From assembly GCA_017458005.1 (NCBI GenBank), contig JAFTGH010000011.1:62001-126000 (forward strand): 64,000 nt of DNA, read 5' to 3'. The stretch's first letter is position 1. The number at the start of each line of letters is the position of its first letter. The position numbers were made by a program, and so were the translations under genes. A model generated the notes under the pieces. That model worked only from the letters and a program-made list of their open reading frames with translations, searched no databases and was not told the origin of the DNA. Shown here in pieces: positions 1 through 64,000 of the stretch. The stretch comes from Prevotella sp. GTDB lineage: Bacteria > Bacteroidota > Bacteroidia > Bacteroidales > Bacteroidaceae.

Positions 1-332
1 CTGGAGATAGGTATTTTCAGATTTCTTATTCAACAAAGATAGGTAAGAGTATGCTGATAGCTCATCCGTATGCCACTATTCTAAATGCTGAGAGTATTGG
101 TGATAATTTCAGTTGTATTCATAGTACCACTCTAGGAGCAACAGACAGAGGGCGTCCTATTATAGGCAATAATGTGAGTTTGGGTGCAAATGTCACGATA
201 ATAGGTCCAGTACATGTCGGTAATAATGTAATTATAGGTGCCGGTAGTGTTGTCGTGAAAGATGTGCCAAGCAATTGTGTGGTGGCAGGGAATCCTGCGA
301 AGGAGATAAGGAGGTATAAAGAACCTTTATAA
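1..332 (+). CDS. Hexapeptide-repeat O-acetyltransferase, 5' truncated by window edge
   Basis: The frame is open to the left edge, so an ATG at 51 is not the real start; about 110 C-terminal codons are visible. They form a left-handed beta-helix made of repeated short motifs (for example IGNNVSLGANVTIIG, then VGNNVIIGAGSVVVKDV) and end in a VAGNPAKEIRR motif. This is typical of serine acetyltransferase-like (CysE/WcaB) enzymes, which move acetyl from acetyl-CoA to an amino acid or sugar. Capsule-locus enzymes of this type acetylate sugars, and the polysaccharide genes at 11634-13942 make that the likelier role. It ends 2 bp before the next gene, so the defence cassette that follows is probably co-transcribed with it. 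The acceptor cannot be read from the sequence. Confidence 0.8.
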   Translation, partial: GDRYFQISYSTKIGKSMLIAHPYATILNAESIGDNFSCIHSTTLGATDRGRPIIGNNVSLGANVTIIGPVHVGNNVIIGAGSVVVKDVPSNCVVAGNPAKEIRRYKEPL

Positions 333-334
333 GA

Positions 335-1045
335 ATGATTTTAGATACAGAGAAATATATTTTTGAAGACTCCCTTGCACGTATTGATAAGATGCTGGGG
401 GTAGCAATGAGCGAACAAAAGCCTTCTATGGAATTACCGTTTATTAATGATATTCCAGTAGACAGAGGATTGTGCAGCTATTGTACCGTCATGACGGTCA
501 GGATGGAGATAGAGAAATGCCCAACAGTAGAGAGATTGAAGGAAATGAAGGTCTTTCAGTCGGAACTGTCGGCTATTCTTTCTTCTCATAACCAATGTGT
601 GGACATTATTGCTCTGGGGAATTACGTAACAGCGGTGTTCAGCACCCCTTTGAAAGTAAATATTGAGGGAGTAATAGATAAGGCGGCTATGGTTAATTCG
701 CTAGCACAAGTGGTGTCGAAAAAGGGAAAGGACATTGGAGGCGGTGCCATTTCTGTATTTATTGGAATACACTACAGTGTAATTGCCATGATGCGTCAGG
801 GACGTATGAACATAAATGAGACAGAACCAAAAGGCGTTGTCTGGATGGGTGACATAATAAAAGAGACCAAGAAATTAGCAGATATGGATGCCCCAGATTA
901 CAGAAACCTGAAAATCACAGAGGTAGTTTATAACAATATGAAGGATACATACCAGAAGTTGTTTCATAAAGAACTATTAGAAGACTATTATGGGGGAGAC
1001 ATTATCAATACAAAAATGAAGAACTGGGTAAATACAAACAGATAG
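335..1045 (+). CDS. Degenerate class III nucleotide-cyclase-fold protein (pseudo-cyclase)
   Basis: A 236-residue protein. Residues about 47-185 follow the class III adenylate/guanylate cyclase layout: first strand (SYCTVMTVRMEIEK), helix, a hairpin at 90-105 where the family has K..GD...AxF and this protein has LGNYVTAVF, a strand at 140-150 (SVFIGIH), and a WMGDII...KKLA segment at 170-182 where the family has GdaVNxAaRL. The two metal-binding aspartates and the transition-state Asn and Arg all appear replaced (GD to GN at 95-96; N and R to K). It is therefore probably a ligand-binding or scaffold protein, not an active cyclase. It lies 2 bp after the acetyltransferase and 5 bp before rdrA. 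The fold call rests on motif reading; a role in RADAR is inferred from position only. Confidence 0.6.
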   Translation: MILDTEKYIFEDSLARIDKMLGVAMSEQKPSMELPFINDIPVDRGLCSYCTVMTVRMEIEKCPTVERLKEMKVFQSELSAILSSHNQCVDIIALGNYVTAVFSTPLKVNIEGVIDKAAMVNSLAQVVSKKGKDIGGGAISVFIGIHYSVIAMMRQGRMNINETEPKGVVWMGDIIKETKKLADMDAPDYRNLKITEVVYNNMKDTYQKLFHKELLEDYYGGDIINTKMKNWVNTNR

Positions 1046-1050
1046 GAGAT

Positions 1051-3516
1051 ATGGGAAAAGTGACATTCAAATTGGAGCGAGACAACAGACCCTTAATAGA
1101 GAAGTTTGACAAGAATACGATGAAAGAGAGATTCTTTCATCGGCAGTATGCTATGGCAATACGTTGTATAGAACGCTATTTGGAGGAAGAGAAGCAAGTC
1201 TCACAAGATAATGAGTTTGAACGCTATACCGATGGTAATAATAATCTATTTGCTTTTGTTGGTGACAGGGGAACAGGAAAAACTTCGTGCATGCTGTCTA
1301 TTGCCAACTCACTGGTGAATAAAAGAGAACATGCCTTTGAACAAGATATTATTAACGAGACGGATTTCTTTACCATCGGACTACTTGATCCATCCTATTT
1401 TGACTCAGAACATGATATTCTGATGCTATTTGTAGCCAAGTTGTATAGCCTGTTTAACGCAAAAGCCAAGGATATCAACCCTGACGTGGACAATTATAGT
1501 AAGAAAATGCAACTGCTGAAGGATTTTTCAGCCACACAGAAACATATACACAACCTGCTTCAAGAAGCGGATAAGTTAGAAGGTGACGAGTTCGAACGGC
1601 TCACCTCATACGCTGCTGCTATTGACTTGAAGAGAGACATTAGCAATTTGATAGATGACTATAGAAAGTTCATAGAAAAACCGAAGGGTGTGATGCTGTT
1701 GATGGTGGATGACATCGATCTGAACACCAGCGAGGCCAGCAGAATGGCAGAACTACTGAGGAAGTACTTTGTGCATCCGCATACAATCGTGCTGATCTCT
1801 GTGAAACTCGACCAACTGTCGTATATCAAGAAGTTGGATTTGGTGAAAGAGTTTGATAAGATACTTCAAAAAGGAATGGAAACTCAGGAGATTGACGAAA
1901 TGGCTGAAAGATATCTATCGAAGTTTATGCCCCAAGAGCATCGAATATTCCTCCCGACACCAGAACTGTACTTTGATGACGAGTTGACAATAGAGTACAA
2001 TGGTAAGCCGAGAAAATTCTGTTCGGTGATGCAAGCCATACCAGAACTGATTTATCAGAAGACCCGCTACTTGTTCTATAACTTTGATGGAGAACCCAGT
2101 TACATCATCCCACGTAACCTGCGAGATCTACGTCAGTTGCTAAAAGTTCTGGCTGAAATGGAGGGCGAATTAGACCACTTTGACCAAGATCTGGCAGATG
2201 ATGTTAAGAAGAGGAACAGGAAGGTATTTCAAAACTATCTCTATGAGGATTGGGTAGTGAACAATTTGGACAACGACACTGCGAAGCAAATCAAGTCGAT
2301 AGTTGAAGCAGAGGGTGCCAATCAGTTAAACAACACAATTATACAGGTGCTACAATATAGATACGAGCAGGATTTAAAATATAGTGGAATTGACGATGTA
2401 GACAATATTATTAGTAACAACAACCAGGCCTTCAATATTTCTATAGGAGACGTGATTGGTCTGCTGAATATATTATCGAATAAGATGGTGAAAACATCGG
2501 ACAAGAAGTTTATCTTCATAGTCAACACCATCCTCTCGATGAAACTATATGAGTATGAGGCAGAACTGAACAATCCTGCTGCGGAAGGAAACCCACAAGA
2601 GGTTATGCCTAACAGAAACATGGATGCGTCGAATAACTACTTCAAACTGATTGGCGGACGGTTGATAAACTCAAACCTGATTGAGTTACTACCTAGAAAA
2701 AAGGAGAACGCACTTTCGCGATCGACGAGAAAAATAAGCAGGAAGAGCGTTGAGGACTTGATACAGATAATCAATAACAGACCAGAGAAAGATTACCGTG
2801 CGTTAGAACTGCTGATGCTTTGTACCTTCCGTACAGTTTCAACGCGTGCAGACGGTACGTTTCGCTCAGAGCGGCGAGTGGTTAGCCGAGACTTCCAAGG
2901 AGGAAGCGACTTCTGGTTTGAGATAGGTTCGTTGTTTAATAATATTCTTGATAAGGATGGCTGTTATCTGCGATTCGCTGACCTTGGAGGGGACTATGAG
3001 GCAGTTGTCAATGCCGTCAAGGAAGGAGGAGATGGAGTGCACACTCTGTACGGTCTTTTAACGCCTGAGGTCTGCAAGCACATGTCGTTCAGGAGTATGG
3101 ATTTGCTGCAATACTTCATCAGCAGTATCGGCAATGTGCATTATACCAATATCGCAGACCCATTCACTGTTATTAGCCATTTCTTAACGAAAGTTGGTGA
3201 GTTTACGTTTACTACCTACAAACCATCCAACGCAGACAACCTAGAAGGTAACAAGACCGAGGTAAGGTTTGATTGTATGAATACAGTTTTCAATTTTGCA
3301 AATGAAGAAGATTTGAAAAATCAATTCAATAGTCTGTTTGGTGATGAGGAAAGTACTGCAGAAACAGAAAGCGGAACAGCCCAAGAGAACCGCGGACAGG
3401 AACGCGCTCAAGATGATCAGGGCGAAATAGGACAGGAACAAAGAGAAGGGGTTCAAGATAATCAAGAGAATGTTGGAGAACACGCTGAAAACCCTTTGGC
3501 AGCGCCTGAACAGTGA
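1051..3516 (+). CDS. rdrA: RADAR AAA+ ATPase RdrA
   Basis: An 821-residue P-loop ATPase. Walker A is GDRGTGKT at 71-78 and Walker B is LLMVDDID at 216-223, followed by a strand reading HTIVLIS (sensor 1 position). The long remainder is helical. The last 50 or so residues are Glu/Gln/Asp-rich and look disordered; their coding sequence overlaps the start of the next gene by 47 bp. In RADAR, RdrA forms a ring that works with the deaminase RdrB to stop phage infection by nucleotide deamination. The call rests on the ATPase with a large second subunit encoded next to it that has intact deaminase motifs, plus family size. An upstream pseudo-cyclase and downstream STAND and TIR genes are not part of the minimal RADAR described so far. 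Confidence 0.82.
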   Translation: MGKVTFKLERDNRPLIEKFDKNTMKERFFHRQYAMAIRCIERYLEEEKQVSQDNEFERYTDGNNNLFAFVGDRGTGKTSCMLSIANSLVNKREHAFEQDIINETDFFTIGLLDPSYFDSEHDILMLFVAKLYSLFNAKAKDINPDVDNYSKKMQLLKDFSATQKHIHNLLQEADKLEGDEFERLTSYAAAIDLKRDISNLIDDYRKFIEKPKGVMLLMVDDIDLNTSEASRMAELLRKYFVHPHTIVLISVKLDQLSYIKKLDLVKEFDKILQKGMETQEIDEMAERYLSKFMPQEHRIFLPTPELYFDDELTIEYNGKPRKFCSVMQAIPELIYQKTRYLFYNFDGEPSYIIPRNLRDLRQLLKVLAEMEGELDHFDQDLADDVKKRNRKVFQNYLYEDWVVNNLDNDTAKQIKSIVEAEGANQLNNTIIQVLQYRYEQDLKYSGIDDVDNIISNNNQAFNISIGDVIGLLNILSNKMVKTSDKKFIFIVNTILSMKLYEYEAELNNPAAEGNPQEVMPNRNMDASNNYFKLIGGRLINSNLIELLPRKKENALSRSTRKISRKSVEDLIQIINNRPEKDYRALELLMLCTFRTVSTRADGTFRSERRVVSRDFQGGSDFWFEIGSLFNNILDKDGCYLRFADLGGDYEAVVNAVKEGGDGVHTLYGLLTPEVCKHMSFRSMDLLQYFISSIGNVHYTNIADPFTVISHFLTKVGEFTFTTYKPSNADNLEGNKTEVRFDCMNTVFNFANEEDLKNQFNSLFGDEESTAETESGTAQENRGQERAQDDQGEIGQEQREGVQDNQENVGEHAENPLAAPEQ

Positions 3517-6010
3517 ACGGATACTCCGTGATTGTCTGACGTGGTCGTGCCATTCCTTATTAGAAATGGCTACAGGAGAGGATTTTGTCTTTCTCTACCG
3601 ACATGATCACCCAGCACTGACACTAGACCAGATCAGAGGTGTAGAAGCGCTATTGCGAACCAACTGGTTGAAAGAGAAGCATAGTCCTTACTACAAATAC
3701 AGTAAAAGGGACTCTCTGTTCAATGTGGTTCTGAGATATGCTGAAGAAAGACTATTTTTAAAGAACGACCATCCAGCGTGTAAATATAATGGTGTCATGG
3801 GATGGCATGAATTGTCCATGCAATTGGGTGAGGATCTTTTTACCACTGCTTTGACGGCCGCTTACGATGCCAAGCAACATCGAGTGAGGACCATGTTTGA
3901 CTGGCATCCATACCTCAGAACAGAGCACCCGGCACTTGAAGAGATTTATAACAGGCCATTGACCGAACTGCATGCCCATCTGAAGGGAACTTCACTAAAC
4001 TTCGATTTAAACTGGCTCAGTCTGATGAATTCAATACAAAACCGAGCCAAGGAGTTTGAGATGTTTGGTAAGAGGCAACACGCGCAAGTTACGGTACAGA
4101 TGGAAGACTATGTGAATGACCTGTATCATCAGGTAATGAAGGCAGCAGCTATCAGACTCTACCTGTTTGCTGAGACACAAGCCCATGCTCAGGATGTAAA
4201 GGATATAGTGTTTACAATATTGCGGACACAAAATCGACTGGAGGTCACCTCCGACAGCATGACGCTACAGGAAAACATAGACAGTTACCGACAAGCATAC
4301 GGGAAACGATATAACAGGTGTGATGATGGCTATGATATACCAGACTATGCCATCGTCGGCAACACTCCGTATAGAGATGGTGATAGCCTTTATTCCGTAT
4401 TATCTGGAGAAAGACGTTTGCTCTATTGGTTGCTGAGAAGATGTTATGAAGGAAAACTAACCCATCAACAAGAAGGATTGTTGACTGCTTATCTTGTCAT
4501 CAAAACCCGACTGAGAATGGAGATGGTTCAGTTGAATGAAGGCGTAGGTTTTGATAATTTCGCAACATACGAGGGAAGAAAGACAGCATTTGTTAAAGAC
4601 GAAACTATCTATGAAAGACTCGTTGCCCAACTGGCTATTGGCAATTTCCTGAAAACAGGTCCCGACAAACGATATATGGAATCTCGAATTGTGCCTAAGG
4701 AAACCGCTGAAGGAGTGCACCGGCAGATAAAAAAGACAGATGACGACGTACATAATCCACAGTTTGATAAAGGCGAAGGTTGGCAGTATCACTATATTTA
4801 CCATTTTATCAAGGCTGACGACAAGACGAAGGAACACTTGCAAGAACTGGTTCCAAGACATCATGCATTGCGAGAAAAGGTTAAGAGACAGGCAAAGGCT
4901 ATCTACAATTATAGGAACTTCAATTTGTTAGAGAAAAGTGATAGGGTCGTTGGTGTTGACGCTGCGAATTCAGAGATTTTAGCACGCCCCGAGGTTTTTG
5001 CACAAGCCTTCCGATACCTGCGGCGGCATTCCATCAATGACACTGTCGTGAACCGCTCCAATGACTTAGGTATGACCTATCATGTAGGTGAAGACTTTAT
5101 GGATGTGGTCGATGGACTTAGGGCATACGATGAGGTCATCAGATACATGCAGTTTGGAGAAGGTGATAGGCTTGGACATGCGCTGGTGTTAGGTGTGGAT
5201 GTTGCAACCTACTACCAAAAACGGAACTATGTTGTAGCCTTGCCACTACAGATGGTTCTTGACAATGTGGCATGGCTGTACCATGAAGGCAAAGACCTTG
5301 GCGACCCGTTTGTGCTGGTGCCACAGTTGGAACGGGAATATGAGTATTATTTCAGGAAGCAGACAGACAACCGACTACCAATATCTTCCATCAATACCTA
5401 TTATCACTCATGGCTATTACGGGGAGACAACCCATTTTGCTATCAGGTTCCAGGAGCGTACCCTGTTCAGGTTGTGAGTGTGGATGAATGGGACCGGAAT
5501 AACCTGGTGACAGGTGATAGCGAAATAGATAAAGCCAGGGACGATGTAGAGGCAAGGAAACTTTACTGTTATTATCATTTCAATCGGAAGATGAAGGAAA
5601 AGGGTAAGACTGTCATAGAATATCCTATAACGGAAGCGTTTGTCAAAACTTTAGAACTCGTCAGAGAGCGGAAACTATGCGATGCAGAAGCCAGACACTT
5701 GGCAATAGAATGTAACCCAACCTCTAACTATAAGATAGGTGAGGTAACGGATTTTGCTGAGCATCCTATTACACGATTCTATAATGAAGGCATAGGAAAA
5801 GATGATAACAATAAACACTATCTGTCAGTGTCCATCAATACCGATGATGCAGGAGTGTTCTCCACTTCGATAGAGCGAGAGTACGCTGTGATGGCTAAGG
5901 CGTTGGAAGAAAAATACTGTAAAATGGAGCAACTGTCGCCTAAACAGATATACGATTGGCTTGACGATGTGAGGATGTTTGGACAACAACAAAGATTTGT
6001 AAAACGATGA
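3470..6010 (+). CDS. rdrB: RADAR adenosine deaminase RdrB
   Basis: An 846-residue protein with the split metal site of adenosine/AMP deaminases: HAH at 168-170 (TELHAHLKG), H538 with catalytic E541 (YHVGED), DRLGH at 566-570, and NTDDAG at 790-795, which gives D792 as metal ligand and D793 as catalytic partner. A roughly 370-residue insert lies between the first two motifs, as expected for the large RdrB family and not for about 330-residue housekeeping adenosine deaminases. RdrB acts with RdrA; published work on the family reports deamination of adenosine in RNA and/or of (d)ATP to the inosine form. The ATG at 3470 lies inside rdrA, which suggests translational coupling. The stop overlaps the next start (ATGA). 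All catalytic residues are present, so activity is likely. Confidence 0.88.
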   Translation: MLENTLKTLWQRLNSERILRDCLTWSCHSLLEMATGEDFVFLYRHDHPALTLDQIRGVEALLRTNWLKEKHSPYYKYSKRDSLFNVVLRYAEERLFLKNDHPACKYNGVMGWHELSMQLGEDLFTTALTAAYDAKQHRVRTMFDWHPYLRTEHPALEEIYNRPLTELHAHLKGTSLNFDLNWLSLMNSIQNRAKEFEMFGKRQHAQVTVQMEDYVNDLYHQVMKAAAIRLYLFAETQAHAQDVKDIVFTILRTQNRLEVTSDSMTLQENIDSYRQAYGKRYNRCDDGYDIPDYAIVGNTPYRDGDSLYSVLSGERRLLYWLLRRCYEGKLTHQQEGLLTAYLVIKTRLRMEMVQLNEGVGFDNFATYEGRKTAFVKDETIYERLVAQLAIGNFLKTGPDKRYMESRIVPKETAEGVHRQIKKTDDDVHNPQFDKGEGWQYHYIYHFIKADDKTKEHLQELVPRHHALREKVKRQAKAIYNYRNFNLLEKSDRVVGVDAANSEILARPEVFAQAFRYLRRHSINDTVVNRSNDLGMTYHVGEDFMDVVDGLRAYDEVIRYMQFGEGDRLGHALVLGVDVATYYQKRNYVVALPLQMVLDNVAWLYHEGKDLGDPFVLVPQLEREYEYYFRKQTDNRLPISSINTYYHSWLLRGDNPFCYQVPGAYPVQVVSVDEWDRNNLVTGDSEIDKARDDVEARKLYCYYHFNRKMKEKGKTVIEYPITEAFVKTLELVRERKLCDAEARHLAIECNPTSNYKIGEVTDFAEHPITRFYNEGIGKDDNNKHYLSVSINTDDAGVFSTSIEREYAVMAKALEEKYCKMEQLSPKQIYDWLDDVRMFGQQQRFVKR

Positions 6011-9000
6011 GCGGAATGACGGAATTTGACATCAATACACTGCAACTATCTTCGAGCCAGCACCTGTTTAAAGGGAAGGTGGCAGTAGACAGGGCTGAGA
6101 CTCACGATATAGTACACTGGATTCTCAGTACGATACCAGCACGTGAAGACCATAAGATATGTCTGTTAACAGGAACGGCAGGTCAGGGGAAAACGGTGGT
6201 ACTTCAGAATCTGCTAAAGGAGATGGAGCAGCATGAGAAGTTCCCTGTTTTCGCCTTGAAAGCAGACCTTGTGGACTTTGACAGCATCGATGCGAATGAC
6301 TTTATTGCACGGTATGAACAGGAGTTCCAAAGTCTTTCTGGATGCGGTTTGTGGCCAGTGTTGGTAATAGACCAAATTGATGCTTTGTCGAAAACGTTGT
6401 CTGTAGACCGCAAGCCAATTAACCTGCTTGATCAGTTGATTAATGCCGTATGCCAGGCGAAAAATGCTTGCGTCATAGTGTCGTGTCGACCATACGACCT
6501 TGATTTTGACCCTGTGTTGAGTAAATACAAATACAAGAAAAAGATAAGTCTTGGGAACCTTAAGGCAGAGGAAGTAAATAGAATTTTACGCGAATTCGGT
6601 ATGCGTGAATATTCCGAGGGCAGTAAAATGCTGTCCTTCCTAAGCGTACCAATTAATCTGGAACTGTTTTTGGAATACGGGCGTGAAGACGACCAGATTA
6701 CAACATTGCAGTCGCTGCTGGATACCCTATGGAGAAAAAAGATATCTGAAGTAGCAGACAAAAAAGCTAATATCACAACCACCTCTTTGATAGAATGCCT
6801 GAATGAAATTACGGCATCGCTAAACAAGTCGTCAAGTCTGGCATGCAGCAGAAAAACTCTCGAAGATCGCTATACAAAGGAATTGTCTTATTTGATAAGT
6901 GAAAATATTCTGACCGATACAGCCAGAAGTGGGTATATCTCTTTTGTCCATCAATCGTTAGCCGACTATATATCGGCTAGGCTATTAGTTACTTCAGGTC
7001 AAACCATGGCGAAACTGCTTGATAGTGAACATCAGGGACTTTACGTCAGAAACCGTGTTAAACAGTATTTCACCTACATACGAGAGGCAGATGAAAATCA
7101 GTATTTGCAGGAGGTGAAGAGAATACTTGTTGACGGAGCCCCTAAATACAGAGTCCATATCAAGATGCTTATACTGACGACAATGGCAGGATTTGAACTG
7201 CCTACCGAAGAAGAGAAACATTTTGTAGGGCAATATGTGTTGACTGATGACACCTATTGCAGCATGTTTATGGAGGCAGTATATAGGAAAGGCTGGTTTG
7301 AATATGTTTCAGGGCATCCTTTTATAAGCAATCAATTGCTAGCAGGAAATGAAAACACCGTTCAGACAGTTAAGTCTATGTGTGAGAACGTGATGATATT
7401 TGACTGCCATTCTGTGGCATCTTTCCTGCTGTCACAAATCAGAGAAGGAGAAACTGCATGGAACCGTAATTGGATGGATGTCGCTGAACGTTTTTCGGAT
7501 ACCAATGGACTGACAAGCCTTATACCCCTTTACGAAAATGCCAAAGGAGACGAGCCTCTTAAATATAACGACTATCTGGAGCGCCTTGCATCAGTAGATT
7601 ATGATTATGTAGAAAAAGTACTCTTAGAGCATATCGGAAAAGAACTGGAAAAACAGATGGCAGAGAAAGATATCGAAGGTTTTGTATTTCGCGTTGTGTA
7701 TCTGGACAGCCAAGCATTTTCGATTTTGGAAAACTTGTTTGATAGCGACAAGAAAAGAACATCAGAGACTTACCTAAAAGCCATCCGACTGATAGACGAT
7801 GTGAGTAAATACGGAAAAGATGACGTATTTCTTCATCAGGAGAGCCATGCATACTTTACCTATAACGACAGCAGTTATTACAACAACCATGAGAAGTTGG
7901 TGATTGACTATTTGGAGTATGCATCAAAGGCTATTGAAGAAGACCCTGACGTTTTCAAAGCAATAGTAAATGAGTGCCTGCACGATGAAAGGTGCATCAT
8001 TTACTATATGGGTCTACGAATGTGCCGGATGAACCTAGGAACATTCAAGACGGAAGCAATGAGTATTCTTACAAAAAAGGAACTCCTTGAAGAACTCGAT
8101 AGCAAATTGTCATACCAGATGGTGCGAATACTAGATGATACATTCCCCCTGATGACAGATGAAGAGAAGAAAAAAGTGCTGGACGTAGTATCGACGGTAG
8201 CCCCACAATGGGAGAAGACACCACTACCTATGTTCCGGGAACATCAGGAACTACCCCTTTACCATATAGGTCGAAGAAAGCAAGAGTATCTGACAGTCAT
8301 ACCTCCAGACTACCTTAAGAGAGAAAATAATGAAGACTGGCACTTCTTGCAGAGAATGGAACGCGAATTAGGCAAGGCAGACGTGCATGAACCATATAAG
8401 ATTTACACTAAGTCGGGCTGGGGCTCTCATAGGCAGGAAACAATGAAACTCATGAAAAAGAAAGACATGCTGAAAGCCTTTAAAAAATATGAGTCGAACT
8501 CGCCTGGTTTTGATGAAAGACCAACGAGACAAGGCGAATGCATGAACTTCCAATCGGTAGTTACAGAAGATCCCAACCAATATATAGATGTTATAGAAGC
8601 AATACTTGAAGACCGAGAAATAAACAGAGAGTATGCAGCCTATGGCATTATCGGTCTGATGAAGGCTGACTATTCTGTAAAGACCATACAACACTTGGCG
8701 GACAGACTTATATCAGAACTGATGGAAGACCTTACATCAGCGGAGAACTATTATCCGATAATGGATGTCCTAAGGGAAATGGACTACTTCATTAAGAGAA
8801 ATGCGGTCAGTGAGACGATGATGGAATTTATGTGTCGTATCGTCAAGGAATATCCAGAAGAAAGCCATAAAGGCGACAATCTAGAGACACGACAGGACGT
8901 ATATAATACTGGTATCAACAGAGCGCGAGGCAATGCCGCTTTCCATTTGATAATGTGCTATAAGATGACAGAATATGGACAACAAATATTTGATGCTCTT

Positions 9001-9831
9001 GAAACCTGCGTAGATGGCAGCCCTGCCACGAAGGGAGCCATTATCTTACAGCAAGCATTGCTCAACCATCTTGATGTTGACAGGAACTTCAAACTATATA
9101 TGAAACTGATGAAGGAAAGAACGCCATCGCTAGTTAGTATACCTCTGGGGCGGCTACATCCGCTGGTTTATTTCATTAACGTCAAGTTTGAAGAATTAAA
9201 ATCATTTTTTATCAGTCTGTATGACGTGCCAGAGTCACATGACACGCTATCGCAACTGTTGTGGATAGCATGGGTGAGAGGAAAGGTTGATGCCAAGAAA
9301 CTGCTACATGACTTGCTGATGCGTTCAGACAAGGCCAAAGAAAGTATTATCCGATACTTTGACAAGGACACAGTGACTAAATTCTTTAAATATGTAAAGC
9401 CTGTAGCAGAGTGGTGTGCTGATAGCGAGGATGAAGAGGTCGGCAAAGTATACGACTACTTTGTTAATGATATGGAGGACTTGAACTGGGAAGATACCCG
9501 TTGGTTTGTCAATACCTATGCAAGCGGCAAGGTCTTTGCTTATGCCGGCAACCAGTTTCTGGAGTTTATGAAAGACAGTGCGGCAGAACATCCCGAAGAT
9601 GTGATGACGTGGATGTGTCGTTTTGCAAAAGCAGAACATAAAGGAGAGAACCGGATGTTTCTTGCATCAAGGACACTTAGTAACCTAGTCGCAGCATATA
9701 ATGCCATCAGGAAGTACGACAAGAGTAATAACCTACTGGAAAAGGCTCTTGATACGATGGACGACCTGATGGCACAGCAGCAAATCAGACGAAGTATGCT
9801 TCATTACCTGTACGAACTTGACAACAATTAA
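6007..9831 (+). CDS. STAND-type P-loop ATPase with long helical sensor region
   Basis: A 1274-residue protein. The ATPase starts almost at once: Walker A GTAGQGKT at 56-63, Walker B VLVIDQID at 118-125, and an arginine-bearing strand VIVSCRPYD at 157-164, followed by a winged-helix-like part. From about 330 to the end it is a long run of helices without catalytic motifs, as in the solenoid sensors of Avs/NACHT-type STAND immune proteins. No nuclease, TIR or protease domain is fused at either end. The next gene encodes a TIR protein, so the effector may act in trans. ATGA overlap with rdrB ties it to the RADAR transcript. Exact STAND subfamily (NACHT, KAP-like or other) is not settled by reading alone. 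Confidence 0.75.
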   Translation: MSGMTEFDINTLQLSSSQHLFKGKVAVDRAETHDIVHWILSTIPAREDHKICLLTGTAGQGKTVVLQNLLKEMEQHEKFPVFALKADLVDFDSIDANDFIARYEQEFQSLSGCGLWPVLVIDQIDALSKTLSVDRKPINLLDQLINAVCQAKNACVIVSCRPYDLDFDPVLSKYKYKKKISLGNLKAEEVNRILREFGMREYSEGSKMLSFLSVPINLELFLEYGREDDQITTLQSLLDTLWRKKISEVADKKANITTTSLIECLNEITASLNKSSSLACSRKTLEDRYTKELSYLISENILTDTARSGYISFVHQSLADYISARLLVTSGQTMAKLLDSEHQGLYVRNRVKQYFTYIREADENQYLQEVKRILVDGAPKYRVHIKMLILTTMAGFELPTEEEKHFVGQYVLTDDTYCSMFMEAVYRKGWFEYVSGHPFISNQLLAGNENTVQTVKSMCENVMIFDCHSVASFLLSQIREGETAWNRNWMDVAERFSDTNGLTSLIPLYENAKGDEPLKYNDYLERLASVDYDYVEKVLLEHIGKELEKQMAEKDIEGFVFRVVYLDSQAFSILENLFDSDKKRTSETYLKAIRLIDDVSKYGKDDVFLHQESHAYFTYNDSSYYNNHEKLVIDYLEYASKAIEEDPDVFKAIVNECLHDERCIIYYMGLRMCRMNLGTFKTEAMSILTKKELLEELDSKLSYQMVRILDDTFPLMTDEEKKKVLDVVSTVAPQWEKTPLPMFREHQELPLYHIGRRKQEYLTVIPPDYLKRENNEDWHFLQRMERELGKADVHEPYKIYTKSGWGSHRQETMKLMKKKDMLKAFKKYESNSPGFDERPTRQGECMNFQSVVTEDPNQYIDVIEAILEDREINREYAAYGIIGLMKADYSVKTIQHLADRLISELMEDLTSAENYYPIMDVLREMDYFIKRNAVSETMMEFMCRIVKEYPEESHKGDNLETRQDVYNTGINRARGNAAFHLIMCYKMTEYGQQIFDALETCVDGSPATKGAIILQQALLNHLDVDRNFKLYMKLMKERTPSLVSIPLGRLHPLVYFINVKFEELKSFFISLYDVPESHDTLSQLLWIAWVRGKVDAKKLLHDLLMRSDKAKESIIRYFDKDTVTKFFKYVKPVAEWCADSEDEEVGKVYDYFVNDMEDLNWEDTRWFVNTYASGKVFAYAGNQFLEFMKDSAAEHPEDVMTWMCRFAKAEHKGENRMFLASRTLSNLVAAYNAIRKYDKSNNLLEKALDTMDDLMAQQQIRRSMLHYLYELDNN

Positions 9832-9835
9832 GGAC

Positions 9836-10996
9836 ATGGATAACCTTATCTCAAGTACCGGCGTCCTCCCTGCGGATCCTTCTGAAGAGAAAAGTTTTTT
9901 ATCTGACGAAGACTGTTTTCTGAGGCTGTTTGATACAAGCACCCACTTGTGCTTCGACAGGCAGTTGAAAGATGTACTTGACAGGTTCGGCAGGAAATAT
10001 TCTAAACGGCAAGTCAGAAACTATAAACTGCTCAGGTTTACTATAAACCCAGGAGAACAGCATTTTCTTAGCAGAATGGTAATAGACATAGCCAAATCTG
10101 TATATAATGACAAGGTACTACGGGAGTTTGCCACTAAATTAGACCTGAGCGACGAGAAGGATGCGTATGATATTTATACAGACTACTTTGAGAAACTGAG
10201 ACGGAAGAATCCGATACTGATAGTGATATCCAATTTCTATGAAGAAGTGAGTGGCGTTACCGACGCAGAATTGGGATTGTTCTGTAAAATGATGGAAACC
10301 TGCGAGAATGTAAGAGTATGGATATGCGGTGAAGACAAAATGGACGAGCAAAGACATTCGGCATATTTTGACTTCTACCAACAATTCGACCCCATACCAC
10401 AAAGTTTCTATGAAGCATTGCAGTCGGGCGAACCACTTCCATACGTGTATTTCTCGTATAATTGGGAAGCGAAATCAAACAATACGGTTGATCAGTTGTG
10501 TGACATCGTTAGGATGAGGAGGATACCCCACCAGAGAGACAAAGAGAATTGTGGATATAGATCGGATATTCATGAGTTTATGAATAGGATAAGAAGAGGG
10601 TATCATGTGGTAATCCTCTTTAGTAAGCCTTATCTTAAGTCGTTCTATTGTATGTATGAACTTGCTGGTATCTTGGAACATCCCGATTATGAAAAGAGAA
10701 TACATCCAATTATTGTAGATCTAACAATTAGAGAGGATAGTTTTGAGAAAGAACTGGAAGATTACTGGAAGACAAAACGGAGCGACAGAATCTATAAAGA
10801 CAGCCTGAAGGACAAAACAGTCAATTATTTCACGCTGAAGCGCAAGACTGAAATTATGGATGACTATATTAGTAAATTGCCCATCATCGTGGATTTTTTG
10901 GCAAGAATTGATGGTAATACTCTTGAAGATATGAAGGAGCAGAATTATGAGACGTTACTCAATGATTTGTCGAACCAGATAAGAGTAAGAATATGA
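9836..10996 (+). CDS. TIR-domain effector protein
   Basis: A 386-residue protein. The ATG at 9836 is preferred over a TTG at 9818 inside the previous gene. The C-terminal half (about 202-340) is a TIR domain: first strand PYVYFSYNW, then RDKENCG (BB-loop region), a helix and strand HVVILFSKPYLKS, then FYCMYEL, whose glutamate (about residue 275) is where TIR NADases place their catalytic Glu. The first 200 residues are unassigned; they contain a strand NPILIVISNFY and may bind the STAND partner. Bacterial TIR effectors typically destroy NAD+ or make cyclic ADP-ribose signals after activation. It sits 4 bp after the STAND ATPase and overlaps the membrane-protein gene (ATGA). Substrate and trigger are unknown. 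Confidence 0.85.
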   Translation: MDNLISSTGVLPADPSEEKSFLSDEDCFLRLFDTSTHLCFDRQLKDVLDRFGRKYSKRQVRNYKLLRFTINPGEQHFLSRMVIDIAKSVYNDKVLREFATKLDLSDEKDAYDIYTDYFEKLRRKNPILIVISNFYEEVSGVTDAELGLFCKMMETCENVRVWICGEDKMDEQRHSAYFDFYQQFDPIPQSFYEALQSGEPLPYVYFSYNWEAKSNNTVDQLCDIVRMRRIPHQRDKENCGYRSDIHEFMNRIRRGYHVVILFSKPYLKSFYCMYELAGILEHPDYEKRIHPIIVDLTIREDSFEKELEDYWKTKRSDRIYKDSLKDKTVNYFTLKRKTEIMDDYISKLPIIVDFLARIDGNTLEDMKEQNYETLLNDLSNQIRVRI

Positions 10997-11628
10997 AGCG
11001 GTGGATGTGGCTGGTTTGGATAATAGTTCCAGTGTTGCCAATCGGTATTAACTGCCTTATGTTGTCAAGCGTGGAAGGTGTTGAAGTGGCTGGCACGACA
11101 GACAATTGGATTGCCTTTTGGGGGAGCTGTGCTGGAGGATGTGTGACGGCACTCATATCGTTTGTTATTCTCTACAGGACTATTGAGTACAATAAGGAAG
11201 AGGTGACAAAAAGACAACAAGAAGCCCATAAGGAAAGGTTACGCACAGAACTGTCTACAAGGTTGGCTCGTCTGAATACAAAACAGTTTACAGTCTATTA
11301 TGAAAGGTTAAGGGAGGGTCAAGACCCGGCTGCGCTCTGTCAGATGTTGGAAGAGACGAGGGTGCAGATAGTCAACGACTTTAGTTCGTTTAAAATACTA
11401 TATACAGGTATTTATGACCATTTCCTTTCATTGTATGAAGCCGTCATTTGGCGGCTTGAAAATCAACTAAGTTGGCTGTCCGATGAATTGAGTCAGATAT
11501 CCCACGAACAATCACCATCCAGAAGTTATATGGTTGAAAAGGTAAAAGGTAATTTTGATAAACTGGCAGCCATTCAACCACAAATTGAAGATTTTTGGAA
11601 GATAGCTTCTAATATGATAAACAAGTAA
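10993..11628 (+). CDS. Small membrane protein with two transmembrane helices and coiled coil
   Basis: A 211-residue protein with hydrophobic helices at about 4-23 and 41-62, then a charged helical region (about 65-110, many Glu/Lys/Arg/Gln) likely to form a coiled coil in the cytoplasm. No catalytic motif is visible. Small membrane proteins of this shape (compare SLATT proteins) often act as membrane-damaging effectors or anchors in defence operons, and SLATT proteins accompany some RADAR loci. This one could be an analogue, but the resemblance is in layout only. It overlaps the TIR gene by 4 bp and is followed after 5 bp by a polysaccharide-type gene, so it marks the right edge of the defence cassette. 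Confidence 0.7.
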   Translation: MKRWMWLVWIIVPVLPIGINCLMLSSVEGVEVAGTTDNWIAFWGSCAGGCVTALISFVILYRTIEYNKEEVTKRQQEAHKERLRTELSTRLARLNTKQFTVYYERLREGQDPAALCQMLEETRVQIVNDFSSFKILYTGIYDHFLSLYEAVIWRLENQLSWLSDELSQISHEQSPSRSYMVEKVKGNFDKLAAIQPQIEDFWKIASNMINK

Positions 11629-11633
11629 CTCCA

Positions 11634-12794
11634 ATGAATCGGTTTGAATTTTTGCAAGAACTGTTGCAGGTAGCATTTGGACGACGAGATACATTGAGCC
11701 AGGTGCCGTCGGAGAAAGAGTGGTATGCGGTGCTTGAGGAGGCTCAGCGGCAGGCGGTGGCAGGCATATGCCTTGCGGGCATAGACAGGTTAATGGCTCA
11801 AGGTTCTTCGACGAGCGAAGCGGCTAATCCGAGTGCACGGCTCACGGTTGCAATGCCATTCCAGTTGAAGATGGAGTGGATAGGACAGTCGGAGCAAATT
11901 AAGCAGCAGAACGTAAATGTGAACGGAGTGCTGAAAGAACTGGCATCGCTGCTGAATAAGAATAGCGTGAGATATGCTGTGGTGAAAGGACAAACGATAG
12001 CGAGCGTTTACTCGCGGTTAATGGTTCAAGGTGAAGGGTTAACGGGTGACTTAGGATTGTTGAGACAGGCAGGGGATATCGACTTTTATGTAGAAGCAAA
12101 GGACTTTGAAAGGACAAAGCAACTGATACAGGAGGCATGGGGAGTGACTTATGAAGAAATAGAAGGGCATCACCATGTGGAGTTCGAATACAAGGATGTT
12201 CCGCTGGAGCAACATCATAAATTGATAAAACTATACAATAAGAAAAAGGAGGAATATTGGGATGAACTGATGCGCGATGCTTTTGGAGTTCAGGAAATAG
12301 AGGGGGTGAAAGTGTCGGTGCTGACGCCTACGCTACATTCGCTGTATATTTTTCTGCATTTGTATCATCATTTGCTGGAATTAGGCGTTGGACTGCGACA
12401 GTTTTGTGACTGGGCGGTGATGCTGCATGCTTGCAAGGCGGATATAGACCACGAGGCGATACGAACGTACCTGAAAGTGTTGGGTATGGAAAAGGCATAC
12501 AGGGCTTGCGGAGCAATATTGGTGGAAAAGTTAGGACTGCCTGCGGACGATTTTACGTATGAGCTGAACGACTCGGACAGGAAATACGGACGAAAAGTGA
12601 TGGGTGTGGTGGAGTACCGTGGAAACATGGGACACTACAATCTGAAAGGTGGATATGAAGGAATGTGGCACAACGTGGAGGCCACAGGGATTAAGATAGC
12701 ACATTTTATGAAGTTTATGTCGCTGGCACCAGGCTTTTCTTGCAGGTGGCTAAAGGCAGAGATGAAAAGAAAAATAACAAAGAAGTTGAAATGA
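11634..12794 (+). CDS. Uncharacterised nucleotidyltransferase family protein (NTP_transf_5-like)
   Basis: A 386-residue protein with the features of the NTP_transf_5 family: AVVKGQ near residue 117 and AGDIDFYV near 145, where the Asp-x-Asp pair matches the metal site of the nucleotidyltransferase fold, followed by a helical part. Such genes are common inside Bacteroidales capsule loci, but their reaction is not known. It begins 5 bp after the membrane-protein gene and overlaps the glycosyltransferase start by 4 bp (ATGA), so it belongs with the polysaccharide genes on the right side of the defence cassette. A MNT/AbiEii antitoxin-toxin role is less likely given its length and context. Confidence 0.75.
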   Translation: MNRFEFLQELLQVAFGRRDTLSQVPSEKEWYAVLEEAQRQAVAGICLAGIDRLMAQGSSTSEAANPSARLTVAMPFQLKMEWIGQSEQIKQQNVNVNGVLKELASLLNKNSVRYAVVKGQTIASVYSRLMVQGEGLTGDLGLLRQAGDIDFYVEAKDFERTKQLIQEAWGVTYEEIEGHHHVEFEYKDVPLEQHHKLIKLYNKKKEEYWDELMRDAFGVQEIEGVKVSVLTPTLHSLYIFLHLYHHLLELGVGLRQFCDWAVMLHACKADIDHEAIRTYLKVLGMEKAYRACGAILVEKLGLPADDFTYELNDSDRKYGRKVMGVVEYRGNMGHYNLKGGYEGMWHNVEATGIKIAHFMKFMSLAPGFSCRWLKAEMKRKITKKLK

Positions 12795-13942
12795 AGAAAC
12801 TATTTATAGTGGTGAATCACGACTGGTTCTTCTTGTCGCATCGCCAGGCGATTGGCGTAGCTGCAAAAGAAGCAGGGTGGGATGTTACCATCGTGACATG
12901 TGATACTGGAAAATCTGAGGATATCAGGGCATTAGGACTGAAAACCATCAATCTGCCAATCAATGCAACGGGCATGAATCCTGTGGAGGAGATGAAGACA
13001 TTCTGGTTCCTTTTTGAGTTATATACACGAGAGAAACCAGATGTGGTGCATCATGTAGGTCTGAAAACCATCCTTTGGGGAGGATTAGCAGCAAAACTGA
13101 CAGGTATCAAGGGCGTGGTGAATGCTGTGAGTGGACTGGGCGTGATGTTCTCTGGTGAGAAGCAGTCACTGGTGGCAAAGGGCATACTGGCTGTGCTTAG
13201 ATTCTCGCACAGCAGAAAAGGTGTGCGTGTTATTTTCCAGAACCATGAGGATGAAGACCTTTTCTTGAAGAACCATATCACGCAACAGGAAGATAGTGTG
13301 TTTATCAAAGGATCAGGTGTTGACTTGAACGAGTTTACTTATGCTCCCGATCCAGACACAACACCATTGAGAGTGATGTTTACAGCCCGTATGGTTCGGG
13401 AAAAGGGTGTCGTGGTATTGACAGAGGCTGCAGAGATGCTACGGAAAGAATACGAAGGTAAAGTGGTTTTCTTGCTTTGTGGAAAGTTATCGGATAATCC
13501 CAAAGCGATGCAGAAGGAGGAACTAGAAGCACTATGTGATGGGAAATATATCCAGTGGTTGGGGCATAGAACGGATGTGAAAGACTTGCTCCGGCAGTGC
13601 CACATCGTGGCATTCCCAAGTTACTATAGGGAAGGGGTGCCTAAGTCGCTGATTGAAGCCTGTGCTACAGGAAGGCCCATAATTACCACCAATTCTATTG
13701 GTTGTAAGGATACTGTGGAAGATGGCGTTAATGGTTATCTCATACCTATTAAGGATAGTCAGTCTTTGGCAGAGAAGCTGAAAGTTTTGATAAATGACAA
13801 GGTGCTGAGGGAAAAGATGGGGCGTGCTTCAAGAGTAAAAGCAGAAAAGGAATTCTCGCTTAATGAAGTTGTGAAGAAGCATTTGGAATGCTATGCCGAG
13901 TTGGATAGTGAAAAGGATTTGTTTCAACAATCGTCTAAATAA
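12791..13942 (+). CDS. Glycosyltransferase family 4 (GT-B fold)
   Basis: A 383-residue protein. The ATG at 12791 is chosen because it opens the classical GT-B N-terminus (KKLFIVVNHDWFFLSHR) and makes an ATGA overlap with the gene before. The N-terminal half has the DVVHHVGLKT motif; the C-terminal half has FTARMVREKGV, the HRTDVKDLL segment and the donor-binding loop EGVPKSLIEACATGRPII, in which the EGVPKSLIEA stretch carries the paired acidic residues of GT4 enzymes. These enzymes add a sugar from a nucleotide-sugar to a lipid-linked or growing glycan at the cytoplasmic membrane. It is the last gene of the first transcript. Confidence 0.88.
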   Translation: MKKLFIVVNHDWFFLSHRQAIGVAAKEAGWDVTIVTCDTGKSEDIRALGLKTINLPINATGMNPVEEMKTFWFLFELYTREKPDVVHHVGLKTILWGGLAAKLTGIKGVVNAVSGLGVMFSGEKQSLVAKGILAVLRFSHSRKGVRVIFQNHEDEDLFLKNHITQQEDSVFIKGSGVDLNEFTYAPDPDTTPLRVMFTARMVREKGVVVLTEAAEMLRKEYEGKVVFLLCGKLSDNPKAMQKEELEALCDGKYIQWLGHRTDVKDLLRQCHIVAFPSYYREGVPKSLIEACATGRPIITTNSIGCKDTVEDGVNGYLIPIKDSQSLAEKLKVLINDKVLREKMGRASRVKAEKEFSLNEVVKKHLECYAELDSEKDLFQQSSK

Positions 13943-13948
13943 ATATGA

Positions 13949-13978
13949 TTGCGACATAAGTCTTTTATGATATTTTTG
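13949..13978 (+). promoter_or_regulatory. Bacteroidetes-type promoter for the DUF262-HEPN pair
   Basis: TTG at 13949-13951, 19-bp spacer, TATTTTTG at 13971-13978, matching the TTG / TAnnTTTG consensus. The expected start near 13984 gives a leader of about 148 nt before the ATG at 14132, long enough for regulation. The leader itself shows no clear structure. Confidence 0.55.
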
Positions 13979-14131
13979 TCAAAAGTGTGGTTATGAGGCG
14001 CAAAAGTGAATCATTAGAAATAGCAGGATGATAAATCAGCATAGATGACAAGAGGCAACAGCACTACGCTTTCTGAGGGAATAATGTAAAAAGTAAGCAT
14101 ATAATTTCCATATTTATAAAGAATAAAGAAG

Positions 14132-15286
14132 ATGAATGAAGAATCATTGAAAGAAGAATCCCTTCTTGATGATACAATGGGAGAGATGAAGTTTGATGAC
14201 GATTATGACGAGGACTCAAAAATACCTTATGAGATTCCAAAGGAAGTCCGCAAAATAACTACTCAGGCTTACGATAAGAGCGTGTCTGATATTGTAAGGA
14301 TGATAGAAGACAAGGATATTCGCTTGGATCCAGATTATCAACGCAATTATGTCTGGGACAATAAGAAGGCTTCTATGCTCATTGAGTCAATCATTTTAAA
14401 TGTTCCCATCCCCGTTATTTATGTTTCTCAGGAAGAAGATGATTCGTGGTCTGTCATTGATGGATTGCAGAGACTCTCATCATTAAAGAGGTTCTTTGAT
14501 GGGAAATTTAAACTTAGTGGTTTGGAAATTTTGTCTGATTTAAATAAGAGTGACATTACGAATCTAAACCCAAAGGCTCTTCGAATGCTGAAGAATGGTT
14601 TACTGCGTGTCATCATGATTACCCATGATTCTAATGAGGAAATCAAATATGATGTGTTTATGCGACTCAACACTGGTTCTGTTCATCTTACCGAGCAAGA
14701 GTTGAGAAACTGTCTTTATAGAGGGGCATTAAATAAATTTCTGAAAGAAGTTGTCCAAAATCAGAAATGGTTAGCCTTGATGGGGTTGAAAGAACCGCAT
14801 AAACGTATGGCTGACAGGGAAATGGTCTTGAGATTCTTGGCAATCTGGAAAAATTGGGATAGCGAGAAAGGTGTTCTAAACGGTTACAAAGGAAGAATGA
14901 AATCCTTCTTAAATGCGTTTATGAATGAACATAAGGAAATTAAGGCTCATGAATCTAATGAGTGGAAACGGCTATTTGAAGAGACGGTTGAGAAAGTCTA
15001 TCAGGTCTATGGCGAATATGCTTTTAAGCGACAAGGACTTGACGGAATGAGGGAAAAGACGATTAATCGTGCTATCATTGATGTCATTATGCTTTCTGCA
15101 ACCCAACATTCAATGGATGAATTGATGGCAAATAAAGATAGAATGGTTCAGCGATTCTTGGAAATGACGAACAATGATGTGTATTTCCGTAATAGTATAA
15201 AGATAGGAACATCTGATACCAAGGTAATTACTTTCAGATTGTCCACTTGGTGCCGTGAGGTGGATCGTATGATAGCAGGGGACTGA
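14132..15286 (+). CDS. DUF262 (ParB/GmrS-N-like) domain protein
   Basis: A 384-residue protein with an acidic first 35 residues, then a DUF262 domain: PDYQRNYVWD at 67-76, and VIDGLQRLSSL at 108-118 where the family has DGQQR (here Q to L). DUF262 proteins share the ParB/Srx fold and hydrolyse nucleotides; members include the GmrSD type IV restriction enzymes and BrxU. No HNH (DUF1524) nuclease domain follows, so it is not a complete GmrSD. The second gene, one base downstream, encodes a HEPN protein that could supply the effector activity. It has its own promoter and is separate from the transcript before it. A defence role is inferred from family and pairing. Confidence 0.82.
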   Translation: MNEESLKEESLLDDTMGEMKFDDDYDEDSKIPYEIPKEVRKITTQAYDKSVSDIVRMIEDKDIRLDPDYQRNYVWDNKKASMLIESIILNVPIPVIYVSQEEDDSWSVIDGLQRLSSLKRFFDGKFKLSGLEILSDLNKSDITNLNPKALRMLKNGLLRVIMITHDSNEEIKYDVFMRLNTGSVHLTEQELRNCLYRGALNKFLKEVVQNQKWLALMGLKEPHKRMADREMVLRFLAIWKNWDSEKGVLNGYKGRMKSFLNAFMNEHKEIKAHESNEWKRLFEETVEKVYQVYGEYAFKRQGLDGMREKTINRAIIDVIMLSATQHSMDELMANKDRMVQRFLEMTNNDVYFRNSIKIGTSDTKVITFRLSTWCREVDRMIAGD

Positions 15287-15287
15287 T

Positions 15288-15929
15288 ATGGATAGCATAG
15301 ACCATTTGCGTGAGAGTATGGGGGAGATAGATACCATCTTATCATATGCATCCCACAATACTGCAAATATTGAGAAATACCAGATGTTTAACAAAATCGC
15401 CATTGTATTGCTTTCCACGAAATTCGAGGTGTTCATAGAGGAGTTTATAGAGGAACATAGCATGAAGACTATACAAGGGCATACAAATGCTACACTTCCC
15501 CTTACTTTGAAAAACGCATATATAGATACTGCTGTCGATAAGACTGCAAACGTGAAGAACAGGACAGAAAAGAATAACTATCTCCAATCCTTACTTAAAC
15601 TGATGGGAAGTGATGGAGCGAGTATATCGAGTATTGCCAATATAAGACCTTCTATTAAATTTAACTACGGTAAGCATGGGCAGAAAGAAATTGAAGCGAT
15701 ATTCGACAGACATGGTATGGGAGTCTTTATTAAGACAGCACAACCTCAGACCTGTCTGGCTATGATTAATTCGCTGATTGCTATTCGTAACAACGTGATA
15801 CACCAAGATGCAAGCCCTGGACTTACCCATCAAACAATTAAAGATCACAAAGATAATGTCATGTCCTTTGTTTCTTTGATAGAATCGGATGTAAATGCCA
15901 ACAAATTGGCGTATTATAATGAGGTGTGA
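15288..15929 (+). CDS. HEPN-domain protein (MAE_28990-like), partner of DUF262
   Basis: A 213-residue, mostly helical protein with the HEPN catalytic signature R-x4-H as RNNVIH at 167-172 (AIRNNVIHQDA). HEPN proteins with this motif are usually metal-independent RNases. The helical N-terminus (TKFEVFIEEFIEEH) fits the MAE_28990/MAE_18760 HEPN group, which is known to sit next to DUF262 genes. It starts 1 bp after the DUF262 stop. The stop codon is directly followed by the first codons of a broken IS982 transposase, so an IS event shaped its 3' end; whether the C-terminus is native cannot be told. Confidence 0.82.
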   Translation: MDSIDHLRESMGEIDTILSYASHNTANIEKYQMFNKIAIVLLSTKFEVFIEEFIEEHSMKTIQGHTNATLPLTLKNAYIDTAVDKTANVKNRTEKNNYLQSLLKLMGSDGASISSIANIRPSIKFNYGKHGQKEIEAIFDRHGMGVFIKTAQPQTCLAMINSLIAIRNNVIHQDASPGLTHQTIKDHKDNVMSFVSLIESDVNANKLAYYNEV

Positions 15930-16602
15930 GTGACTATTACCGAGGACAAAGTTACTGAAATTTTCTGTATGGCGGATGATTTTTGCCGTTTTTTTGATGC
16001 AATGATGGAAAATATACTCTCAGAGGCCCCAAGAAGAGGAAATATCATCGTGAAGGTACGTTATCCAAGGCTGAGGTGATGGTTATCATCATCCTCTTTC
16101 ACAATTCCGGCTATCGCTGCCTGAAGCATTTCTATGTGGAGCATGTTTCGAAGCACCTGCGTCACTTGTTCCCAGAACTTGTTTCCTACAACCGTTTTGT
16201 GGAGCAGGAGAAAGATGTTGCCATTCCTCTTGCCCTGTTCATCAAGAAGGTGTTGCTTGGCAAATGTACTGGCATCAGTTTCGTGGATAGCACGCCGCTG
16301 AGGGTCTGCAAGAACCAGCGCATCCACATCCACAAGACTTTCAAGGGGATTGCGCAAAGAGGCAAATGCTCCATGGGATGGTTCTTTGGATTCAAACTCC
16401 ACCTTATCTGTAACGAGAAAGGCGAGTTGCTCAGTCTCATGATAACTCCTGGAGACATTGATGACCGCAAGCCGCACGACACAGATCATTCGATAACTTT
16501 ATGGTCAATCTGTTGGGCGCACTGGCAGCATATTGCTTCTTCCCAAAGAAACCATGCATAGCATGCGAAAGGGTTATAGACAACCAATTAGCACTATTCT
16601 GA
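15930..16602 (+). pseudogene. IS982-family transposase remnant
   Basis: Three blocks read as an IS982 transposase: N-terminus (TITEDKVTEIFCMADDFCRFF...) in one frame from 15930; then, after a probable single-A deletion near 16010, another frame with RKYHREGTLSKAEVM and the DDE-region motif FVDSTPLRVCKNQRIH (about 16280-16330); then a C-terminal block (FMVNLLGALAAYCFFPKKPC...QLALF, stop at 16600) in a third alignment after an internal deletion of roughly 100 codons. The left end of the element is missing, since the transposase begins right at the HEPN stop codon. It cannot make a working enzyme. Confidence 0.85.
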
Positions 16603-16965
16603 TTCGTCGAACTCATGTTAATATAGTAGTAATTTTCAAGAAAAAGGTTGTCAGGTTGACAAAACACCGATGTACAAAGGGCTTGCAACCTTTTTTGAGG
16701 TCGTCAAGGTTGTCACAAGGTTGTCACACAGTGGGAGCCGCAGGGCTTTAGTTTTTTCACCGCGTGAAAATTAGTACAACTAAGTAAAAACAATCCATAA
16801 TGCGGAATAATAATCAATCGAACAGTTTGATTAAGTGGATAGTCATGTTCGGTGATTTTGTGTTGCTTAACTTGATTATCCTGATTCCTGCTTGATAGGC
16901 AAATCGTAAGAAATATCCCCTCAGAGTGCATGTGGGAACCTGTGTTTAACGTGAGTTCGACGAAT
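16602..16965. repeat. 20-bp inverted repeat pair, 324 bp apart
   Basis: ATTCGTCGAACTCATGTTAA at 16602-16621 recurs inverted at 16946-16965 with one mismatch. The left copy begins at the transposase stop codon, so it may be the IS982 right terminal repeat; the right copy may be the end of a second, deleted element. Confidence 0.6.
16619..16727 (+). repeat. Left copy of ~108-bp inverted repeat
   Basis: Contains AGGTTGTCAGGTTGACAAAA and recurring AAGGTTGTCA words. It is repeated in reverse complement at 17264-17371 with about four mismatches, two of them in the outer 19 bp. Confidence 0.85.
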
Positions 16966-17132
16966 TTCTGTATAGAAATTTTTGCGTTTTAGGGTGTGAG
17001 GGTGTTACATCCCTCTGGTTATCGGCATGTGCAACCTGTTGAGCAGGGTGTAACAAGGGTGTAACGCTTTTGTAGGGCATGACTGTACTTTTGCTTGGGA
17101 GTTTGGAGTCTTTATAGTGCCACTCTTTATCA

Positions 17133-17214
17133 AATTCTCTCGAGAATTCATCCGAAAAGAGGCACCTTTCACCCCGTTAGGTACCTTCAAACGCTCCAAT
17201 TCTCGAGAGAATTC
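17133..17214. repeat. Self-complementary AATTCTCTCGAGAATT pair
   Basis: AATTCTCTCGAGAATT at 17133-17148 and its reverse complement at 17199-17214 flank 50 bp. Each copy is itself nearly palindromic around CTCGAG. It could form a stem-loop or be a recombination or protein-binding site. Confidence 0.6.
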
Positions 17215-17263
17215 AATTACTACCTAGCCACATCCGCCCAGTTCCCTATAGGGGAGAACACTG

Positions 17264-17371
17264 TGACAACCTTGTGACGACCTTGACAACCTCAAAAAAG
17301 GTTGCAAGCCCTTTGTACATCGGTGTTTTGTCAACCTGACAACCTTTTTCTTGAAAATTTCTACAATATTA
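17264..17371 (-). repeat. Right copy of ~108-bp inverted repeat
   Basis: Reverse complement of 16619-16727. Its last 21 bp overlap the first codons of the WbuC-type gene, so the gene start lies inside the repeat. Confidence 0.85.
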
Positions 17372-17746
17372 GATGAGTTGACGGAACAGGCCAAGGCTTC
17401 ACCAAGGGTGCGAATGAATTTGGATCTTCGCAATTCTGACGCAGACCAGTCGCAAAGGATGTTGAATGCCATCGAGCCTGGGAGTCCGCTACCGATTCAT
17501 CGACATCAGAAGACTTCGGAAACCGTTGTTTGCCTTCGTGGCCGATTGGTAGAGGAGTACTACGATGAGTTGGAAAGAATTTGCACAGAATCCATTGAGC
17601 TTACGCCAAACGGACCTGTTGTCGCGGTGAATATTCCAGCGGGGCAGTGGCATACGGTAAGGGACTTGGAGAGTGGAACCGAAATATTGGAAATGAAGAA
17701 TGGAGTGTATGAGCCATTGACTGACGCTGATATACTTTCTTTATGA
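17351..17746 (+). CDS. WbuC-family cupin
   Basis: A 131-residue single-domain cupin: PLPIHRHQKTSETVVCLRGRL (about 47-67) holds the His-x-His and Glu metal ligands, and PAGQWHTVRDLESG (about 97-110) the second histidine. Genes of the WbuC type occur in O-antigen and capsule loci; the reaction is unknown. The best start is a TTG at 17351 inside the inverted repeat; family members begin only a few residues further upstream, so the N-terminus may have been rewritten by the repeat and the gene may have lost its promoter. It looks like a leftover polysaccharide gene between two defence blocks. Confidence 0.75.
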   Translation: MKISTILDELTEQAKASPRVRMNLDLRNSDADQSQRMLNAIEPGSPLPIHRHQKTSETVVCLRGRLVEEYYDELERICTESIELTPNGPVVAVNIPAGQWHTVRDLESGTEILEMKNGVYEPLTDADILSL

Positions 17747-17958
17747 ACACGAATAGACACGAATTTGTCATGATGGATATTGTAGAAAGACTAAAGGAAT
17801 TTATTGAAAACGAGATGAGGTCATGCTCAATGGATATTGGGGGAATAACGCCTGAATATGTTCAAAGGACATGGGGAGGCAGAGTCGCTATAGAAGATAT
17901 AGAGGCGGCTTTTGAGAAGTTGAAACGTAGTGATGACTTTCTCTTCATAGGGAAATAA
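17743..17958 (+). CDS. Small unknown protein
   Basis: A 71-residue acidic protein starting with an ATGA overlap of the cupin gene (an internal ATG at 17773 would give 61 residues beginning MDIVERLKEF). The helical pattern with ITPEYVQRTWGGRVAIEDIEAAFEKLKRSDDFLFI resembles a small winged-helix-like domain, but no family is recognised. Confidence 0.5.
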   Translation: MNTNRHEFVMMDIVERLKEFIENEMRSCSMDIGGITPEYVQRTWGGRVAIEDIEAAFEKLKRSDDFLFIGK

Positions 17959-18047
17959 GGATACTGACACGCGAGCTGTGAGAACTGTTGGTTTGATGAG
18001 CAACTTCCAATAGGGACATGGCTCGCTGTTGGTTATATGTTAGAATA

Positions 18048-18794
18048 ATGCTTATGAATAGAGGATTTATCTTGTTAGACTTCAATAATGTCTTTACAGG
18101 GGAACTTGCTTTACTCTCTAGTAATGACATTGAAGCAAAACTGATGGTACCAATACGGGAGATGCTTTCAGAACACACGGATATCAATCGGATCGAAATT
18201 CGTGTATATGGGGGATGGTACCAACAGGGAGCATTAACAGACAAAGCATCTGCAGCATTCACTCTACTTAGCGGCATTGATTGTACAGTACCATTGGAGA
18301 ATCATGGAAGATGGGTGAGGTGGAACATGGAGAACGTCATAAGCGCCTATGGTACAAGCCATTTTTGGAACAACACCTATAGACAAAAGAATGGACTTCC
18401 CAGAATTATCGTAAATACAGAAGCCCAAAGGGAAAGTTGTGGTGTTGACAAAATGCACTGTCCTGTTGAAATTGTTAAGAAAATATCGAAAGGATCCGAG
18501 AAAATATGCCATGTAGATGGATGTACTCTTAAGGCAGGAGATATTTTCCAGACATTCGGACAGAAAATGATAGACACGCTAATGGCATGTGACATTTTAA
18601 CTATTGCTGAGGAGTCAGAAACTGATGCCATAGCAGTGATGACAGATGATGTGGATTTGTTACCTGCATTGGTAGTGTCGTCAATGAAATACAATCGGGT
18701 TAGTTATTATATTGCAACACATAATAACCAACATGCAACACAGGATTTTCCATCGTTACTAAATCCATACAATATTAAAACTCTAATTCTATAA
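18048..18794 (+). CDS. NYN-domain (PIN-like) ribonuclease
   Basis: A 248-residue protein; ATG at 18048 or 18054 is preferred to 18018 because the first strand GFILLDFNNVF begins there. The NYN/PIN core is shown by LLDFNNV (first Asp), GQKMIDTLMACDIL (paired Asp) and AVMTDDVDLLPAL (acidic cluster), the usual metal site of this RNase fold. An insert at about 130-170 carries Cys and His (CGVDKMHC, then CHVDGC) and may bind zinc. The NACHT ATPase gene follows 4 bp later, which suggests the nuclease is its effector. NYN RNases cut structured or tRNA-like RNA in other systems; the target here is unknown. Confidence 0.75.
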   Translation: MLMNRGFILLDFNNVFTGELALLSSNDIEAKLMVPIREMLSEHTDINRIEIRVYGGWYQQGALTDKASAAFTLLSGIDCTVPLENHGRWVRWNMENVISAYGTSHFWNNTYRQKNGLPRIIVNTEAQRESCGVDKMHCPVEIVKKISKGSEKICHVDGCTLKAGDIFQTFGQKMIDTLMACDILTIAEESETDAIAVMTDDVDLLPALVVSSMKYNRVSYYIATHNNQHATQDFPSLLNPYNIKTLIL

Positions 18795-18798
18795 GAAA

Positions 18799-21093
18799 AT
18801 GAAACAGATATTTGATAGTATAATACGTGACATATCGTCTTTTGTTGAATATGAGGTGGATGTGATACCTGACAAGAAGGGTCATATCGTTTTCGAAAAA
18901 GGTGGAACTCTTTATGAACTAGAGGTTCTGCCACAAGGAGATGATGGTAGCATCAAGGTGAAATATCTTGGAGAAGTGATGAGTTATAGGACTTTCCTTT
19001 CCAAGCATTTAGCACATCTAGATCAGTTGGCATCCAAAATTTTGCAAAAGAACAAAGACTTGGGTGAGCATTTTGTCGATGCAAAAGCAAATTTGATTGA
19101 AGCAGATGAGACTACATTAAACGGGTTGGGCTTGCAGCTAATCGAAAAGGAATGCCTTGAAGAGTCTTATATAGGCACAAAACTTAGTTTTGTAACGGCT
19201 GATGCAGGTCATGGAAAGTCAATGCTTCTACATCATTTTCAGACTCTGCAGGCTAGGAAATACCTGGAAGGCAAATCAAAGTTCCTTTTTTGGCATATAG
19301 ACCTGAACGGGCGTGACCTGGTTAGGTTGAATGAGGCTATTATGTTTGAACTTAACGAATTGCGCTTTGGGGGATTGTATTATTCTTCTATTCTCACATT
19401 GATACGTCATAAATTGATAGTATTAGGTATTGACGGTTTTGATGAATTGTTGGCAGAGATGGGGGGAGAAATGGCACTGAGTTCCATTACACATCTTTTG
19501 GAGCAGATGGAGGGGCGTGGAGTCATCGTTGCTGCATCTCGTAGGACTTTTTTCAACTCCCAGGATTATGCAAAGAGAGTCGGATTATTGAAAAGTCAGA
19601 CCTGTGAATTCAATGAATTAAGGATTTGTAATTGGGAAAAAGAACAATGTGTTCAGTATCTTGATACCTATGCATACGAAAAAGATGAATATGAAAAGCT
19701 ATTGGAGGTATTGAAAGATACTAAGCATCCTATTTTAGAGCGACCTTATCTTTTTACTAAGCTTGTCGGTATGTCATTTGATGCAGGGGAATCACCTGCA
19801 TCCTTTATTACAAGTGGAGACAGCAATCTTGATGGAATGGATGGCGTGATTGAGTCATTTGTGAAAAGGGAAGTGAAGAAGTGGCACAATTATGACAAAG
19901 AAACAGGAACTCCTTATCTTACACTTGAGCAACATATAGAGCTTCTATCAAACATCGCTTTGGAAATGTGGAATGACCAGCGTAATACGATGTCAATTGA
20001 AATGATACAGATTATTGTATCTATATTATTGGAGAAATGGAGCATAGAAGTAAGCAGGAAGCCCAAAATTACAGAAATGGTGAAAGCGCATGCACTTCTT
20101 GTGAACGTAGATGGAAAAAATAGTCTGAGAAAGTTTGACCATGATGAGTTCAGACATTACTTTCTTGCAAGAGCATTATGTGATTTGATGAAAAAGTGTA
20201 TTGAGGAGAAATCTTCGCAGAGCTTTAGAAATGTTTTTTCAAAGGCTCAAATGCCAGATGCTGTTGCATTGTTTGTAACATCCCACCTTAACGAAACGAA
20301 AAGACTTATTGCTGCAAAACTTATGCAGCAACTCGGTGCTGAAGAATGGAAAGCAACATATCTCCAGCAAAATATTGGTACTTTCTTACCATTCTTGTTG
20401 GATGGTATAAGACCACAGGAAACACTGGAAGTGGGGCCTAAATACGTTTTTTCAAGTATGGCCTTATCCGATAAGATAATTGTCAATATTATTTTTAATC
20501 AATGTAATTTTATAAATGTAACATTGTCAAATACAAGTATACGCAACTGTCGGTTTGTTAATTGCACTTTTACAAATCTTCGGATAATAGTAGATGGAAA
20601 TCATTTCGAAAATGTATTAATAGAAGAGAGTTGCTCGATAGATAAATTAACCCTAATTAGAGCAGAGGGTATGGATGAAGTAGAGTATGTTCCAGAATAT
20701 ATTTTAGCCATGCTTCGTTCCATAGGCATTAAAACCTGTGAAAAGGAAAAACAAAATGATGGGCTGTTACATGAAGAGGTCGCTAATCAGGAGTTCTATA
20801 AGAGTGTAAAAAGGTTGCTGAATAAGTTCAATCAATCTCCGTGTATATATGAGAAAAATATACAGGAGTCTCACAAATATGGCTTTAAGAATCCTGATAT
20901 GGTTCTGAATGACATCCTTCCTTTAATGGTAAAGCATCAGGTTATAGAATCCCGCGAAGGCCAAAGAGCAAAACAAGCAGGAACGGTTTGTTGGTATCTT
21001 AAAGCTCAGAGCGTAGATGAAATCTTTATGGGTGAAGTGCTGTCTCAATCTAGATATGCTGCATTTTGGCAGGAAGTGCGTCATCATCAGTAA
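18799..21093 (+). CDS. NACHT-type STAND NTPase with C-terminal pentapeptide-like repeats
   Basis: A 764-residue protein. Residues 1-100 form a unique domain. Walker A is TADAGHGKS at 133-141 and Walker B LIVLGIDGFDEL at 206-217, the extended acidic form typical of NACHT, followed by VIVAASRRTFF. The motif FDHDEFRHYFLARAL (about 451-465) is the FxHxxFxxYFxA block that closes many bacterial NACHT modules. Residues about 555-610 show a pentapeptide-like pattern (NCRFVNCTF), then a helical tail. Bacterial NACHT proteins sense phage and trigger an effector; none is fused here, and the NYN nuclease 4 bp upstream is the natural candidate. Confidence 0.8.
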   Translation: MKQIFDSIIRDISSFVEYEVDVIPDKKGHIVFEKGGTLYELEVLPQGDDGSIKVKYLGEVMSYRTFLSKHLAHLDQLASKILQKNKDLGEHFVDAKANLIEADETTLNGLGLQLIEKECLEESYIGTKLSFVTADAGHGKSMLLHHFQTLQARKYLEGKSKFLFWHIDLNGRDLVRLNEAIMFELNELRFGGLYYSSILTLIRHKLIVLGIDGFDELLAEMGGEMALSSITHLLEQMEGRGVIVAASRRTFFNSQDYAKRVGLLKSQTCEFNELRICNWEKEQCVQYLDTYAYEKDEYEKLLEVLKDTKHPILERPYLFTKLVGMSFDAGESPASFITSGDSNLDGMDGVIESFVKREVKKWHNYDKETGTPYLTLEQHIELLSNIALEMWNDQRNTMSIEMIQIIVSILLEKWSIEVSRKPKITEMVKAHALLVNVDGKNSLRKFDHDEFRHYFLARALCDLMKKCIEEKSSQSFRNVFSKAQMPDAVALFVTSHLNETKRLIAAKLMQQLGAEEWKATYLQQNIGTFLPFLLDGIRPQETLEVGPKYVFSSMALSDKIIVNIIFNQCNFINVTLSNTSIRNCRFVNCTFTNLRIIVDGNHFENVLIEESCSIDKLTLIRAEGMDEVEYVPEYILAMLRSIGIKTCEKEKQNDGLLHEEVANQEFYKSVKRLLNKFNQSPCIYEKNIQESHKYGFKNPDMVLNDILPLMVKHQVIESREGQRAKQAGTVCWYLKAQSVDEIFMGEVLSQSRYAAFWQEVRHHQ

Positions 21094-21167
21094 ACTCAAG
21101 TGGGAAATTCAGATATTGGAACACTCTGATAGTGGCATGGCCACTGTCAGTTTTAATACATGGTACA

Positions 21168-21710
21168 ATGGCAAAGACTAAAGAGGAATTGAGAGAGGTG
21201 CGTAAGCAGTGGTTCCATGATATGGAGCAGAAACTGCAGGAAATGCATACCAAGGAGGATGATAGCCTTTTCTACTATCATTCCTCCGAGGATAGGATTG
21301 TGCTGTCGCATGATATGTTCTGGACGATGACTCAGCTTCAGTTCTTCAAGAGTAAGATGCGAAAGGAGAAGTTCTTCTTGCTGCTTCGACAGTATGAAGA
21401 GGAAATGCTTGATGCCTTCCTTCAGGATGATGATTACTTCTCGGATCTGCTGCATTATTGCAATATCATGTACGAAATGCTACCCACCATACTGGGCGCA
21501 TCGCATTTGAGATCAGAGAAGGATGCAAGGATGCTGGCAGCTATTGCTATGGTGGCTGCTGGATATGCTGGTGACATGCCCGAAGAGTTGTGTAATGAGT
21601 TGCTTGACAGTTTGGACTTCGAGTATAATAAGGTGAGAAGTCGCAAGATAGAGGAAATGATGCCACTGCTGATGAAAATGGTGGAGAGTGAGATGAAGGG
21701 GATGAGATAA
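21168..21710 (+). CDS. Unknown acidic helical protein ahead of a Septu-like pair
   Basis: A 180-residue protein. The ATG at 21168 (MAKTKEEL) is chosen over an ORF start inside the NACHT gene because the upstream residues do not look like protein. It is rich in Glu, Asp, Met and Leu and predicted all-helical, with no signal peptide, membrane segment or catalytic motif. It is 74 bp after the NACHT gene and 20 bp before the ATPase, so it may belong to either module. No family is recognised. Confidence 0.65.
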   Translation: MAKTKEELREVRKQWFHDMEQKLQEMHTKEDDSLFYYHSSEDRIVLSHDMFWTMTQLQFFKSKMRKEKFFLLLRQYEEEMLDAFLQDDDYFSDLLHYCNIMYEMLPTILGASHLRSEKDARMLAAIAMVAAGYAGDMPEELCNELLDSLDFEYNKVRSRKIEEMMPLLMKMVESEMKGMR

Positions 21711-21730
21711 CTATATGTGCTAAACATCAA

Positions 21731-23770
21731 ATGAAGATAATAGGGATACATATTTACGATGGTGATGGTCATCGTGCCAAAAGTCCTACAGAGGTGCTAA
21801 AGGGCTTAAAAGCAGGGTGGTTCCCATTTGGTGACTACCCAGAACCTCAGCATGTAGACGGTCGATGGACTATTGGTAGGGAATTCTACCAGAACACAAT
21901 GTATAACTTGTTTGAGGATACACCTAAAGTTTATATTACTGGCATCGTAGGTAAAAATGGTAGCGGTAAATCCACCCTGATTGATTACTTGCTGATGATT
22001 ATCAACAATTCTGCATATTATATGCTCGATGATCAATATGCTAGTGATGAACAAAAACCACAATATGCCTATGGTGTGTATGCGAAACTGTATGTTGAAA
22101 CAAATGGAGTAATAAGAAGAATAAAGTGCATGAATCAAGATGTGTTTTATTCTGATGGACAACGTGAACAATATTTACCAAAGCTCGACTATCTTGACAA
22201 AAAATTAGTCATGTCGGACTTGTTCTTCGCTGTACTATGTAATTTCGGAGCATATAGTCTGAATTCAAGAGACTATTTAGCTAAAAGCAAACTACACGAT
22301 TTTGTAAGTAAGGTTAATGGAGGATGGTTGGATGGCATTTTTGCTTTGGATCAGAATTACATTTTCCCAGTCATTGTCACTCCACAAAGGCACGGAGGTA
22401 ACTTCGACGTGAACCTGATAAAGGAAGAATCCATGGAAAAACTGATAGCCCTGATGCTTTACTCACAGTTTCGTGGCTATTCGTTTATGCCGGGTTACAC
22501 ACCATCAAGAATCACGTATCAATATGATGAGAGTCTTGGCTCTTCCTTAACTGATAAGTTGCTTTTAGCAGCAAAAGGAAAAGAAGTTGATTATGTGCAA
22601 CTTTGCGAGGTGAAATCAGCCATCATTTCTGGCTGGGCCAGATATTTGCAATGTGAACAGCTATATCTGCAGGATAGATTAGATAAAAACGAGGAGAAAC
22701 CGCATGAGGTATTTATGATGCTGCTGGAGTATTGCGCCTGCCAAACAGTTCATCTATGCATCTACTATGATCGATTCAGACAAGTTTTTGATATTATAGA
22801 CTATCTGAAGACGGCTATGAGGAACAAGGAGAATGTTAGTGCGGACAATATCTCTCATGTGGATGATAACATATTGTATCAGGCTATTGAGTATGACGGC
22901 TCAAACATGACATATGGTATAAGAAAATGTATTCTTACAATAAGAGAAACTTTACAAAGAGGACTTACCCACAATCCTTTTCTGAAGAAGAAAGGACGTT
23001 TGCAAGTGGCAAAGCTGGTTATGCCTGAGGATTCTGGATTAGAAAATGTATTGTCTTTACTGCCACCTCCACTATTTAAATTGGATGTGTTATTGAAAAA
23101 AGACAATTCGATACCAGACATAGAGAGATTTTCTATTGAGAACAAGGATGCTGAGGAAATATTTATATCGAAACTAAGCAGTGGAGAAAAACAATGGCTA
23201 TACAGCTTGTCGACCACTCTGTTTCACATTAAATATGTGGAGGATACATTAGCCAGACCCAAAGGTTTGCGCTATAGCCATATACTGCTAGTGTTCGATG
23301 AAGCTGAGCTATATTATCATCCAGATTATCAAAGGAACTTTGTGTTTAACTTACTAAAGTATTTGTCATGGTTGAACTTGGTAGTTATAGAGTCTATTGA
23401 AATTGTTATAGCCACTCATTCACCCTTTATCCTCTCAGACATGATGAAAGAGAATATTTTGTTTATGAGAGATGGCACGGACTATAGGAGAACCATGACT
23501 AATAAGGAGGCTGAAGAGTTTCAAAACTTTAATACCTTTGGTGCCAATTACTATGATCTGCTCAGAAATGGATTCTTCTTAGGTAATAATGCAATCGGGA
23601 AGTTTGCTACACAGGTGATTAACAATATCTCGGCAGAGATAGAACAGGGACTTATCAGTGACAGTCTTGACGTACGGATAGAGAAGATCGCAGACCCGCT
23701 GATAAAAGGCTATCTGATGTATGCATTAGATGAGAAAAAGAAACAACTGAATGTTCAAAATCAGCTATAA
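21731..23770 (+). CDS. Septu PtuA-like ATPase (OLD/SMC-type)
   Basis: A 679-residue ABC-type ATPase: Walker A GKNGSGKST at 74-82, signature LSSGEKQW at 482-489, Walker B LLVFDEAE at 519-526 and the switch histidine in ATHSPF (H563). The middle is a long helical insert. The HNH nuclease gene overlaps its end by 20 bp, giving the ATPase/HNH arrangement of Septu (PtuA/PtuB) and of retron-associated PtuAB. No reverse transcriptase is nearby, so this is not a retron. In Septu the ATPase controls the nuclease and responds to nucleotide changes during infection. The N-terminal 50 residues before the P-loop are unusual. Confidence 0.75.
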   Translation: MKIIGIHIYDGDGHRAKSPTEVLKGLKAGWFPFGDYPEPQHVDGRWTIGREFYQNTMYNLFEDTPKVYITGIVGKNGSGKSTLIDYLLMIINNSAYYMLDDQYASDEQKPQYAYGVYAKLYVETNGVIRRIKCMNQDVFYSDGQREQYLPKLDYLDKKLVMSDLFFAVLCNFGAYSLNSRDYLAKSKLHDFVSKVNGGWLDGIFALDQNYIFPVIVTPQRHGGNFDVNLIKEESMEKLIALMLYSQFRGYSFMPGYTPSRITYQYDESLGSSLTDKLLLAAKGKEVDYVQLCEVKSAIISGWARYLQCEQLYLQDRLDKNEEKPHEVFMMLLEYCACQTVHLCIYYDRFRQVFDIIDYLKTAMRNKENVSADNISHVDDNILYQAIEYDGSNMTYGIRKCILTIRETLQRGLTHNPFLKKKGRLQVAKLVMPEDSGLENVLSLLPPPLFKLDVLLKKDNSIPDIERFSIENKDAEEIFISKLSSGEKQWLYSLSTTLFHIKYVEDTLARPKGLRYSHILLVFDEAELYYHPDYQRNFVFNLLKYLSWLNLVVIESIEIVIATHSPFILSDMMKENILFMRDGTDYRRTMTNKEAEEFQNFNTFGANYYDLLRNGFFLGNNAIGKFATQVINNISAEIEQGLISDSLDVRIEKIADPLIKGYLMYALDEKKKQLNVQNQL

Positions 23771-24833
23771 TCATGTGCTGGCATGGCAGTATGCCAATGA
23801 CATGGTCGATAAAGTGGATGCAGAGATTGCCAAGGTTCTTCAACCAGGGTTTAGTAAGGCTGTAACCCTAGGGAGGTCTCCCAACACATTCCAAGTGAAT
23901 GTAATGGTAAATCCTCGTGGGTATACACACTGGTTTCTAAACGAATTCCGTAAGCATAAGGACTTGAGGCTATTGCTAAGCGGGAGTACTGATTATCTGC
24001 GGTCAGTTTGTGACATGGTGAGGATGGATTCACCAGAGAACTTCATAAAACTGACAAAGAGAAAATATGATCGATGTTATGCTGGACAGAGTACGATAGA
24101 TGATTTTCATACTATTATGACGCATGTCTTCGTAGAGTGCGGTTATGAGATTAAGGGATTTGTAGATCAAGAATCAATCATTAATGGCATTGGACTGAAG
24201 GTGTGCCCTTATTGTGGGCAGACCTACATTGGAACTGTGAAATATCAGCGAGGATCAGGAAAACTGCATTTGGCCAAGGCCCAGATAGATCACTTCTTAC
24301 CAAAAGGGAAATATCCGTTCCTTGCATTGAGTTATGCAAATTTTATTCCCTCATGTCCATCATGTAACCTGTCGCATAAGCATATAGAGGATGTGATGGA
24401 TGACCAGGGCAGGATGAAAATAATGTCGCCATACGATTTTGACGCTACGAAGTTTATGTTTGAGTTCGGGTTGAAGAATGGCGGTTATATGAATGATGAC
24501 AATATTGAGGTGAAAACCATTTTCGACGAAAGCACGATTCAAAACAGACTGCTGAAAGAAGGCTATAAGTCGATAATGGGTATCGATAAACTCTATGAAT
24601 ATCATAACGACGTTGTGATGGATATATTGATTAAGAAGGCTATAGGGCTAACCTCGCAACAACTCTATTATAATAAAGGGGTTGGCATTGATGATGCATT
24701 TCTTAAAAGATACATCACAGCTATTTATGGCTATGAGCCAGATCCTGGTCAGGACAAGAAACGTGTAATGTCGAAGTTCATAAGAGACATTGTAAAACAA
24801 GTTGATGAGATGGTTAAGAAAGCCAATGGATAA
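23751..24833 (+). CDS. Septu PtuB-like HNH endonuclease
   Basis: A 360-residue protein. The HNH core has zinc-type Cys pairs CPYC at 152-155 and CPSC at 202-205, the catalytic block QIDHFLPKGKYPFLAL from 178 (D180, H181) and N206 right after the second Cys pair. This CPYC...DHFLPK...CxxCN pattern is that of PtuB. Residues 1-150 and the C-terminal third are helical and may contact the ATPase. It overlaps the ATPase by 20 bp and the next membrane protein by 8 bp. It likely cuts DNA when the ATPase is triggered. Confidence 0.8.
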   Translation: MFKISYNHVLAWQYANDMVDKVDAEIAKVLQPGFSKAVTLGRSPNTFQVNVMVNPRGYTHWFLNEFRKHKDLRLLLSGSTDYLRSVCDMVRMDSPENFIKLTKRKYDRCYAGQSTIDDFHTIMTHVFVECGYEIKGFVDQESIINGIGLKVCPYCGQTYIGTVKYQRGSGKLHLAKAQIDHFLPKGKYPFLALSYANFIPSCPSCNLSHKHIEDVMDDQGRMKIMSPYDFDATKFMFEFGLKNGGYMNDDNIEVKTIFDESTIQNRLLKEGYKSIMGIDKLYEYHNDVVMDILIKKAIGLTSQQLYYNKGVGIDDAFLKRYITAIYGYEPDPGQDKKRVMSKFIRDIVKQVDEMVKKANG

Positions 24834-26109
24834 AATCTTTTTTGACTATAAGGAGGCTCCATATTTTCGTTCAAAGTGGATGCTGTACGTACTCATACTG
24901 ATGGGGACTATTGCCCTCATTGCTGAGTTGGTATGGAATGTTACTGCATACAGCCTAGCCGTAACTGTTCCTTTGCTCTTGTTATATCTATATTTAGCAG
25001 TCAGGCATAAGGAAAAGAAAGACAGAGCAACGGAAAAGAAAATAGTTGGGAAGAAACTACAAGAAATCATCGAAAAGCTATGCAAAGACAAACATGTAAA
25101 AGAGACCTGGAGCGAATATTACATCATAGTACCTAAACAACAATATCTTCCAATTAAACGCTTTTTACTTGTCGGATTGTCAGATGGTAAAGTCTGCAAG
25201 TTTAAGGTCTCGCATACAAGTGACGACAGATTCGCAATTGATATAAATCCTGATTATGTGGAGAACGACATAAAGATGGCACCGCTTATCAAGAAGAAGA
25301 AAGGAAAAGACCCAAAGGTGAGAGCAGAGAGAATAGTTTCTTACATTGCGGCAATTATCCTCATTATAGGTTTCACAATAATAGGTCTGACAATATGGCT
25401 CGGAAGCAGTAGGGACTGGATGCAAACTGCGGCATATATCCTTATAGGTGATTTTTTCTTGGCATTAATAGTTGTAACTTGTCTAAGCAGGTTTGAAAAA
25501 AGTAATAGGCTGATAGGCTTCATATATAAAACTGCTTTCTGGAATCTACAGATATTACGGATAATAATCATGCTATTGTTCCCTTCAATGCTACTCATAA
25601 TGGGGTTGATGGTTGTTGTCCTATTTCCGTTTGCGATAATTATGATGGTTCTAAAGAGTCTGGCTACTATGGTAGCTATCAGTTCTCAAACGATTCTTTT
25701 TGTTTCGCTTACCCTTGGAGCCATAATTTCCGGACATTATTCAGGTCCGCTGTTTGGCTGGTTGTCACGAGCACTTACTGCCAATGGTCACAGATACGAA
25801 AAGTATTTTCAAGAATTAGTTGAGTACGTATATAAACCGTCGAACATACAATTTGTAGTGTATCTCCTATACGTGGTTTATTTGGCAGTCTCAACAATTT
25901 GTAAATTTGAGACAAACGGAACGGCCTTGATAGGGAACGACAAAGATTTGGCGGTCTTAGAATCTTTTCTCGTTTTTATCGCTTTTTCAAACATGAAGAG
26001 TAAAAGAACTTCTGCAGATTTCCGACTGGCAGAGATATTCAGAATAATGTTTGGCATGTGGACAACGCATGACAACATTGAGGAGGACTTAAAGAATGAA
26101 GGAGAATAA
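24826..26109 (+). CDS. Polytopic membrane protein of unknown function (A)
   Basis: A 427-residue protein with an estimated eight hydrophobic segments: two near the N-terminus (about 17-55), then a basic/charged soluble stretch (about 60-155), then further helices from about 163 to 300, and one or two near 350-400. The ATG at 24826 overlaps the HNH gene by 8 bp, while a start at 24802 would add eight non-conserved-looking residues. No transporter, protease or pore motif is recognised. Overlap with genes on both sides says it is produced together with the Septu-like pair, an arrangement not known to me for Septu. Confidence 0.7.
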   Translation: MDKIFFDYKEAPYFRSKWMLYVLILMGTIALIAELVWNVTAYSLAVTVPLLLLYLYLAVRHKEKKDRATEKKIVGKKLQEIIEKLCKDKHVKETWSEYYIIVPKQQYLPIKRFLLVGLSDGKVCKFKVSHTSDDRFAIDINPDYVENDIKMAPLIKKKKGKDPKVRAERIVSYIAAIILIIGFTIIGLTIWLGSSRDWMQTAAYILIGDFFLALIVVTCLSRFEKSNRLIGFIYKTAFWNLQILRIIIMLLFPSMLLIMGLMVVVLFPFAIIMMVLKSLATMVAISSQTILFVSLTLGAIISGHYSGPLFGWLSRALTANGHRYEKYFQELVEYVYKPSNIQFVVYLLYVVYLAVSTICKFETNGTALIGNDKDLAVLESFLVFIAFSNMKSKRTSADFRLAEIFRIMFGMWTTHDNIEEDLKNEGE

Positions 26110-27433
26110 ATTGAACAGAATAACTGAGTTTGCAGACCCAGAGTTCCTTTCCTTCCTGTATGCAGAAAGGGAGAGGGAGAATAGTCTGAACAAATATCAG
26201 GGATGGAACATCTGGGCGCTTGTAGGTGCCTTGGTGACAGTTGTTTGTGCCAGCTATGGCATCCTAAAAGAAAACAGCTATCTGATTTGTAGTCGGCAAG
26301 TGGCTTATATGGTTAGCTGTATATTAGCCTTTGTCTTGCTTGTCTATCCGTACATTCAAATATCCACTTTCTTCTTACGACCTCGACCCGGTATCGATGA
26401 CAAGAAAATTAGAACGCTGAAGAATATAATACCATATTACTATATGGGGTTATCTACTGCTGTTGCAGGAAGTCTTTCCACAATCATACCATTGATGGAT
26501 TCGGAGAGTCCGTGGAATGTCGTTTCTTGCTCATGGGCAATCCTCCTTGCATCGTATCTCTTTGCCTGGGTATCTGCTTTTATTAATAAGGACAAGATAG
26601 TGAGCCCTCGCCTAAGCGACATGGCGTTTGTGGGTATCTGGATGCATTCAGCCATGATTGGCCTGTGGTGCGGTTTACTAAACGTTGTCGTGGTTTTCTC
26701 GTTCAAGCAAGTTGAGATGCCGATAATTGGGGATGCTAACTTTGAGATGGCCATTTGTGTTTTCTCATTAACACTATTGGCTTTTCTGTTGCTCTTTGTG
26801 TATATGAAGGAAAGAAAATCCAACAACATGGACATACTCATTGACGAATACTTATACAAAGATGCTACTAAAGAAGATATATTCAGGATCCTAAGAGTAA
26901 GGAGAATGGGACATACGGCTCTTGAAAGTTGTGGAAAGGAACTCATGGGGTTTCGGCGTTCCCTTGATGCGTACGAAAAGAATATGGCCGTCATGGAGGA
27001 CATAGACAAGGCAATCTCTAATAAGTCTCTTGACATAAGCAAAATGAATAAATATGTTGACGAAATTCAGGGTGTACTGTCGTATTTCAGCGGTTTTGAT
27101 AAACACTTCAGCAGGATGACAAAGAAGCTGGATCAAATTTGCAAACAAATTCCTGCGTTAAAACTAGATGACGAATATAGTAACTTGGTTGCCCTCGCAG
27201 GAATGATGGTGAAAAAAGAAAAGGAATTGTCAAACTATGCCAATGAGGTGTCTGATAAACTAAGAGGGTATGCAGACCCCTATCTCTGTCAGAAATATGG
27301 TGGTATATGCATGACAAAATGTGAACATCGGCACGACCATCCACCATTGTTGCTTAAACTTGCGCAGAAATATATGGTGCTCGTTCATAAGATAAGGGCA
27401 TTTTGCATGAAATATTGTTCAAAATGCGAGTGA
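26096..27433 (+). CDS. Polytopic membrane protein with coiled coil and Cys/His C-terminus (B)
   Basis: A 445-residue protein: about six hydrophobic helices between 27 and 235, a long charged helical part (about 240-400) likely to form a coiled coil, and a C-terminal Cys/His-rich tail with CQKYGGICMTKCEHRHDH and later CMKYCSKC, which could bind a metal. It overlaps membrane protein A by 14 bp. The pair may form one membrane complex. No family is recognised, and a link to the Septu-like nuclease is inferred from overlap only. Confidence 0.7.
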   Translation: MKENKLNRITEFADPEFLSFLYAERERENSLNKYQGWNIWALVGALVTVVCASYGILKENSYLICSRQVAYMVSCILAFVLLVYPYIQISTFFLRPRPGIDDKKIRTLKNIIPYYYMGLSTAVAGSLSTIIPLMDSESPWNVVSCSWAILLASYLFAWVSAFINKDKIVSPRLSDMAFVGIWMHSAMIGLWCGLLNVVVVFSFKQVEMPIIGDANFEMAICVFSLTLLAFLLLFVYMKERKSNNMDILIDEYLYKDATKEDIFRILRVRRMGHTALESCGKELMGFRRSLDAYEKNMAVMEDIDKAISNKSLDISKMNKYVDEIQGVLSYFSGFDKHFSRMTKKLDQICKQIPALKLDDEYSNLVALAGMMVKKEKELSNYANEVSDKLRGYADPYLCQKYGGICMTKCEHRHDHPPLLLKLAQKYMVLVHKIRAFCMKYCSKCE

Positions 27434-27456
27434 GCGAACTTGGTACAAACCTATAG

Positions 27457-28419
27457 ATGAATATGAAATACCGTTCTATAACAATTATCCACTATTTGAA
27501 ATTGAACAAACCTGATTGCCGTATACCTTTGGCATCAGGTATGATTTCAAACAAGACAGATGTGCTGAAGGATGTTTTGAGTTATAAAAATTCGTTGTCG
27601 TTAAACACATTGGGTATGTTTAGCATAGATGAGTTTCAGGATAATACATTTTATGTGGTTGATGGAGACCTTGGGAATGTGACGAAAGAGGAAGTGGATG
27701 CATATGGAACTGCTTTGGCTTATGCCTTCTTGCGACAGATTCAGTGGCTTACCAATGATTTTTGGATGCTTCGTGACAATAGCATCTATCTGAGAGACAG
27801 TTTTCTGTTTGTATATGACAAAGATATAGAAAGAGGCTTTACCTATAAGGCAGATTTGTCTATGATCAACTCTAAAGCGTCAGCTAAAATAGAGCCAACC
27901 ATTTATTCCAAAGAAGAGATTGTAGAACTTGCTAAAGACATGCATCAGATTTCGGTAGAAGAGGTCCGGGCTGGAGGAACCAATTACCGAGATGTCACAC
28001 AGTTTCAGTATTTTAAAAGCGGGAAAATAGGGAGGAAGATGATGGCATGGATCTATGTGTTCCATGCCAGGGGAATAAACGCTCTTACCATCAAGGTGCT
28101 GATGTATATAACGGCCATGGAGGCACTCGTATCGACTTCAACGGCAGAACTAAGTCATCAAGTGGCGGAAAGGGTGGCTATCCTCATTGGTGATAATGCA
28201 ACAGAAAGGCAAACCATCTATCATGACATTAAAAGAGGATACAACATCCGTTCAAAGGCTGCTCATGGTGAACCTCTGAAAGGTACGGAGCAAGAGGTGG
28301 CAGACTTACTTGTAATCCTTGATGAATACCTTCGTAGGATGATGAAACTTGATTTGCCGTATGATTTTGACGATAATAAACTGAACGAGTTCTTCATTAA
28401 GAAATTAATTGGGGAATAG
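27457..28419 (+). CDS. ApeA-like HEPN-domain protein
   Basis: A 320-residue soluble protein. The C-terminal part (about 205-300) matches the ApeA-like HEPN layout: LMYITAMEALVS, SHQVAERVAIL, then YNIRSKAAHGE with the R-x4-H pair R265/H270. HEPN proteins with this motif are usually RNases; in ApeA-type defence a single HEPN protein stops phage by cutting tRNA. The N-terminal 200 residues, which would recognise the trigger, are not identified. It starts 23 bp after membrane protein B. Confidence 0.78.
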   Translation: MNMKYRSITIIHYLKLNKPDCRIPLASGMISNKTDVLKDVLSYKNSLSLNTLGMFSIDEFQDNTFYVVDGDLGNVTKEEVDAYGTALAYAFLRQIQWLTNDFWMLRDNSIYLRDSFLFVYDKDIERGFTYKADLSMINSKASAKIEPTIYSKEEIVELAKDMHQISVEEVRAGGTNYRDVTQFQYFKSGKIGRKMMAWIYVFHARGINALTIKVLMYITAMEALVSTSTAELSHQVAERVAILIGDNATERQTIYHDIKRGYNIRSKAAHGEPLKGTEQEVADLLVILDEYLRRMMKLDLPYDFDDNKLNEFFIKKLIGE

Positions 28420-28474
28420 GACGATGTTTTGTGTGATTACGTTAGGCTATGATGTCGATTCTTAGTTAAGTATA

Positions 28475-31400
28475 ATGAGTGTTCTTATTGTTACCATACT
28501 TCTTTTGACGTCTTTCTTCTTGTATCAAAACAGGAAGACAGAAATAAACGGAGGACTTTGGCGTAATTTGTTTGCAACAATTTCGCTGAAAGTAGTAGAT
28601 TATTTCTGTAAAGGAACGCCGACTAAGGTTGTCATGGCTTTTTTAAGAGGTGCATTTGGTATGTACACAGTGGTTTCATTGGGCTATCCTACGGTTAAAG
28701 CACTATATACAAGTGATGGAACCATGGATTTCTTTGAGATTCTGTTGTCTTGGGATGATGTGAACTGGACTTTTACGATATTTTTCTTAGGAATCATTGC
28801 AGTCGTTGTCATCGCATATTTAATTTGTAATAGATTCGAAAGCAAGCCTATCCGACATATAGAGAAGACTACAGATGCCATCAACCAAACAACTATGGAA
28901 ACTAGTCGAAAAATCGATGAGGTGCTTGGCCTTTTGCAAGACAAACAAAATTCAATTATTCAACATCTGTTGCCGCAGACCATAGAGTGTATTAAAAGGC
29001 TAAAGGTTAAAACTGCCTTGTCTTACCTAACAACAATGAAAGACGAGGTTGAAGCAACCTACCCAGAAGATTACCTCCTTAGGGCAGAACTGCTTTACTG
29101 GATGGGATGTTGTCTTCGCTATACAGATGAAAAGAAAAGTCGCGAGACATTGACTGAAGCGTATGAAATGATGAAGGCTTCAGGAATGGAGAATGCTGAG
29201 ATTGTTGCAGGCATGGTTTATGTGCTTTGTCGGGACGGAAACGAAACAGAGGCCAAGGAACTTGCGACACATCTTCGCGAACTTGACGCTAACAATGTAT
29301 GGATTTTGGTTCCAAGATTGCATTTTGAAGACGATTTGGAAAGGGCTTATGCTAGTATCAAGAGTTTAACTGATAAGCCGATATTTGTTTTAGGCAATGA
29401 GTTAATGATTCGAACAAAACAATTGGGGAGCATTCATTCCGTATTTGATGAATGCGGGAACCTGTCGCAGGATGATGTGACGTTTGACAATCTTCCTTTA
29501 TGGGTTGTTATGCTTTCTGCTACATTAAATCAGTTTACCCAAACTTGGTCTATTATGCCTCCTGGCGGCAACTTGTCAAATGAGGAATCTGAAAGATTGT
29601 TTCAATTGACGGAAGAATACTTGGCTGGTTTGAAAAAAACGGAGATAAAGAATATACTGCAAGACACCGAATATCTTCATGCTTTGACAGGTTACTGCCA
29701 TGACAAGGATATAAAATGGATTGGAGAAATGAAGGACTGTAAACCAACGGAAGGGCATAAGGATATTTATACGATATCATTGTCTGCCATCCTTTTGGAC
29801 TCTGGACAGAGTTCGGAAGCTTTGAATTTATTAAAAGAATTTGAGGTAGACGAGACAAGTGCTGGAATACTACACTATAGAATCCATATAGCCTTGTCTT
29901 TGGGTGATTTTGATGACATTAAGGAGTCATTTGCGTTGGCCGCTGATCGACAGGTGGCTATTCCTGACGTTTATCTAAATTATTTTATTAGTGTCGCTCG
30001 AATACATTATGAGGTTGTCAAGGATTATGTCTGGCTGCTTAAGATAGAAAATTCTCTAAGTGAGAAAGTCTATCACCAGATGTTGAATTTCTTCTCTGGG
30101 AAAGAAGTCGATGTAGATTTTCTGATGAAGAATGATGCTGAAATAAATGCCATTTTCTCTCCATTCATTGCATTGGTCTATCGTAAATTTGTCAACTTGG
30201 ACAAGGCTCTGGAAAAAGCAAAGAGTTGCGTTAACTATCATGTTCTGGATCTGCGCACTTACATCTATATTGATTTGTTGTCAAGTGATGTGTCGAAAAC
30301 AAAGGAGCTTTATCATTTCCTAAAGGTAATAAGGCAGAATGGTGTGCGTGGCGATGACAGATTACTGATTAGCGAACTGAATATGGCAGAGAAAATTCAG
30401 GACTATGATAATGCTGTAGAAATATCTGCCCTGCTATTGGAAAGCGACCCAAGCAATGCTGGTTATCTAGAACATAGACTACTAGCGTTATGCTCATGTG
30501 GAGACCACGAAGATGACATTCTTAGTTACAAGGAGCGATTGGGTGGTATGTCGTTTAATGATGATCAGGTACGTAACATCTTTAATGTCTACCATATTAT
30601 TGGGGAAGAGGAAATCGCTCTCGAATTTCTATATCAGAATACTATACTTCATCCGTCGCAAATACTTCGTGATTTCTTCTTTCAGGTGTGGCTTAATGAT
30701 AAATTTTCCAAATTGATCCTGAAGCAAGGTGATGAAGTGCTAGAAGACTCTTATATCCTATATACGGACAGCGATAAGGAAATATATGATGTGGTATCAA
30801 GAGGGAGTGCGTTAGAAGATTTTATCGGTAAGAAACCAGGGGAGAGTATTGTTATTAAAGATTATAAGGGAGAGAGGTTACTGACGGTGAATGCTGTATT
30901 TAATAAGTACTTCAAACTGGTACGAGAGATACAGGAGGACATATCACAGCATAAGAGTAAGACTATAATTTCATTTGATACAAATGAGATAAACTTTGAA
31001 GAAGACCCTTTGGGCGCATTGCTGAAGATAGCAGGAAGAACCCCAGAGCAAAATGATGCTCACAAGACAGACCTCATGAACTATGAGCAAGGGCAGCTTT
31101 CATTGCTTGCTTTTGCAAAAGATCACGAACCAATTAGTAGTTTATATGACTTACTGTTTGGAGATTTTTGCGTGTATTCATTGCCAGATCAGACAGTGAA
31201 GGCTTTCATTGATAATAATGAAATTAATATCAAAGACAAAGTAATTGTTTTGGATTTGTCATCATTGATCCTGTTACATGAGCTTGATGCGCAGTTTGGC
31301 GTTGTTATTCCAATGAAACTCCTTATACCGCAGGGCATTGCTAAAATGATAGATTCTTCTATTATTCATGAACTTAAGGGAATGCCCTCATTCTTTGGCC

Positions 31401-32104
31401 AGCGTGTAGCCCAGAAACTAAAATTAGACCCGCCCCATGACGGAGAAAGTCCTTTCGTGACAAAACTGAGGATGCTGAAAGATTGGACAGAGAAAAACTG
31501 CGAAACTGTTATAGTGGAAGAAAAATTGAATGTTGATACATCAACGATAAGAACGGCTCTTATTTCTATACCGGCAGAGAGTTTATTGTTGGCAAATAGT
31601 AGAAAAGGAATTCTTATAACAGAAGATTGGAGCTTCTGTCGACAACTAGCATCTGTATTTCCTGTAATGAGTGTTAGCAATTTGTTATATACCTTAGGGT
31701 TTAACAAATATCAGGAAGTTACTGAATATCTGACGACTTGTTGTAGAACAGGACAGGTCGTAAAAAGTGAGTTTATTTGTGGGGAATATGAAAAAAGTGT
31801 AAATAAAGAGTACAACATTTTTCAGCATTGTATAACCTGTATAGAGAAGAATGGCCATTTATATAGGGAGGCGATTGAGTCTGCCATTAAGATGACATCT
31901 GGTATTATTTTGCCAGCCACAACATTGGCGACAACATCTTTGTTGATAGCCATGTTTAAGTCTGTACCTGCGAATACGGTATTGAAATTATATATGTTTG
32001 CCTATCGTTTTTCAGACAATACTACATATAGAGAAGCTCTTACTAATGCTCTTAGGATATATCGTCCTGATTTCTTCCATGAAGGACTTCAAAGTGGTAT
32101 ATAA
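28475..32104 (+). CDS. Membrane-anchored TPR protein with C-terminal PIN-like nuclease domain
   Basis: A 1209-residue protein. Hydrophobic helices lie at about 2-17, 53-76 and 97-118. Residues about 155-750 are helical hairpins of TPR type. A PIN-like domain follows at about 915-1070: VIVLDLSSL with D927, an acidic residue in KMIDSSIIHEL, E1035 in IPAESLLLANS and D1051 in ILITEDWSF, ordered as in PIN RNases. The C-terminal 150 residues are helical. Such TPR-PIN proteins are found in Bacteroidales islands but are not characterised as far as I know. It is 55 bp after the HEPN gene and closes the run of large genes. A membrane-tethered RNase is the simplest reading. Confidence 0.72.
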   Translation: MSVLIVTILLLTSFFLYQNRKTEINGGLWRNLFATISLKVVDYFCKGTPTKVVMAFLRGAFGMYTVVSLGYPTVKALYTSDGTMDFFEILLSWDDVNWTFTIFFLGIIAVVVIAYLICNRFESKPIRHIEKTTDAINQTTMETSRKIDEVLGLLQDKQNSIIQHLLPQTIECIKRLKVKTALSYLTTMKDEVEATYPEDYLLRAELLYWMGCCLRYTDEKKSRETLTEAYEMMKASGMENAEIVAGMVYVLCRDGNETEAKELATHLRELDANNVWILVPRLHFEDDLERAYASIKSLTDKPIFVLGNELMIRTKQLGSIHSVFDECGNLSQDDVTFDNLPLWVVMLSATLNQFTQTWSIMPPGGNLSNEESERLFQLTEEYLAGLKKTEIKNILQDTEYLHALTGYCHDKDIKWIGEMKDCKPTEGHKDIYTISLSAILLDSGQSSEALNLLKEFEVDETSAGILHYRIHIALSLGDFDDIKESFALAADRQVAIPDVYLNYFISVARIHYEVVKDYVWLLKIENSLSEKVYHQMLNFFSGKEVDVDFLMKNDAEINAIFSPFIALVYRKFVNLDKALEKAKSCVNYHVLDLRTYIYIDLLSSDVSKTKELYHFLKVIRQNGVRGDDRLLISELNMAEKIQDYDNAVEISALLLESDPSNAGYLEHRLLALCSCGDHEDDILSYKERLGGMSFNDDQVRNIFNVYHIIGEEEIALEFLYQNTILHPSQILRDFFFQVWLNDKFSKLILKQGDEVLEDSYILYTDSDKEIYDVVSRGSALEDFIGKKPGESIVIKDYKGERLLTVNAVFNKYFKLVREIQEDISQHKSKTIISFDTNEINFEEDPLGALLKIAGRTPEQNDAHKTDLMNYEQGQLSLLAFAKDHEPISSLYDLLFGDFCVYSLPDQTVKAFIDNNEINIKDKVIVLDLSSLILLHELDAQFGVVIPMKLLIPQGIAKMIDSSIIHELKGMPSFFGQRVAQKLKLDPPHDGESPFVTKLRMLKDWTEKNCETVIVEEKLNVDTSTIRTALISIPAESLLLANSRKGILITEDWSFCRQLASVFPVMSVSNLLYTLGFNKYQEVTEYLTTCCRTGQVVKSEFICGEYEKSVNKEYNIFQHCITCIEKNGHLYREAIESAIKMTSGIILPATTLATTSLLIAMFKSVPANTVLKLYMFAYRFSDNTTYREALTNALRIYRPDFFHEGLQSGI

Positions 32105-32138
32105 AATAGCGTATATTTTAATAGATGGGAGATTTGTT

Positions 32139-32372
32139 ATGACGCAGGACGAAAGGTGGATTGCAAGATATAATGAGGTGAGGGCGTTTATTGAGGCTAA
32201 TCACCGGAATCCGTCGAAGTATGATGCGGAGGAGAGAGGCGACTATTATACGTGGATGAAGCATAACAGGAAGGTGATGAATGCAGGGAAGATGAAGCCT
32301 GAGAGGGTGGTGAAATTCAAGGAACTGCTTGAACTGACGGAAAAGTATAAGCGAGTCAATCAGTACCAATGA
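32139..32372 (+). CDS. Small helicase-associated (HA) domain protein
   Basis: A 77-residue protein starting at 32139, since codons upstream lie in the previous gene's 3' end. It is one helicase-associated domain (RWIARYNEVRAFIEANHRNPSK), the helical unit that in large helicases binds nucleic acid; here it stands alone. Small free-standing HA proteins occur in Bacteroidales near mobile islands. Function unknown. Confidence 0.65.
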   Translation: MTQDERWIARYNEVRAFIEANHRNPSKYDAEERGDYYTWMKHNRKVMNAGKMKPERVVKFKELLELTEKYKRVNQYQ

Positions 32373-32397
32373 TGGATGGGGAATGATAGTTGAGGGC

Positions 32398-32438
32398 ATC
32401 CTCCGACACGGTTTGTAAAGGACGGTGTCGGGGGATGT
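32398..32438. terminator. Hairpin after the defence island
   Basis: CATCCTCCGACAC and GTGTCGGGGGATG pair across a 15-nt loop. There is no T-run, so factor-independent termination is uncertain, but it marks the end of the island transcript. Confidence 0.5.
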
Positions 32439-32483
32439 TGCGTTAAAATGAGGAGGAAAGCGTAAAAAAATGAGGACAATGTA

Positions 32484-32513
32484 TTGAGGTTTCGAAAAAA
32501 AGAGTTATCTTTG
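32484..32513 (+). promoter_or_regulatory. Promoter of the WecA-like operon
   Basis: TTG at 32484-32486, 19-bp spacer, TATCTTTG at 32506-32513, a full match to the Bacteroidetes consensus, 17 bp before the ATG at 32531. Confidence 0.75.
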
Positions 32514-32530
32514 CACGTAATATAATATAA

Positions 32531-32878
32531 ATGAATCAAATGGATAAAGAACAGATTCTGCAGAAGGAGGCAGAGAATAACGGACAGACGATTTACCTGT
32601 ATTATGACAGTATGGCAGGAATGTATCTCGCATTTGGGCTTTCTGCGTATTATACTACCATGGTGACAGAACCGTATGTCTCGTATTCAGAGGAGATGAA
32701 GATGCCAGTGGCTTTGTTGAGGAGGCAACATATTTTGTTTCTAAGACAGAGTTTGAAGAAGATAGACCATCAAGTGAAGGGGTTCTATGTATTCCAATTG
32801 AAACAGACCGTCGGAGACGGTGGCTATGCTAAGTGGTCAATGAAAGTACAGGAGCGTTACGTGAAAGTGTTGAGTTAA
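32531..32878 (+). CDS. Small conserved-looking unknown protein before WecA-like gene
   Basis: A 115-residue protein (ATG at 32531; another at 32540 would remove three residues). It has a mixed alpha/beta composition with IYLYYDSMAGMYLAFGLSAY and no membrane helix or catalytic motif. It follows a strong promoter and precedes the glycosylphosphotransferase by 17 bp, so it is the first gene of that operon. No family recognised. Confidence 0.65.
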   Translation: MNQMDKEQILQKEAENNGQTIYLYYDSMAGMYLAFGLSAYYTTMVTEPYVSYSEEMKMPVALLRRQHILFLRQSLKKIDHQVKGFYVFQLKQTVGDGGYAKWSMKVQERYVKVLS

Positions 32879-32895
32879 CAGAAAATAATCTGATT

Positions 32896-34125
32896 ATGAA
32901 TTACACAGGTCTTGCATTTTTTGTCATGATCGTGGCAATGGCGGTTTCGGCAGTGGTATTTCCTCCAGTACTGAAATATGCCAAGGATCATGATATTGTA
33001 GATAATCCCAATGCTCGAAAGTTGCAGCGTGTGCCTGTGCCAGTGATGGGGGGTGTGGTTGTCTATTGCGGTATCATCACAGGTGTTATACTCTTGTCTG
33101 GAATATTAGGGCGGCCTGTAATGTTATGGGGACTTCTTGGTATGACCGTCATGTTGATAGTGGGTGTCTGGGATGACATAAAGGATATCTCGGCTATTTT
33201 GCGGCTACTTATAGAGATCGCTGTGGTAGGCGCATTTATGTGGTATACGGGCTTCTATATTGACAGTTTCCATGGTCTATGGGGGGTCTATGAATTGCAT
33301 CCCGCTTTCGCTATTCCCTTCTCTTTATTTGTTGGGGTAGGGGTGATTAATGCTGTGAATCTGATAGATGGAGTAGATGGCTATGCATCTGGTTATGGAA
33401 TTCTGGCATGTGGTTGTTTCGCATTGATGTTCTGGTCAGTATGGTCACCATCAATGGTCTGTCTTGCCATGGTGGTTATCGGTGCGTTGATACCCTTTTT
33501 TATGCATAATGTATTTGGGGTACGCTCCAAAATGTTTATTGGTGATGGCGGTACCTTGATGATGGGTATGTTAATGGTTGCTCTGTCTTTCTATTCTATC
33601 TCTTCAAAAGGTCCTTGTGCTGCTCTGGCAAAGAGTGAGGGGGCAGGATTAGCAGCATTCTGTTTGGCTGTTCTATGCATTCCTGTCTTTGATACGATAC
33701 GAGTGATGACTGCTCGTATCTTGCGTGGTCGTTCTCCGTTTAGTCCTGATAAAACGCATTTGCATCATATGTTTATTGATATGGGCTTCTCTCATCTGGG
33801 AGCGGGAGTGTTTATCCTCTTTATCAATCTTTTGATAGTGGGTGTTTGGTTGCTTTTATGGAAAATGGGAGCATCTATTGATGTTCAGACGTATGTGGTA
33901 CTTTTCTTGGGTGTTATGGTGACCACAGGTTTCTATAAGTTCATGAAGATTCAGCAGAATGGTGGTAAAATTGACGAGGAAGGTTATCCTGAAGGTACGA
34001 GATTGTGGTATGTGGCCTGTCGTATGGGTGATGCCAGCCATTTTGAGAAGGGAATCATTTGGCGTACGTTCCGCTGGTTGATGGATGGTTCTTTTTTAGG
34101 GGGGGGTAAGAAAGTTTATAGATAA
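32896..34125 (+). CDS. WecA/MraY-family undecaprenyl-phosphate glycosyl-1-phosphate transferase
   Basis: A 409-residue membrane protein with about ten helices; the ATG at 32896 opens the first one. Family motifs in order: DNPNARKLQRVPVPVMGG, a VGVWDD aspartate pair, NAVNLIDGVDGYASG (metal-binding Asp and Asn), KMFIGDGG and the cytoplasmic histidine motif DKTHLHH. These enzymes start lipid-linked glycan synthesis by moving a sugar phosphate, usually GlcNAc-1-P, from a UDP-sugar to undecaprenyl phosphate. It could prime the polysaccharide made by genes elsewhere in the window. The C-terminal 70 residues after the last helix are soluble. Confidence 0.9.
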   Translation: MNYTGLAFFVMIVAMAVSAVVFPPVLKYAKDHDIVDNPNARKLQRVPVPVMGGVVVYCGIITGVILLSGILGRPVMLWGLLGMTVMLIVGVWDDIKDISAILRLLIEIAVVGAFMWYTGFYIDSFHGLWGVYELHPAFAIPFSLFVGVGVINAVNLIDGVDGYASGYGILACGCFALMFWSVWSPSMVCLAMVVIGALIPFFMHNVFGVRSKMFIGDGGTLMMGMLMVALSFYSISSKGPCAALAKSEGAGLAAFCLAVLCIPVFDTIRVMTARILRGRSPFSPDKTHLHHMFIDMGFSHLGAGVFILFINLLIVGVWLLLWKMGASIDVQTYVVLFLGVMVTTGFYKFMKIQQNGGKIDEEGYPEGTRLWYVACRMGDASHFEKGIIWRTFRWLMDGSFLGGGKKVYR

Positions 34126-34204
34126 ACTTTTGGTAAGTAAGTAGTCTATAGAATATACCAATTGACAAAGATTAAACATTAAAACTAAAAATATTTAGAC
34201 TAAA

Positions 34205-35569
34205 ATGACAAAACAGAAGAAATTTATTTTGCAGGAGAGTGAGATTCCAACACAGTGGTATAACATCTTGGCGGATATGCCTAATAAACCACTGCCTCCG
34301 ATTCATCCTGCTACGAAACAACCATTGAGTTGGCAAGACTTGGCACATATCTTCCCGGAGGAGTGCTCTAAACAGGAACTGGACATGGAGCATCGATGGA
34401 TTGACATCCCTGAGGAGGTGCTCGAGAAATATAAGTTCTATCGCTCTACACCGTTGGTACGTGCCTATGAACTGGAGAAGGCGATAGATACTCCTGCCCA
34501 TATCTATTTCAAGAATGAGTCGACGAACCCCTTAGGATCGCATAAGATCAACTCGGCATTGCCACAGTGCTACTATGCGAAGCAGGAGGGTACGACGAAC
34601 GTGACGACAGAGACGGGTGCAGGACAGTGGGGCGCTGCCCTCTCTTATGCGGCTAAGATATTCGGACTGGACTGTGCGGTATATCAGGTGAAACTGACGA
34701 TGCAGCAGAAACCGTATCGCTCGAGTATCATGCGTACGTTTGGGGCTGCTGTGACGGGCTCTCCCTCGATGTCTACCCGTGCGGGTAAGGATATCCTGAC
34801 ATTGGATCCGACACATCCTGGCTCGTTGGGTACGGCAATCTCTGAGGCGGTGGAACTTGCCACGACGACACCTCACTGTAAGTATGTGCTGGGCTCGGTA
34901 TTGAACCACGTGGCACTGCACCAGTCGATCATCGGACTGGAGGCTGAGAAGCAGATGGCGATGGCGGGGGAGTATCCCGACATGGTGATTGCCTGCTTCG
35001 GTGGTGGTAGTAACTTCGGTGGTATCGCCTTCCCCTTCATGCGTCATAACATCCTGGAGGGTAAGAAAACGGAGTTTATCGCTGCTGAGCCGGATAGTTG
35101 TCCGAAACTGACGCGTGGTAAGTTCCAGTATGACTTCGGTGACGAGGCTGGTTACACGCCACTGCTGCCGATGTACACATTGGGTCATCAGTTTAAACCG
35201 AGTAATATCCATGCGGGTGGCTTGCGCTACCATGGTGCTGGTATGATCGTATCGCAGTTGATCAAGGATGGTTATATGAAGGGTGTGGATATCCCGCAAC
35301 TGGAGACCTTTGACGCGGGAATGTTGTTTGCCCGTACGGAGGGTATCATCCCTGCTCCGGAGAGTTGTCATGCCATCGCTGCCACGATTCGTGAGGCGAA
35401 GAAGTGTAAGGAGACGGGGGAGGAGAAAGTGATTCTCTTTAACCTCTCTGGGCATGGGTTGATTGATATGCCGTCGTATGAGCAGTTTATCAGTGGGGAT
35501 CTGCAGAATTATTCTGTCAGTGACGCGGAGATTGAACATAATGTTTCTCAGTTGGAGAAAATTATTTAA
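34205..35569 (+). CDS. trpB: TrpB2-type tryptophan synthase beta chain
   Basis: A 454-residue PLP enzyme. STNPLGSHKINSA contains the PLP lysine K114; ETGAGQWG follows, and GGGSNFGG forms the phosphate cup. The longer N-terminal part and the GSLGTAISEAVE stretch fit the TrpB2 branch, not the classical TrpB1. These enzymes join indole and serine to make tryptophan; TrpB2 often works without a TrpA partner, and no trpA is next to it. It stands alone, 79 bp after the WecA-like gene, with a strong terminator behind it. CGT-rich codon use contrasts with the AGA/ATA-rich island genes upstream. Confidence 0.9.
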   Translation: MTKQKKFILQESEIPTQWYNILADMPNKPLPPIHPATKQPLSWQDLAHIFPEECSKQELDMEHRWIDIPEEVLEKYKFYRSTPLVRAYELEKAIDTPAHIYFKNESTNPLGSHKINSALPQCYYAKQEGTTNVTTETGAGQWGAALSYAAKIFGLDCAVYQVKLTMQQKPYRSSIMRTFGAAVTGSPSMSTRAGKDILTLDPTHPGSLGTAISEAVELATTTPHCKYVLGSVLNHVALHQSIIGLEAEKQMAMAGEYPDMVIACFGGGSNFGGIAFPFMRHNILEGKKTEFIAAEPDSCPKLTRGKFQYDFGDEAGYTPLLPMYTLGHQFKPSNIHAGGLRYHGAGMIVSQLIKDGYMKGVDIPQLETFDAGMLFARTEGIIPAPESCHAIAATIREAKKCKETGEEKVILFNLSGHGLIDMPSYEQFISGDLQNYSVSDAEIEHNVSQLEKII

Positions 35570-35576
35570 AAGACAA

Positions 35577-35607
35577 AAAGGAAGGGATAACCCCTTCCTT
35601 TTTTTAT
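35577..35607 (+). terminator. Rho-independent terminator of trpB
   Basis: GGAAGGG-ATAA-CCCCTTCC stem-loop followed by a run of Ts, 10 bp after the stop codon. Confidence 0.9.
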
Positions 35608-36107
35608 TCTATCCCAATTCTTTCATTTCTTTCTCTGGAGAAAGAAACGAAACAAAGAAAGAGAGCGAAAACGGTCCTGGGCTCGGGGTCGTCTGTCCGA
35701 TTTTCGTAATCACTCAAAGAACTCGCTCGCTAACGCTCACTCAGACAGCATTTCGTATTTCGTTCCTCAGGCTGCTTACGCCCCCTGAGACTCAATGAAG
35801 ATTCCGAAAATAGGACAGACTGTAAACACCCCTCGTGCGGGAATGTTTTCGAATAAGGCTACGCCGACCGAGGAAACTTCACACACGAAATAGGAGCATC
35901 GACGACGACCAGCGTTTAGCGTAGGCGTCGTCAAAAAATAAGGCGTCGTCCCGCCTTACCAAAACACAGCAGGTGGTGGCGGTTCTGCCGCCGCCTGCTT
36001 TTTTCCTTCCCAGAGGGGAGGAAAGACAAAGGAGAGGTGGAGCCCCTCCTGGCAAGGAGGGGACTGGGGAGGTCGAAAAAAGAATTATAAAGAAAAGAAG
36101 TTTCTTT
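35608..36107. other. Gene-free interval with structured repeats
   Basis: About 500 bp between convergent genes. It holds a TTTCTCTGGAGAAA palindrome (35631), a GC-richer block with GCTCGCTAACGCTCACTC, a GACGACG/CGTCGTC inverted pair (35902-35940), a terminator-like hairpin (35969-36005) and a purine-rich stretch before the symporter stop. Short frames here have no coding character. Confidence 0.6.
35969..36005 (+). terminator. GC-rich hairpin with T-run
   Basis: GCAGGTGGTGGCGG and GCCGCCGCCTGC pair (with G-U pairs) around TTCT, followed by seven Ts on the + strand. It would stop + strand transcription before the convergent symporter gene. Confidence 0.65.
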
Positions 36108-37532
36108 TTAGTCCTTTTCTTTATGAACAAAGAAAAGGGCAGTGAATGTAATGACACCATTCAACATGAGGAGTTCATAGCCGAAATGGTAACCGGTGTA
36201 GGTGCCTACGAACCTGTCTAGGAGGTAACAAAGGACGGGAGAGGCGATACAGATATACGGGACTAAGCGGTCATTGGTCTTCCGCTTCGTTAACAAGCCG
36301 AAGGCGAAGAGCCCTAATAATGGTCCGTAGGTGTAGGAACACAGGATATAAATGGCATCGATGATACTCGTGGAGTTCAAGATGCGAAACAAGAGAATGA
36401 AGATGGTGAATACCACCGCCACAAGGATATGAGCCTTTTTACGTAATGTCTCGTCGTCAGGGCGTTGACAGATATCCACACAGAAACTCGTCGTCAAGGC
36501 TGTCATTGCCGAGTCGGCACTGGAGAAAGAGGCTGCCAAGATGCCTAGGACGAAGATAGATGAAGTAAGGGGTAAGAGGGAGGATGTCTGGGAGACGAAG
36601 GTGGGGAGTAGTTCGTCACCTGCTGCAGGCAGAGCGATGCCATGAGCGGTATACCATTGTGTCAGCAGGATGCCCAACGACAGGAACAGCAGGTTGGCGG
36701 GGAAGAACATCACCCCATAGGTGCACATGTCTTTCTGGGCATCCCGTAAGGAGCGACAGGTCAGGTTCTTCTGCATCATATCCTGGTCGAGTCCTGTCAT
36801 GACGATGACGATGAACACACCACTGAGGAACTGTTTCCAGAAGTTCTGTTTCGTCACCCAGTTGTCGAAGACGAAGATACGGCTCCTGCTGTCTGATGCG
36901 ACAGCATGGAATGCCTCTCCCCACGTCAATCCCAAGTCGCCGATTACCTGCCAGATGATGAGCAGTAATGCGGTAAAGAGGAAGGTGGTCTGAAGAACAT
37001 CGGTAAATACCAAGGTGCGGATTCCACCCTGATAGGTGTAGAGCCAGATGAGGAGCACCATGCCCAGAACGGTAAACACGAAGGGGATGCCCAGGGCATC
37101 GAAGACGAAATGCTGGAGGATGATGCAGACGACATAGAAACGAACGGCAGCCCCTGTCATCTTCGATAGCAGGAAGAAGGAGGCTCCCGTCTTATAGGAC
37201 CGTGGACCTAATCGCTGTCCCAGATAGGAATAGATGGTGGTGAGGTTCAGGCGGTAGAAGAGGGGGAGCAAGACAAAAGCCACGACGACATAGCCGAGGA
37301 TGAATCCCAGACAGGTCTGGAGGTAGGTCATGTCGATGCTGTTCACCATCCCAGGAACGCTCACGAAGGTAACACCAGAGATGGATGCCCCAATCATACC
37401 GAATGCCACCATATACCAGGGTGACTGGCGATTCCCCCTGTAGAACGTGTCGTTGGTAGCCTTTCTGCCAGTCCATCGACTGATGCCAAACAACAGGCAG
37501 AAATAAACGATAACAATGCCGACGATCAACAT
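36108..37532 (-). CDS. Sodium:solute symporter (SSS family)
   Basis: A 474-residue membrane protein with about 13 hydrophobic helices. Visible SSS features are the early GRKATNDTFYRGNRQSPWYMVAFGM... loop, GASISGVTFVSVPG, and ILAASFSSADSAMTALTTSF, which supplies the Ser residues of the Na+ site. SSS proteins move sugars, sialic acid, amino acids or similar solutes with sodium into the cell; the substrate cannot be read here. It lies 3 bp after the hybrid sensor/regulator gene on the same strand, so regulator and transporter are one operon and probably share a substrate. Confidence 0.88.
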   Translation of the reverse strand: MLIVGIVIVYFCLLFGISRWTGRKATNDTFYRGNRQSPWYMVAFGMIGASISGVTFVSVPGMVNSIDMTYLQTCLGFILGYVVVAFVLLPLFYRLNLTTIYSYLGQRLGPRSYKTGASFFLLSKMTGAAVRFYVVCIILQHFVFDALGIPFVFTVLGMVLLIWLYTYQGGIRTLVFTDVLQTTFLFTALLLIIWQVIGDLGLTWGEAFHAVASDSRSRIFVFDNWVTKQNFWKQFLSGVFIVIVMTGLDQDMMQKNLTCRSLRDAQKDMCTYGVMFFPANLLFLSLGILLTQWYTAHGIALPAAGDELLPTFVSQTSSLLPLTSSIFVLGILAASFSSADSAMTALTTSFCVDICQRPDDETLRKKAHILVAVVFTIFILLFRILNSTSIIDAIYILCSYTYGPLLGLFAFGLLTKRKTNDRLVPYICIASPVLCYLLDRFVGTYTGYHFGYELLMLNGVITFTALFFVHKEKD

Positions 37533-37535
37533 AGC

Positions 37536-39230
37536 CTATTTTCTCAATTGCTCAAAATACTCGGAGGGTTGCATGCCCATCTCTTTCTTGAAGATGGTGG
37601 CGAAATATTTGGGGTCTTTGAAGCCCACCCGGTAGGCGATATCACTCACACGGAGGGTGGGGTCTTGTTGGGCAAGACGACATGCCGCCTTGATACGGTG
37701 GTTGCGGATGAAGCCAGAGACATTCATGCCAGTGACAGCACGTAACTTATTATATAAGGTGGAGGCACTGGTTCCCATATCACGGGCAAAGGTGTCACGG
37801 TCGTAATCGCTATCGGAGAGGTGCTCGTCCAAGCATTTGATGGCACGCTCGATAAACTCATTGTCGGCAGAGGGTGCTGTCGCCTTGATCTGCTCTATGT
37901 TCTCCTCGGTCGTATGCTGGCGGAAGAGGTGTTGGATCCGTCGACGGTTCTCGATGATATTATTGATGCGTAATTGCAGGTCACCCATGCGGAAGGGTTT
38001 GGTGATGTAGTCGTCGGCTCCGATGAGGAGTGACTCCTGACGATCCTCTTCCTGGGTCTTTGCCGTCAAGAGGATGATAGGCAGGTGACTATAGTCGGGA
38101 TCCTGTTTCAGGTGCTTGGTGAGTTCGTTGCCATCCATCTCTGGCATCATGACATCTGACACGATGAGGTCGACGTCATGGGCATGGACGACATCCAGTG
38201 CCTCTACACCATTCGAGGCTGTCAGTACGTGATAGTGCTGTTGGAGCAACTGTTTCATCAGCATCAACAACTCGACATTGTCCTCGACCACCAGAAGGGT
38301 GTAGACGTCGTCATCCTCTTCGGCAGGAAGTATCTCTGGCATGTTCTCAGTGACTGATGAACTTAGAGAGGAGGCAAGGTCGATGATATTACTCCGAGGA
38401 CCCTCGGGATGTATCTGGTGGCTCTCGTCGATCTGGGAACTGGAGAACGCATTCTTCTTGATGGGCAGTTCGACGATGAAGGTGGTGCCCTGTCCCTCGA
38501 AACTCTGACATTGGATGGTGCCTCGGTGGAGGTATACCAAATCACGTGTCAAGGCAAGACCAATACCCGTGCCAAAGGTGGCGTTCTTACGGTATTCTCC
38601 ATCATAGAAGCGGGTGAAGAGGTGTTTCATCTTGTCGTGGGGAATACCCGTGCCATTATCACTCACTCGGATGATAACCTTGTCATAACGGGAGTTGGTG
38701 GTCACGTCGACAATCACCTTTCCGTCTTTCCCCGTATATTTCACGGCATTCGACAAGAGGTTGAAGATGATCTTGTCGAGTTTGTCGGTGTCTATCCAAC
38801 CCATCATGCTCTCAGGCTTACAGTTCACCGTAAACTCGAGTCCTTTCTTTGCCATGAGGGGTTCAATGCACAATGCCGTCTCACGGATATAGTTCATCAC
38901 GTCACCATTGCCTACCCGAAGTTTTAACTCTCCTGCCTGCGACTTACTCGTCTCCAGAATCTGTTGTAATAGGCGGACGGCACGTGCGATGTTCAGTTCC
39001 ATCAGGTCGTAGTCACGATTGTTCTCTGGGGTTTCCTTGCGCAGTCGCTCTACCGAGGCTGCTACAATTGTCAGTGGGGTGAGGAGTTCATGGGTGATAT
39101 TGGTGAACACATAACTCATCTGCAGCCTGTTTCGGATGCGTACACTACGGATATAAAGGGCTCTTCCTATGAGGTAGAGACCGATCAGCAGTGCGATACT
39201 CAACAGTATGATAATGGTTAAGAGATCCAT
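37536..39230 (-). CDS. Hybrid histidine kinase - response regulator - AraC protein without sensor domain
   Basis: A 564-residue one-piece two-component system: a single membrane helix (about 3-22), HisKA with H47 (FTNITHELLTPL), HATPase with N161 and DNGTGIP at 191-197, a receiver domain with D359 (VSDVMMPEMDG) and KPF, and a C-terminal AraC helix-turn-helix (about 465-564, DIAYRVGFKDPKYFATIFK). Classical Bacteroidales HTCS proteins carry a 700-800 residue periplasmic sensor first; this one has none. The symporter encoded immediately downstream may give it the signal. It likely controls its own operon from the promoter at 39254-39283. Confidence 0.9.
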   Translation of the reverse strand: MDLLTIIILLSIALLIGLYLIGRALYIRSVRIRNRLQMSYVFTNITHELLTPLTIVAASVERLRKETPENNRDYDLMELNIARAVRLLQQILETSKSQAGELKLRVGNGDVMNYIRETALCIEPLMAKKGLEFTVNCKPESMMGWIDTDKLDKIIFNLLSNAVKYTGKDGKVIVDVTTNSRYDKVIIRVSDNGTGIPHDKMKHLFTRFYDGEYRKNATFGTGIGLALTRDLVYLHRGTIQCQSFEGQGTTFIVELPIKKNAFSSSQIDESHQIHPEGPRSNIIDLASSLSSSVTENMPEILPAEEDDDVYTLLVVEDNVELLMLMKQLLQQHYHVLTASNGVEALDVVHAHDVDLIVSDVMMPEMDGNELTKHLKQDPDYSHLPIILLTAKTQEEDRQESLLIGADDYITKPFRMGDLQLRINNIIENRRRIQHLFRQHTTEENIEQIKATAPSADNEFIERAIKCLDEHLSDSDYDRDTFARDMGTSASTLYNKLRAVTGMNVSGFIRNHRIKAACRLAQQDPTLRVSDIAYRVGFKDPKYFATIFKKEMGMQPSEYFEQLRK

Positions 39231-39253
39231 GAGTTATAGTTAGATTCTTGTTG

Positions 39254-39283
39254 CAAAGTTAGTTTTTTTCTTCGAATATCCAA
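39254..39283 (-). promoter_or_regulatory. Promoter of the sensor/symporter operon
   Basis: On the - strand, TTG (39283-39281), 19-bp spacer, TAACTTTG (39261-39254). Expected start near 39247, 17 nt before the start codon. Confidence 0.75.
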
Positions 39284-39417
39284 TAAAAAAGGATGAAAAA
39301 GTCGTATTATCGTTCAAAAATGTTTGATATTCGTTAATTCTGGTCGATAATTCGGCAAAATCACGCATTTTAAACTTTAAATAATGATAAGTGAACTAAA
39401 CTTCTCCACAAATACCC

Positions 39418-39591
39418 TATCTTTGCATCAGTGAAAGAAAACATCTGTTTTCGGACACTCTTTTTTACGAAGTAAGAACGAGAGGTTCTGAAAAGTTTTT
39501 GTTTAGATTTTTAATGGTTAAGGTTTATGGTTGATTAATTTAGTTTTTTAAAGTATGAAAAAGACTCGCTGGGAAGCGAGTCTTTTTTTTA
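39418..39591 (+). ncRNA. Candidate small RNA between two - strand genes
   Basis: A + strand TATCTTTG box at 39418-39425 is followed by about 165 nt without a gene and then a strong terminator (39556-39590). Both neighbours lie on the other strand, so a promoter-terminator pair facing this way would yield a short RNA. No TTG lies at the right distance, which lowers confidence. Confidence 0.3.
39556..39590. terminator. Bidirectional terminator downstream of trxB
   Basis: AGACTCGCT-GGGA-AGCGAGTCT stem-loop with A-run on one side and T-run on the other; works for trxB (- strand) and for any + strand transcript. Confidence 0.85.
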
Positions 39592-39593
39592 TT

Positions 39594-40526
39594 TTATTTA
39601 TTCAACAGATAGCGTTCTGCCTCTATCGCTGCTTGGCAACCAGTGCCTGCGGCAGAGATAGCCTGGCGGTAGGTGGGGTCGGCACAATCGCCTGCTACGA
39701 AGATGCCAGGGAGTTTGGTGCGTGGTGTCCCGTCAATCTTCTTTAGATAGCCTACTTCGTCAGTCTCTAACCAGTCCTTGAATATCTCGGTGTTTGGATT
39801 ATGTCCGATGGCAAGGAAGAAACCGTCGATGGCGATGTCTACCTTCTCCTCGTCAGGCTCTCCCTTACGCTTCACGAGATGGGCACCCTCCACACCATTC
39901 TCTCCATAGAGTCCTAAGGTGTTGTGCTCAAAGAGAATCTCGATGTTCTCTGCTGCCATGACTCTTTCCTGCATCACTTTCGATGCACGGAGGAAGGGCT
40001 TGCGGACAATCATATACACTTTTGTGGCGAGATGACTTAGGTAGAGAGCATCCTCGCAAGCGGTATCACCACCACCAACTACTGCAACGGTCTTCTTGCG
40101 ATAGAAGAAGCCATCGCAGGTAGCACAGGCTGAGACCCCTTGCCCGTTGTATTTACGCTCGTCATCCAGTCCGAGATATTTTGCAGAGGCTCCTGTGGCG
40201 ATGATCACCGTGTCGGCAATGATCTCCTCGCCATCCTCTGCCCAGAGGTGATAGGGTGCTTTCGAGAAGTCGACCTTGGTGATAGAGCCATCCCGGATAT
40301 CCGTTCCAAAACGCTCTGCCTGTTCACGAAGGTCCATCATCATCTGATTTCCGTCAACTCCCTGCGGATAGCCAGGGAAGTTCTCCACCTCAGTGGTCTG
40401 TGTGAGTTGTCCTCCAGGTTGTATGCCACTGTACTCAATGGGTTGGAGATTAGCACGAGAGGCATAGATAGCGGCTGTATAGCCTGCAGGTCCACTGCCT
40501 ATGATTAAGCATTTAGTTGTTTCCAT
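39594..40526 (-). CDS. trxB: Thioredoxin reductase
   Basis: A 310-residue flavoprotein. GSGPAGYTAA at 10-19 binds FAD, the redox-active pair is CATC at 134-137, VVGGGDTACEDAL binds NADPH, and FVAGDC near the end closes the FAD site. Length and order match low-molecular-weight TrxB, which reduces thioredoxin with NADPH in the cytoplasm. It follows the glutathione-peroxidase gene by 45 bp on the same strand, which suggests a small oxidative-stress operon, and ends at a strong terminator. Confidence 0.96.
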   Translation of the reverse strand: METTKCLIIGSGPAGYTAAIYASRANLQPIEYSGIQPGGQLTQTTEVENFPGYPQGVDGNQMMMDLREQAERFGTDIRDGSITKVDFSKAPYHLWAEDGEEIIADTVIIATGASAKYLGLDDERKYNGQGVSACATCDGFFYRKKTVAVVGGGDTACEDALYLSHLATKVYMIVRKPFLRASKVMQERVMAAENIEILFEHNTLGLYGENGVEGAHLVKRKGEPDEEKVDIAIDGFFLAIGHNPNTEIFKDWLETDEVGYLKKIDGTPRTKLPGIFVAGDCADPTYRQAISAAGTGCQAAIEAERYLLNK

Positions 40527-40571
40527 GATGGGTTTTATGGGCTTAATGGGCTTAATGGGTTAAACGGGCGG

Positions 40572-41123
40572 TTAGGCAAGTAACTCCTCGATCTGCTTAG
40601 CGATATTCTCAATTTTCTCAGTTGGCTCGAAACGGGCGACAACCTGTCCCTTCTTATTGATGAGGAACTTCGTGAAGTTCCATTTGATATCGGGTTTCTG
40701 TTTGTAGTCGGGGTCAGCCTTGGAGAGCATATCCTCCAAGATTGGAGCGATGGGGTGGGACATATCCCAACCAGCAAAGCCCTTTTGCTCTTGCAGGAAC
40801 TTATAAAGTGGGTCGGCATCCTCGCCATTCACCTTGATTTTCTTGAAACGGGGGAATTCTGTTCCAAAGTTCAGTTTACAGAACTCATGGATGGACTCGT
40901 CGGTACCAGGAGCCTGTTGCCCAAACTGGTTGCAAGGGAAGTCGAGAATCTCGAAACCCTGACTATGGTACTTCTTGTAAAGTGCCTCCAACTCGTCGTA
41001 TTGAGGGGTGAAACCACATTTGGTGGCTGTATTTACGATGAGTAATACCTCGTTCGCATACTCTTTCAGCGAAACATCCTTTCCCTTTCTGTCTTTGACA
41101 GAGAAATCGTAGATTGTCTTCAT
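40572..41123 (-). CDS. Glutathione peroxidase-family thiol peroxidase
   Basis: A 183-residue protein with the three family blocks: NTATKCGFTPQY (catalytic Cys36, cysteine form), LDFPCNQFGQQ and WNFTKFLI. Bacterial cysteine-type members usually draw electrons from thioredoxin, which fits the trxB gene just downstream. It removes peroxides in the cytoplasm. Promoter at 41164-41194. The gap to trxB contains two copies of ATGGGCTTA. Confidence 0.93.
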   Translation of the reverse strand: MKTIYDFSVKDRKGKDVSLKEYANEVLLIVNTATKCGFTPQYDELEALYKKYHSQGFEILDFPCNQFGQQAPGTDESIHEFCKLNFGTEFPRFKKIKVNGEDADPLYKFLQEQKGFAGWDMSHPIAPILEDMLSKADPDYKQKPDIKWNFTKFLINKKGQVVARFEPTEKIENIAKQIEELLA

Positions 41124-41163
41124 ATCTTTTAATTAATAATAGGTGTCATTCCTAAATTTCTCC

Positions 41164-41194
41164 AAAGATACGAAGAATATGTGGGTTGACCAAA
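41164..41194 (-). promoter_or_regulatory. Promoter of the peroxidase-trxB operon
   Basis: On the - strand, TTG (41194-41192), 20-bp spacer, TATCTTTG (41171-41164). Confidence 0.7.
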
Positions 41195-41232
41195 TGTTTT
41201 AGGATTTTTTTGTGTAGAAACCTGTTCACACG

Positions 41233-41279
41233 AAAAAAGGTGCTCTCTTGGCATATGCAACTACCAAGCGCACCTTTTA
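41233..41279 (-). terminator. Terminator of rpmE2
   Basis: AAAAGGTGC...GCACCTTTT arms around a loop; on the - strand the stem ends in a T-run, 22 bp after the L31 stop codon. Confidence 0.8.
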
Positions 41280-41301
41280 TCTCTTGTTCTGTGGAAATAT
41301 C

Positions 41302-41556
41302 TTATTTCTTCGCAGCCTTACCGTAGCGGCTCATGAACTTGTCTACGCGACCTGCAGTATCCACGAGTTTGCTCTTACCAGTATAGAAGGGGTGAGAGGT
41401 GCTCGAGATTTCGATTTTAACCACTGGGTAAGTTTCGCCTTCGAATTCTACGGTGTCATTCGTCTTAGCGGTAGAACGCGAAAGGAACATATCGCCGTTG
41501 GACATGTCCTTGAACACGACGGGGCGATAGTTGTCTGGATGAATACCTTTTTTCAT
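41302..41556 (-). CDS. rpmE2: 50S ribosomal protein L31, type B
   Basis: An 84-residue basic protein beginning [17 protein letters not shown] with [11 protein letters not shown] and DKFMSRYGK, the pattern of L31. It lacks the CxxC zinc pairs of the zinc-binding form, so it is the B type (zinc-independent). It stands alone with its own promoter and terminator. Confidence 0.96.
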
Positions 41557-41607
41557 TTTAATTGTTACTTATTTATTATTACTTGTTAATTTCGCATAAA
41601 GCGGGTG

Positions 41608-41637
41608 CAAAGGTACGAATAAATTCGGACTCCACAA
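41608..41637 (-). promoter_or_regulatory. Promoter of rpmE2
   Basis: On the - strand, TTG (41637-41635), 19-bp spacer, TACCTTTG (41615-41608). Confidence 0.75.
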
Positions 41638-41654
41638 AATTTTAGGGAGACTTT

Positions 41655-42359
41655 TTATTCCTCCTCCACAATGATGTCACTCTGAGGAACCTCTTCCACC
41701 ACCTCTTCAGTCACTTCTAAAGTGGGTTGTTGGGGCGTTTCCTTGATCTCCTCAACCTCCAATCCTGTCGCCTGTTCCTGTTGTTGACGCTTGATACGAC
41801 GGCGAAGACTATAGACCATCAGTGAGTTGATAGCCTCGGTAACACCATATACCAGCATGCACCATCCCAGAATCAGCATAGGCAGTTCTGCGCTCTCCAT
41901 CGGTTTGACGAAGATGAGGATTCCCGTGATAAGGATCAGGATGGGGGCTATCCAGAAGAAAGCACCGATAGAACCGTATCGACGTGCCGCTATCAGGACA
42001 ATCAACTGGTTGATGCTGCCCAGTATCAACATCGCACCTAGAATATACATCAGCCATTTGATAAACATGCCAGGGCTCAGTACCAGGGTCAGACCCAAGA
42101 TGACACTACCAATGCCAACCAATGGAAAGGCAGGTTGACTGCCGCTAAGCACGTTTCCCTGTGCGTCAGTGATGGTATACTCTCCAGCATGGCGACGGGC
42201 ATTCCAATAGGATATCAGGGCAATGATGCCAGACAGCAGGAACAGCACACCGATGGCCATGGTCAACCATGTGACGGAGTTATCTGGATATTTCAGCAAC
42301 AGGATACCAATCACGATAGAGCAGATGGCTCGGAAAATAGAACTTTGTAGTAGTTTCAT
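41655..42359 (-). CDS. DUF308-type membrane protein
   Basis: A 234-residue protein; the start at 42359 (MKLLQSSIFR) is chosen because a longer frame runs through the promoter at 42384-42391. It has six hydrophobic helices in three pairs, each pair containing Gly-rich GILLL/GIIAL/GAMLILG patterns typical of DUF308 (HdeD-like) proteins, and an acidic C-terminal tail rich in Glu and Val. HdeD-type proteins are linked to acid and envelope stress; function here is unproven. Confidence 0.8.
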   Translation of the reverse strand: MKLLQSSIFRAICSIVIGILLLKYPDNSVTWLTMAIGVLFLLSGIIALISYWNARRHAGEYTITDAQGNVLSGSQPAFPLVGIGSVILGLTLVLSPGMFIKWLMYILGAMLILGSINQLIVLIAARRYGSIGAFFWIAPILILITGILIFVKPMESAELPMLILGWCMLVYGVTEAINSLMVYSLRRRIKRQQQEQATGLEVEEIKETPQQPTLEVTEEVVEEVPQSDIIVEEE

Positions 42360-42383
42360 GTCTTTTGTCCAATTTTTATGCTG

Positions 42384-42420
42384 CAAAGATAGTAATTTAT
42401 TTTTAAATTGTGTATCTTTG
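42384..42420. promoter_or_regulatory. Divergent -7 elements between two genes
   Basis: TATCTTTG on the - strand (42391-42384) serves the DUF308 gene; TATCTTTG on the + strand (42413-42420) serves the phosphatase gene. Neither has a perfect TTG at 19-20 bp. Confidence 0.6.
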
Positions 42421-42425
42421 CAAGG

Positions 42426-43010
42426 ATGGAAATGACAACAATTTTTCTGGTAAGGCATGGTGAGACGGTGGATAATGCCCGTCAGATTATGCAAGGACAG
42501 ACACAAGGGACACTGAATGAACAGGGTAGGGAACAGGCTCGGCAAGTGGCGGAACGCCTCTCTGGAGAGGCGGTTGACGCTGTTATAACCAGCGACTTGC
42601 GTCGTGCGATACAGACGGCAGAGGTGATTGCCAAGCCGCATGGACTGCCTGTAGTGACTACTCCCCTGTTGAGGGAACGGGACTGGGGCAGTTTTACGGG
42701 TCGTTTTATCCCAGACCTCAAAGGAGAGGTGTGGCCTGATGATATTGAAAGTGAGGAGGCTTTGTTGCAAAGAGCCCATGACTTCCTACAAAAAGTGACA
42801 GCCACCTACGAAGGAAAACGAGTGGTGGCTGTCGGTCACGGTATTATCAATAAAGCGATATTAGCCGTTTATGCATCATGTTCGATGAGAGAAGTACAGC
42901 GGATGATGAATGCTGAGGTGAGAATCTTAACGACGTCCTCCGTAACTGTGGCCGCCTCCACTGCTACGACCACTTCCGGAACTGTGACTACCACCGCCTC
43001 TGCTGAATGA
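42426..43010 (+). CDS. Histidine phosphatase (phosphoglycerate mutase-like)
   Basis: A 194-residue protein with the RHGE phosphohistidine motif at 10-13, TSDLRRAIQTAEVI, the acid/base segment LLRERDWGSF and VVAVGHGIINK with the second histidine. The substrate is open. Translation likely starts at 42426 or 42432, only 5-11 nt after the -7 box. The fold should end near MMNAEVRIL; the last 25 or so residues are a Thr/Ser/Ala run produced by reading antisense through the Gly/Ser-rich end of the convergent gene, so the original stop seems to be lost. Confidence 0.85.
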   Translation: MEMTTIFLVRHGETVDNARQIMQGQTQGTLNEQGREQARQVAERLSGEAVDAVITSDLRRAIQTAEVIAKPHGLPVVTTPLLRERDWGSFTGRFIPDLKGEVWPDDIESEEALLQRAHDFLQKVTATYEGKRVVAVGHGIINKAILAVYASCSMREVQRMMNAEVRILTTSSVTVAASTATTTSGTVTTTASAE

Positions 43011-43838
43011 GCCTCCACTGTGTGAGGGACTGCTACTGCTTCTGCTGAATGAGCCTCCGCTGGTGCTTCTGACAGGAGCACTGCTGCTACGCATGTTGGA
43101 ACTGCTGTGCGATGGTGTGTTGACACGAGTGGCAGGAGCCGTTGTTCTCTCCATTTGACGAGGGCTGCTGCTATTGCTGCGATAGCCTCCCAGTGAGCGA
43201 GGCGAGCGTGTCTCACCATTTGTTACAGTCCTGTTGGGACGATTCATGTCACGATGGTTCACTGTGGTGCGAGTAGAACTGTGTCGTACCCCGTTGTTGT
43301 GATGGTGGCGATAGTCTCCACGGTCCCAACCGTCACGCATTCCGAAATGTGAGGTGGTGTGATGGTGTACGTAGTGGTCGCGATGTCCATGATACCAGCC
43401 ATGTCCTCCTACACGATGCCAGGCATGTGCTCCACGATAGGTGGCGTAGAAAACAGGGCGACCATAGTAGAAGTAGTCACGATGTGGATAGCGACCATAG
43501 ATGGCGAAGTGCCAGAAACCATCAGCCCAGTAGAGTGGACGATAGAAATAGGTGGCTGCCCGGAAGGCGCTCAACTGCCAGTCGAACAGGATATAACTCA
43601 AGTCGAGGTTGCGACGCTCCCAATAGGTGCCATATACATCGTCATAACTGGTGACTCCCATCAGGTAGTCGAGGTTGATCTCGTAAGCAGCCTCATACTG
43701 CTCCTCTGTCAGGTTCAACTCGTAAGCCATCTTGTCTGTCAGGAAGAGAGCCTCGTTGCGAGCCTGCTCGTAACTCATTGCCTTGCCCGTTGCTGTGAAT
43801 GCCAGCATTGCTACCAGGGCGATCATCATCTTCTTCAT
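42927..43838 (-). CDS. Secreted low-complexity His/Tyr- and Ser/Gly-rich protein
   Basis: A 303-residue protein with a signal peptide (residues 1-20), a helical part (22-75) containing LNLTEEQYEAAYEINLDYL, an aromatic Tyr/His/Trp-rich middle (75-165) and a Ser/Arg/Gly-rich tail from about 190. It is probably periplasmic or surface-located. The His clusters could bind metals. No catalytic motif is seen. Its 3' end overlaps the convergent phosphatase gene by 84 bp. Confidence 0.75.
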   Translation of the reverse strand: MKKMMIALVAMLAFTATGKAMSYEQARNEALFLTDKMAYELNLTEEQYEAAYEINLDYLMGVTSYDDVYGTYWERRNLDLSYILFDWQLSAFRAATYFYRPLYWADGFWHFAIYGRYPHRDYFYYGRPVFYATYRGAHAWHRVGGHGWYHGHRDHYVHHHTTSHFGMRDGWDRGDYRHHHNNGVRHSSTRTTVNHRDMNRPNRTVTNGETRSPRSLGGYRSNSSSPRQMERTTAPATRVNTPSHSSSNMRSSSAPVRSTSGGSFSRSSSSPSHSGGSFSRGGGSHSSGSGRSSGGGHSYGGRR

Positions 43839-43885
43839 ATGCTTTATTCTTTAAATTGTTCGACAATTGTTATTTGTTTACGATG

Positions 43886-43893
43886 CAAAGATA
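43886..43893 (-). promoter_or_regulatory. -7 element for the secreted protein gene
   Basis: TATCTTTG on the - strand (43893-43886), 48 bp before the start codon; no clear TTG partner. Confidence 0.5.
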
Positions 43894-43911
43894 GGCAGAA
43901 TAAAGGGCATA

Positions 43912-43948
43912 TAAAAAGGATTTCCCCTAAACTGTGTGGGGGAAATCC
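43912..43948 (-). terminator. Terminator at the end of the exopolysaccharide locus
   Basis: GGATTTCCCC and GGGGGAAATCC pair around a 10-nt loop; on the - strand a T-run follows. It lies 26 bp after the lipoprotein stop. Confidence 0.88.
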
Positions 43949-43973
43949 CTATAGTTGTATTTCGATGTGGGAA

Positions 43974-44357
43974 TTAGTACTTGTAGAAATTCCACTTCTG
44001 GTCACCTTTCTGCAGCACCATGACATCGTCGTTAAGCACTTCTATCTTCACACGGATGTCGTTGAAAGGCTTAAAGCCAAAGGTTTCCTCTACTGTAGTA
44101 GTGTCTGAGCGCAATCCTTTTGCTGAATAGCATTGTATGAAAAGACTGTCACCTTGATGTTGGAAGTTGCCATAGACTCGATCTTTAACGGAATTCTGTA
44201 TTAAAGATGTAGAACCAGAAAAACTCAAATAACTGGTATCAGAGCCATCCATACGCCACATACCAAACAAGTCACCAGCCTCTCCACCTTCTTGACAAGA
44301 GGTAAGAAGAATGATGGATAATGTAAGAAGGATGATGTATTTAAAGAATCTTGCCAT
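43974..44357 (-). CDS. Small lipoprotein (lipocalin-like)
   Basis: A 127-residue protein; the start at 44357 gives a lipoprotein signal with lipobox LLTSC (Cys near 21). The body begins GDLFGMWRMDGSD and continues in short beta strands, like small lipocalin-type lipoproteins of Bacteroidales. It overlaps the wzi gene by 17 bp and is the last gene of the locus. Role unknown, perhaps export or surface assembly. Confidence 0.75.
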   Translation of the reverse strand: MARFFKYIILLTLSIILLTSCQEGGEAGDLFGMWRMDGSDTSYLSFSGSTSLIQNSVKDRVYGNFQHQGDSLFIQCYSAKGLRSDTTTVEETFGFKPFNDIRVKIEVLNDDVMVLQKGDQKWNFYKY

Positions 44358-45843
44358 GGTAATTGATTTTGAAATTAAACGTAGAACAATCGCCATAGAT
44401 GTTCCCTTTGTCGAAGGCATAGGCTGCCGAGAACTGCCAAGGACCTACTTGATAGATACCTTGCAGCATGGCATCGAATGAGTGGTGCTTAGGATAGAAT
44501 GGGATATAATAGGTCCCCATTCCCTCCCGATAAGAGCCTTTTACCATATAAGAGAGGCGGTCTGTGATTTCACCATTCACGCCCAAATGCCATGCTTTGA
44601 CACGATTGTCACGAAATCCCAGATATCCATCCTTATTATATATAGGTGAAGTGATGAGGGCATTGCCTGGTGTCATGCCATAATGTGCATAGCCATCATA
44701 GAAACTATGATTGTAATACTCATCGACACCTGTCACAAAGTCTGTTATCTGATGACGAATCGGATCTGGGTAATCACCGCTATCCCAGTGGATAGGACCA
44801 CATTGATTCGTAGACTGGAAATACTCAATCACTGCTCCACGGACGTATTGTCTGCCACTTGCTTTGTTCGTATATTGCAGTCCCCACAAACCATCCCAGC
44901 CGTTTCCCTTTCGCATGCCTGAGCCATCTTCATAGGGATTGTCGAGATAGGCTTGCAACTGGTGGTTTTTGTTGATGTTCCAACCGATTTGGACAGTCAT
45001 GATACCGATATGGTTTCCCCATACCCAATCTTCCTGACTGTCGTTCTCAAAATAATTGCTGTCACCTCCAGGGAAAATCACGTCCCAGAATGCTTTCAGA
45101 TTAGCAGGCTTTTTCTTTGCCACCAACTCCCCATCCTCATAAGTGTATTTTGTTCCTGCGAATTGGACGACATGCTCTAAACCTGCCACGACAAAGAATC
45201 GCTTATTAGGGTTGCTGCGGAAATACAGATGCTTTTGGTGGTAGTAAGTACCTGTAGTATATCTGGTATTGCCACTGCCTTCTTGGTAAAACTTGTCCTT
45301 GTGATAACTATTGTCCATGAACTTGCCATAGCCGAAGTCAAAGTTGATCTGTAACCAGTCTTTGGTGTAGGGTATTGTCCAGAAGCCATTGGTTCCGACA
45401 TGCACTTGTGGGATGGGCTTGGCATTGGTGCCCTTGACAAACGAGCCTGTAGACAGTAGGTTGTCACGCACCACCTGCTCCTGCTCACGACTGCCTACCT
45501 CTACGAAGAACGACTTCCACGAAAGGTTGGCATAGCATTGCTGCAGATAGGCATGATGGTCAGCATGTACAGAGGCGACAACATCCACTGCCCCCGATAG
45601 GGTCAAGTCTTTGCTAAAAGAATGTGTGGCATTGACGGCTCCACGAAGATATGCCGTATTAGAGCGAGTACCCAGTACATGATGGCGGTTGGTCGCTAAC
45701 TGGAAAGCGGTATAGTCGCCTGTTCCTATGGCTACCTCCGTCGTCAGGTCGTAAGTGATCTGTGTCGACAGAGTGTCTTGCGCTCCCGAGACAAGTGTTG
45801 ACATAAGGATGACAACAAGAAGAGCAAGATACCTATGTGCCAT
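44341..45843 (-). CDS. wzi: Capsule assembly protein Wzi family
   Basis: A 500-residue outer-membrane protein; start at 45843 (MAHRYLALLV) gives a clean signal peptide ending VSGAQ. The body alternates strands of a beta barrel with many Tyr/Trp/Gly and ends in an aromatic-rich strand. Motifs such as GSREQEQVVRDNLLSTGSF fit the Wzi family, which holds capsule polysaccharide at the cell surface. Its place at the end of the export locus fits. Confidence 0.85.
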   Translation of the reverse strand: MAHRYLALLVVILMSTLVSGAQDTLSTQITYDLTTEVAIGTGDYTAFQLATNRHHVLGTRSNTAYLRGAVNATHSFSKDLTLSGAVDVVASVHADHHAYLQQCYANLSWKSFFVEVGSREQEQVVRDNLLSTGSFVKGTNAKPIPQVHVGTNGFWTIPYTKDWLQINFDFGYGKFMDNSYHKDKFYQEGSGNTRYTTGTYYHQKHLYFRSNPNKRFFVVAGLEHVVQFAGTKYTYEDGELVAKKKPANLKAFWDVIFPGGDSNYFENDSQEDWVWGNHIGIMTVQIGWNINKNHQLQAYLDNPYEDGSGMRKGNGWDGLWGLQYTNKASGRQYVRGAVIEYFQSTNQCGPIHWDSGDYPDPIRHQITDFVTGVDEYYNHSFYDGYAHYGMTPGNALITSPIYNKDGYLGFRDNRVKAWHLGVNGEITDRLSYMVKGSYREGMGTYYIPFYPKHHSFDAMLQGIYQVGPWQFSAAYAFDKGNIYGDCSTFNFKINYHGKIL

Positions 45844-45862
45844 ATATATAATAAGGTGTAGA

Positions 45863-46492
45863 TTAGAATTTCTTACCCGCGGCAACATGAACAACGGTGA
45901 GGACCATGATCTTTAGGTCTTCCCACCAAGAACGGCGCTTAAGATAGTCAAGGTCCATCTCCAGTCGCTTGAGCATCTTCTCCATTGTGTCCGTATAACC
46001 GTTATAAAGGGTAGCGTATGAAGTCACGCCTGGTCGTATCTGATATAGATACTTATAGCGACAGTCTTGTTTCATAATCTGGTCGATATAGAACTTACGC
46101 TCAGGTCGTGGTCCCACAAACGACATGTCGCCTTTCAGGACGTTCCACAACTGAGGCAGTTCGTCCAAGTGATGACTTCTCAGGAATGTTCCTGCCTTGG
46201 TGAGCCTTTTGTCCTCGTTCTCATGATACAGTGCTGGTCCGTTCTCCTCTGCGTTGACCACCATACTGCGAAACTTATAGATGGTGAAAGGTCTGCCAAA
46301 GCGCCCGATGCGCTCCTGTTTATAGATCACAGGACCATCTTTGTCCTCCCGTTTAATGGTGATATAACAAATGAGGAAAAGGGGAGAGGCTAAGATAAGA
46401 AAGATAAGCGCTCCAATGAAGTCAAACCACCGTTTAACCTCTCTCTCGAAAGCATTCATTCCATCATAGATATACGGGTAATTTTGTTCCAT
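45863..46492 (-). CDS. Bacterial sugar transferase (initiating phosphoglycosyltransferase)
   Basis: A 209-residue monotopic enzyme: a hydrophobic re-entrant helix at about 18-40, then the family core with YKFRSMV, LRSHHLDELPQLWNVLKGDMSFVGPRPE (catalytic Asp-Glu pair) and RPGVTSYATLYNGY. It moves a sugar-1-phosphate from a UDP-sugar to undecaprenyl phosphate, the first step of exopolysaccharide repeat assembly. The WecA-like enzyme at 32896 could do a similar step, so the cell has two initiating enzymes of different folds. It lies 19 bp before wzi. Confidence 0.92.
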   Translation of the reverse strand: MEQNYPYIYDGMNAFEREVKRWFDFIGALIFLILASPLFLICYITIKREDKDGPVIYKQERIGRFGRPFTIYKFRSMVVNAEENGPALYHENEDKRLTKAGTFLRSHHLDELPQLWNVLKGDMSFVGPRPERKFYIDQIMKQDCRYKYLYQIRPGVTSYATLYNGYTDTMEKMLKRLEMDLDYLKRRSWWEDLKIMVLTVVHVAAGKKF

Positions 46493-46542
46493 TGGCAATC
46501 TGTTTCAAATTCTTTTAAATATAAAACGGCTGTCCTATATAT

Positions 46543-47352
46543 TTATTGTGTGTTTTCCTGCATCTTTTTTAGAAACTCTTTACTGTCATGTTTCCTTTTC
46601 TGCACTTTCAGATAGTAAGTGGGCATAAAATGAGTCAGGAAATACAGGTACGCTCTTATTTTGGAGAAGCCAAATACAGTCTCATAGACATTCACATTGT
46701 ATTTGATCAATGAGAATTTGTTGCTAGACACCGAATGCGTACGTTGGCGATAATAGGCAAGGGGCTCTGTCAAGCAAAAACAGATTTGACACTCCTTGAG
46801 TATATTTAGAAACAACGCCCAGTCTTGACGCTTGCGGATGGCTGGCATGTAGAACTTGTGCCCAAGTCGCTTGATGTCATAGATTGCTGTCAGACACCCG
46901 ATTTTGTTGTCGCGCTTCATCATACTCAATGTCAAGTGTTTAGGCGAGATGTTGATACCTGTTATCTCATTGTTCTCATCACATATCAGATAGGAGGAAC
47001 TGCAAAGCGCACAATCTTTCCGTGTCATGTGGGCTATCTGCTTTTCCAGTTTCTCAGGAAACCAGCGGTCATCGCAGTCGCAAAAAGCGATGTAACGTCC
47101 TTGTGCTCTCTCGATAGACTTGTTGCGAGCGACACCAGGTCCGTAGTTGTCTTTCAGAAACTCAACCTTGACACGGGGGTCTTTTTGGGCAAACTGTTGC
47201 AAGATCTTCTGTGTCTCGTCAGACGAGCAGTCGTCCGTAATCAGTAGTTCCAGATTCGTGTATGTCTGGTTAAGCACACTCTCTATGCTGTCAGCAAGAT
47301 ACTTGCTGGCATTGAAGGTGGGCATGATGACCGATACTAATTCTTGCTGCAT
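46543..47352 (-). CDS. Glycosyltransferase family 2
   Basis: A 269-residue enzyme; start at 47352 (MQQELVSVIMPTFN) opens the GT-A fold. It has LLITDDCSSDET, ARNKSIERAQGRYIAFCDCDDRW (the DxD metal motif lies in CDCDD) and later RKRQDWALFL, the ED/QDW-type catalytic region. It adds a sugar in repeat-unit synthesis. It has its own promoter at 47379-47409 and is followed by the sugar transferase and wzi. Confidence 0.9.
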   Translation of the reverse strand: MQQELVSVIMPTFNASKYLADSIESVLNQTYTNLELLITDDCSSDETQKILQQFAQKDPRVKVEFLKDNYGPGVARNKSIERAQGRYIAFCDCDDRWFPEKLEKQIAHMTRKDCALCSSSYLICDENNEITGINISPKHLTLSMMKRDNKIGCLTAIYDIKRLGHKFYMPAIRKRQDWALFLNILKECQICFCLTEPLAYYRQRTHSVSSNKFSLIKYNVNVYETVFGFSKIRAYLYFLTHFMPTYYLKVQKRKHDSKEFLKKMQENTQ

Positions 47353-47378
47353 GATGACAGAGATTTGAAAATCGGCTG

Positions 47379-47409
47379 CAAAGGTACTCTTTTTATTTGA
47401 TATCTCCAA
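47379..47409 (-). promoter_or_regulatory. Promoter of the glycosyltransferase-wzi operon
   Basis: On the - strand, TTG (47409-47407), 20-bp spacer, TACCTTTG (47386-47379). Confidence 0.7.
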
Positions 47410-47485
47410 AAGATAATGTGCCTAAACTCGAAAAAGATATAACTTATCATTTATTCGGATATTAGTAGTAAAATAGTTTTTAGCG

Positions 47486-47593
47486 TAGAAACTATCAGTT
47501 CCTGCCTAAGAAACTACCAGTTTCCTACTTGGGAACTATCAGTTTCCTGCTTGGAAACTGTCTGTTTCCGCCAAGGAAACTATTTGGGAACTA
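47486..47593. repeat. 22-bp tandem palindromic repeats, 4.5 copies
   Basis: Units of about 22 bp with core GGAAACTATCAGTTTCC, itself an inverted repeat (GGAAACT/AGTTTCC). Copies differ at a few bases and sit between two divergent promoters (47379-47409 and 47619-47649). Confidence 0.85.
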
Positions 47594-47618
47594 ACTTCAA
47601 AGAAACAGGAGGGATTAT

Positions 47619-47649
47619 TTGGAGATGTGGGAAATAAGTAGTACCTTTG
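47619..47649 (+). promoter_or_regulatory. Promoter of the DUF6078-like gene
   Basis: TTG at 47619-47621, 20-bp spacer, TACCTTTG at 47642-47649, only 5 bp before the ATG at 47655. Confidence 0.7.
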
Positions 47650-47654
47650 CAGAG

Positions 47655-48131
47655 ATGAATAAACTAACGAGTCAACCAAGAAAGGATATCGCCCCAACAG
47701 CAGAGGCAGACATCTTCCGCGAGAAGGCAGAGAACTATCTCGTATGTTTTAACAGCCAGTGTCCTCAATGTGAGAGTTGCCTGCGCTATCTGGTGGGGAA
47801 ATACGCCAGTGAGCGTCCATTGGCGATGGTGTCAGTCAATCCGCGCCATCCTAAGGTGGCTACCTCTGAGTGTCCTGTGTTCCGTAATAAAGAACAGGTG
47901 ATGATGAAGCGTGGCTTGATCCACTTCTATGACGACATGCCGAGCAGAAAGGAGTATCTTGTCCGTCATAGTCTTATCGCCGCCTTTGGGCGAAAAAACT
48001 ATTTCGAGATGCGTAAGGGTGTGCGTCTGATCTCCCCAGAAGAGCAAGATTGCATTGCCGACACCTGTCGCCAGTTAGGCTGGACAGGCGAACTCCATTA
48101 TGACGGTGAGCAGATGGGGTACGATTGGTAA
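47655..48131 (+). CDS. DUF6078-like cysteine-containing protein
   Basis: A 158-residue protein. A Cys cluster, CFNSQCPQCESCLRYLVG (about 37-54), suggests a metal site; SVNPRHP and FGRKNYFEMRKGVRLISPEEQ follow. It resembles the Bacteroidales DUF6078 family as I recall it; function unknown. The ATG follows the -7 box by 5 bp, so the message is probably leaderless. Its last 41 codons are duplicated at 49766-49891, after the ATPase gene. Confidence 0.75.
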   Translation: MNKLTSQPRKDIAPTAEADIFREKAENYLVCFNSQCPQCESCLRYLVGKYASERPLAMVSVNPRHPKVATSECPVFRNKEQVMMKRGLIHFYDDMPSRKEYLVRHSLIAAFGRKNYFEMRKGVRLISPEEQDCIADTCRQLGWTGELHYDGEQMGYDW

Positions 48132-48243
48132 GTCACTATAGCAACTTGAGTTTAAATTGGCGTTTGTTTCGCTAAAAGTCGGTAAGATAGGGTGTGTTTA
48201 GCGGAATAAACGCAATTTTGTTCCGGTTTTAACATTTGGATAC

Positions 48244-48274
48244 TTGCTTATTCCGATAATTATTTATAACTTTG
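48244..48274 (+). promoter_or_regulatory. Promoter of the AAA ATPase gene
   Basis: TTG at 48244-48246, 20-bp spacer, TAACTTTG at 48267-48274; the ATG is at 48301. Confidence 0.7.
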
Positions 48275-48300
48275 CAGACAACTTAAGAAACAAGCAGAGT

Positions 48301-49740
48301 ATGTGTACAGTTATCGGAAGAAAACAGGAGATAGCCGAACTGACTAGGCGCTATGAGAGCGGCAGGGCAGAGTTCATTGCAGTGTATGGTCGTCGTCGTG
48401 TCGGCAAGACATTCTTGATTAACGAGGTGTTGGGAGACAGTATGGTGTTCCACCACACAGGTCTCTCACCCTATGACCGTAAGCGGAAAGTCTCGCTCAA
48501 GACTCAACTTCAGAATTTCCAATTCTCCCTTATCCGTCATGGTATGGAAGGTATAGAGCAGCCTAAGTCATGGATGGAGGCTTTCTTTCTGTTAGAGCAG
48601 TTGCTTGACCGATTGGATAATGGTTCACGTCAGGTGGTGTTCATTGACGAACTGCCCTGGATGGATACGCCCCGCTCAGGTTTTCTGACGGCCCTTGAGT
48701 CTTTCTGGAACGGGTGGGGGTGTAGCCGACATAACCTTTGTTTTGTGATATGTGGCTCTGCTACATCTTGGATGCTTGACAACATCATCAATAATAAAGG
48801 TGGTCTCTATGGCCGACTGACCTGCGAAATGAAACTATCACCATTCACACTATTGGAGACCGAACAGTTCTTCATGAACAGAAATATAGATATGTCACGT
48901 TACAATATCATCCAAGCCTATATGATTCTGGGGGGCATACCATTCTATCTTGACTGCTTTAATCCGTCCTATAGTTTGGCTCAGAACATTGATACACTGT
49001 TCTTTAACCGGAAGGCAAAACTCGGTGATGAATTCGACCGACTGTTTAATTCCATCTTCGATAACGCGGCCGACTGTATGAAGATTATTCGCTGTCTTGG
49101 AAGGCGTCATGCCGGATATGGGCGTGAGATGATAGCCTGCGAGACAGGAATCAGCCCGAATGGCGATTTCACAAAACTTCTGAAGGCTCTTATTGCAAGT
49201 GACTTTGTTACTCGATATATCCCGTGGGGCAATGCTGGCAATGAGGAATATTATAAACTGTCTGACTGCTTCTGTTGGTTCTGGCTGCATTTTAAGGAGA
49301 AACTTGAAATTAGCGAGCAAGATTACTGGTCGCATCATATGAAGGAGCCTGAGATAACATCGTGGCGGGGCATAGCCTTCGAGGAGGTCTGTCTGCAGCA
49401 TATCCAACAGATAAAGATGGCTTTGCAGATTGCTGGTGTTGCCTCGCAAGAGTCATCACTGATAGTTAGTGGTGATAATGACACTGAGGGTATGCAGATA
49501 GACTTGCTGATAGACCGTGCTGACGATGTGGTGAATGTCTGTGAGATGAAGTTTTCTAAATCGAATTACGTCATCACAAAGTCATACGCAGATAAGTTAA
49601 TGAGACATATCGACCAACTGGAGCGCACTCAACCAAATAAGAAATACCATCTGACTTTTGTTACGGTCAATCCTATAGAGCGTAACGCTTACTCTGATAT
49701 TGTAAAGTCATCCATTACGTCGGATGAACTTTTTAGATAA
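48301..49740 (+). CDS. AAA ATPase with C-terminal DUF234/PDDEXK-like domain
   Basis: A 479-residue protein starting MCTVIGRKQEI. Walker A is GRRRVGKT at 30-37, Walker B VVFIDELPWM, then FVICGSATSWM, then a winged-helix part, and a C-terminal segment QIDLLIDRADDVVNVCEMKFS resembling the D...ExK core of PDDEXK nucleases in the DUF234 family. Such ATPases are frequent in Bacteroidales and archaea and behave like mobile genes; the function is unknown. It has its own promoter and lies between a gene and a copied piece of that gene. Confidence 0.85.
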   Translation: MCTVIGRKQEIAELTRRYESGRAEFIAVYGRRRVGKTFLINEVLGDSMVFHHTGLSPYDRKRKVSLKTQLQNFQFSLIRHGMEGIEQPKSWMEAFFLLEQLLDRLDNGSRQVVFIDELPWMDTPRSGFLTALESFWNGWGCSRHNLCFVICGSATSWMLDNIINNKGGLYGRLTCEMKLSPFTLLETEQFFMNRNIDMSRYNIIQAYMILGGIPFYLDCFNPSYSLAQNIDTLFFNRKAKLGDEFDRLFNSIFDNAADCMKIIRCLGRRHAGYGREMIACETGISPNGDFTKLLKALIASDFVTRYIPWGNAGNEEYYKLSDCFCWFWLHFKEKLEISEQDYWSHHMKEPEITSWRGIAFEEVCLQHIQQIKMALQIAGVASQESSLIVSGDNDTEGMQIDLLIDRADDVVNVCEMKFSKSNYVITKSYADKLMRHIDQLERTQPNKKYHLTFVTVNPIERNAYSDIVKSSITSDELFR

Positions 49741-49765
49741 ATCTGCCATGTGGCTCAGAGAGTGA

Positions 49766-49891
49766 GAGATGCGTAAGGGGGTGCGTCTGATTTCCCCAGA
49801 AGAGCAAGATTGCATTGCCGACACTTGTCGCCAGTTAGGTTGGGCAGGCGAACTTCATTATGACGGTGAGCAAATGGGGTACGATTGGTAG
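49766..49891 (+). pseudogene. Duplicated 3' fragment of the DUF6078-like gene
   Basis: 125 bp repeat 48006-48130 with seven mismatches (about 94 percent identical), covering the last 41 codons and still open to a TAG stop at 49889. Only one difference changes an amino acid near GWTGEL/GWAGEL, apart from one near the left end. There is no start codon context, so it is a fragment. Confidence 0.85.
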
Positions 49892-49913
49892 ACTACAAAG
49901 ACACCAATAAAAT

Positions 49914-49944
49914 TTGGTGGATTATAAAATATAATTTAATTTTG
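49914..49944 (+). promoter_or_regulatory. Promoter of the beta-propeller-like gene
   Basis: TTG at 49914-49916, 20-bp spacer, TAATTTTG at 49937-49944; the ATG at 49955 follows 10 bp later. Confidence 0.6.
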
Positions 49945-49954
49945 TACCTTGGAT

Positions 49955-51217
49955 ATGAATAAGTTAGAGTCTTTTGTATATAATAGAGTTAAGAACAATT
50001 ATATTGTTAAGAACGCACTTCGTAATCTCTATCAGGGATTTTACGATTTGCTTCCAAATTACCCAAGTAGGTTTTCCGTCAATCCTATAGTCAGAGAAAA
50101 TAGTTTCTTTGGATTCCATGATTGTTGTCCATTCAGCATGGATGGTACGAAGCATTTGGCATATAAACTGCATATTCCTTTGAGAATGCCAGGCAAGGAT
50201 GATTTGTTGGAAGTTGGCTATTGGACAGGTAAGGACTATGAACAGTGGGTGCGCATAGGCGAAACCGGTGCATGGAACTATCACAAAGGTAGTCGACTTC
50301 AATGGATTAACGGTAAAGAATGTATATATAATAATGTGGTAGATGGTGTGCTCAAATCTACTATCGTAGATGTTCATACTGGTGAAAAAAGGGTTATCGA
50401 CTGGGCAATAGACACTGTTAGCCCCGATGGTCGACTTGCCACCACCTTCAGTTATGAGCGTTTACAGGAAATGATGCCAGGGTATGGTTATTTGTATGGA
50501 GATTCAGATTCTTTTATGGGCGAGAAAGTGAGCGATCATACGGGACTGTTTATCGTTGATCTGGAAAGAAATAGTCGTAGGATGCTGTTAAGTCTAAGTC
50601 AAGTAGCAGCCTTCCAGCCAGAAGAGAGTATGCAAGATACCTTTCACTTCGTAACGCATACGGAGTTTTCTCATGACAATCGTTATGTTGCGTTCCTGCA
50701 TCGCTGGTATAAAGGCACTTTCCGCAGGACACGCCTTTTGGTATATGATATGGAGAGGAAAGAGTTGTTTTCCTCACCAACTTCAGGTATGGTTTCACAT
50801 TACCATTGGAATGGAGAGAACGGCATAGTTGCCTATTGTCGTATGGAGGACATTGACTCACATGTATATTTCTCATCCCCAGAGATGATGGAATGGAAGC
50901 GATGTGGTTATCCTATGCTGAATTCTGATGGTCATCAGCATTTTATTGACAATGATTGGTTCCTAGTGGACACCTATCCCAATAAGTGGCGTCATTGTAA
51001 ATTATACAAGGTAAACAGGAAAACAGACGAAGTTGTATTGCTTGCTGATGTGAAGAGTCCCAAACAATTTGTCGCTCCAGATCAAGATCATTGGTGGAAA
51101 TGTGACCTGCACCCTCGAAGTGATATGGAAGGACGTTGGGTATCTTTTGACTCTGTTCATACAGGCCAACGTTGTTTGTGTATCATGCCGCTTTTGCCTT
51201 CGACAGTGAATAACTGA
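49955..51217 (+). CDS. Beta-propeller-like protein of exopolysaccharide loci
   Basis: A 420-residue soluble protein without signal peptide. It shows repeated beta-blade-like units with aromatic and Asp/Gly turns (CCPFSMDGTKHLAYK, TVSPDGRLATTFSYE, EFSHDNRYVAFLHRW, LHPRSDMEGRWVSFDS), like TolB-type or WD-like propellers. Genes of this kind turn up in surface-polysaccharide loci, but their reaction is not known to me. It is on the + strand inside a - strand locus and its end overlaps the convergent lyase gene by 35 bp. Confidence 0.65.
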   Translation: MNKLESFVYNRVKNNYIVKNALRNLYQGFYDLLPNYPSRFSVNPIVRENSFFGFHDCCPFSMDGTKHLAYKLHIPLRMPGKDDLLEVGYWTGKDYEQWVRIGETGAWNYHKGSRLQWINGKECIYNNVVDGVLKSTIVDVHTGEKRVIDWAIDTVSPDGRLATTFSYERLQEMMPGYGYLYGDSDSFMGEKVSDHTGLFIVDLERNSRRMLLSLSQVAAFQPEESMQDTFHFVTHTEFSHDNRYVAFLHRWYKGTFRRTRLLVYDMERKELFSSPTSGMVSHYHWNGENGIVAYCRMEDIDSHVYFSSPEMMEWKRCGYPMLNSDGHQHFIDNDWFLVDTYPNKWRHCKLYKVNRKTDEVVLLADVKSPKQFVAPDQDHWWKCDLHPRSDMEGRWVSFDSVHTGQRCLCIMPLLPSTVNN

Positions 51218-53153
51218 TTTTTCCTTTCAGAGAGCGTTTCTTAATGGTCAGCAGAATGCGGTAAAGTGTTTTCTTGTTCCAGGTATTGCTGATTTTTGTG
51301 TCGTTATATTGTATTTCCTCAATGGCAGGTGTCAGTAAGGCAGTATTGTACCTCAACAGGTACGTCTGTTTGTCCGTACTGATGGTAATGACACCATCTC
51401 CAGTGATAAGGGGAGTACCACAGGTGATAAGTATCAGTTCTGTCGGCTTTTGATAAGAGAGTAATTGATAGTCTTCGGTAATGCGGATCTCCTGACTTCG
51501 GTTCAGTAGGATGGTTCTTCTCCATTGTTTGACAGAGGCTTCTTGTGGGTAGGCATCTGCTATGTCAAGTGTCAGCGATGCTTGTCGTTCATCACAATAA
51601 TATTTCACATTCTTAGCACGAAAGTTTTTCCCCGCTTGTTGTTCTATTCCATTGATTAGTGGCACGTTATGATAGGCAGAGCGGCAGTTGAACAAATTAT
51701 AGCGTCCTCCACTGAAGGTCTGGGAGGTATAGGTGCCGACACCTATGTCAATCAACACAGGTTCAGCATCATTATAGACAATGAAGTTGCCGACATCGTT
51801 GTGGTTGTGACTTTCATCATTATGCCCTCCCTTCGCTGCCACATAAAAGTTGTGAGTACTGTTTTCTTCCGACCGTGCTGTGAATACCTGAAGGTAAGGT
51901 AGCCATGTGTCACGTACAAGTGGCTCGGCAGTTCTCGTGTCCTTAAATATATTATAGTGAATGAGAAACATAAGTTCGCGTGACAAAGAGGGGAACTCTG
52001 ATGTTCGGTAGTGCAGGGCAGGCTTGAAATGAAAGGATGATCTTTGGGCGTTCAGAACTGCAAATTGTGTAAGTGCGGAGTCTTTGATGCTTAGCCCGAG
52101 GGGGAACAACACTTCATAGGGGATGGTTGCACTAGGACGGGAATCAGCAAAGTTGACATATTGGTTGTTACCAATGTAAAGTTTATACGGAAAGGTTGCC
52201 ATGGCGAGTAACTTTTCAGTCTGCGGATACCTGACGGCATCTTTTGTAGCCAGGGAAAGTAGTTGAATGCAGTCGAAGAGAGAGCCTGTGGCTCGGTTCC
52301 AGTAACCGATACCTTCATCACATCCTCCATCGTTAGGATAACCAGCAACGAAAATGTCAAGACACCTTAATACTTGTTGTATGGCATCTCTCTGCTTCTT
52401 ACGGTCTTTCTCACAGAAAAGGATACATGACAACCAATTGGCACATGTCCATGTGTTGTGGTTCCACGACCGTTTCTTCCATGTATAGTCGTTGGTGCGT
52501 GCAGGCACAAGTATGCGGCGGTTAATCTCTTTGCGGATTGTCTCGCAGATTCCTCGGTCTGTATTCTCAAGTTCGTCGTGGAGCATGTATGCGGTCCAAG
52601 CAAGTAAGTTAGCGGTCTCTGCATTAAATAAGTCAACCACTTGGTTTTGGGCATCTGGTGTTGCCGTAGGGTAGTGGGCTGGGATACCCCACCAAACCTC
52701 AGAGAGTGTGTAACGCAATCCTTGATCTATGTCGTTGATAAAATTTCCTTTATGTTCTAAAATCTCTGCCATGACAAGTACAGCCAATCGTTGTCGGAGA
52801 GCGAAATTCTTTTGCTCATAATTCGTGCGATTACCATTCTTCTTGAACTCTCCGAAAACACTGTTTGGTATAGGGTCCCATGTCTTACCCAGGTGCTTCT
52901 TGGCAGCAGCAATGTAGTCGTTGCGCAGCCGCTGAGGCAACATCTGCCGCCAGAGGCTGTCTTTTGCTTGTGGCACAGGTTTGAAGTCCATAGGTGCAGG
53001 CAGGCTCCTCATGATTAGTTGTTGCTCTTCTTGGGACAGGAAAGCATAAGGCTGTGCGTGTAGTGTAGGGACAGAGAAATAAGATATTAGAGTAAATGCT
53101 AATACAAATACACGTATTATCGGTATGGAAGAAGAAATCTTTATTGGAGGCAT
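51183..53153 (-). CDS. Heparinase II/III-family polysaccharide lyase or hydrolase
   Basis: A 656-residue secreted protein: signal peptide about 1-33 ending in LHAQ, an alpha-helical toroid part with repeated Trp-rich helices (SWNHNTWTCANWLS, GCDEGIGYWNRATGS), then a beta-sandwich part with AAKGGHNDESHNHNDVGNFI, the conserved His/Asn block of the heparinase II/III family. In an export locus it likely trims or degrades polysaccharide in the periplasm, as alginate lyases do in alginate operons. It lies 22 bp after a glycosyltransferase gene. Confidence 0.82.
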   Translation of the reverse strand: MPPIKISSSIPIIRVFVLAFTLISYFSVPTLHAQPYAFLSQEEQQLIMRSLPAPMDFKPVPQAKDSLWRQMLPQRLRNDYIAAAKKHLGKTWDPIPNSVFGEFKKNGNRTNYEQKNFALRQRLAVLVMAEILEHKGNFINDIDQGLRYTLSEVWWGIPAHYPTATPDAQNQVVDLFNAETANLLAWTAYMLHDELENTDRGICETIRKEINRRILVPARTNDYTWKKRSWNHNTWTCANWLSCILFCEKDRKKQRDAIQQVLRCLDIFVAGYPNDGGCDEGIGYWNRATGSLFDCIQLLSLATKDAVRYPQTEKLLAMATFPYKLYIGNNQYVNFADSRPSATIPYEVLFPLGLSIKDSALTQFAVLNAQRSSFHFKPALHYRTSEFPSLSRELMFLIHYNIFKDTRTAEPLVRDTWLPYLQVFTARSEENSTHNFYVAAKGGHNDESHNHNDVGNFIVYNDAEPVLIDIGVGTYTSQTFSGGRYNLFNCRSAYHNVPLINGIEQQAGKNFRAKNVKYYCDERQASLTLDIADAYPQEASVKQWRRTILLNRSQEIRITEDYQLLSYQKPTELILITCGTPLITGDGVITISTDKQTYLLRYNTALLTPAIEEIQYNDTKISNTWNKKTLYRILLTIKKRSLKGKISYSLSKAKAA

Positions 53154-53175
53154 GAAGAGGATAACTATGGTTTCC

Positions 53176-53985
53176 TTATGGATGTGAATTGTAGAATTGG
53201 CGGATGATGTAAGAGATGGCGTCGTAGTTCAGACGACAGTATAGGCGACTGGGCATGAGCCCCGTTGAGGTGTGTTCCATATCGTTGACTTTGAGGGTGG
53301 GTTGATACACTACATGGAGTTGCTGCTGGCGGCACATCTCTGCGAGATAGATTTCCTCGCAGAATAAGAATACGGGGTAGTCCACAGGTCCGCATTTAGC
53401 CATGAATTGCCGTGTTAGAATGATGAATGAGCCATGCCCCCCATAAATTACTCCAGCAGAATGATTTTGAAGTTTCTTCCGTCGGTAGAGTGTCATGGTA
53501 TAAAGCGCATAGAGCAGGGGATATTTGAAAAGTGTCCGTAGCACCTGTAACTTGCGCAGTGAGTAACGGTTCATAATTTTGGGGTTACGGTCACGGCTCT
53601 CTTGTCGGGACCATATCTGAGGTGCAATCCAGCCTGTGGCTTCATCGCATGGGTATTCCGCTAACTTTAAGAGCATATCCTTGTCCAGTATCAGATCGAC
53701 ATTGCTGATGATGCAGTAGTCATAGACTATTGTGTCTACCTGTTGCGTCATCTTACCGATGGCTCCGAAATAGCCGAGGTTCTGGTGGAAGGGAAATACC
53801 CTTATTTGTATTAGATTTGTGTCGTAGGTGATTTCTTGTGGATTCTTTTCCGTATTATCTCCGACAAAGACATTTACTTCCATAGTTCCTTCCACTTCTT
53901 TTGCGGCAACGCAGATGGAGTCCAGATAATTATATAGTTCTGGATAGGAATTATAGTTTACACAGAAGATGGCAGTTCGTTTCAT
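53176..53985 (-). CDS. Glycosyltransferase family 2 (rhamnosyltransferase-like)
   Basis: A 269-residue enzyme with FCVNYNSYPELYNYLDSI, VNVFVGDNTEKN, HQNLGYFGAIG and IISNVDLIL (DxD-equivalent NVD), then FLFCEEIYLAEMCRQQ, the acidic catalytic region. This matches WbbL/rhamnosyltransferase-type GT2 enzymes. It adds a sugar in repeat-unit assembly. The start overlaps the flippase gene by 4 bp. Confidence 0.85.
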   Translation of the reverse strand: MKRTAIFCVNYNSYPELYNYLDSICVAAKEVEGTMEVNVFVGDNTEKNPQEITYDTNLIQIRVFPFHQNLGYFGAIGKMTQQVDTIVYDYCIISNVDLILDKDMLLKLAEYPCDEATGWIAPQIWSRQESRDRNPKIMNRYSLRKLQVLRTLFKYPLLYALYTMTLYRRKKLQNHSAGVIYGGHGSFIILTRQFMAKCGPVDYPVFLFCEEIYLAEMCRQQQLHVVYQPTLKVNDMEHTSTGLMPSRLYCRLNYDAISYIIRQFYNSHP

Positions 53986-55265
53986 ATCTTTTTCTTTTTA
54001 AGAACTTCCCATGTAATAATAGAGAATATACCTTTTAATATGGAAACACCAAGGAAAGCATAGGCAAGACTCTCTAGAGTGTCTAACTGATAAAAAGCGA
54101 CAATCATGATAGTCAAGCATATTCCAAGGTTGATGGTGTTATAGGGGGTCTTGGAAATGGCATCGATAGGGTTGCGATAGAGCAGATATACAGATTGAGG
54201 TAATATAGCAAGTAATAAGATATGGGTGATGTCTACTGCCACGAGATAAGTAGCAGAAAAGAACAGGCGTATCATGAAAGGAGTAAATATAACGAAAATG
54301 GCAGTAACGATAATGGCGACAACAATATAGATTTGAAGAAGGCGATTGATGGTATGACTGGCTTGTCTTATCTCATGGCGTGCCAGAGCAGCAGAGACGT
54401 AAGGTAAAAGAATATAGCCAATAATCATAAAAAGAGATGCACCTAGGGTGACGAAAGTCAAACCAACAGAGAAATAGGACACATCTTGAAGGGAATAGTA
54501 TTTGCTTAAAAAGATAAGTGGAAAGGCATTGATGGAGAAGAGAAAGAAATCGCCAACCATGCGAGGACTGGCGTAACTTATGGCTTCCTTGAGTTTTTGC
54601 AGGATAGAGATTTTATTATAGCGACGTAGAATGATGAAGCAATGTTTATTTGCCTCATATAAGGAAAATGCAAAGACACCCAATAGTAGGATGGCAATCC
54701 ATGATAAGTACACATGGAAGACCGTAAGGGTTGGGATGAGAAGTAATACAACCACACATCCGCATTGTATGAGAGCCTGTGAGAGATTGAACTGGCTAAA
54801 TTGGTCTGTCCCTCGAAAATAGGCATAAAGGAAAGAGGCAAGAGCCATAGAGGTGGCGTAAAGCAGAGCGATAATTAAGAGACTCCATTGATAACTGCCA
54901 GTAAGTAGACTACCTATCCCTTGAGGTAAGCATATGATAGTGATAGAAAGAGTTACGGCAATAGTTATTACAATGAGAAGCGCAGCCTGATTGAAAGAGA
55001 TACTACTGAAAGGGGTATGTAGGCTTTTGTAGATTGCCATATAGCGAGGAATGGCGATTCCTGTTCCTGCTAACATAACAAAACTGAGGACAGAAGCACT
55101 TCGCTTAATTACATTGTATAGACCAAAATCGTCTATTGATAATCGATTAGACAATATTTTTGTAATGACAAATCCACAAAGCATTACTATTATCTGGACG
55201 ATGAATGTCCAGATAATATCACGTCCCATCGGAGAGTGCAACTTTTCTTTGATAGATTCTATCAT
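53982..55265 (-). CDS. wzx: Polysaccharide flippase (Wzx, MOP/PST family)
   Basis: A 427-residue membrane protein with about 12-14 hydrophobic helices; start at 55265 (MIESIKEKLHSPMGRDIIWTF) makes a 4-bp overlap with wzy. The N-terminal FGLYNVIKRSASVLSFVMLAGTGIAIPRY is typical of O-antigen/teichoic-acid flippases. It moves the undecaprenyl-linked repeat unit across the inner membrane. A frame continuing further upstream is read through wzy and is not used. Confidence 0.9.
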   Translation of the reverse strand: MIESIKEKLHSPMGRDIIWTFIVQIIVMLCGFVITKILSNRLSIDDFGLYNVIKRSASVLSFVMLAGTGIAIPRYMAIYKSLHTPFSSISFNQAALLIVITIAVTLSITIICLPQGIGSLLTGSYQWSLLIIALLYATSMALASFLYAYFRGTDQFSQFNLSQALIQCGCVVVLLLIPTLTVFHVYLSWIAILLLGVFAFSLYEANKHCFIILRRYNKISILQKLKEAISYASPRMVGDFFLFSINAFPLIFLSKYYSLQDVSYFSVGLTFVTLGASLFMIIGYILLPYVSAALARHEIRQASHTINRLLQIYIVVAIIVTAIFVIFTPFMIRLFFSATYLVAVDITHILLLAILPQSVYLLYRNPIDAISKTPYNTINLGICLTIMIVAFYQLDTLESLAYAFLGVSILKGIFSIITWEVLKKKKI

Positions 55266-56512
55266 GTGGCATTTACTTTTTGTAGATAACAAAGTAAAGG
55301 ATATATTACAAAAAACATAGCAATGTAACTTGTGTAAGTAAAAAAGGAAGTGGCGAAAGACCACAAAAGATAAGCGTAAAAAGCAGTCGTGATTATTTGG
55401 TGAGTGAAAATGTTGTTAATCAGAATAAGATTTTTTAAGGACATCTTTGAAAGAACACCCATCAAGAACATGATTAAAAATGTACCAGCCTCGCCAAAAT
55501 CCTCGATAAGGGAACGGAAAATAGTAAAGATGTTGGCAAGTCCATATAATCCATTCTTACCGATTTGGTAAAACTCTGTATATACTCCTTGTGATCTTTC
55601 CTCAAGTCCAAGGACATTTGAAATACCCATAAAAGTTTTTGTACCCCATGAAAAATCAGAAGGTTCGTAAGTAGTATACCACATATCAAAGCAATGAAAT
55701 TGCCCTAGGGCATAACTGACAAACTTTTCTTGAATGATAGATATCGTTCCATAACTTACCTCACCAGTACGTAGGAGCATAGAAAAAAATAACATCCCCA
55801 TGAAGACAGTTATGCCTAAAATAGAAAAAAGTACATGCCTAAATTTGATTCTAAGCGGAAGGTGATAACTAAAGGAACAGACAAAGAATCCAGTGAACCA
55901 TAAAATAAAACCAGAGATCATTCCCATTTTCATGGATTGTGTCATAGCAACAAAGATGCCAGGAATGAGGGTGATAATACAAATTACTTTGACGAATTTG
56001 CTAACCCATCGAAAACTGAACCCTCCAATAAATGGAGCGACATAACAGAATATAAGAAAAATTTGTGTGATGATATTTCTTGCCTCTACACCTCCATATC
56101 TGTCTTCAGATATTCCTTTGTTCATCTCCAATACTTCTCTCATGTCAAGTAATGCTCGTAGGCTAAAGCCATGTAATACAATGGAATACAGTGGGGTGAC
56201 CATAGCACATGCGATTAATATAAGAAGTAAAGGTAAAACTCTTTCTTTTCTGAAGGTTAATGTCGAATGAGACGACGAGGTTGGATGGTATAAGAAATCA
56301 CAGAAAATAGTTCCTAATAAGAAAATAATAACGCAAATAGTTATATAGACGATTCCACTGAATCTCAAAACTATATAATATTGCATTAAAAGTACGGATA
56401 AGATAAGGACAACCCACATCGCAGCAAAAACCCCCGCAGGCTCTAACTGCAACATGTACTTCCATGACAGAAAGAGTACGACGAGAAGTAATGCTATGAT
56501 AAGGAAAGTCAT
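55262..56512 (-). CDS. wzy: O-antigen-type polymerase (Wzy)
   Basis: A 416-residue membrane protein with about 11-12 helices and a large loop between later helices (about 270-330, with FDMWYTTYEPSDFSWGTKTF). It matches the oligosaccharide repeat-unit polymerase type. It joins repeat units in the periplasm. It lies between wzz and wzx with 9-bp and overlapping junctions, as in Wzx/Wzy pathways. Confidence 0.85.
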   Translation of the reverse strand: MTFLIIALLLVVLFLSWKYMLQLEPAGVFAAMWVVLILSVLLMQYYIVLRFSGIVYITICVIIFLLGTIFCDFLYHPTSSSHSTLTFRKERVLPLLLILIACAMVTPLYSIVLHGFSLRALLDMREVLEMNKGISEDRYGGVEARNIITQIFLIFCYVAPFIGGFSFRWVSKFVKVICIITLIPGIFVAMTQSMKMGMISGFILWFTGFFVCSFSYHLPLRIKFRHVLFSILGITVFMGMLFFSMLLRTGEVSYGTISIIQEKFVSYALGQFHCFDMWYTTYEPSDFSWGTKTFMGISNVLGLEERSQGVYTEFYQIGKNGLYGLANIFTIFRSLIEDFGEAGTFLIMFLMGVLSKMSLKNLILINNIFTHQIITTAFYAYLLWSFATSFFTYTSYIAMFFVIYPLLCYLQKVNAT

Positions 56513-56521
56513 ACCCTTACT

Positions 56522-58075
56522 TTATTTTCTAGCATTACGTTCACGAAGGAAGATAAAGCAGGCAGGGAAGAACAATCCTAACATGAAAGCACCGAAAAGT
56601 ACGTTGCGCTTTACGGGAGAACTCTGCTCTTTCACACCAAGGGGAGGGGTAAGGATGCGGATGTCAGTGCGTAAGGACTTAGACATCTGTACTTCCTCGC
56701 GCTTTTGCAGGAGGAATATATATACTTCATTCAAGACTTTCCAAGAGCGTTCGTCCGTCATACCGCCAATAGCCTTTTTGGGGGCGGAAGAAAGAAGTTG
56801 TTTCCCCTCATTTGCCTTGGAATTGACACCTCTTAATTGGACCTGAATCTGTTTGATGGCATTATTAGCAGAGGTAAGTACTGCGTCGTGCATTACAGAC
56901 AATTGCTGGTCTAAGTCTTTGACTAGAGGGTTGTCTTTACTACTGCTGGCTAAAATCTTACTACGCTGTAATTGAATGGCATTGTATTGTCCTACTTGCT
57001 CTTGTAGCCCCTGATTGTCAGAAATCATCAAGGCAGGTAATAACTGGTCTTTCTTTGACTCGTCACGTAGATAGTCGCGAATCGATTGTGCCACATAAAG
57101 TTGATTGCTCAGTTCCATCTGTGCCGTGGATATCTCCTTGGCACTCTCTGCATAGACTTTCGACATGACTTCCAGATCTGGCATCATGGTCTTGCTCTTA
57201 TAGTCAGCGACCTTATTGTCAAGGTCCTTTAACTCTCCCTCCAGAGAGGCGAGACGCTCTAATACATAGCGCTCAGAAACGGCTATCTGGGCATCTTTAT
57301 CTTCATTAGTCTCTTTTTTGTATTCTTGTATCACCGCATTGATAAGATCTGTAGCACGTTGTTTAGAGACATCACTGCAACTGATATCAATGATAGAGGC
57401 ATCACGACTGCTGACAGCGAGTGTCAGTGTCTTCTTTTGGAGATTATCTACTACAGCCATCGGCTCTGTACGTTTGACAGTAATTGTTACTTCTTCATCC
57501 TCCATCGTCTTGAGATAGGGCGTAGCCGTAATATGTATGTCGCCAATAGAGGATTTGATGGTGGAGTTTACCTTACCAGTCAATTCGTCATCATATTTGT
57601 CATCATTCTTTTTTAACTTGTAAATGGTGAGATTCCCGTTTTTGTTGAGATCAATTTTCATGCTGACATCGTCTTCATCGGTAATATTCTTAAACTCTAC
57701 GGAGATAGGAAGTGTCTCTGCATACAAGGTCTTATTGCGAATACCCTTGATGGTATAATTCATATCCAGATGCATCTGTTTTACCACTTTATACATGAGG
57801 AAAGGTGACTGAAAGGCATAAAGTTCATTGTAAACGTTTGAAGAACCAAAGCCTAACATACTTCCTATATCTCCTAGACCTCCTAACTGCCCCATGATTC
57901 CACCGACTCCACCATCTTCTTTGACCATTATTTGAGCCTTTCGGGTGTATTTGGGCTGCACCCTAATTAGATAGGCTGCGGCAATGAACATGCAAGCAAT
58001 AACAGAGTAAACAAACCATTTCCATTTGCTGCGGCAGATGGAGAAAAACTCGCTGAAGGTAAAAGTATCTTTCAT
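56522..58075 (-). CDS. wzz: Chain-length determinant protein (Wzz/GumC type)
   Basis: A 517-residue protein with membrane helices at about 20-38 and 490-510, the proline-rich motif near the second helix (LTPPLGVKEQSSPVKRN), and a long periplasmic coiled-coil region (about 250-430). It controls polymer length with Wzy and Wza. No tyrosine-kinase domain is fused, so a separate kinase or none is used. Confidence 0.9.
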   Translation of the reverse strand: MKDTFTFSEFFSICRSKWKWFVYSVIACMFIAAAYLIRVQPKYTRKAQIMVKEDGGVGGIMGQLGGLGDIGSMLGFGSSNVYNELYAFQSPFLMYKVVKQMHLDMNYTIKGIRNKTLYAETLPISVEFKNITDEDDVSMKIDLNKNGNLTIYKLKKNDDKYDDELTGKVNSTIKSSIGDIHITATPYLKTMEDEEVTITVKRTEPMAVVDNLQKKTLTLAVSSRDASIIDISCSDVSKQRATDLINAVIQEYKKETNEDKDAQIAVSERYVLERLASLEGELKDLDNKVADYKSKTMMPDLEVMSKVYAESAKEISTAQMELSNQLYVAQSIRDYLRDESKKDQLLPALMISDNQGLQEQVGQYNAIQLQRSKILASSSKDNPLVKDLDQQLSVMHDAVLTSANNAIKQIQVQLRGVNSKANEGKQLLSSAPKKAIGGMTDERSWKVLNEVYIFLLQKREEVQMSKSLRTDIRILTPPLGVKEQSSPVKRNVLFGAFMLGLFFPACFIFLRERNARK

Positions 58076-58083
58076 ATTCGGGG

Positions 58084-58902
58084 CTATTTGAATAGGAGAA
58101 CACCAAGGGTTGTTAACACGGATATGGCTGAAAGCCAGAAAGAGCCAGACAGCACTTCGTTGCCGTTTGCCCTTGACTGACGTTTGCGGTAGTTGTTGGG
58201 TTGTACATAGACAATATCACCTTGTTGCAAATAGTAAGCAGGAGAATTAATTAGTTCATTGCCATTAAGGATGCTGACAACATAGGTCTGGCGTTGCCCT
58301 TCATTCTCACGCCATACAATAATACTATCTCTTCGTCCATAAAGAGTTAGATCACCAGCGGTACTGAGTGCCTCCAGAATACTTATTCTTTCTTTGTTGA
58401 ACGAGAATTGCCCAGGAGCCTTTACCTCTCCCATCACGGCATAATTGAGATTTATGTACTCTACTGTGACAACGGCATCAGTAGCAATCTGTTGGTCTTT
58501 CAAAATCTGTTTGATAGTTGAGGCTACTTCCGACTTGTCTTTTCCTGCCACATGGATGCTTCCCACCAATGGGAAATCAATATTTCCATCATGGTCAAGG
58601 GTGTAGCCTCCAACACCCTGACTTTGTCTGAGAGAAGTTTCCTCAGGTGCGCCAATTATTTGTGTGGTGACAGGAAGATTGAGCGCATTAGTAAGTTCGA
58701 CGCTCTTACTCTTAACAACAATGGAAATCATGTCGCCTGGTTTAAGTTTTATCCCTTGACTATATGCTATTCGGGCGACTTGCCCATTATAGGTGTCTTG
58801 GAAATAACTAATGTTCTTAGGGGTAGTACATGAGATGCTAACTAGGACACCCATCATACCGAAGAATGCCCATTTGAGATATTTTCTTTTACTCTTTTTC
58901 AT
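58084..58902 (-). CDS. wza: Polysaccharide export outer-membrane lipoprotein (Wza)
   Basis: A 272-residue lipoprotein (lipobox VSISC, Cys near 25) with a Poly_export domain (IKLKPGDMISIVV, DGNIDFPLVGSIHVAGK) and an SLBB-type domain (VMGEVKAPGQFSF). It ends in a hydrophobic segment. It forms the outer-membrane exit channel. First gene of the - strand operon. Confidence 0.92.
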   Translation of the reverse strand: MKKSKRKYLKWAFFGMMGVLVSISCTTPKNISYFQDTYNGQVARIAYSQGIKLKPGDMISIVVKSKSVELTNALNLPVTTQIIGAPEETSLRQSQGVGGYTLDHDGNIDFPLVGSIHVAGKDKSEVASTIKQILKDQQIATDAVVTVEYINLNYAVMGEVKAPGQFSFNKERISILEALSTAGDLTLYGRRDSIIVWRENEGQRQTYVVSILNGNELINSPAYYLQQGDIVYVQPNNYRKRQSRANGNEVLSGSFWLSAISVLTTLGVLLFK

Positions 58903-58935
58903 ATATATAATAACAAGAAAATCGAAAATTTATTG

Positions 58936-58943
58936 CAAAGGTA
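58936..58943 (-). promoter_or_regulatory. -7 element of the export operon
   Basis: TACCTTTG on the - strand (58943-58936), 34 bp before wza. No TTG at the right distance; the upstream side carries three close copies of TTCATAGT. Confidence 0.5.
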
Positions 58944-59048
58944 CAAAATAATTCATAGTTTATAGTTCATAGTTCATAGTTTTTTCGTAATTTTGCCGTC
59001 GATGACGGCGAAGTTACTCCGTTTCGGCAAAAAAAGAAAGGATTTTCT

Positions 59049-59078
59049 TTGTTTTGCTCTCAACTTTTCGTAACTTTG
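59049..59078 (+). promoter_or_regulatory. Promoter of ssrA
   Basis: TTG at 59049-59051, 19-bp spacer, TAACTTTG at 59071-59078; the mature RNA starts 25 bp downstream at 59103. Confidence 0.7.
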
Positions 59079-59102
59079 TCCCCAGAAAACGTACAAAATC
59101 TT

Positions 59103-59501
59103 GGGGTTGACTGGATTTGACAGCGGGCTGAGATGGTACGTAAGCATGCGGAGTGACGGCTGTATACTCCATAATCCATTCGGTCGGAAAATTAATTGGC
59201 GAAAACAAGTACGCTCTCGCTGCTTGATCGAAGTATAGTAGATCATTTGCTTAATTCCCTTGCTAGGCGAGGGAACGAGACATCGCTCTTCTGGATGTTG
59301 TTCCGAATCAGGAAGGTATAGCGGTGCAGGAAAATCGGAAATAGTCTCTTGGAAGCCTCGGCTGGGGGATGAAGTTTTAGAGGATAAGGGTGCAGTTGGT
59401 GGTCCAGGTCTTGCTGCATCACGAAAATGAAGGCTGGAATAAGCATGTAGAAAGCGTATGGTTTCCCTGTTTGGACGAGGGTTCGACTCCCTCCAACTCC
59501 A
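59103..59501 (+). ncRNA. ssrA: tmRNA (transfer-messenger RNA)
   Basis: The 5' end GGGGTTG pairs with CAACTCC at 59494-59500, forming the tRNA-like acceptor stem; discriminator A at 59501. The T-arm is GAGGGTTCGACTCCCTC near 59478. The tag frame GENKYALAA-stop is at 59198-59227, close to GENNYALAA recalled for related Bacteroidales. The 3' CCA is not encoded (CTA follows), so it must be added by the CCA enzyme. With SmpB it frees stalled ribosomes and tags the products for proteolysis. Confidence 0.95.
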
Positions 59502-59528
59502 CTACGTTTCACCTAAAACAATTGTATT

Positions 59529-59687
59529 ATGAAAAAGTATGTATGTGACACTTGCGGTTATGAGTATGACCCAGCAGTAGGCGACCCAGAGAACAATATC
59601 CCAGCAGGAACGGCTTTTGAGGACCTTCCAGATGATTGGGTATGTCCTTTGTGTGGCGTTGGTAAAGATGAATTTAGTGAGGCATAA
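59529..59687 (+). CDS. Rubredoxin
   Basis: A 52-residue protein, [15 protein letters not shown]..., with the two Cys pairs CDTC-G and CPLC-G that hold one iron, and the DDWVCP segment between. It is an electron carrier of anaerobes, often feeding peroxide- and superoxide-reducing enzymes. It lies 27 bp after ssrA and ends just before a strong terminator. Confidence 0.96.
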
Positions 59688-59722
59688 CAAAAAAGGCTCC
59701 CCGAAAAGGGAGCCTTTTTTGT
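59688..59722. terminator. Bidirectional terminator
   Basis: AAAGGCTCCC-CGAAAA-GGGAGCCTTT with A- and T-runs on both sides, between convergent genes. Confidence 0.92.
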
Positions 59723-59725
59723 TGG

Positions 59726-61207
59726 CTATTCCTCATTGATGTTAATGAAATAGTCCCCAGTGGTATATACTTGGGATGGTGTCTGGTCGAGATAATCGGC
59801 AGCCTCCCATTTGGTGAGTGTCTTACCGTTCAGTTCAGCATCGGTAATCTCACCGTCTAAGTCCTGCAAGGCAAAGCGTTCCACCACCTGACTACCTTTC
59901 AGGATAAAGAGTTTCATCGAGGTGAAGTTGCCCTCCTCATGGGTGACTTTGACACATCCCTTCCCTTTCTCAGAGATAAAAGTGAGTGTCGACTTCTCGT
60001 CTTCCGTCGCTATCAATTGTGGTTTCCTGTCCTTGAAGGTGAAGACGGCACCCCGTCTGTTATCCTCGGTACGCATCCATATCTCCTCTACATTGTCATC
60101 GTCAAGATAAAGGAACTGATACTTAGTCAAAGGATTCTTATTGCCCTTCAAACTATTTTGGAATAACTTCTGCATCTGGGCGATGTCCTTTTTCCAAAGG
60201 GGTGTCTGCTCATCGACCATCGCATGATAGCACTCGTATTGTACTTCATTGAGTTTACCATTACGAGCGAAGTACATACCTACGGTGATACTCTCTGGCG
60301 CACCATGGCAGTAACAAAGTTCCAGCCCCTTAGGTCCTTCAAAAGCCGCAAGAATGAATGTGGGACAGTATTCTCCGCCATCATCGGCATTCCATGAAGG
60401 GTATTTGCTTTCTTCATCGTAGTAGCCCAGTTGCTCCTCGGTGTAGATGCTGTCGCCATCGGTAATAACCTCCAGTGCCAGTGCTTTCTTGTATTTACTA
60501 TTCGGGTCTTTAGGGGCGTTCTTATACTCACCGGCAAACTGGATAAAGCCTTGGGTGTAGCGACCGTCAATCTTCGAGCAGACGAGTGAACGGGTCGCCT
60601 TCATGCCGTATCTCTTCTCCATTTGCTGGACAATAGCCTTGGGCATGGGCTTTTCCTGTTGGGGCGACTCTATCTTCAACTGTTTGCGGGAGGTCAGGTA
60701 GTCTTTGTGCACCACCACTTGCATGCCTCCGAAATACTCATCCTTGGGGATGTCCTTTTTGTTGACAAAGGCATATCGCAAACCAGGAGAGGGAATAGAG
60801 GCTCTGCCATGCAGTTCTCCGCCATACATTCGCTCACCATCAGGGTTTGTCAGTTGCTCTCCAAGATACTTGATGTCGACCCATTTGTCGTCTATCATCA
60901 TCTTCGTATAGCCTGCCGCATTGCGACGGAAGATGTCTTGCAGGCTCCATGAACTGAGTATGTCGGCATAGTAGTTTGCATTATTCTCGTCCTTCTTGGG
61001 CTTCTCCGCATCAGTCCAGTAGACCATCTGCATATACTGCGGATTCATGAAGTAGAGAAACATGGGCAGGGGAGTGGTGTCGTTCAACTCCGCCAGTACA
61101 CTGTCTACTACCGTGGAGTCGGCATCAGCGTCAGCGGCTTGTCCTTTGTTCTTGCAACCAACGGTCATCACCATCATGCAGATGGCGAGTATCATTAACT
61201 TTTTCAT
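59726..61207 (-). CDS. Large lipoprotein of unknown function
   Basis: A 493-residue protein with a lipoprotein signal (lipobox MTVGC, Cys18), an acidic Ala/Asp linker, and a soluble mixed alpha/beta body. Patterns such as YQFLYLDDDNVEEIWMRTEDNRRGAVFTF look like repeated beta units. No enzyme motif is recognised. It is the last gene of a four-gene - strand operon and starts 4 bp after the previous stop. Confidence 0.7.
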   Translation of the reverse strand: MKKLMILAICMMVMTVGCKNKGQAADADADSTVVDSVLAELNDTTPLPMFLYFMNPQYMQMVYWTDAEKPKKDENNANYYADILSSWSLQDIFRRNAAGYTKMMIDDKWVDIKYLGEQLTNPDGERMYGGELHGRASIPSPGLRYAFVNKKDIPKDEYFGGMQVVVHKDYLTSRKQLKIESPQQEKPMPKAIVQQMEKRYGMKATRSLVCSKIDGRYTQGFIQFAGEYKNAPKDPNSKYKKALALEVITDGDSIYTEEQLGYYDEESKYPSWNADDGGEYCPTFILAAFEGPKGLELCYCHGAPESITVGMYFARNGKLNEVQYECYHAMVDEQTPLWKKDIAQMQKLFQNSLKGNKNPLTKYQFLYLDDDNVEEIWMRTEDNRRGAVFTFKDRKPQLIATEDEKSTLTFISEKGKGCVKVTHEEGNFTSMKLFILKGSQVVERFALQDLDGEITDAELNGKTLTKWEAADYLDQTPSQVYTTGDYFININEE

Positions 61208-61211
61208 AGAC

Positions 61212-61856
61212 TTATTGTTCTAGGTATTCCTTCATTTGCTCACGGTAGTTGAAAGCCTTACCCATATAGGGCGAGAAGTCAATCATGTTGTCCACTTTCC
61301 AACTGTTGTCCTCCCAGATGATGTGCAGGCGGAGGTTGGCGATATCGTCATTACGATGTAGTTGCAGGACAGCGTCAGCAGAGGGATTGTCGCCAATTAC
61401 GATGTTCTCCACCTTGATATCGGAGGCATAGAACGAGTCGACAATGTCTTGAGACATCAGCCAGTAGTCATGGTCGAAGAAACCAATACCGTCGATACCC
61501 CTGTCTTTGTCGATGATGGCGGCGACAGTCTTTTGCCATGCCTTGGAGGCGAACATCTCGTCGAAATTGATGTCAGAGCCATGCTCGCCCTTGTCGTTCA
61601 CCACCTCGCGGATCACCTTGTTATAGACGCTGTCGACGAAGTTCCTTACCCCTATCATGACATTCATTTGCTGGTCATGCTCCGTAGGCTGGTATTCCAT
61701 GCTGGGACCATCGAGCATGTGCTCCTCCAAAGAGTCTCCTTCATATACCATGCCAGTCTTATCGAGTGGCTGGAAGAAATTCTTGCAGGCTGCGTAGCCT
61801 GCAAGAATTAGGATAGCACATACACCAATGATGATATATTGCATTTTGTTCTTCAT
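61212..61856 (-). CDS. Membrane-anchored DUF3828-like protein
   Basis: A 214-residue protein with an N-terminal hydrophobic anchor (about 5-22) ending in GYAAC, possibly a lipobox. The body has helix-strand order with IGFFDHDYWLMSQDIVDSF and a C-terminal LRLHIIWEDNSWKVDNMID strand pattern, as in DUF3828/NTF2-like proteins. Function unknown. It sits between the hydrolase-kinase fusion and the large lipoprotein. Confidence 0.6.
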   Translation of the reverse strand: MKNKMQYIIIGVCAILILAGYAACKNFFQPLDKTGMVYEGDSLEEHMLDGPSMEYQPTEHDQQMNVMIGVRNFVDSVYNKVIREVVNDKGEHGSDINFDEMFASKAWQKTVAAIIDKDRGIDGIGFFDHDYWLMSQDIVDSFYASDIKVENIVIGDNPSADAVLQLHRNDDIANLRLHIIWEDNSWKVDNMIDFSPYMGKAFNYREQMKEYLEQ

Positions 61857-61861
61857 ACGAC

Positions 61862-63793
61862 TTAATTTCTGTAGTTGTGCAACAACTCCTCCACACGAGT
61901 GTTAATCTCGTTGGCGAGTTTCTTGTTTCTTGCACTGAGGTTAGGAATAGCGGAGAGGTCGCCTACGAGAGAGGGCAGTTGCTGCTCCCAGAGTTCGCCG
62001 CTGTTGACAACCTCCAGTTCGGTCGTCAGCATCTGGTTCACCTCCTCTTCCGTAATGTCATACCTCCAGTTCTTTGCCTGGTCTACAGTGACTTTCACAC
62101 CTCCGTTGTTACCCTCGCAACTAACAGGAATGATGGTTACCTCGGGGTGTGTCTTCTGCAGCCACTCAATCTTGCCCTTGCTGTCCTCGAATGACTGCAT
62201 CAGGTAATCAATCGTACAGAAGCGGTTGCTGTTCTTGCCACGGTTGATGGAGTTCTTGAAACAGGTCAGGATGTCGTTATATACCACAACGACAGTAATC
62301 TTGTCGAGTCCTTTAGCCTTGGCACGCTGGATGGTCTTCTCCAAACGGTCAGTACCGCCAGAGAGCGCCGCGTCATAAACCAGTCCCTCATTCTTGAGGT
62401 TTAGTTTGCGTGCCACCGTACTCTTACCACTTGCCGGAGCACCAGTGATAATCGTCATGGTGTTTTTGCCGGCACGAGCGGCACGGTCGAGCATGACGGT
62501 ATACAACTCGTCAACCACCGTTTTCTCTGCGTCACGATAGGCTGTGATGTTGCCGCCATAGTAGCCGATAGGCTGGAAAACGGTACGGAACTCATCGGGA
62601 TCGAGTTTGTTGCCAGCAGTGGCTAGATACTTGTCGATGAGCAGTTGTGTACGAGGCTTCGCCCATTCTGTTGCCTCTGCGTTCAGCAGCGTAGGCTGTG
62701 GAGCCTCGATAGTGTAGCGTGAGGGGTATTTGTTGATACGGTTGTGACGACGGATGTCCATCAACTTCTCCTGGAAGTAGTAACTGTCACCTGGCATCTG
62801 GTAACGGGCATTACCATTGGGATCGGGTTTGAAGAGCATCTCCGACATCTCCCCCTTGTCGACGAAGGTCACCCAGCCACGAGGAGAGAGGTGGTACTCG
62901 TTGTCACCCAATACGGCATTCACCAGACAGTTGGTGTCCCACATGCGCTGGCCAGTGTCACAGGTGTAGTTGGTGTACACAGCCTTGATGGGGTTCCAGT
63001 CTGTATAAGAAAGGTCTACCAGCACATCCTGCGGCAGGTAGTTCATTTTGTCACCGATGTTACTGGGCGACATGATGAGGTCTACTTTCTCAGGGAATTT
63101 GCTGTAGAAGATTGCCGACTGCTTAGAGGCGGCACGCATGTTATAGCCGCTGAGGCTGTCGCCAGCCTCGAAGCGTCCTGACTGGATATACACAGCCTTC
63201 ACCTTCTGCTTGAAGAGTTCCAAACCACTGAGGCTGGAGTACTCGTCACTGCCAGACTCGAAGAGTTGGGAGAGGGTAGTGGCAAAGCCGATGGCAACGA
63301 CTACGATAGAGTTGTCCTCTGCCTTACTGAGCAGTTTACGATAGAGTTTATAGCCGTCAGGCAGTTTCTTGTAGTCCAGTGTGCGCTTGAAGAGGGGAGC
63401 GCCCTGTGCGTCCTTCAAGTCGCAGATACCGTTGTAGGGGATGAAGCAACGAGGGTTCTTCACACCGTTACGCTCCAGTCCTACAGGGATGTCTGGGTGT
63501 CCGTAGTAGTTGTCGAAGATATCCACGATACCAGCGTTCTTCTCGCCCTCGCGGTCTACGATGATACCTTTCAGGTCTACCAGACCATCGTCGATATAGT
63601 GATGAAGCATCATCAAGGCGAAGAGGTCGTCAGTAGAACTACCAAAGTCAGAGTCCAGAATCATCTGGATGGGCTGTACCCTCTTCTGCTGGTGCTGACA
63701 GTCGGCATGCTTGCCTTGGCAGTCAGCATGCTGTGCCTGCATGCCGATGACGGCACACAAGCACAGGATGATGGTTAATGTGATACGTCTCAT
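61862..63793 (-). CDS. Secreted nucleoside hydrolase fused to a P-loop kinase (zeta-like)
   Basis: A 643-residue protein. A signal peptide (1-20) is followed by a short repeat, QHADCQGKHADCQ. Residues 43-330 are a nucleoside-hydrolase domain: DSDFGSSTDD at 47-56 in place of the usual DTDxGxDD, and RMWDTN near 283-288. Residues about 440-600 are a P-loop kinase: ITGAPASGKSTVARKL with Walker A GAPASGKS at 451-458, like zeta-toxin or gluconate-kinase folds. ATP is not expected outside the cytoplasm, so the pairing with a signal peptide is odd. It could cleave nucleosides for uptake by the membrane protein encoded before it (4-bp overlap). Confidence 0.82.
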   Translation of the reverse strand: MRRITLTIILCLCAVIGMQAQHADCQGKHADCQHQQKRVQPIQMILDSDFGSSTDDLFALMMLHHYIDDGLVDLKGIIVDREGEKNAGIVDIFDNYYGHPDIPVGLERNGVKNPRCFIPYNGICDLKDAQGAPLFKRTLDYKKLPDGYKLYRKLLSKAEDNSIVVVAIGFATTLSQLFESGSDEYSSLSGLELFKQKVKAVYIQSGRFEAGDSLSGYNMRAASKQSAIFYSKFPEKVDLIMSPSNIGDKMNYLPQDVLVDLSYTDWNPIKAVYTNYTCDTGQRMWDTNCLVNAVLGDNEYHLSPRGWVTFVDKGEMSEMLFKPDPNGNARYQMPGDSYYFQEKLMDIRRHNRINKYPSRYTIEAPQPTLLNAEATEWAKPRTQLLIDKYLATAGNKLDPDEFRTVFQPIGYYGGNITAYRDAEKTVVDELYTVMLDRAARAGKNTMTIITGAPASGKSTVARKLNLKNEGLVYDAALSGGTDRLEKTIQRAKAKGLDKITVVVVYNDILTCFKNSINRGKNSNRFCTIDYLMQSFEDSKGKIEWLQKTHPEVTIIPVSCEGNNGGVKVTVDQAKNWRYDITEEEVNQMLTTELEVVNSGELWEQQLPSLVGDLSAIPNLSARNKKLANEINTRVEELLHNYRN

Positions 63794-64000
63794 GCCTCAG
63801 TGTTTTCTGTTGGTGCAACAGGTGCTGCGGGCTCAGCAGGAGCGGCAGGTGCTACGGGAGCAGGCTGTGGAGCCGTCTTGTTAGAAGCCTTTGCGGCGAG
63901 TTCCTTCAGTTTGTCCTTGCCCTTGAAGGCGAATACCCATACCAGGAAGCCTGCGATAGCAATCAGGCAGATGGCAAGGATAGGACGATAGAACAGCCAT
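63790..64000 (-). CDS. Membrane protein C-terminus, cut by window edge
   Basis: Seventy codons are visible: a membrane helix (LAICLIAIAGFLVWVFAF), a short basic stretch (KGKDKLKELAAK) and an Ala/Pro-rich tail ending TENTEA. The stop overlaps the next start (ATGA). With a nucleoside hydrolase behind it, a nucleoside transporter is possible, but too little is seen to say. Confidence 0.6.
   Translation of the reverse strand, partial: WLFYRPILAICLIAIAGFLVWVFAFKGKDKLKELAAKASNKTAPQPAPVAPAAPAEPAAPVAPTENTEA

Follow-up and report, generated by a model that had tools for sequence, protein, structure and literature searches.

A probable three-gene RADAR variant with a catalytically empty PycC homologue, beside a STAND-TIR pair in a Prevotella exopolysaccharide operon

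Organisation of the locus

The sequence analysed here (the window) is a stretch of 64,000 nucleotides from a gut Prevotella sp. (contig JAFTGH010000011.1, positions 62,001 to 126,000). Between its positions 335 and 11628, the list of open reading frames (ORFs) contains six co-directional plus-strand genes, which encode a homologue of the Pycsar cyclase PycC (hereafter CYC), the RADAR proteins RdrA and RdrB, a STAND ATPase, a TIR protein and a membrane protein. The six genes and their context are as follows.

3..332, + strand: 3' part of a hexapeptide acetyltransferase gene (context; ORF, domain), the last upstream exopolysaccharide (EPS) gene
335..1045, + strand: CYC, 236-aa catalytically empty PycC homologue (ORF, PADLOC PycC, alignments; adjoins rdrA in four further species)
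1051..3516, + strand: RdrA, 821-aa AAA+/KAP ATPase with intact Walker A and B motifs (ORF, profile match to solved RdrA 8fnt)
3470..6010, + strand: RdrB, 846-aa adenosine deaminase (ORF, conserved H168, H170, H538, E541 and H570, profile match to 8fnv)
6007..9831, + strand: STAND/NACHT ATPase, 1274 aa, read as part of a separate STAND-TIR pair outside RADAR (ORF, domain matches, relatives)
9836..10996, + strand: TIR protein, 386 aa from ATG, with the TIR domain in the C-terminal half (ORF, TIR_2); the ORF opens at TTG 9818, ATG 9836 being the more likely start
10993..11628, + strand: membrane protein, 211 aa, N-terminus related to larger putative phage abortive infection proteins (ORF, similarity)
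11634..12794, + strand: NTP_transf_5 nucleotidyltransferase (context; ORF, domain), the first gene downstream
12740..13942, + strand: glycosyltransferase (context; ORF from TTG)

The genes are closely packed. The largest gap within the run of six is at most 5 bases; rdrA and rdrB, adjacent as in RADAR, overlap by 47 bases, rdrB and the STAND gene are joined by an ATGA overlap, and the TIR and membrane protein genes overlap by 4 bases. The first-pass annotation of this DNA had described the same six genes as one operon and had pointed to their near-zero junctions. Such junctions are indeed found throughout the six genes, but they extend past them on both sides, with 2 bases between the acetyltransferase gene and CYC and 5 bases between the membrane protein and nucleotidyltransferase genes, and thus do not delimit the six as a unit.

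The arrangement is repeated in a second, closely related genome, a MAG (L016), which matches the window from base 165 to 15938 at 99.2% identity. All six genes are open and of equal length there, with 0 nucleotide differences in CYC, 13 in RdrA, 15 in RdrB, 18 in STAND, 2 in TIR and 5 in the membrane protein. Since the same genes are open in a second genome, an assembly accident is unlikely.

RdrA and RdrB

RdrA carries a Walker A motif (GDRGTGKT) and a Walker B motif (LLMVDDID), and a profile of five RdrA sequences, including that of the window, matches the solved RADAR chain 8fnt with an E-value of 3.7e-32. In RdrB the motifs HAHLKG, YHVGEDF, RLGHAL and INTDDAG supply four zinc histidines and a catalytic glutamate, roles that have been described for E. 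coli RdrB (PMC9994260), and H168, H170, H538, E541 and H570 are invariant in the RdrB alignment (A3). The corresponding five-sequence RdrB profile, which likewise includes the window protein, matches the solved RADAR chain 8fnv at E 2e-69. The first-pass reading of both motif sets as intact is borne out by these comparisons. The NCBIfam equivalog model for RdrB gives 175 bits for the window protein against a cut-off of 800 bits, which is a threshold for naming and not a test of function. No RdrB match was found in the phage records.

CYC lacks the catalytic residues of PycC

CYC matches the PADLOC model for PycC (PDLC02368) at 3.2e-31 over its full length. The catalytic set of two metal-binding aspartates and one asparagine is complete in all seven aligned PycC sequences from outside RADAR loci (7/7) and in none of the five RADAR-linked CYCs (0/5), each of which lacks at least one metal aspartate as well as the asparagine. 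In the window, the aspartate positions are occupied by R56 and N96 and the asparagine position by K176, so that the cyclase is catalytically empty, as had been noted at first pass. The loss is uneven among the five loci: L019 and L030 keep the first aspartate and a lysine, and L021 keeps the second aspartate. Five of nine plasmid PycC matches and one (L119) of 13 other order genomes matching the CYC profile were aligned, and a search of IMG/VR with CYC gave a single relative, an intact PycC.

Recurrence of CYC-rdrA-rdrB

A contig scan gave 436 RdrB relatives, of which the best 80 were used, so that every count out of 80 refers to the closest ones. Genes were matched by phmmer at E 1e-4 with single queries, a procedure that can miss diverged copies. 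In 12 of the 80 loci the readable sequence beyond rdrB is shorter than 3 kb, fewer than 400 bases precede rdrA in L024, L033, L036, L043, L052, L065, L068, L069, L070 and L073, where CYC would not be fully visible, and L020 and L095 start within the gene preceding rdrB. The RdrB tree has 82 rows and leaves out L010 and L011 (copies of L057 and L065), the partial L013 and L015, and L022, in which rdrB is split in two frames.

CYC lies directly before rdrA in the window (and L016) and in four further Bacteroidales species (L018, L019, L021 and L030), with junctions of -68 to +10 bases in the five loci when the longest-ORF starts are used. RdrB identity among these loci is 36-43% in nine of ten pairs and 71% in the remaining one, and CYC identity is mostly 21-33%; all copies are open, full-length and in the same position. 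CYC distances correlate with those of RdrB (r 0.95, a value that among 120 relabellings only the true one reached) and of RdrA (r 0.92, reached by 8 of 120), the correlation with RdrB resting largely on one close pair, L019-L030. When 301 family genomes were searched with a CYC profile at E 1e-4, three matched (G000, G620 and G468), all of them with RdrB; by their equal scores, the matches in G620 and G468 seem to correspond to L019 and L030, already listed above. Among 384 order genomes, the sole full-length CYC match was that of the window.

CYC is present in 5 of the 80 nearest RdrB loci, the best of 436 relatives, so that most RADARs do without it. Within the window's own genus, genome G579 has RdrA-RdrB at a contig end and no CYC match; in L033, from the same tree clade, 82 bases precede rdrA and no CYC end lies within them. 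A neighbouring RdrB-HIRAN clade, which has no rdrA, also lacks CYC where the contig leaves room to see it. No insertion of at least 8 columns separates RdrA sequences with CYC from those without (5 vs 6 sequences). Each of the four CYC-bearing relatives has different genes 3' of rdrB.

STAND, TIR and membrane protein

The STAND protein matches NACHT/AAA models of Pfam and, weakly, the Avs4 model (4e-13), and its ATPase part matches the solved chain 9n00, named only as an AAA family ATPase, at E 7e-21. It resembles Avs and other bacterial STAND NTPases in being a NACHT-type ATPase with a long C-terminal part, but differs from Avs in that no effector domain was recognised in its 1274 residues, where Pfam matches at E 0.1 comprised ATPase-type domains only; instead, TIR is encoded by a gene of its own behind it, in the window as in L102 and L103. 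The TIR protein matches TIR_2 at 2.1e-7, and the glutamate of its CMYE motif (E281 in the numbering from TTG), which we take to be the catalytic one, is invariant in 3/3 sequences.

The first-pass annotation had proposed all of CYC, STAND, TIR and the membrane protein as operon partners of RADAR. This holds for CYC, given its position in the four further species, and not for the other three: of the 80 nearest RdrB loci, only L016, the window's own locus, has the STAND, TIR or membrane gene, and in the remaining 79 none of the three was seen within the reach of the contigs. Conversely, both full-length STAND relatives (on an S. copri plasmid, L102, and in genome G520, L103) have an adjacent TIR gene and neither rdrAB nor the membrane gene. 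Going by these two relatives, STAND and TIR look like a pair independent of RADAR.

Among 301 family genomes, 11 others contain weak relatives of the membrane protein, and RdrB was matched in none of these 11. Residues 6-187 of the membrane protein resemble the N-terminal region of a protein from an Enterococcus plasmid (21% identity, 86% covered), a likeness to putAbiC proteins from which it departs in being short (211 aa) and in having no putAbiC match itself; in the Enterococcus protein, the putAbiC domain falls outside the similar part. The membrane protein gene is of the abortive-infection type and is assigned here to neither of the two systems.

Interpretation

We consider it probable, at roughly two chances in three, that the locus combines a three-gene RADAR variant, with a pseudoenzyme as third subunit, and an independent STAND-TIR pair, inside an EPS operon; two or more defence systems independent of each other would thus share one cassette. 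In the first, CYC-rdrA-rdrB, RdrB is predicted to deaminate ATP and dATP to ITP and dITP, with RdrA as its AAA+ partner. CYC, a homologue of the Pycsar cyclase, would have lost its catalysis and been kept as a non-catalytic subunit; most likely it regulates RdrA, either by keeping it inactive or by passing on a signal of infection, with the old nucleotide pocket or the dimer surface as putative binding site. In the second system, the STAND ATPase would be the phage sensor, and NAD would be consumed by the TIR protein encoded separately from it.

The RADAR forms named in PMC7699616 and PMC11676413 are stand-alone, Csx27-associated and SLATT-associated; a form with a PycC homologue as third gene is not among them. 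The window shares with these the RdrA ATPase and the RdrB deaminase, with their motifs and their profile matches to solved chains, but instead of SLATT or Csx27 it has, as third gene, a catalytically empty PycC homologue placed upstream. No RADAR with a cyclase was found in the literature searched, a scope that excludes preprints, most subscription papers and most original RADAR papers; publications mentioning RdrB, RADAR and cyclase together, including PMC11676413, treat them as separate systems in the text available. If our reading is right, defences exchange parts, and a Pycsar enzyme has been reused as a RADAR subunit.

A more specific version of this reading, which we put forward tentatively, is that the dead cyclase is an infection sensor or safety catch, which would gate RdrA by binding a nucleotide or a phage protein at what used to be its active site. 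According to PMC9994260, the trigger of RADAR is not known. A third gene that has stayed beside rdrA in deeply diverged loci, and whose product is an inactive form of an enzyme from another immune system, is a concrete candidate for the switch. Were this so, one defence's enzyme would have become another's switch, and RADAR would have its trigger.

A role of CYC as decoy or guard is, in our estimate, rather unlikely. CYC would then imitate a Pycsar cyclase, be bound by a phage anti-defence protein and signal this binding to RdrA. A dead copy of a defence enzyme beside a defence ATPase is the anatomy that we would expect of a guarded decoy, and in CYC the catalytic residues are gone while the other PycC family positions remain alignable over the full length. 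To our knowledge, however, the anti-Pycsar proteins leave the cyclase alone. Those known, as far as the consulted part of PMC9117128 goes, are nucleases acting on the cyclic nucleotide.

Slightly less likely still is that CYC remains active with a changed chemistry, as a cyclase of nucleotides or the maker of some signal by which RADAR would be triggered in a Pycsar-RADAR hybrid. Its full-length PycC homology and the residues retained in L019, L030 and L021 would suit such an enzyme, but none of the five CYCs has both metal aspartates and none has the asparagine. Moreover, Pycsar consists of PycC and a cyclic-pyrimidine effector, and CYC has AAA+ and deaminase partners instead, with no PycTM effector matched adjacent to it. 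Pycsar effector models did not match the window's membrane and TIR proteins, whereas the same scan found PycTM (PF18967) in 6/6 partner proteins of non-RADAR PycCs, four of them above the curated cut-off; hhalign gave a probability of 1.9% for the membrane protein family against PycTM-like effectors. On these two results, a hybrid in which the membrane protein serves as PycTM was rejected, though an effector of another kind may be present.

That all six genes form one system, in which deamination comes first and NAD depletion follows as a second layer, as the first-pass annotation had suggested, is very improbable. The tight junctions and the repetition of the arrangement in L016 speak for it, but the same junction style runs into the neighbours on both sides and in L018 joins a type I methylase gene to rdrB. 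Furthermore, the trio of STAND, TIR and membrane genes was not seen in 79 of the 80 nearest RdrB loci, as far as their contigs could be read, and, in the other direction, STAND-TIR stands without rdrAB in both full-length relatives. Both observations that the first-pass annotation had named as refuting this reading were thus made, in small numbers. Equally improbable is that CYC has no role here and is the decayed remnant of a Pycsar cyclase, left beside rdrA by chance as a passenger. Its lost catalytic residues and the lack of a matched Pycsar effector beside it would fit, but its openness, full length and constant place in five species across such divergence are not expected of a decaying gene. 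Moreover, CYC is identical in the window and L016, whereas each of the other five genes has 2 to 18 differences between them.

Expression and chromosomal context

The cassette is probably expressed by read-through from the EPS operon. A promoter of its own was sought with the pattern TTTG-N16-24-TAnnTTTG, which we take to be of Bacteroidales type, and was rejected, there being 0 exact matches on either strand of window positions 1-25,880; in the 20 kb upstream (L117) there were likewise 0 exact matches vs 1.6 expected by chance, and further along the window 7 vs 2.4 expected, a scan that shows little because exact matches alone were counted. A radical SAM gene, considered as a genus-wide marker of the chromosomal site, was discarded after appearing in 0/20 genus genomes; a later family search gave more distant forms of it within the genus.

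Recurrence and gene order of the CYC-rdrA-rdrB unit

As a genomic unit, a RADAR variant with a pseudo-PycC protein (CYC) as its third component has good support from five species. In the window, whose source genome comprises 3.05 Mb in 66 contigs, this unit opens a run of six ORFs, assigned by domain and profile matches to a PycC-like CYC, RdrA, RdrB, a NACHT/STAND ATPase and a TIR protein, and closing with a small membrane protein for which the family models searched gave no convincing match. The run lies among apparent exopolysaccharide (EPS) genes:

ends 332, + strand: hexapeptide acetyltransferase, before CYC
335-11628, + strand: six-gene run, CYC to membrane protein
starts 11634: NTP_transf_5 nucleotidyltransferase, after the membrane protein gene, then a glycosyltransferase

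Near-zero junctions through the six genes, as proposed in the first-pass annotation, were borne out (range -47 to +5 bases): they measure +5, -47, -4, then +4 or -14 depending on whether TIR starts at ATG 9836 or TTG 9818, and -4. The junctions with the EPS neighbours are equally tight, so that tightness is no evidence for a six-gene machine. The reading of all six genes as one system, coupling deamination to NAD-directed death, is not supported, given these EPS junctions, the STAND-TIR relatives found without rdrAB and the variable genes following rdrB.

ORFs were called in the best 80 of 436 RdrB loci among GTDB species genomes and compared with the window proteins. CYC is present in five of these 80, in each case immediately 5' of rdrA: L016 (Prevotella sp. 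RGIG4438, near-identical to the window's locus and in effect its own allele), L018, L019 (Prevotella communis), L021 and L030; a six-frame profile search of the same 80 loci revealed no further CYC. Of the gene order suggested as conserved around rdrB, the first three genes thus recur, but STAND, TIR and membrane protein genes do not follow rdrB in L018, L019, L021 or L030. In a tree with SH-aLRT support only and several long branches, the CYC loci fall in a 14-row RdrB clade (support 91, short of the 95 threshold), which also holds L033, L024, L020 and six RdrB genes without rdrA match. Within this clade CYC occurs in 5/5 loci in which over 100 bases precede an rdrA; L033 shows no CYC end in the 82 bases before rdrA, and the L024 and L020 contigs are cut. 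Just outside the clade, L017 and L023 carry rdrAB without CYC. In G579, a genome of the window's genus, RdrA-RdrB lies at a contig end with no CYC match. The CYC profile (E 1e-4) matched 3 of 301 family genomes, all three with RdrB, of which two apparently correspond to L019 and L030; among 384 order genomes (E 1e-3) there were 13 other matches, all partial and at E 6e-11 or weaker.

Pairwise identities over the five loci are 21-33% for CYC and 36-43% for RdrB, except for L019-L030 (53% and 71%). They correlate between CYC and RdrB (r 0.95, reached by 1 of 120 relabellings, the true one), CYC and RdrA (r 0.92, 8 of 120 as high) and RdrA and RdrB (r 0.97, 3 of 120 as high), most of the correlation being carried by this one close pair.

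Loss of catalytic residues in CYC

Both metal aspartates, a lysine and the catalytic asparagine are kept in 7/7 non-RADAR PycC proteins aligned. The Asp1/Asp2/Asn set is incomplete in 5/5 RADAR CYCs, in agreement with the catalytically empty cyclase noticed earlier: R/N/K in the window, N/K/D in L018, D/S/E in L019, R/D/Q in L021 and D/N/T in L030. Metal binding by the two aspartates is described in PMC11224242. The loss is general and uneven between loci, as expected if catalysis was abandoned, once or several times, and the site then drifted.

Nine plasmid records contained PycC relatives, the best with 27% identity across 97% of the length, and five of the nine were fetched. In M. marinum, Paenarthrobacter and Curtobacterium the adjacent gene carries a Pycsar-effector annotation, and in Anoxybacillus it matches PycTM under the cut-off; no Pycsar-effector neighbour was seen in Priestia. 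Intact PycC was likewise found with a PycTM partner in L119, of the same order, and with one just under the cut-off in L131, an IMG/VR contig.

Variable genes downstream of rdrB

The genes after rdrB differ between loci: a type I methylase overlapping rdrB, a specificity subunit and a PtuA-like ATPase in L018, DUF2806 and AIPR/AbiU-like genes in L019, polysaccharide genes in L021, and a DUF6016 gene with an AAA_21 ATPase in L030. Nor do the two full-length STAND relatives support the supposed tie of STAND-TIR to rdrAB. STAND relatives occur in 6 of 301 family genomes at E 1e-10 (the window's own included), where only G520 is full-length beyond the window's, and number 12 among 72,556 plasmid records at E 1e-5, where only the match on an S. 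copri plasmid spans 80% or more of the query. Both full-length relatives have TIR directly after STAND, and the stretches fetched around them lack rdrA, rdrB, CYC and the membrane gene; no RdrB match occurs anywhere in the G520 genome, and the S. copri plasmid, whose STAND-TIR lies downstream of a Gabija pair, is absent from the seven plasmids carrying RdrB. G579, whose STAND match is among the four partial ones, carries RdrA-RdrB at a distance of about 57 kb from that gene. Membrane protein relatives (E 1e-4; similarity within residues 1-137) occur in 11 other family genomes of 301, with no RdrB match in any of the 11; in an Enterococcus plasmid relative a putAbiC domain lies outside the similar region. 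In contrast to CYC-rdrA-rdrB, the Aureibacter plasmid locus L096 represents the known SLATT form of RADAR, with a SLATT gene (L096:12723-13430) after rdrA-rdrB.

Possible mode of action

According to PMC9994260, RdrB converts ATP to ITP, RdrA docks onto RdrB, and the trigger of RADAR is unknown. CYC would act on RdrA, since it accompanies rdrA and is missing where the neighbouring clade lacks rdrA; possible roles for a dimer of the non-catalytic cyclase are sensing of a nucleotide or phage protein, or restraint of RdrA. To judge from known STAND and TIR systems, phage detection most likely falls to the STAND part and the effector role to the TIR protein.

RdrB loci without rdrA

RdrA was matched in 71 of the best 80 RdrB loci; the remaining nine are two cut contigs (L020, L095) and seven of the RdrB-HIRAN type (six in the tree plus L022).

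L028:4950-12832: RdrB-HIRAN locus, Phocaeicola vulgatus ATCC 8482, no rdrA match
L022, L025, L029, L031, L032, L061, L158: further RdrB genes without rdrA match

Fewer than 500 bases are readable before rdrB in L025 and L061, making the absence of rdrA and CYC less sure there. The six genes in the tree form one clade (support 100). Each of the listed loci has a small gene after rdrB, with a HIRAN match under the cut-off in L028. On contigs of sufficient length, genes for an M42 peptidase, a radical SAM protein whose radical SAM core matches viperin models, and an SNF2 helicase lie nearby. These loci are possibly a separate RdrB-based system. M42-radical SAM-SNF2 genes also lie beside CYC-rdrA-rdrB in L019:1807-6673 and L030:10451-13030 onward, and in L020:6068 onward, cut before rdrB; the module thus goes with both RdrB forms. 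The radical SAM gene (E 1e-40) occurs in 8 of 271 family genomes. Five closer matches (<1e-130) comprise two beside CYC-rdrAB, two beside rdrB-HIRAN and one in G395, where the contig is cut and shows no rdrB; the fetched stretches of the three distant matches held no rdrB.

Setting in an apparent EPS operon

The six genes read as embedded in an apparent EPS operon; the genes further upstream of the acetyltransferase, all on the + strand, encode glycosyltransferases, an epimerase-type enzyme and an acyltransferase. The window and L016 come from near-identical strains that share the cassette and differ in their upstream EPS genes (window 1-165 versus L016 up to 6694); the identical stretch starts within the acetyltransferase gene, at window base 165, suggesting EPS exchange through recombination beside the cassette. 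CYC-rdrAB of L018 and L021 also adjoins polysaccharide-type genes (DegT aminotransferase, Polysacc_synt_2), and in another family genome (L103:6549-15470) the surroundings of the STAND-TIR pair include a DegT aminotransferase and an NTP_transf_5-like gene. In this family, defence genes may use EPS operons as landing sites. A GmrSD_N/DUF262 protein (window 14132-15286; PADLOC NsnA model, 3.2e-92) and, 1 base after its gene, a RiboL-PSP-HEPN protein (15288-15929) are likely another defence pair adjoining EPS genes.
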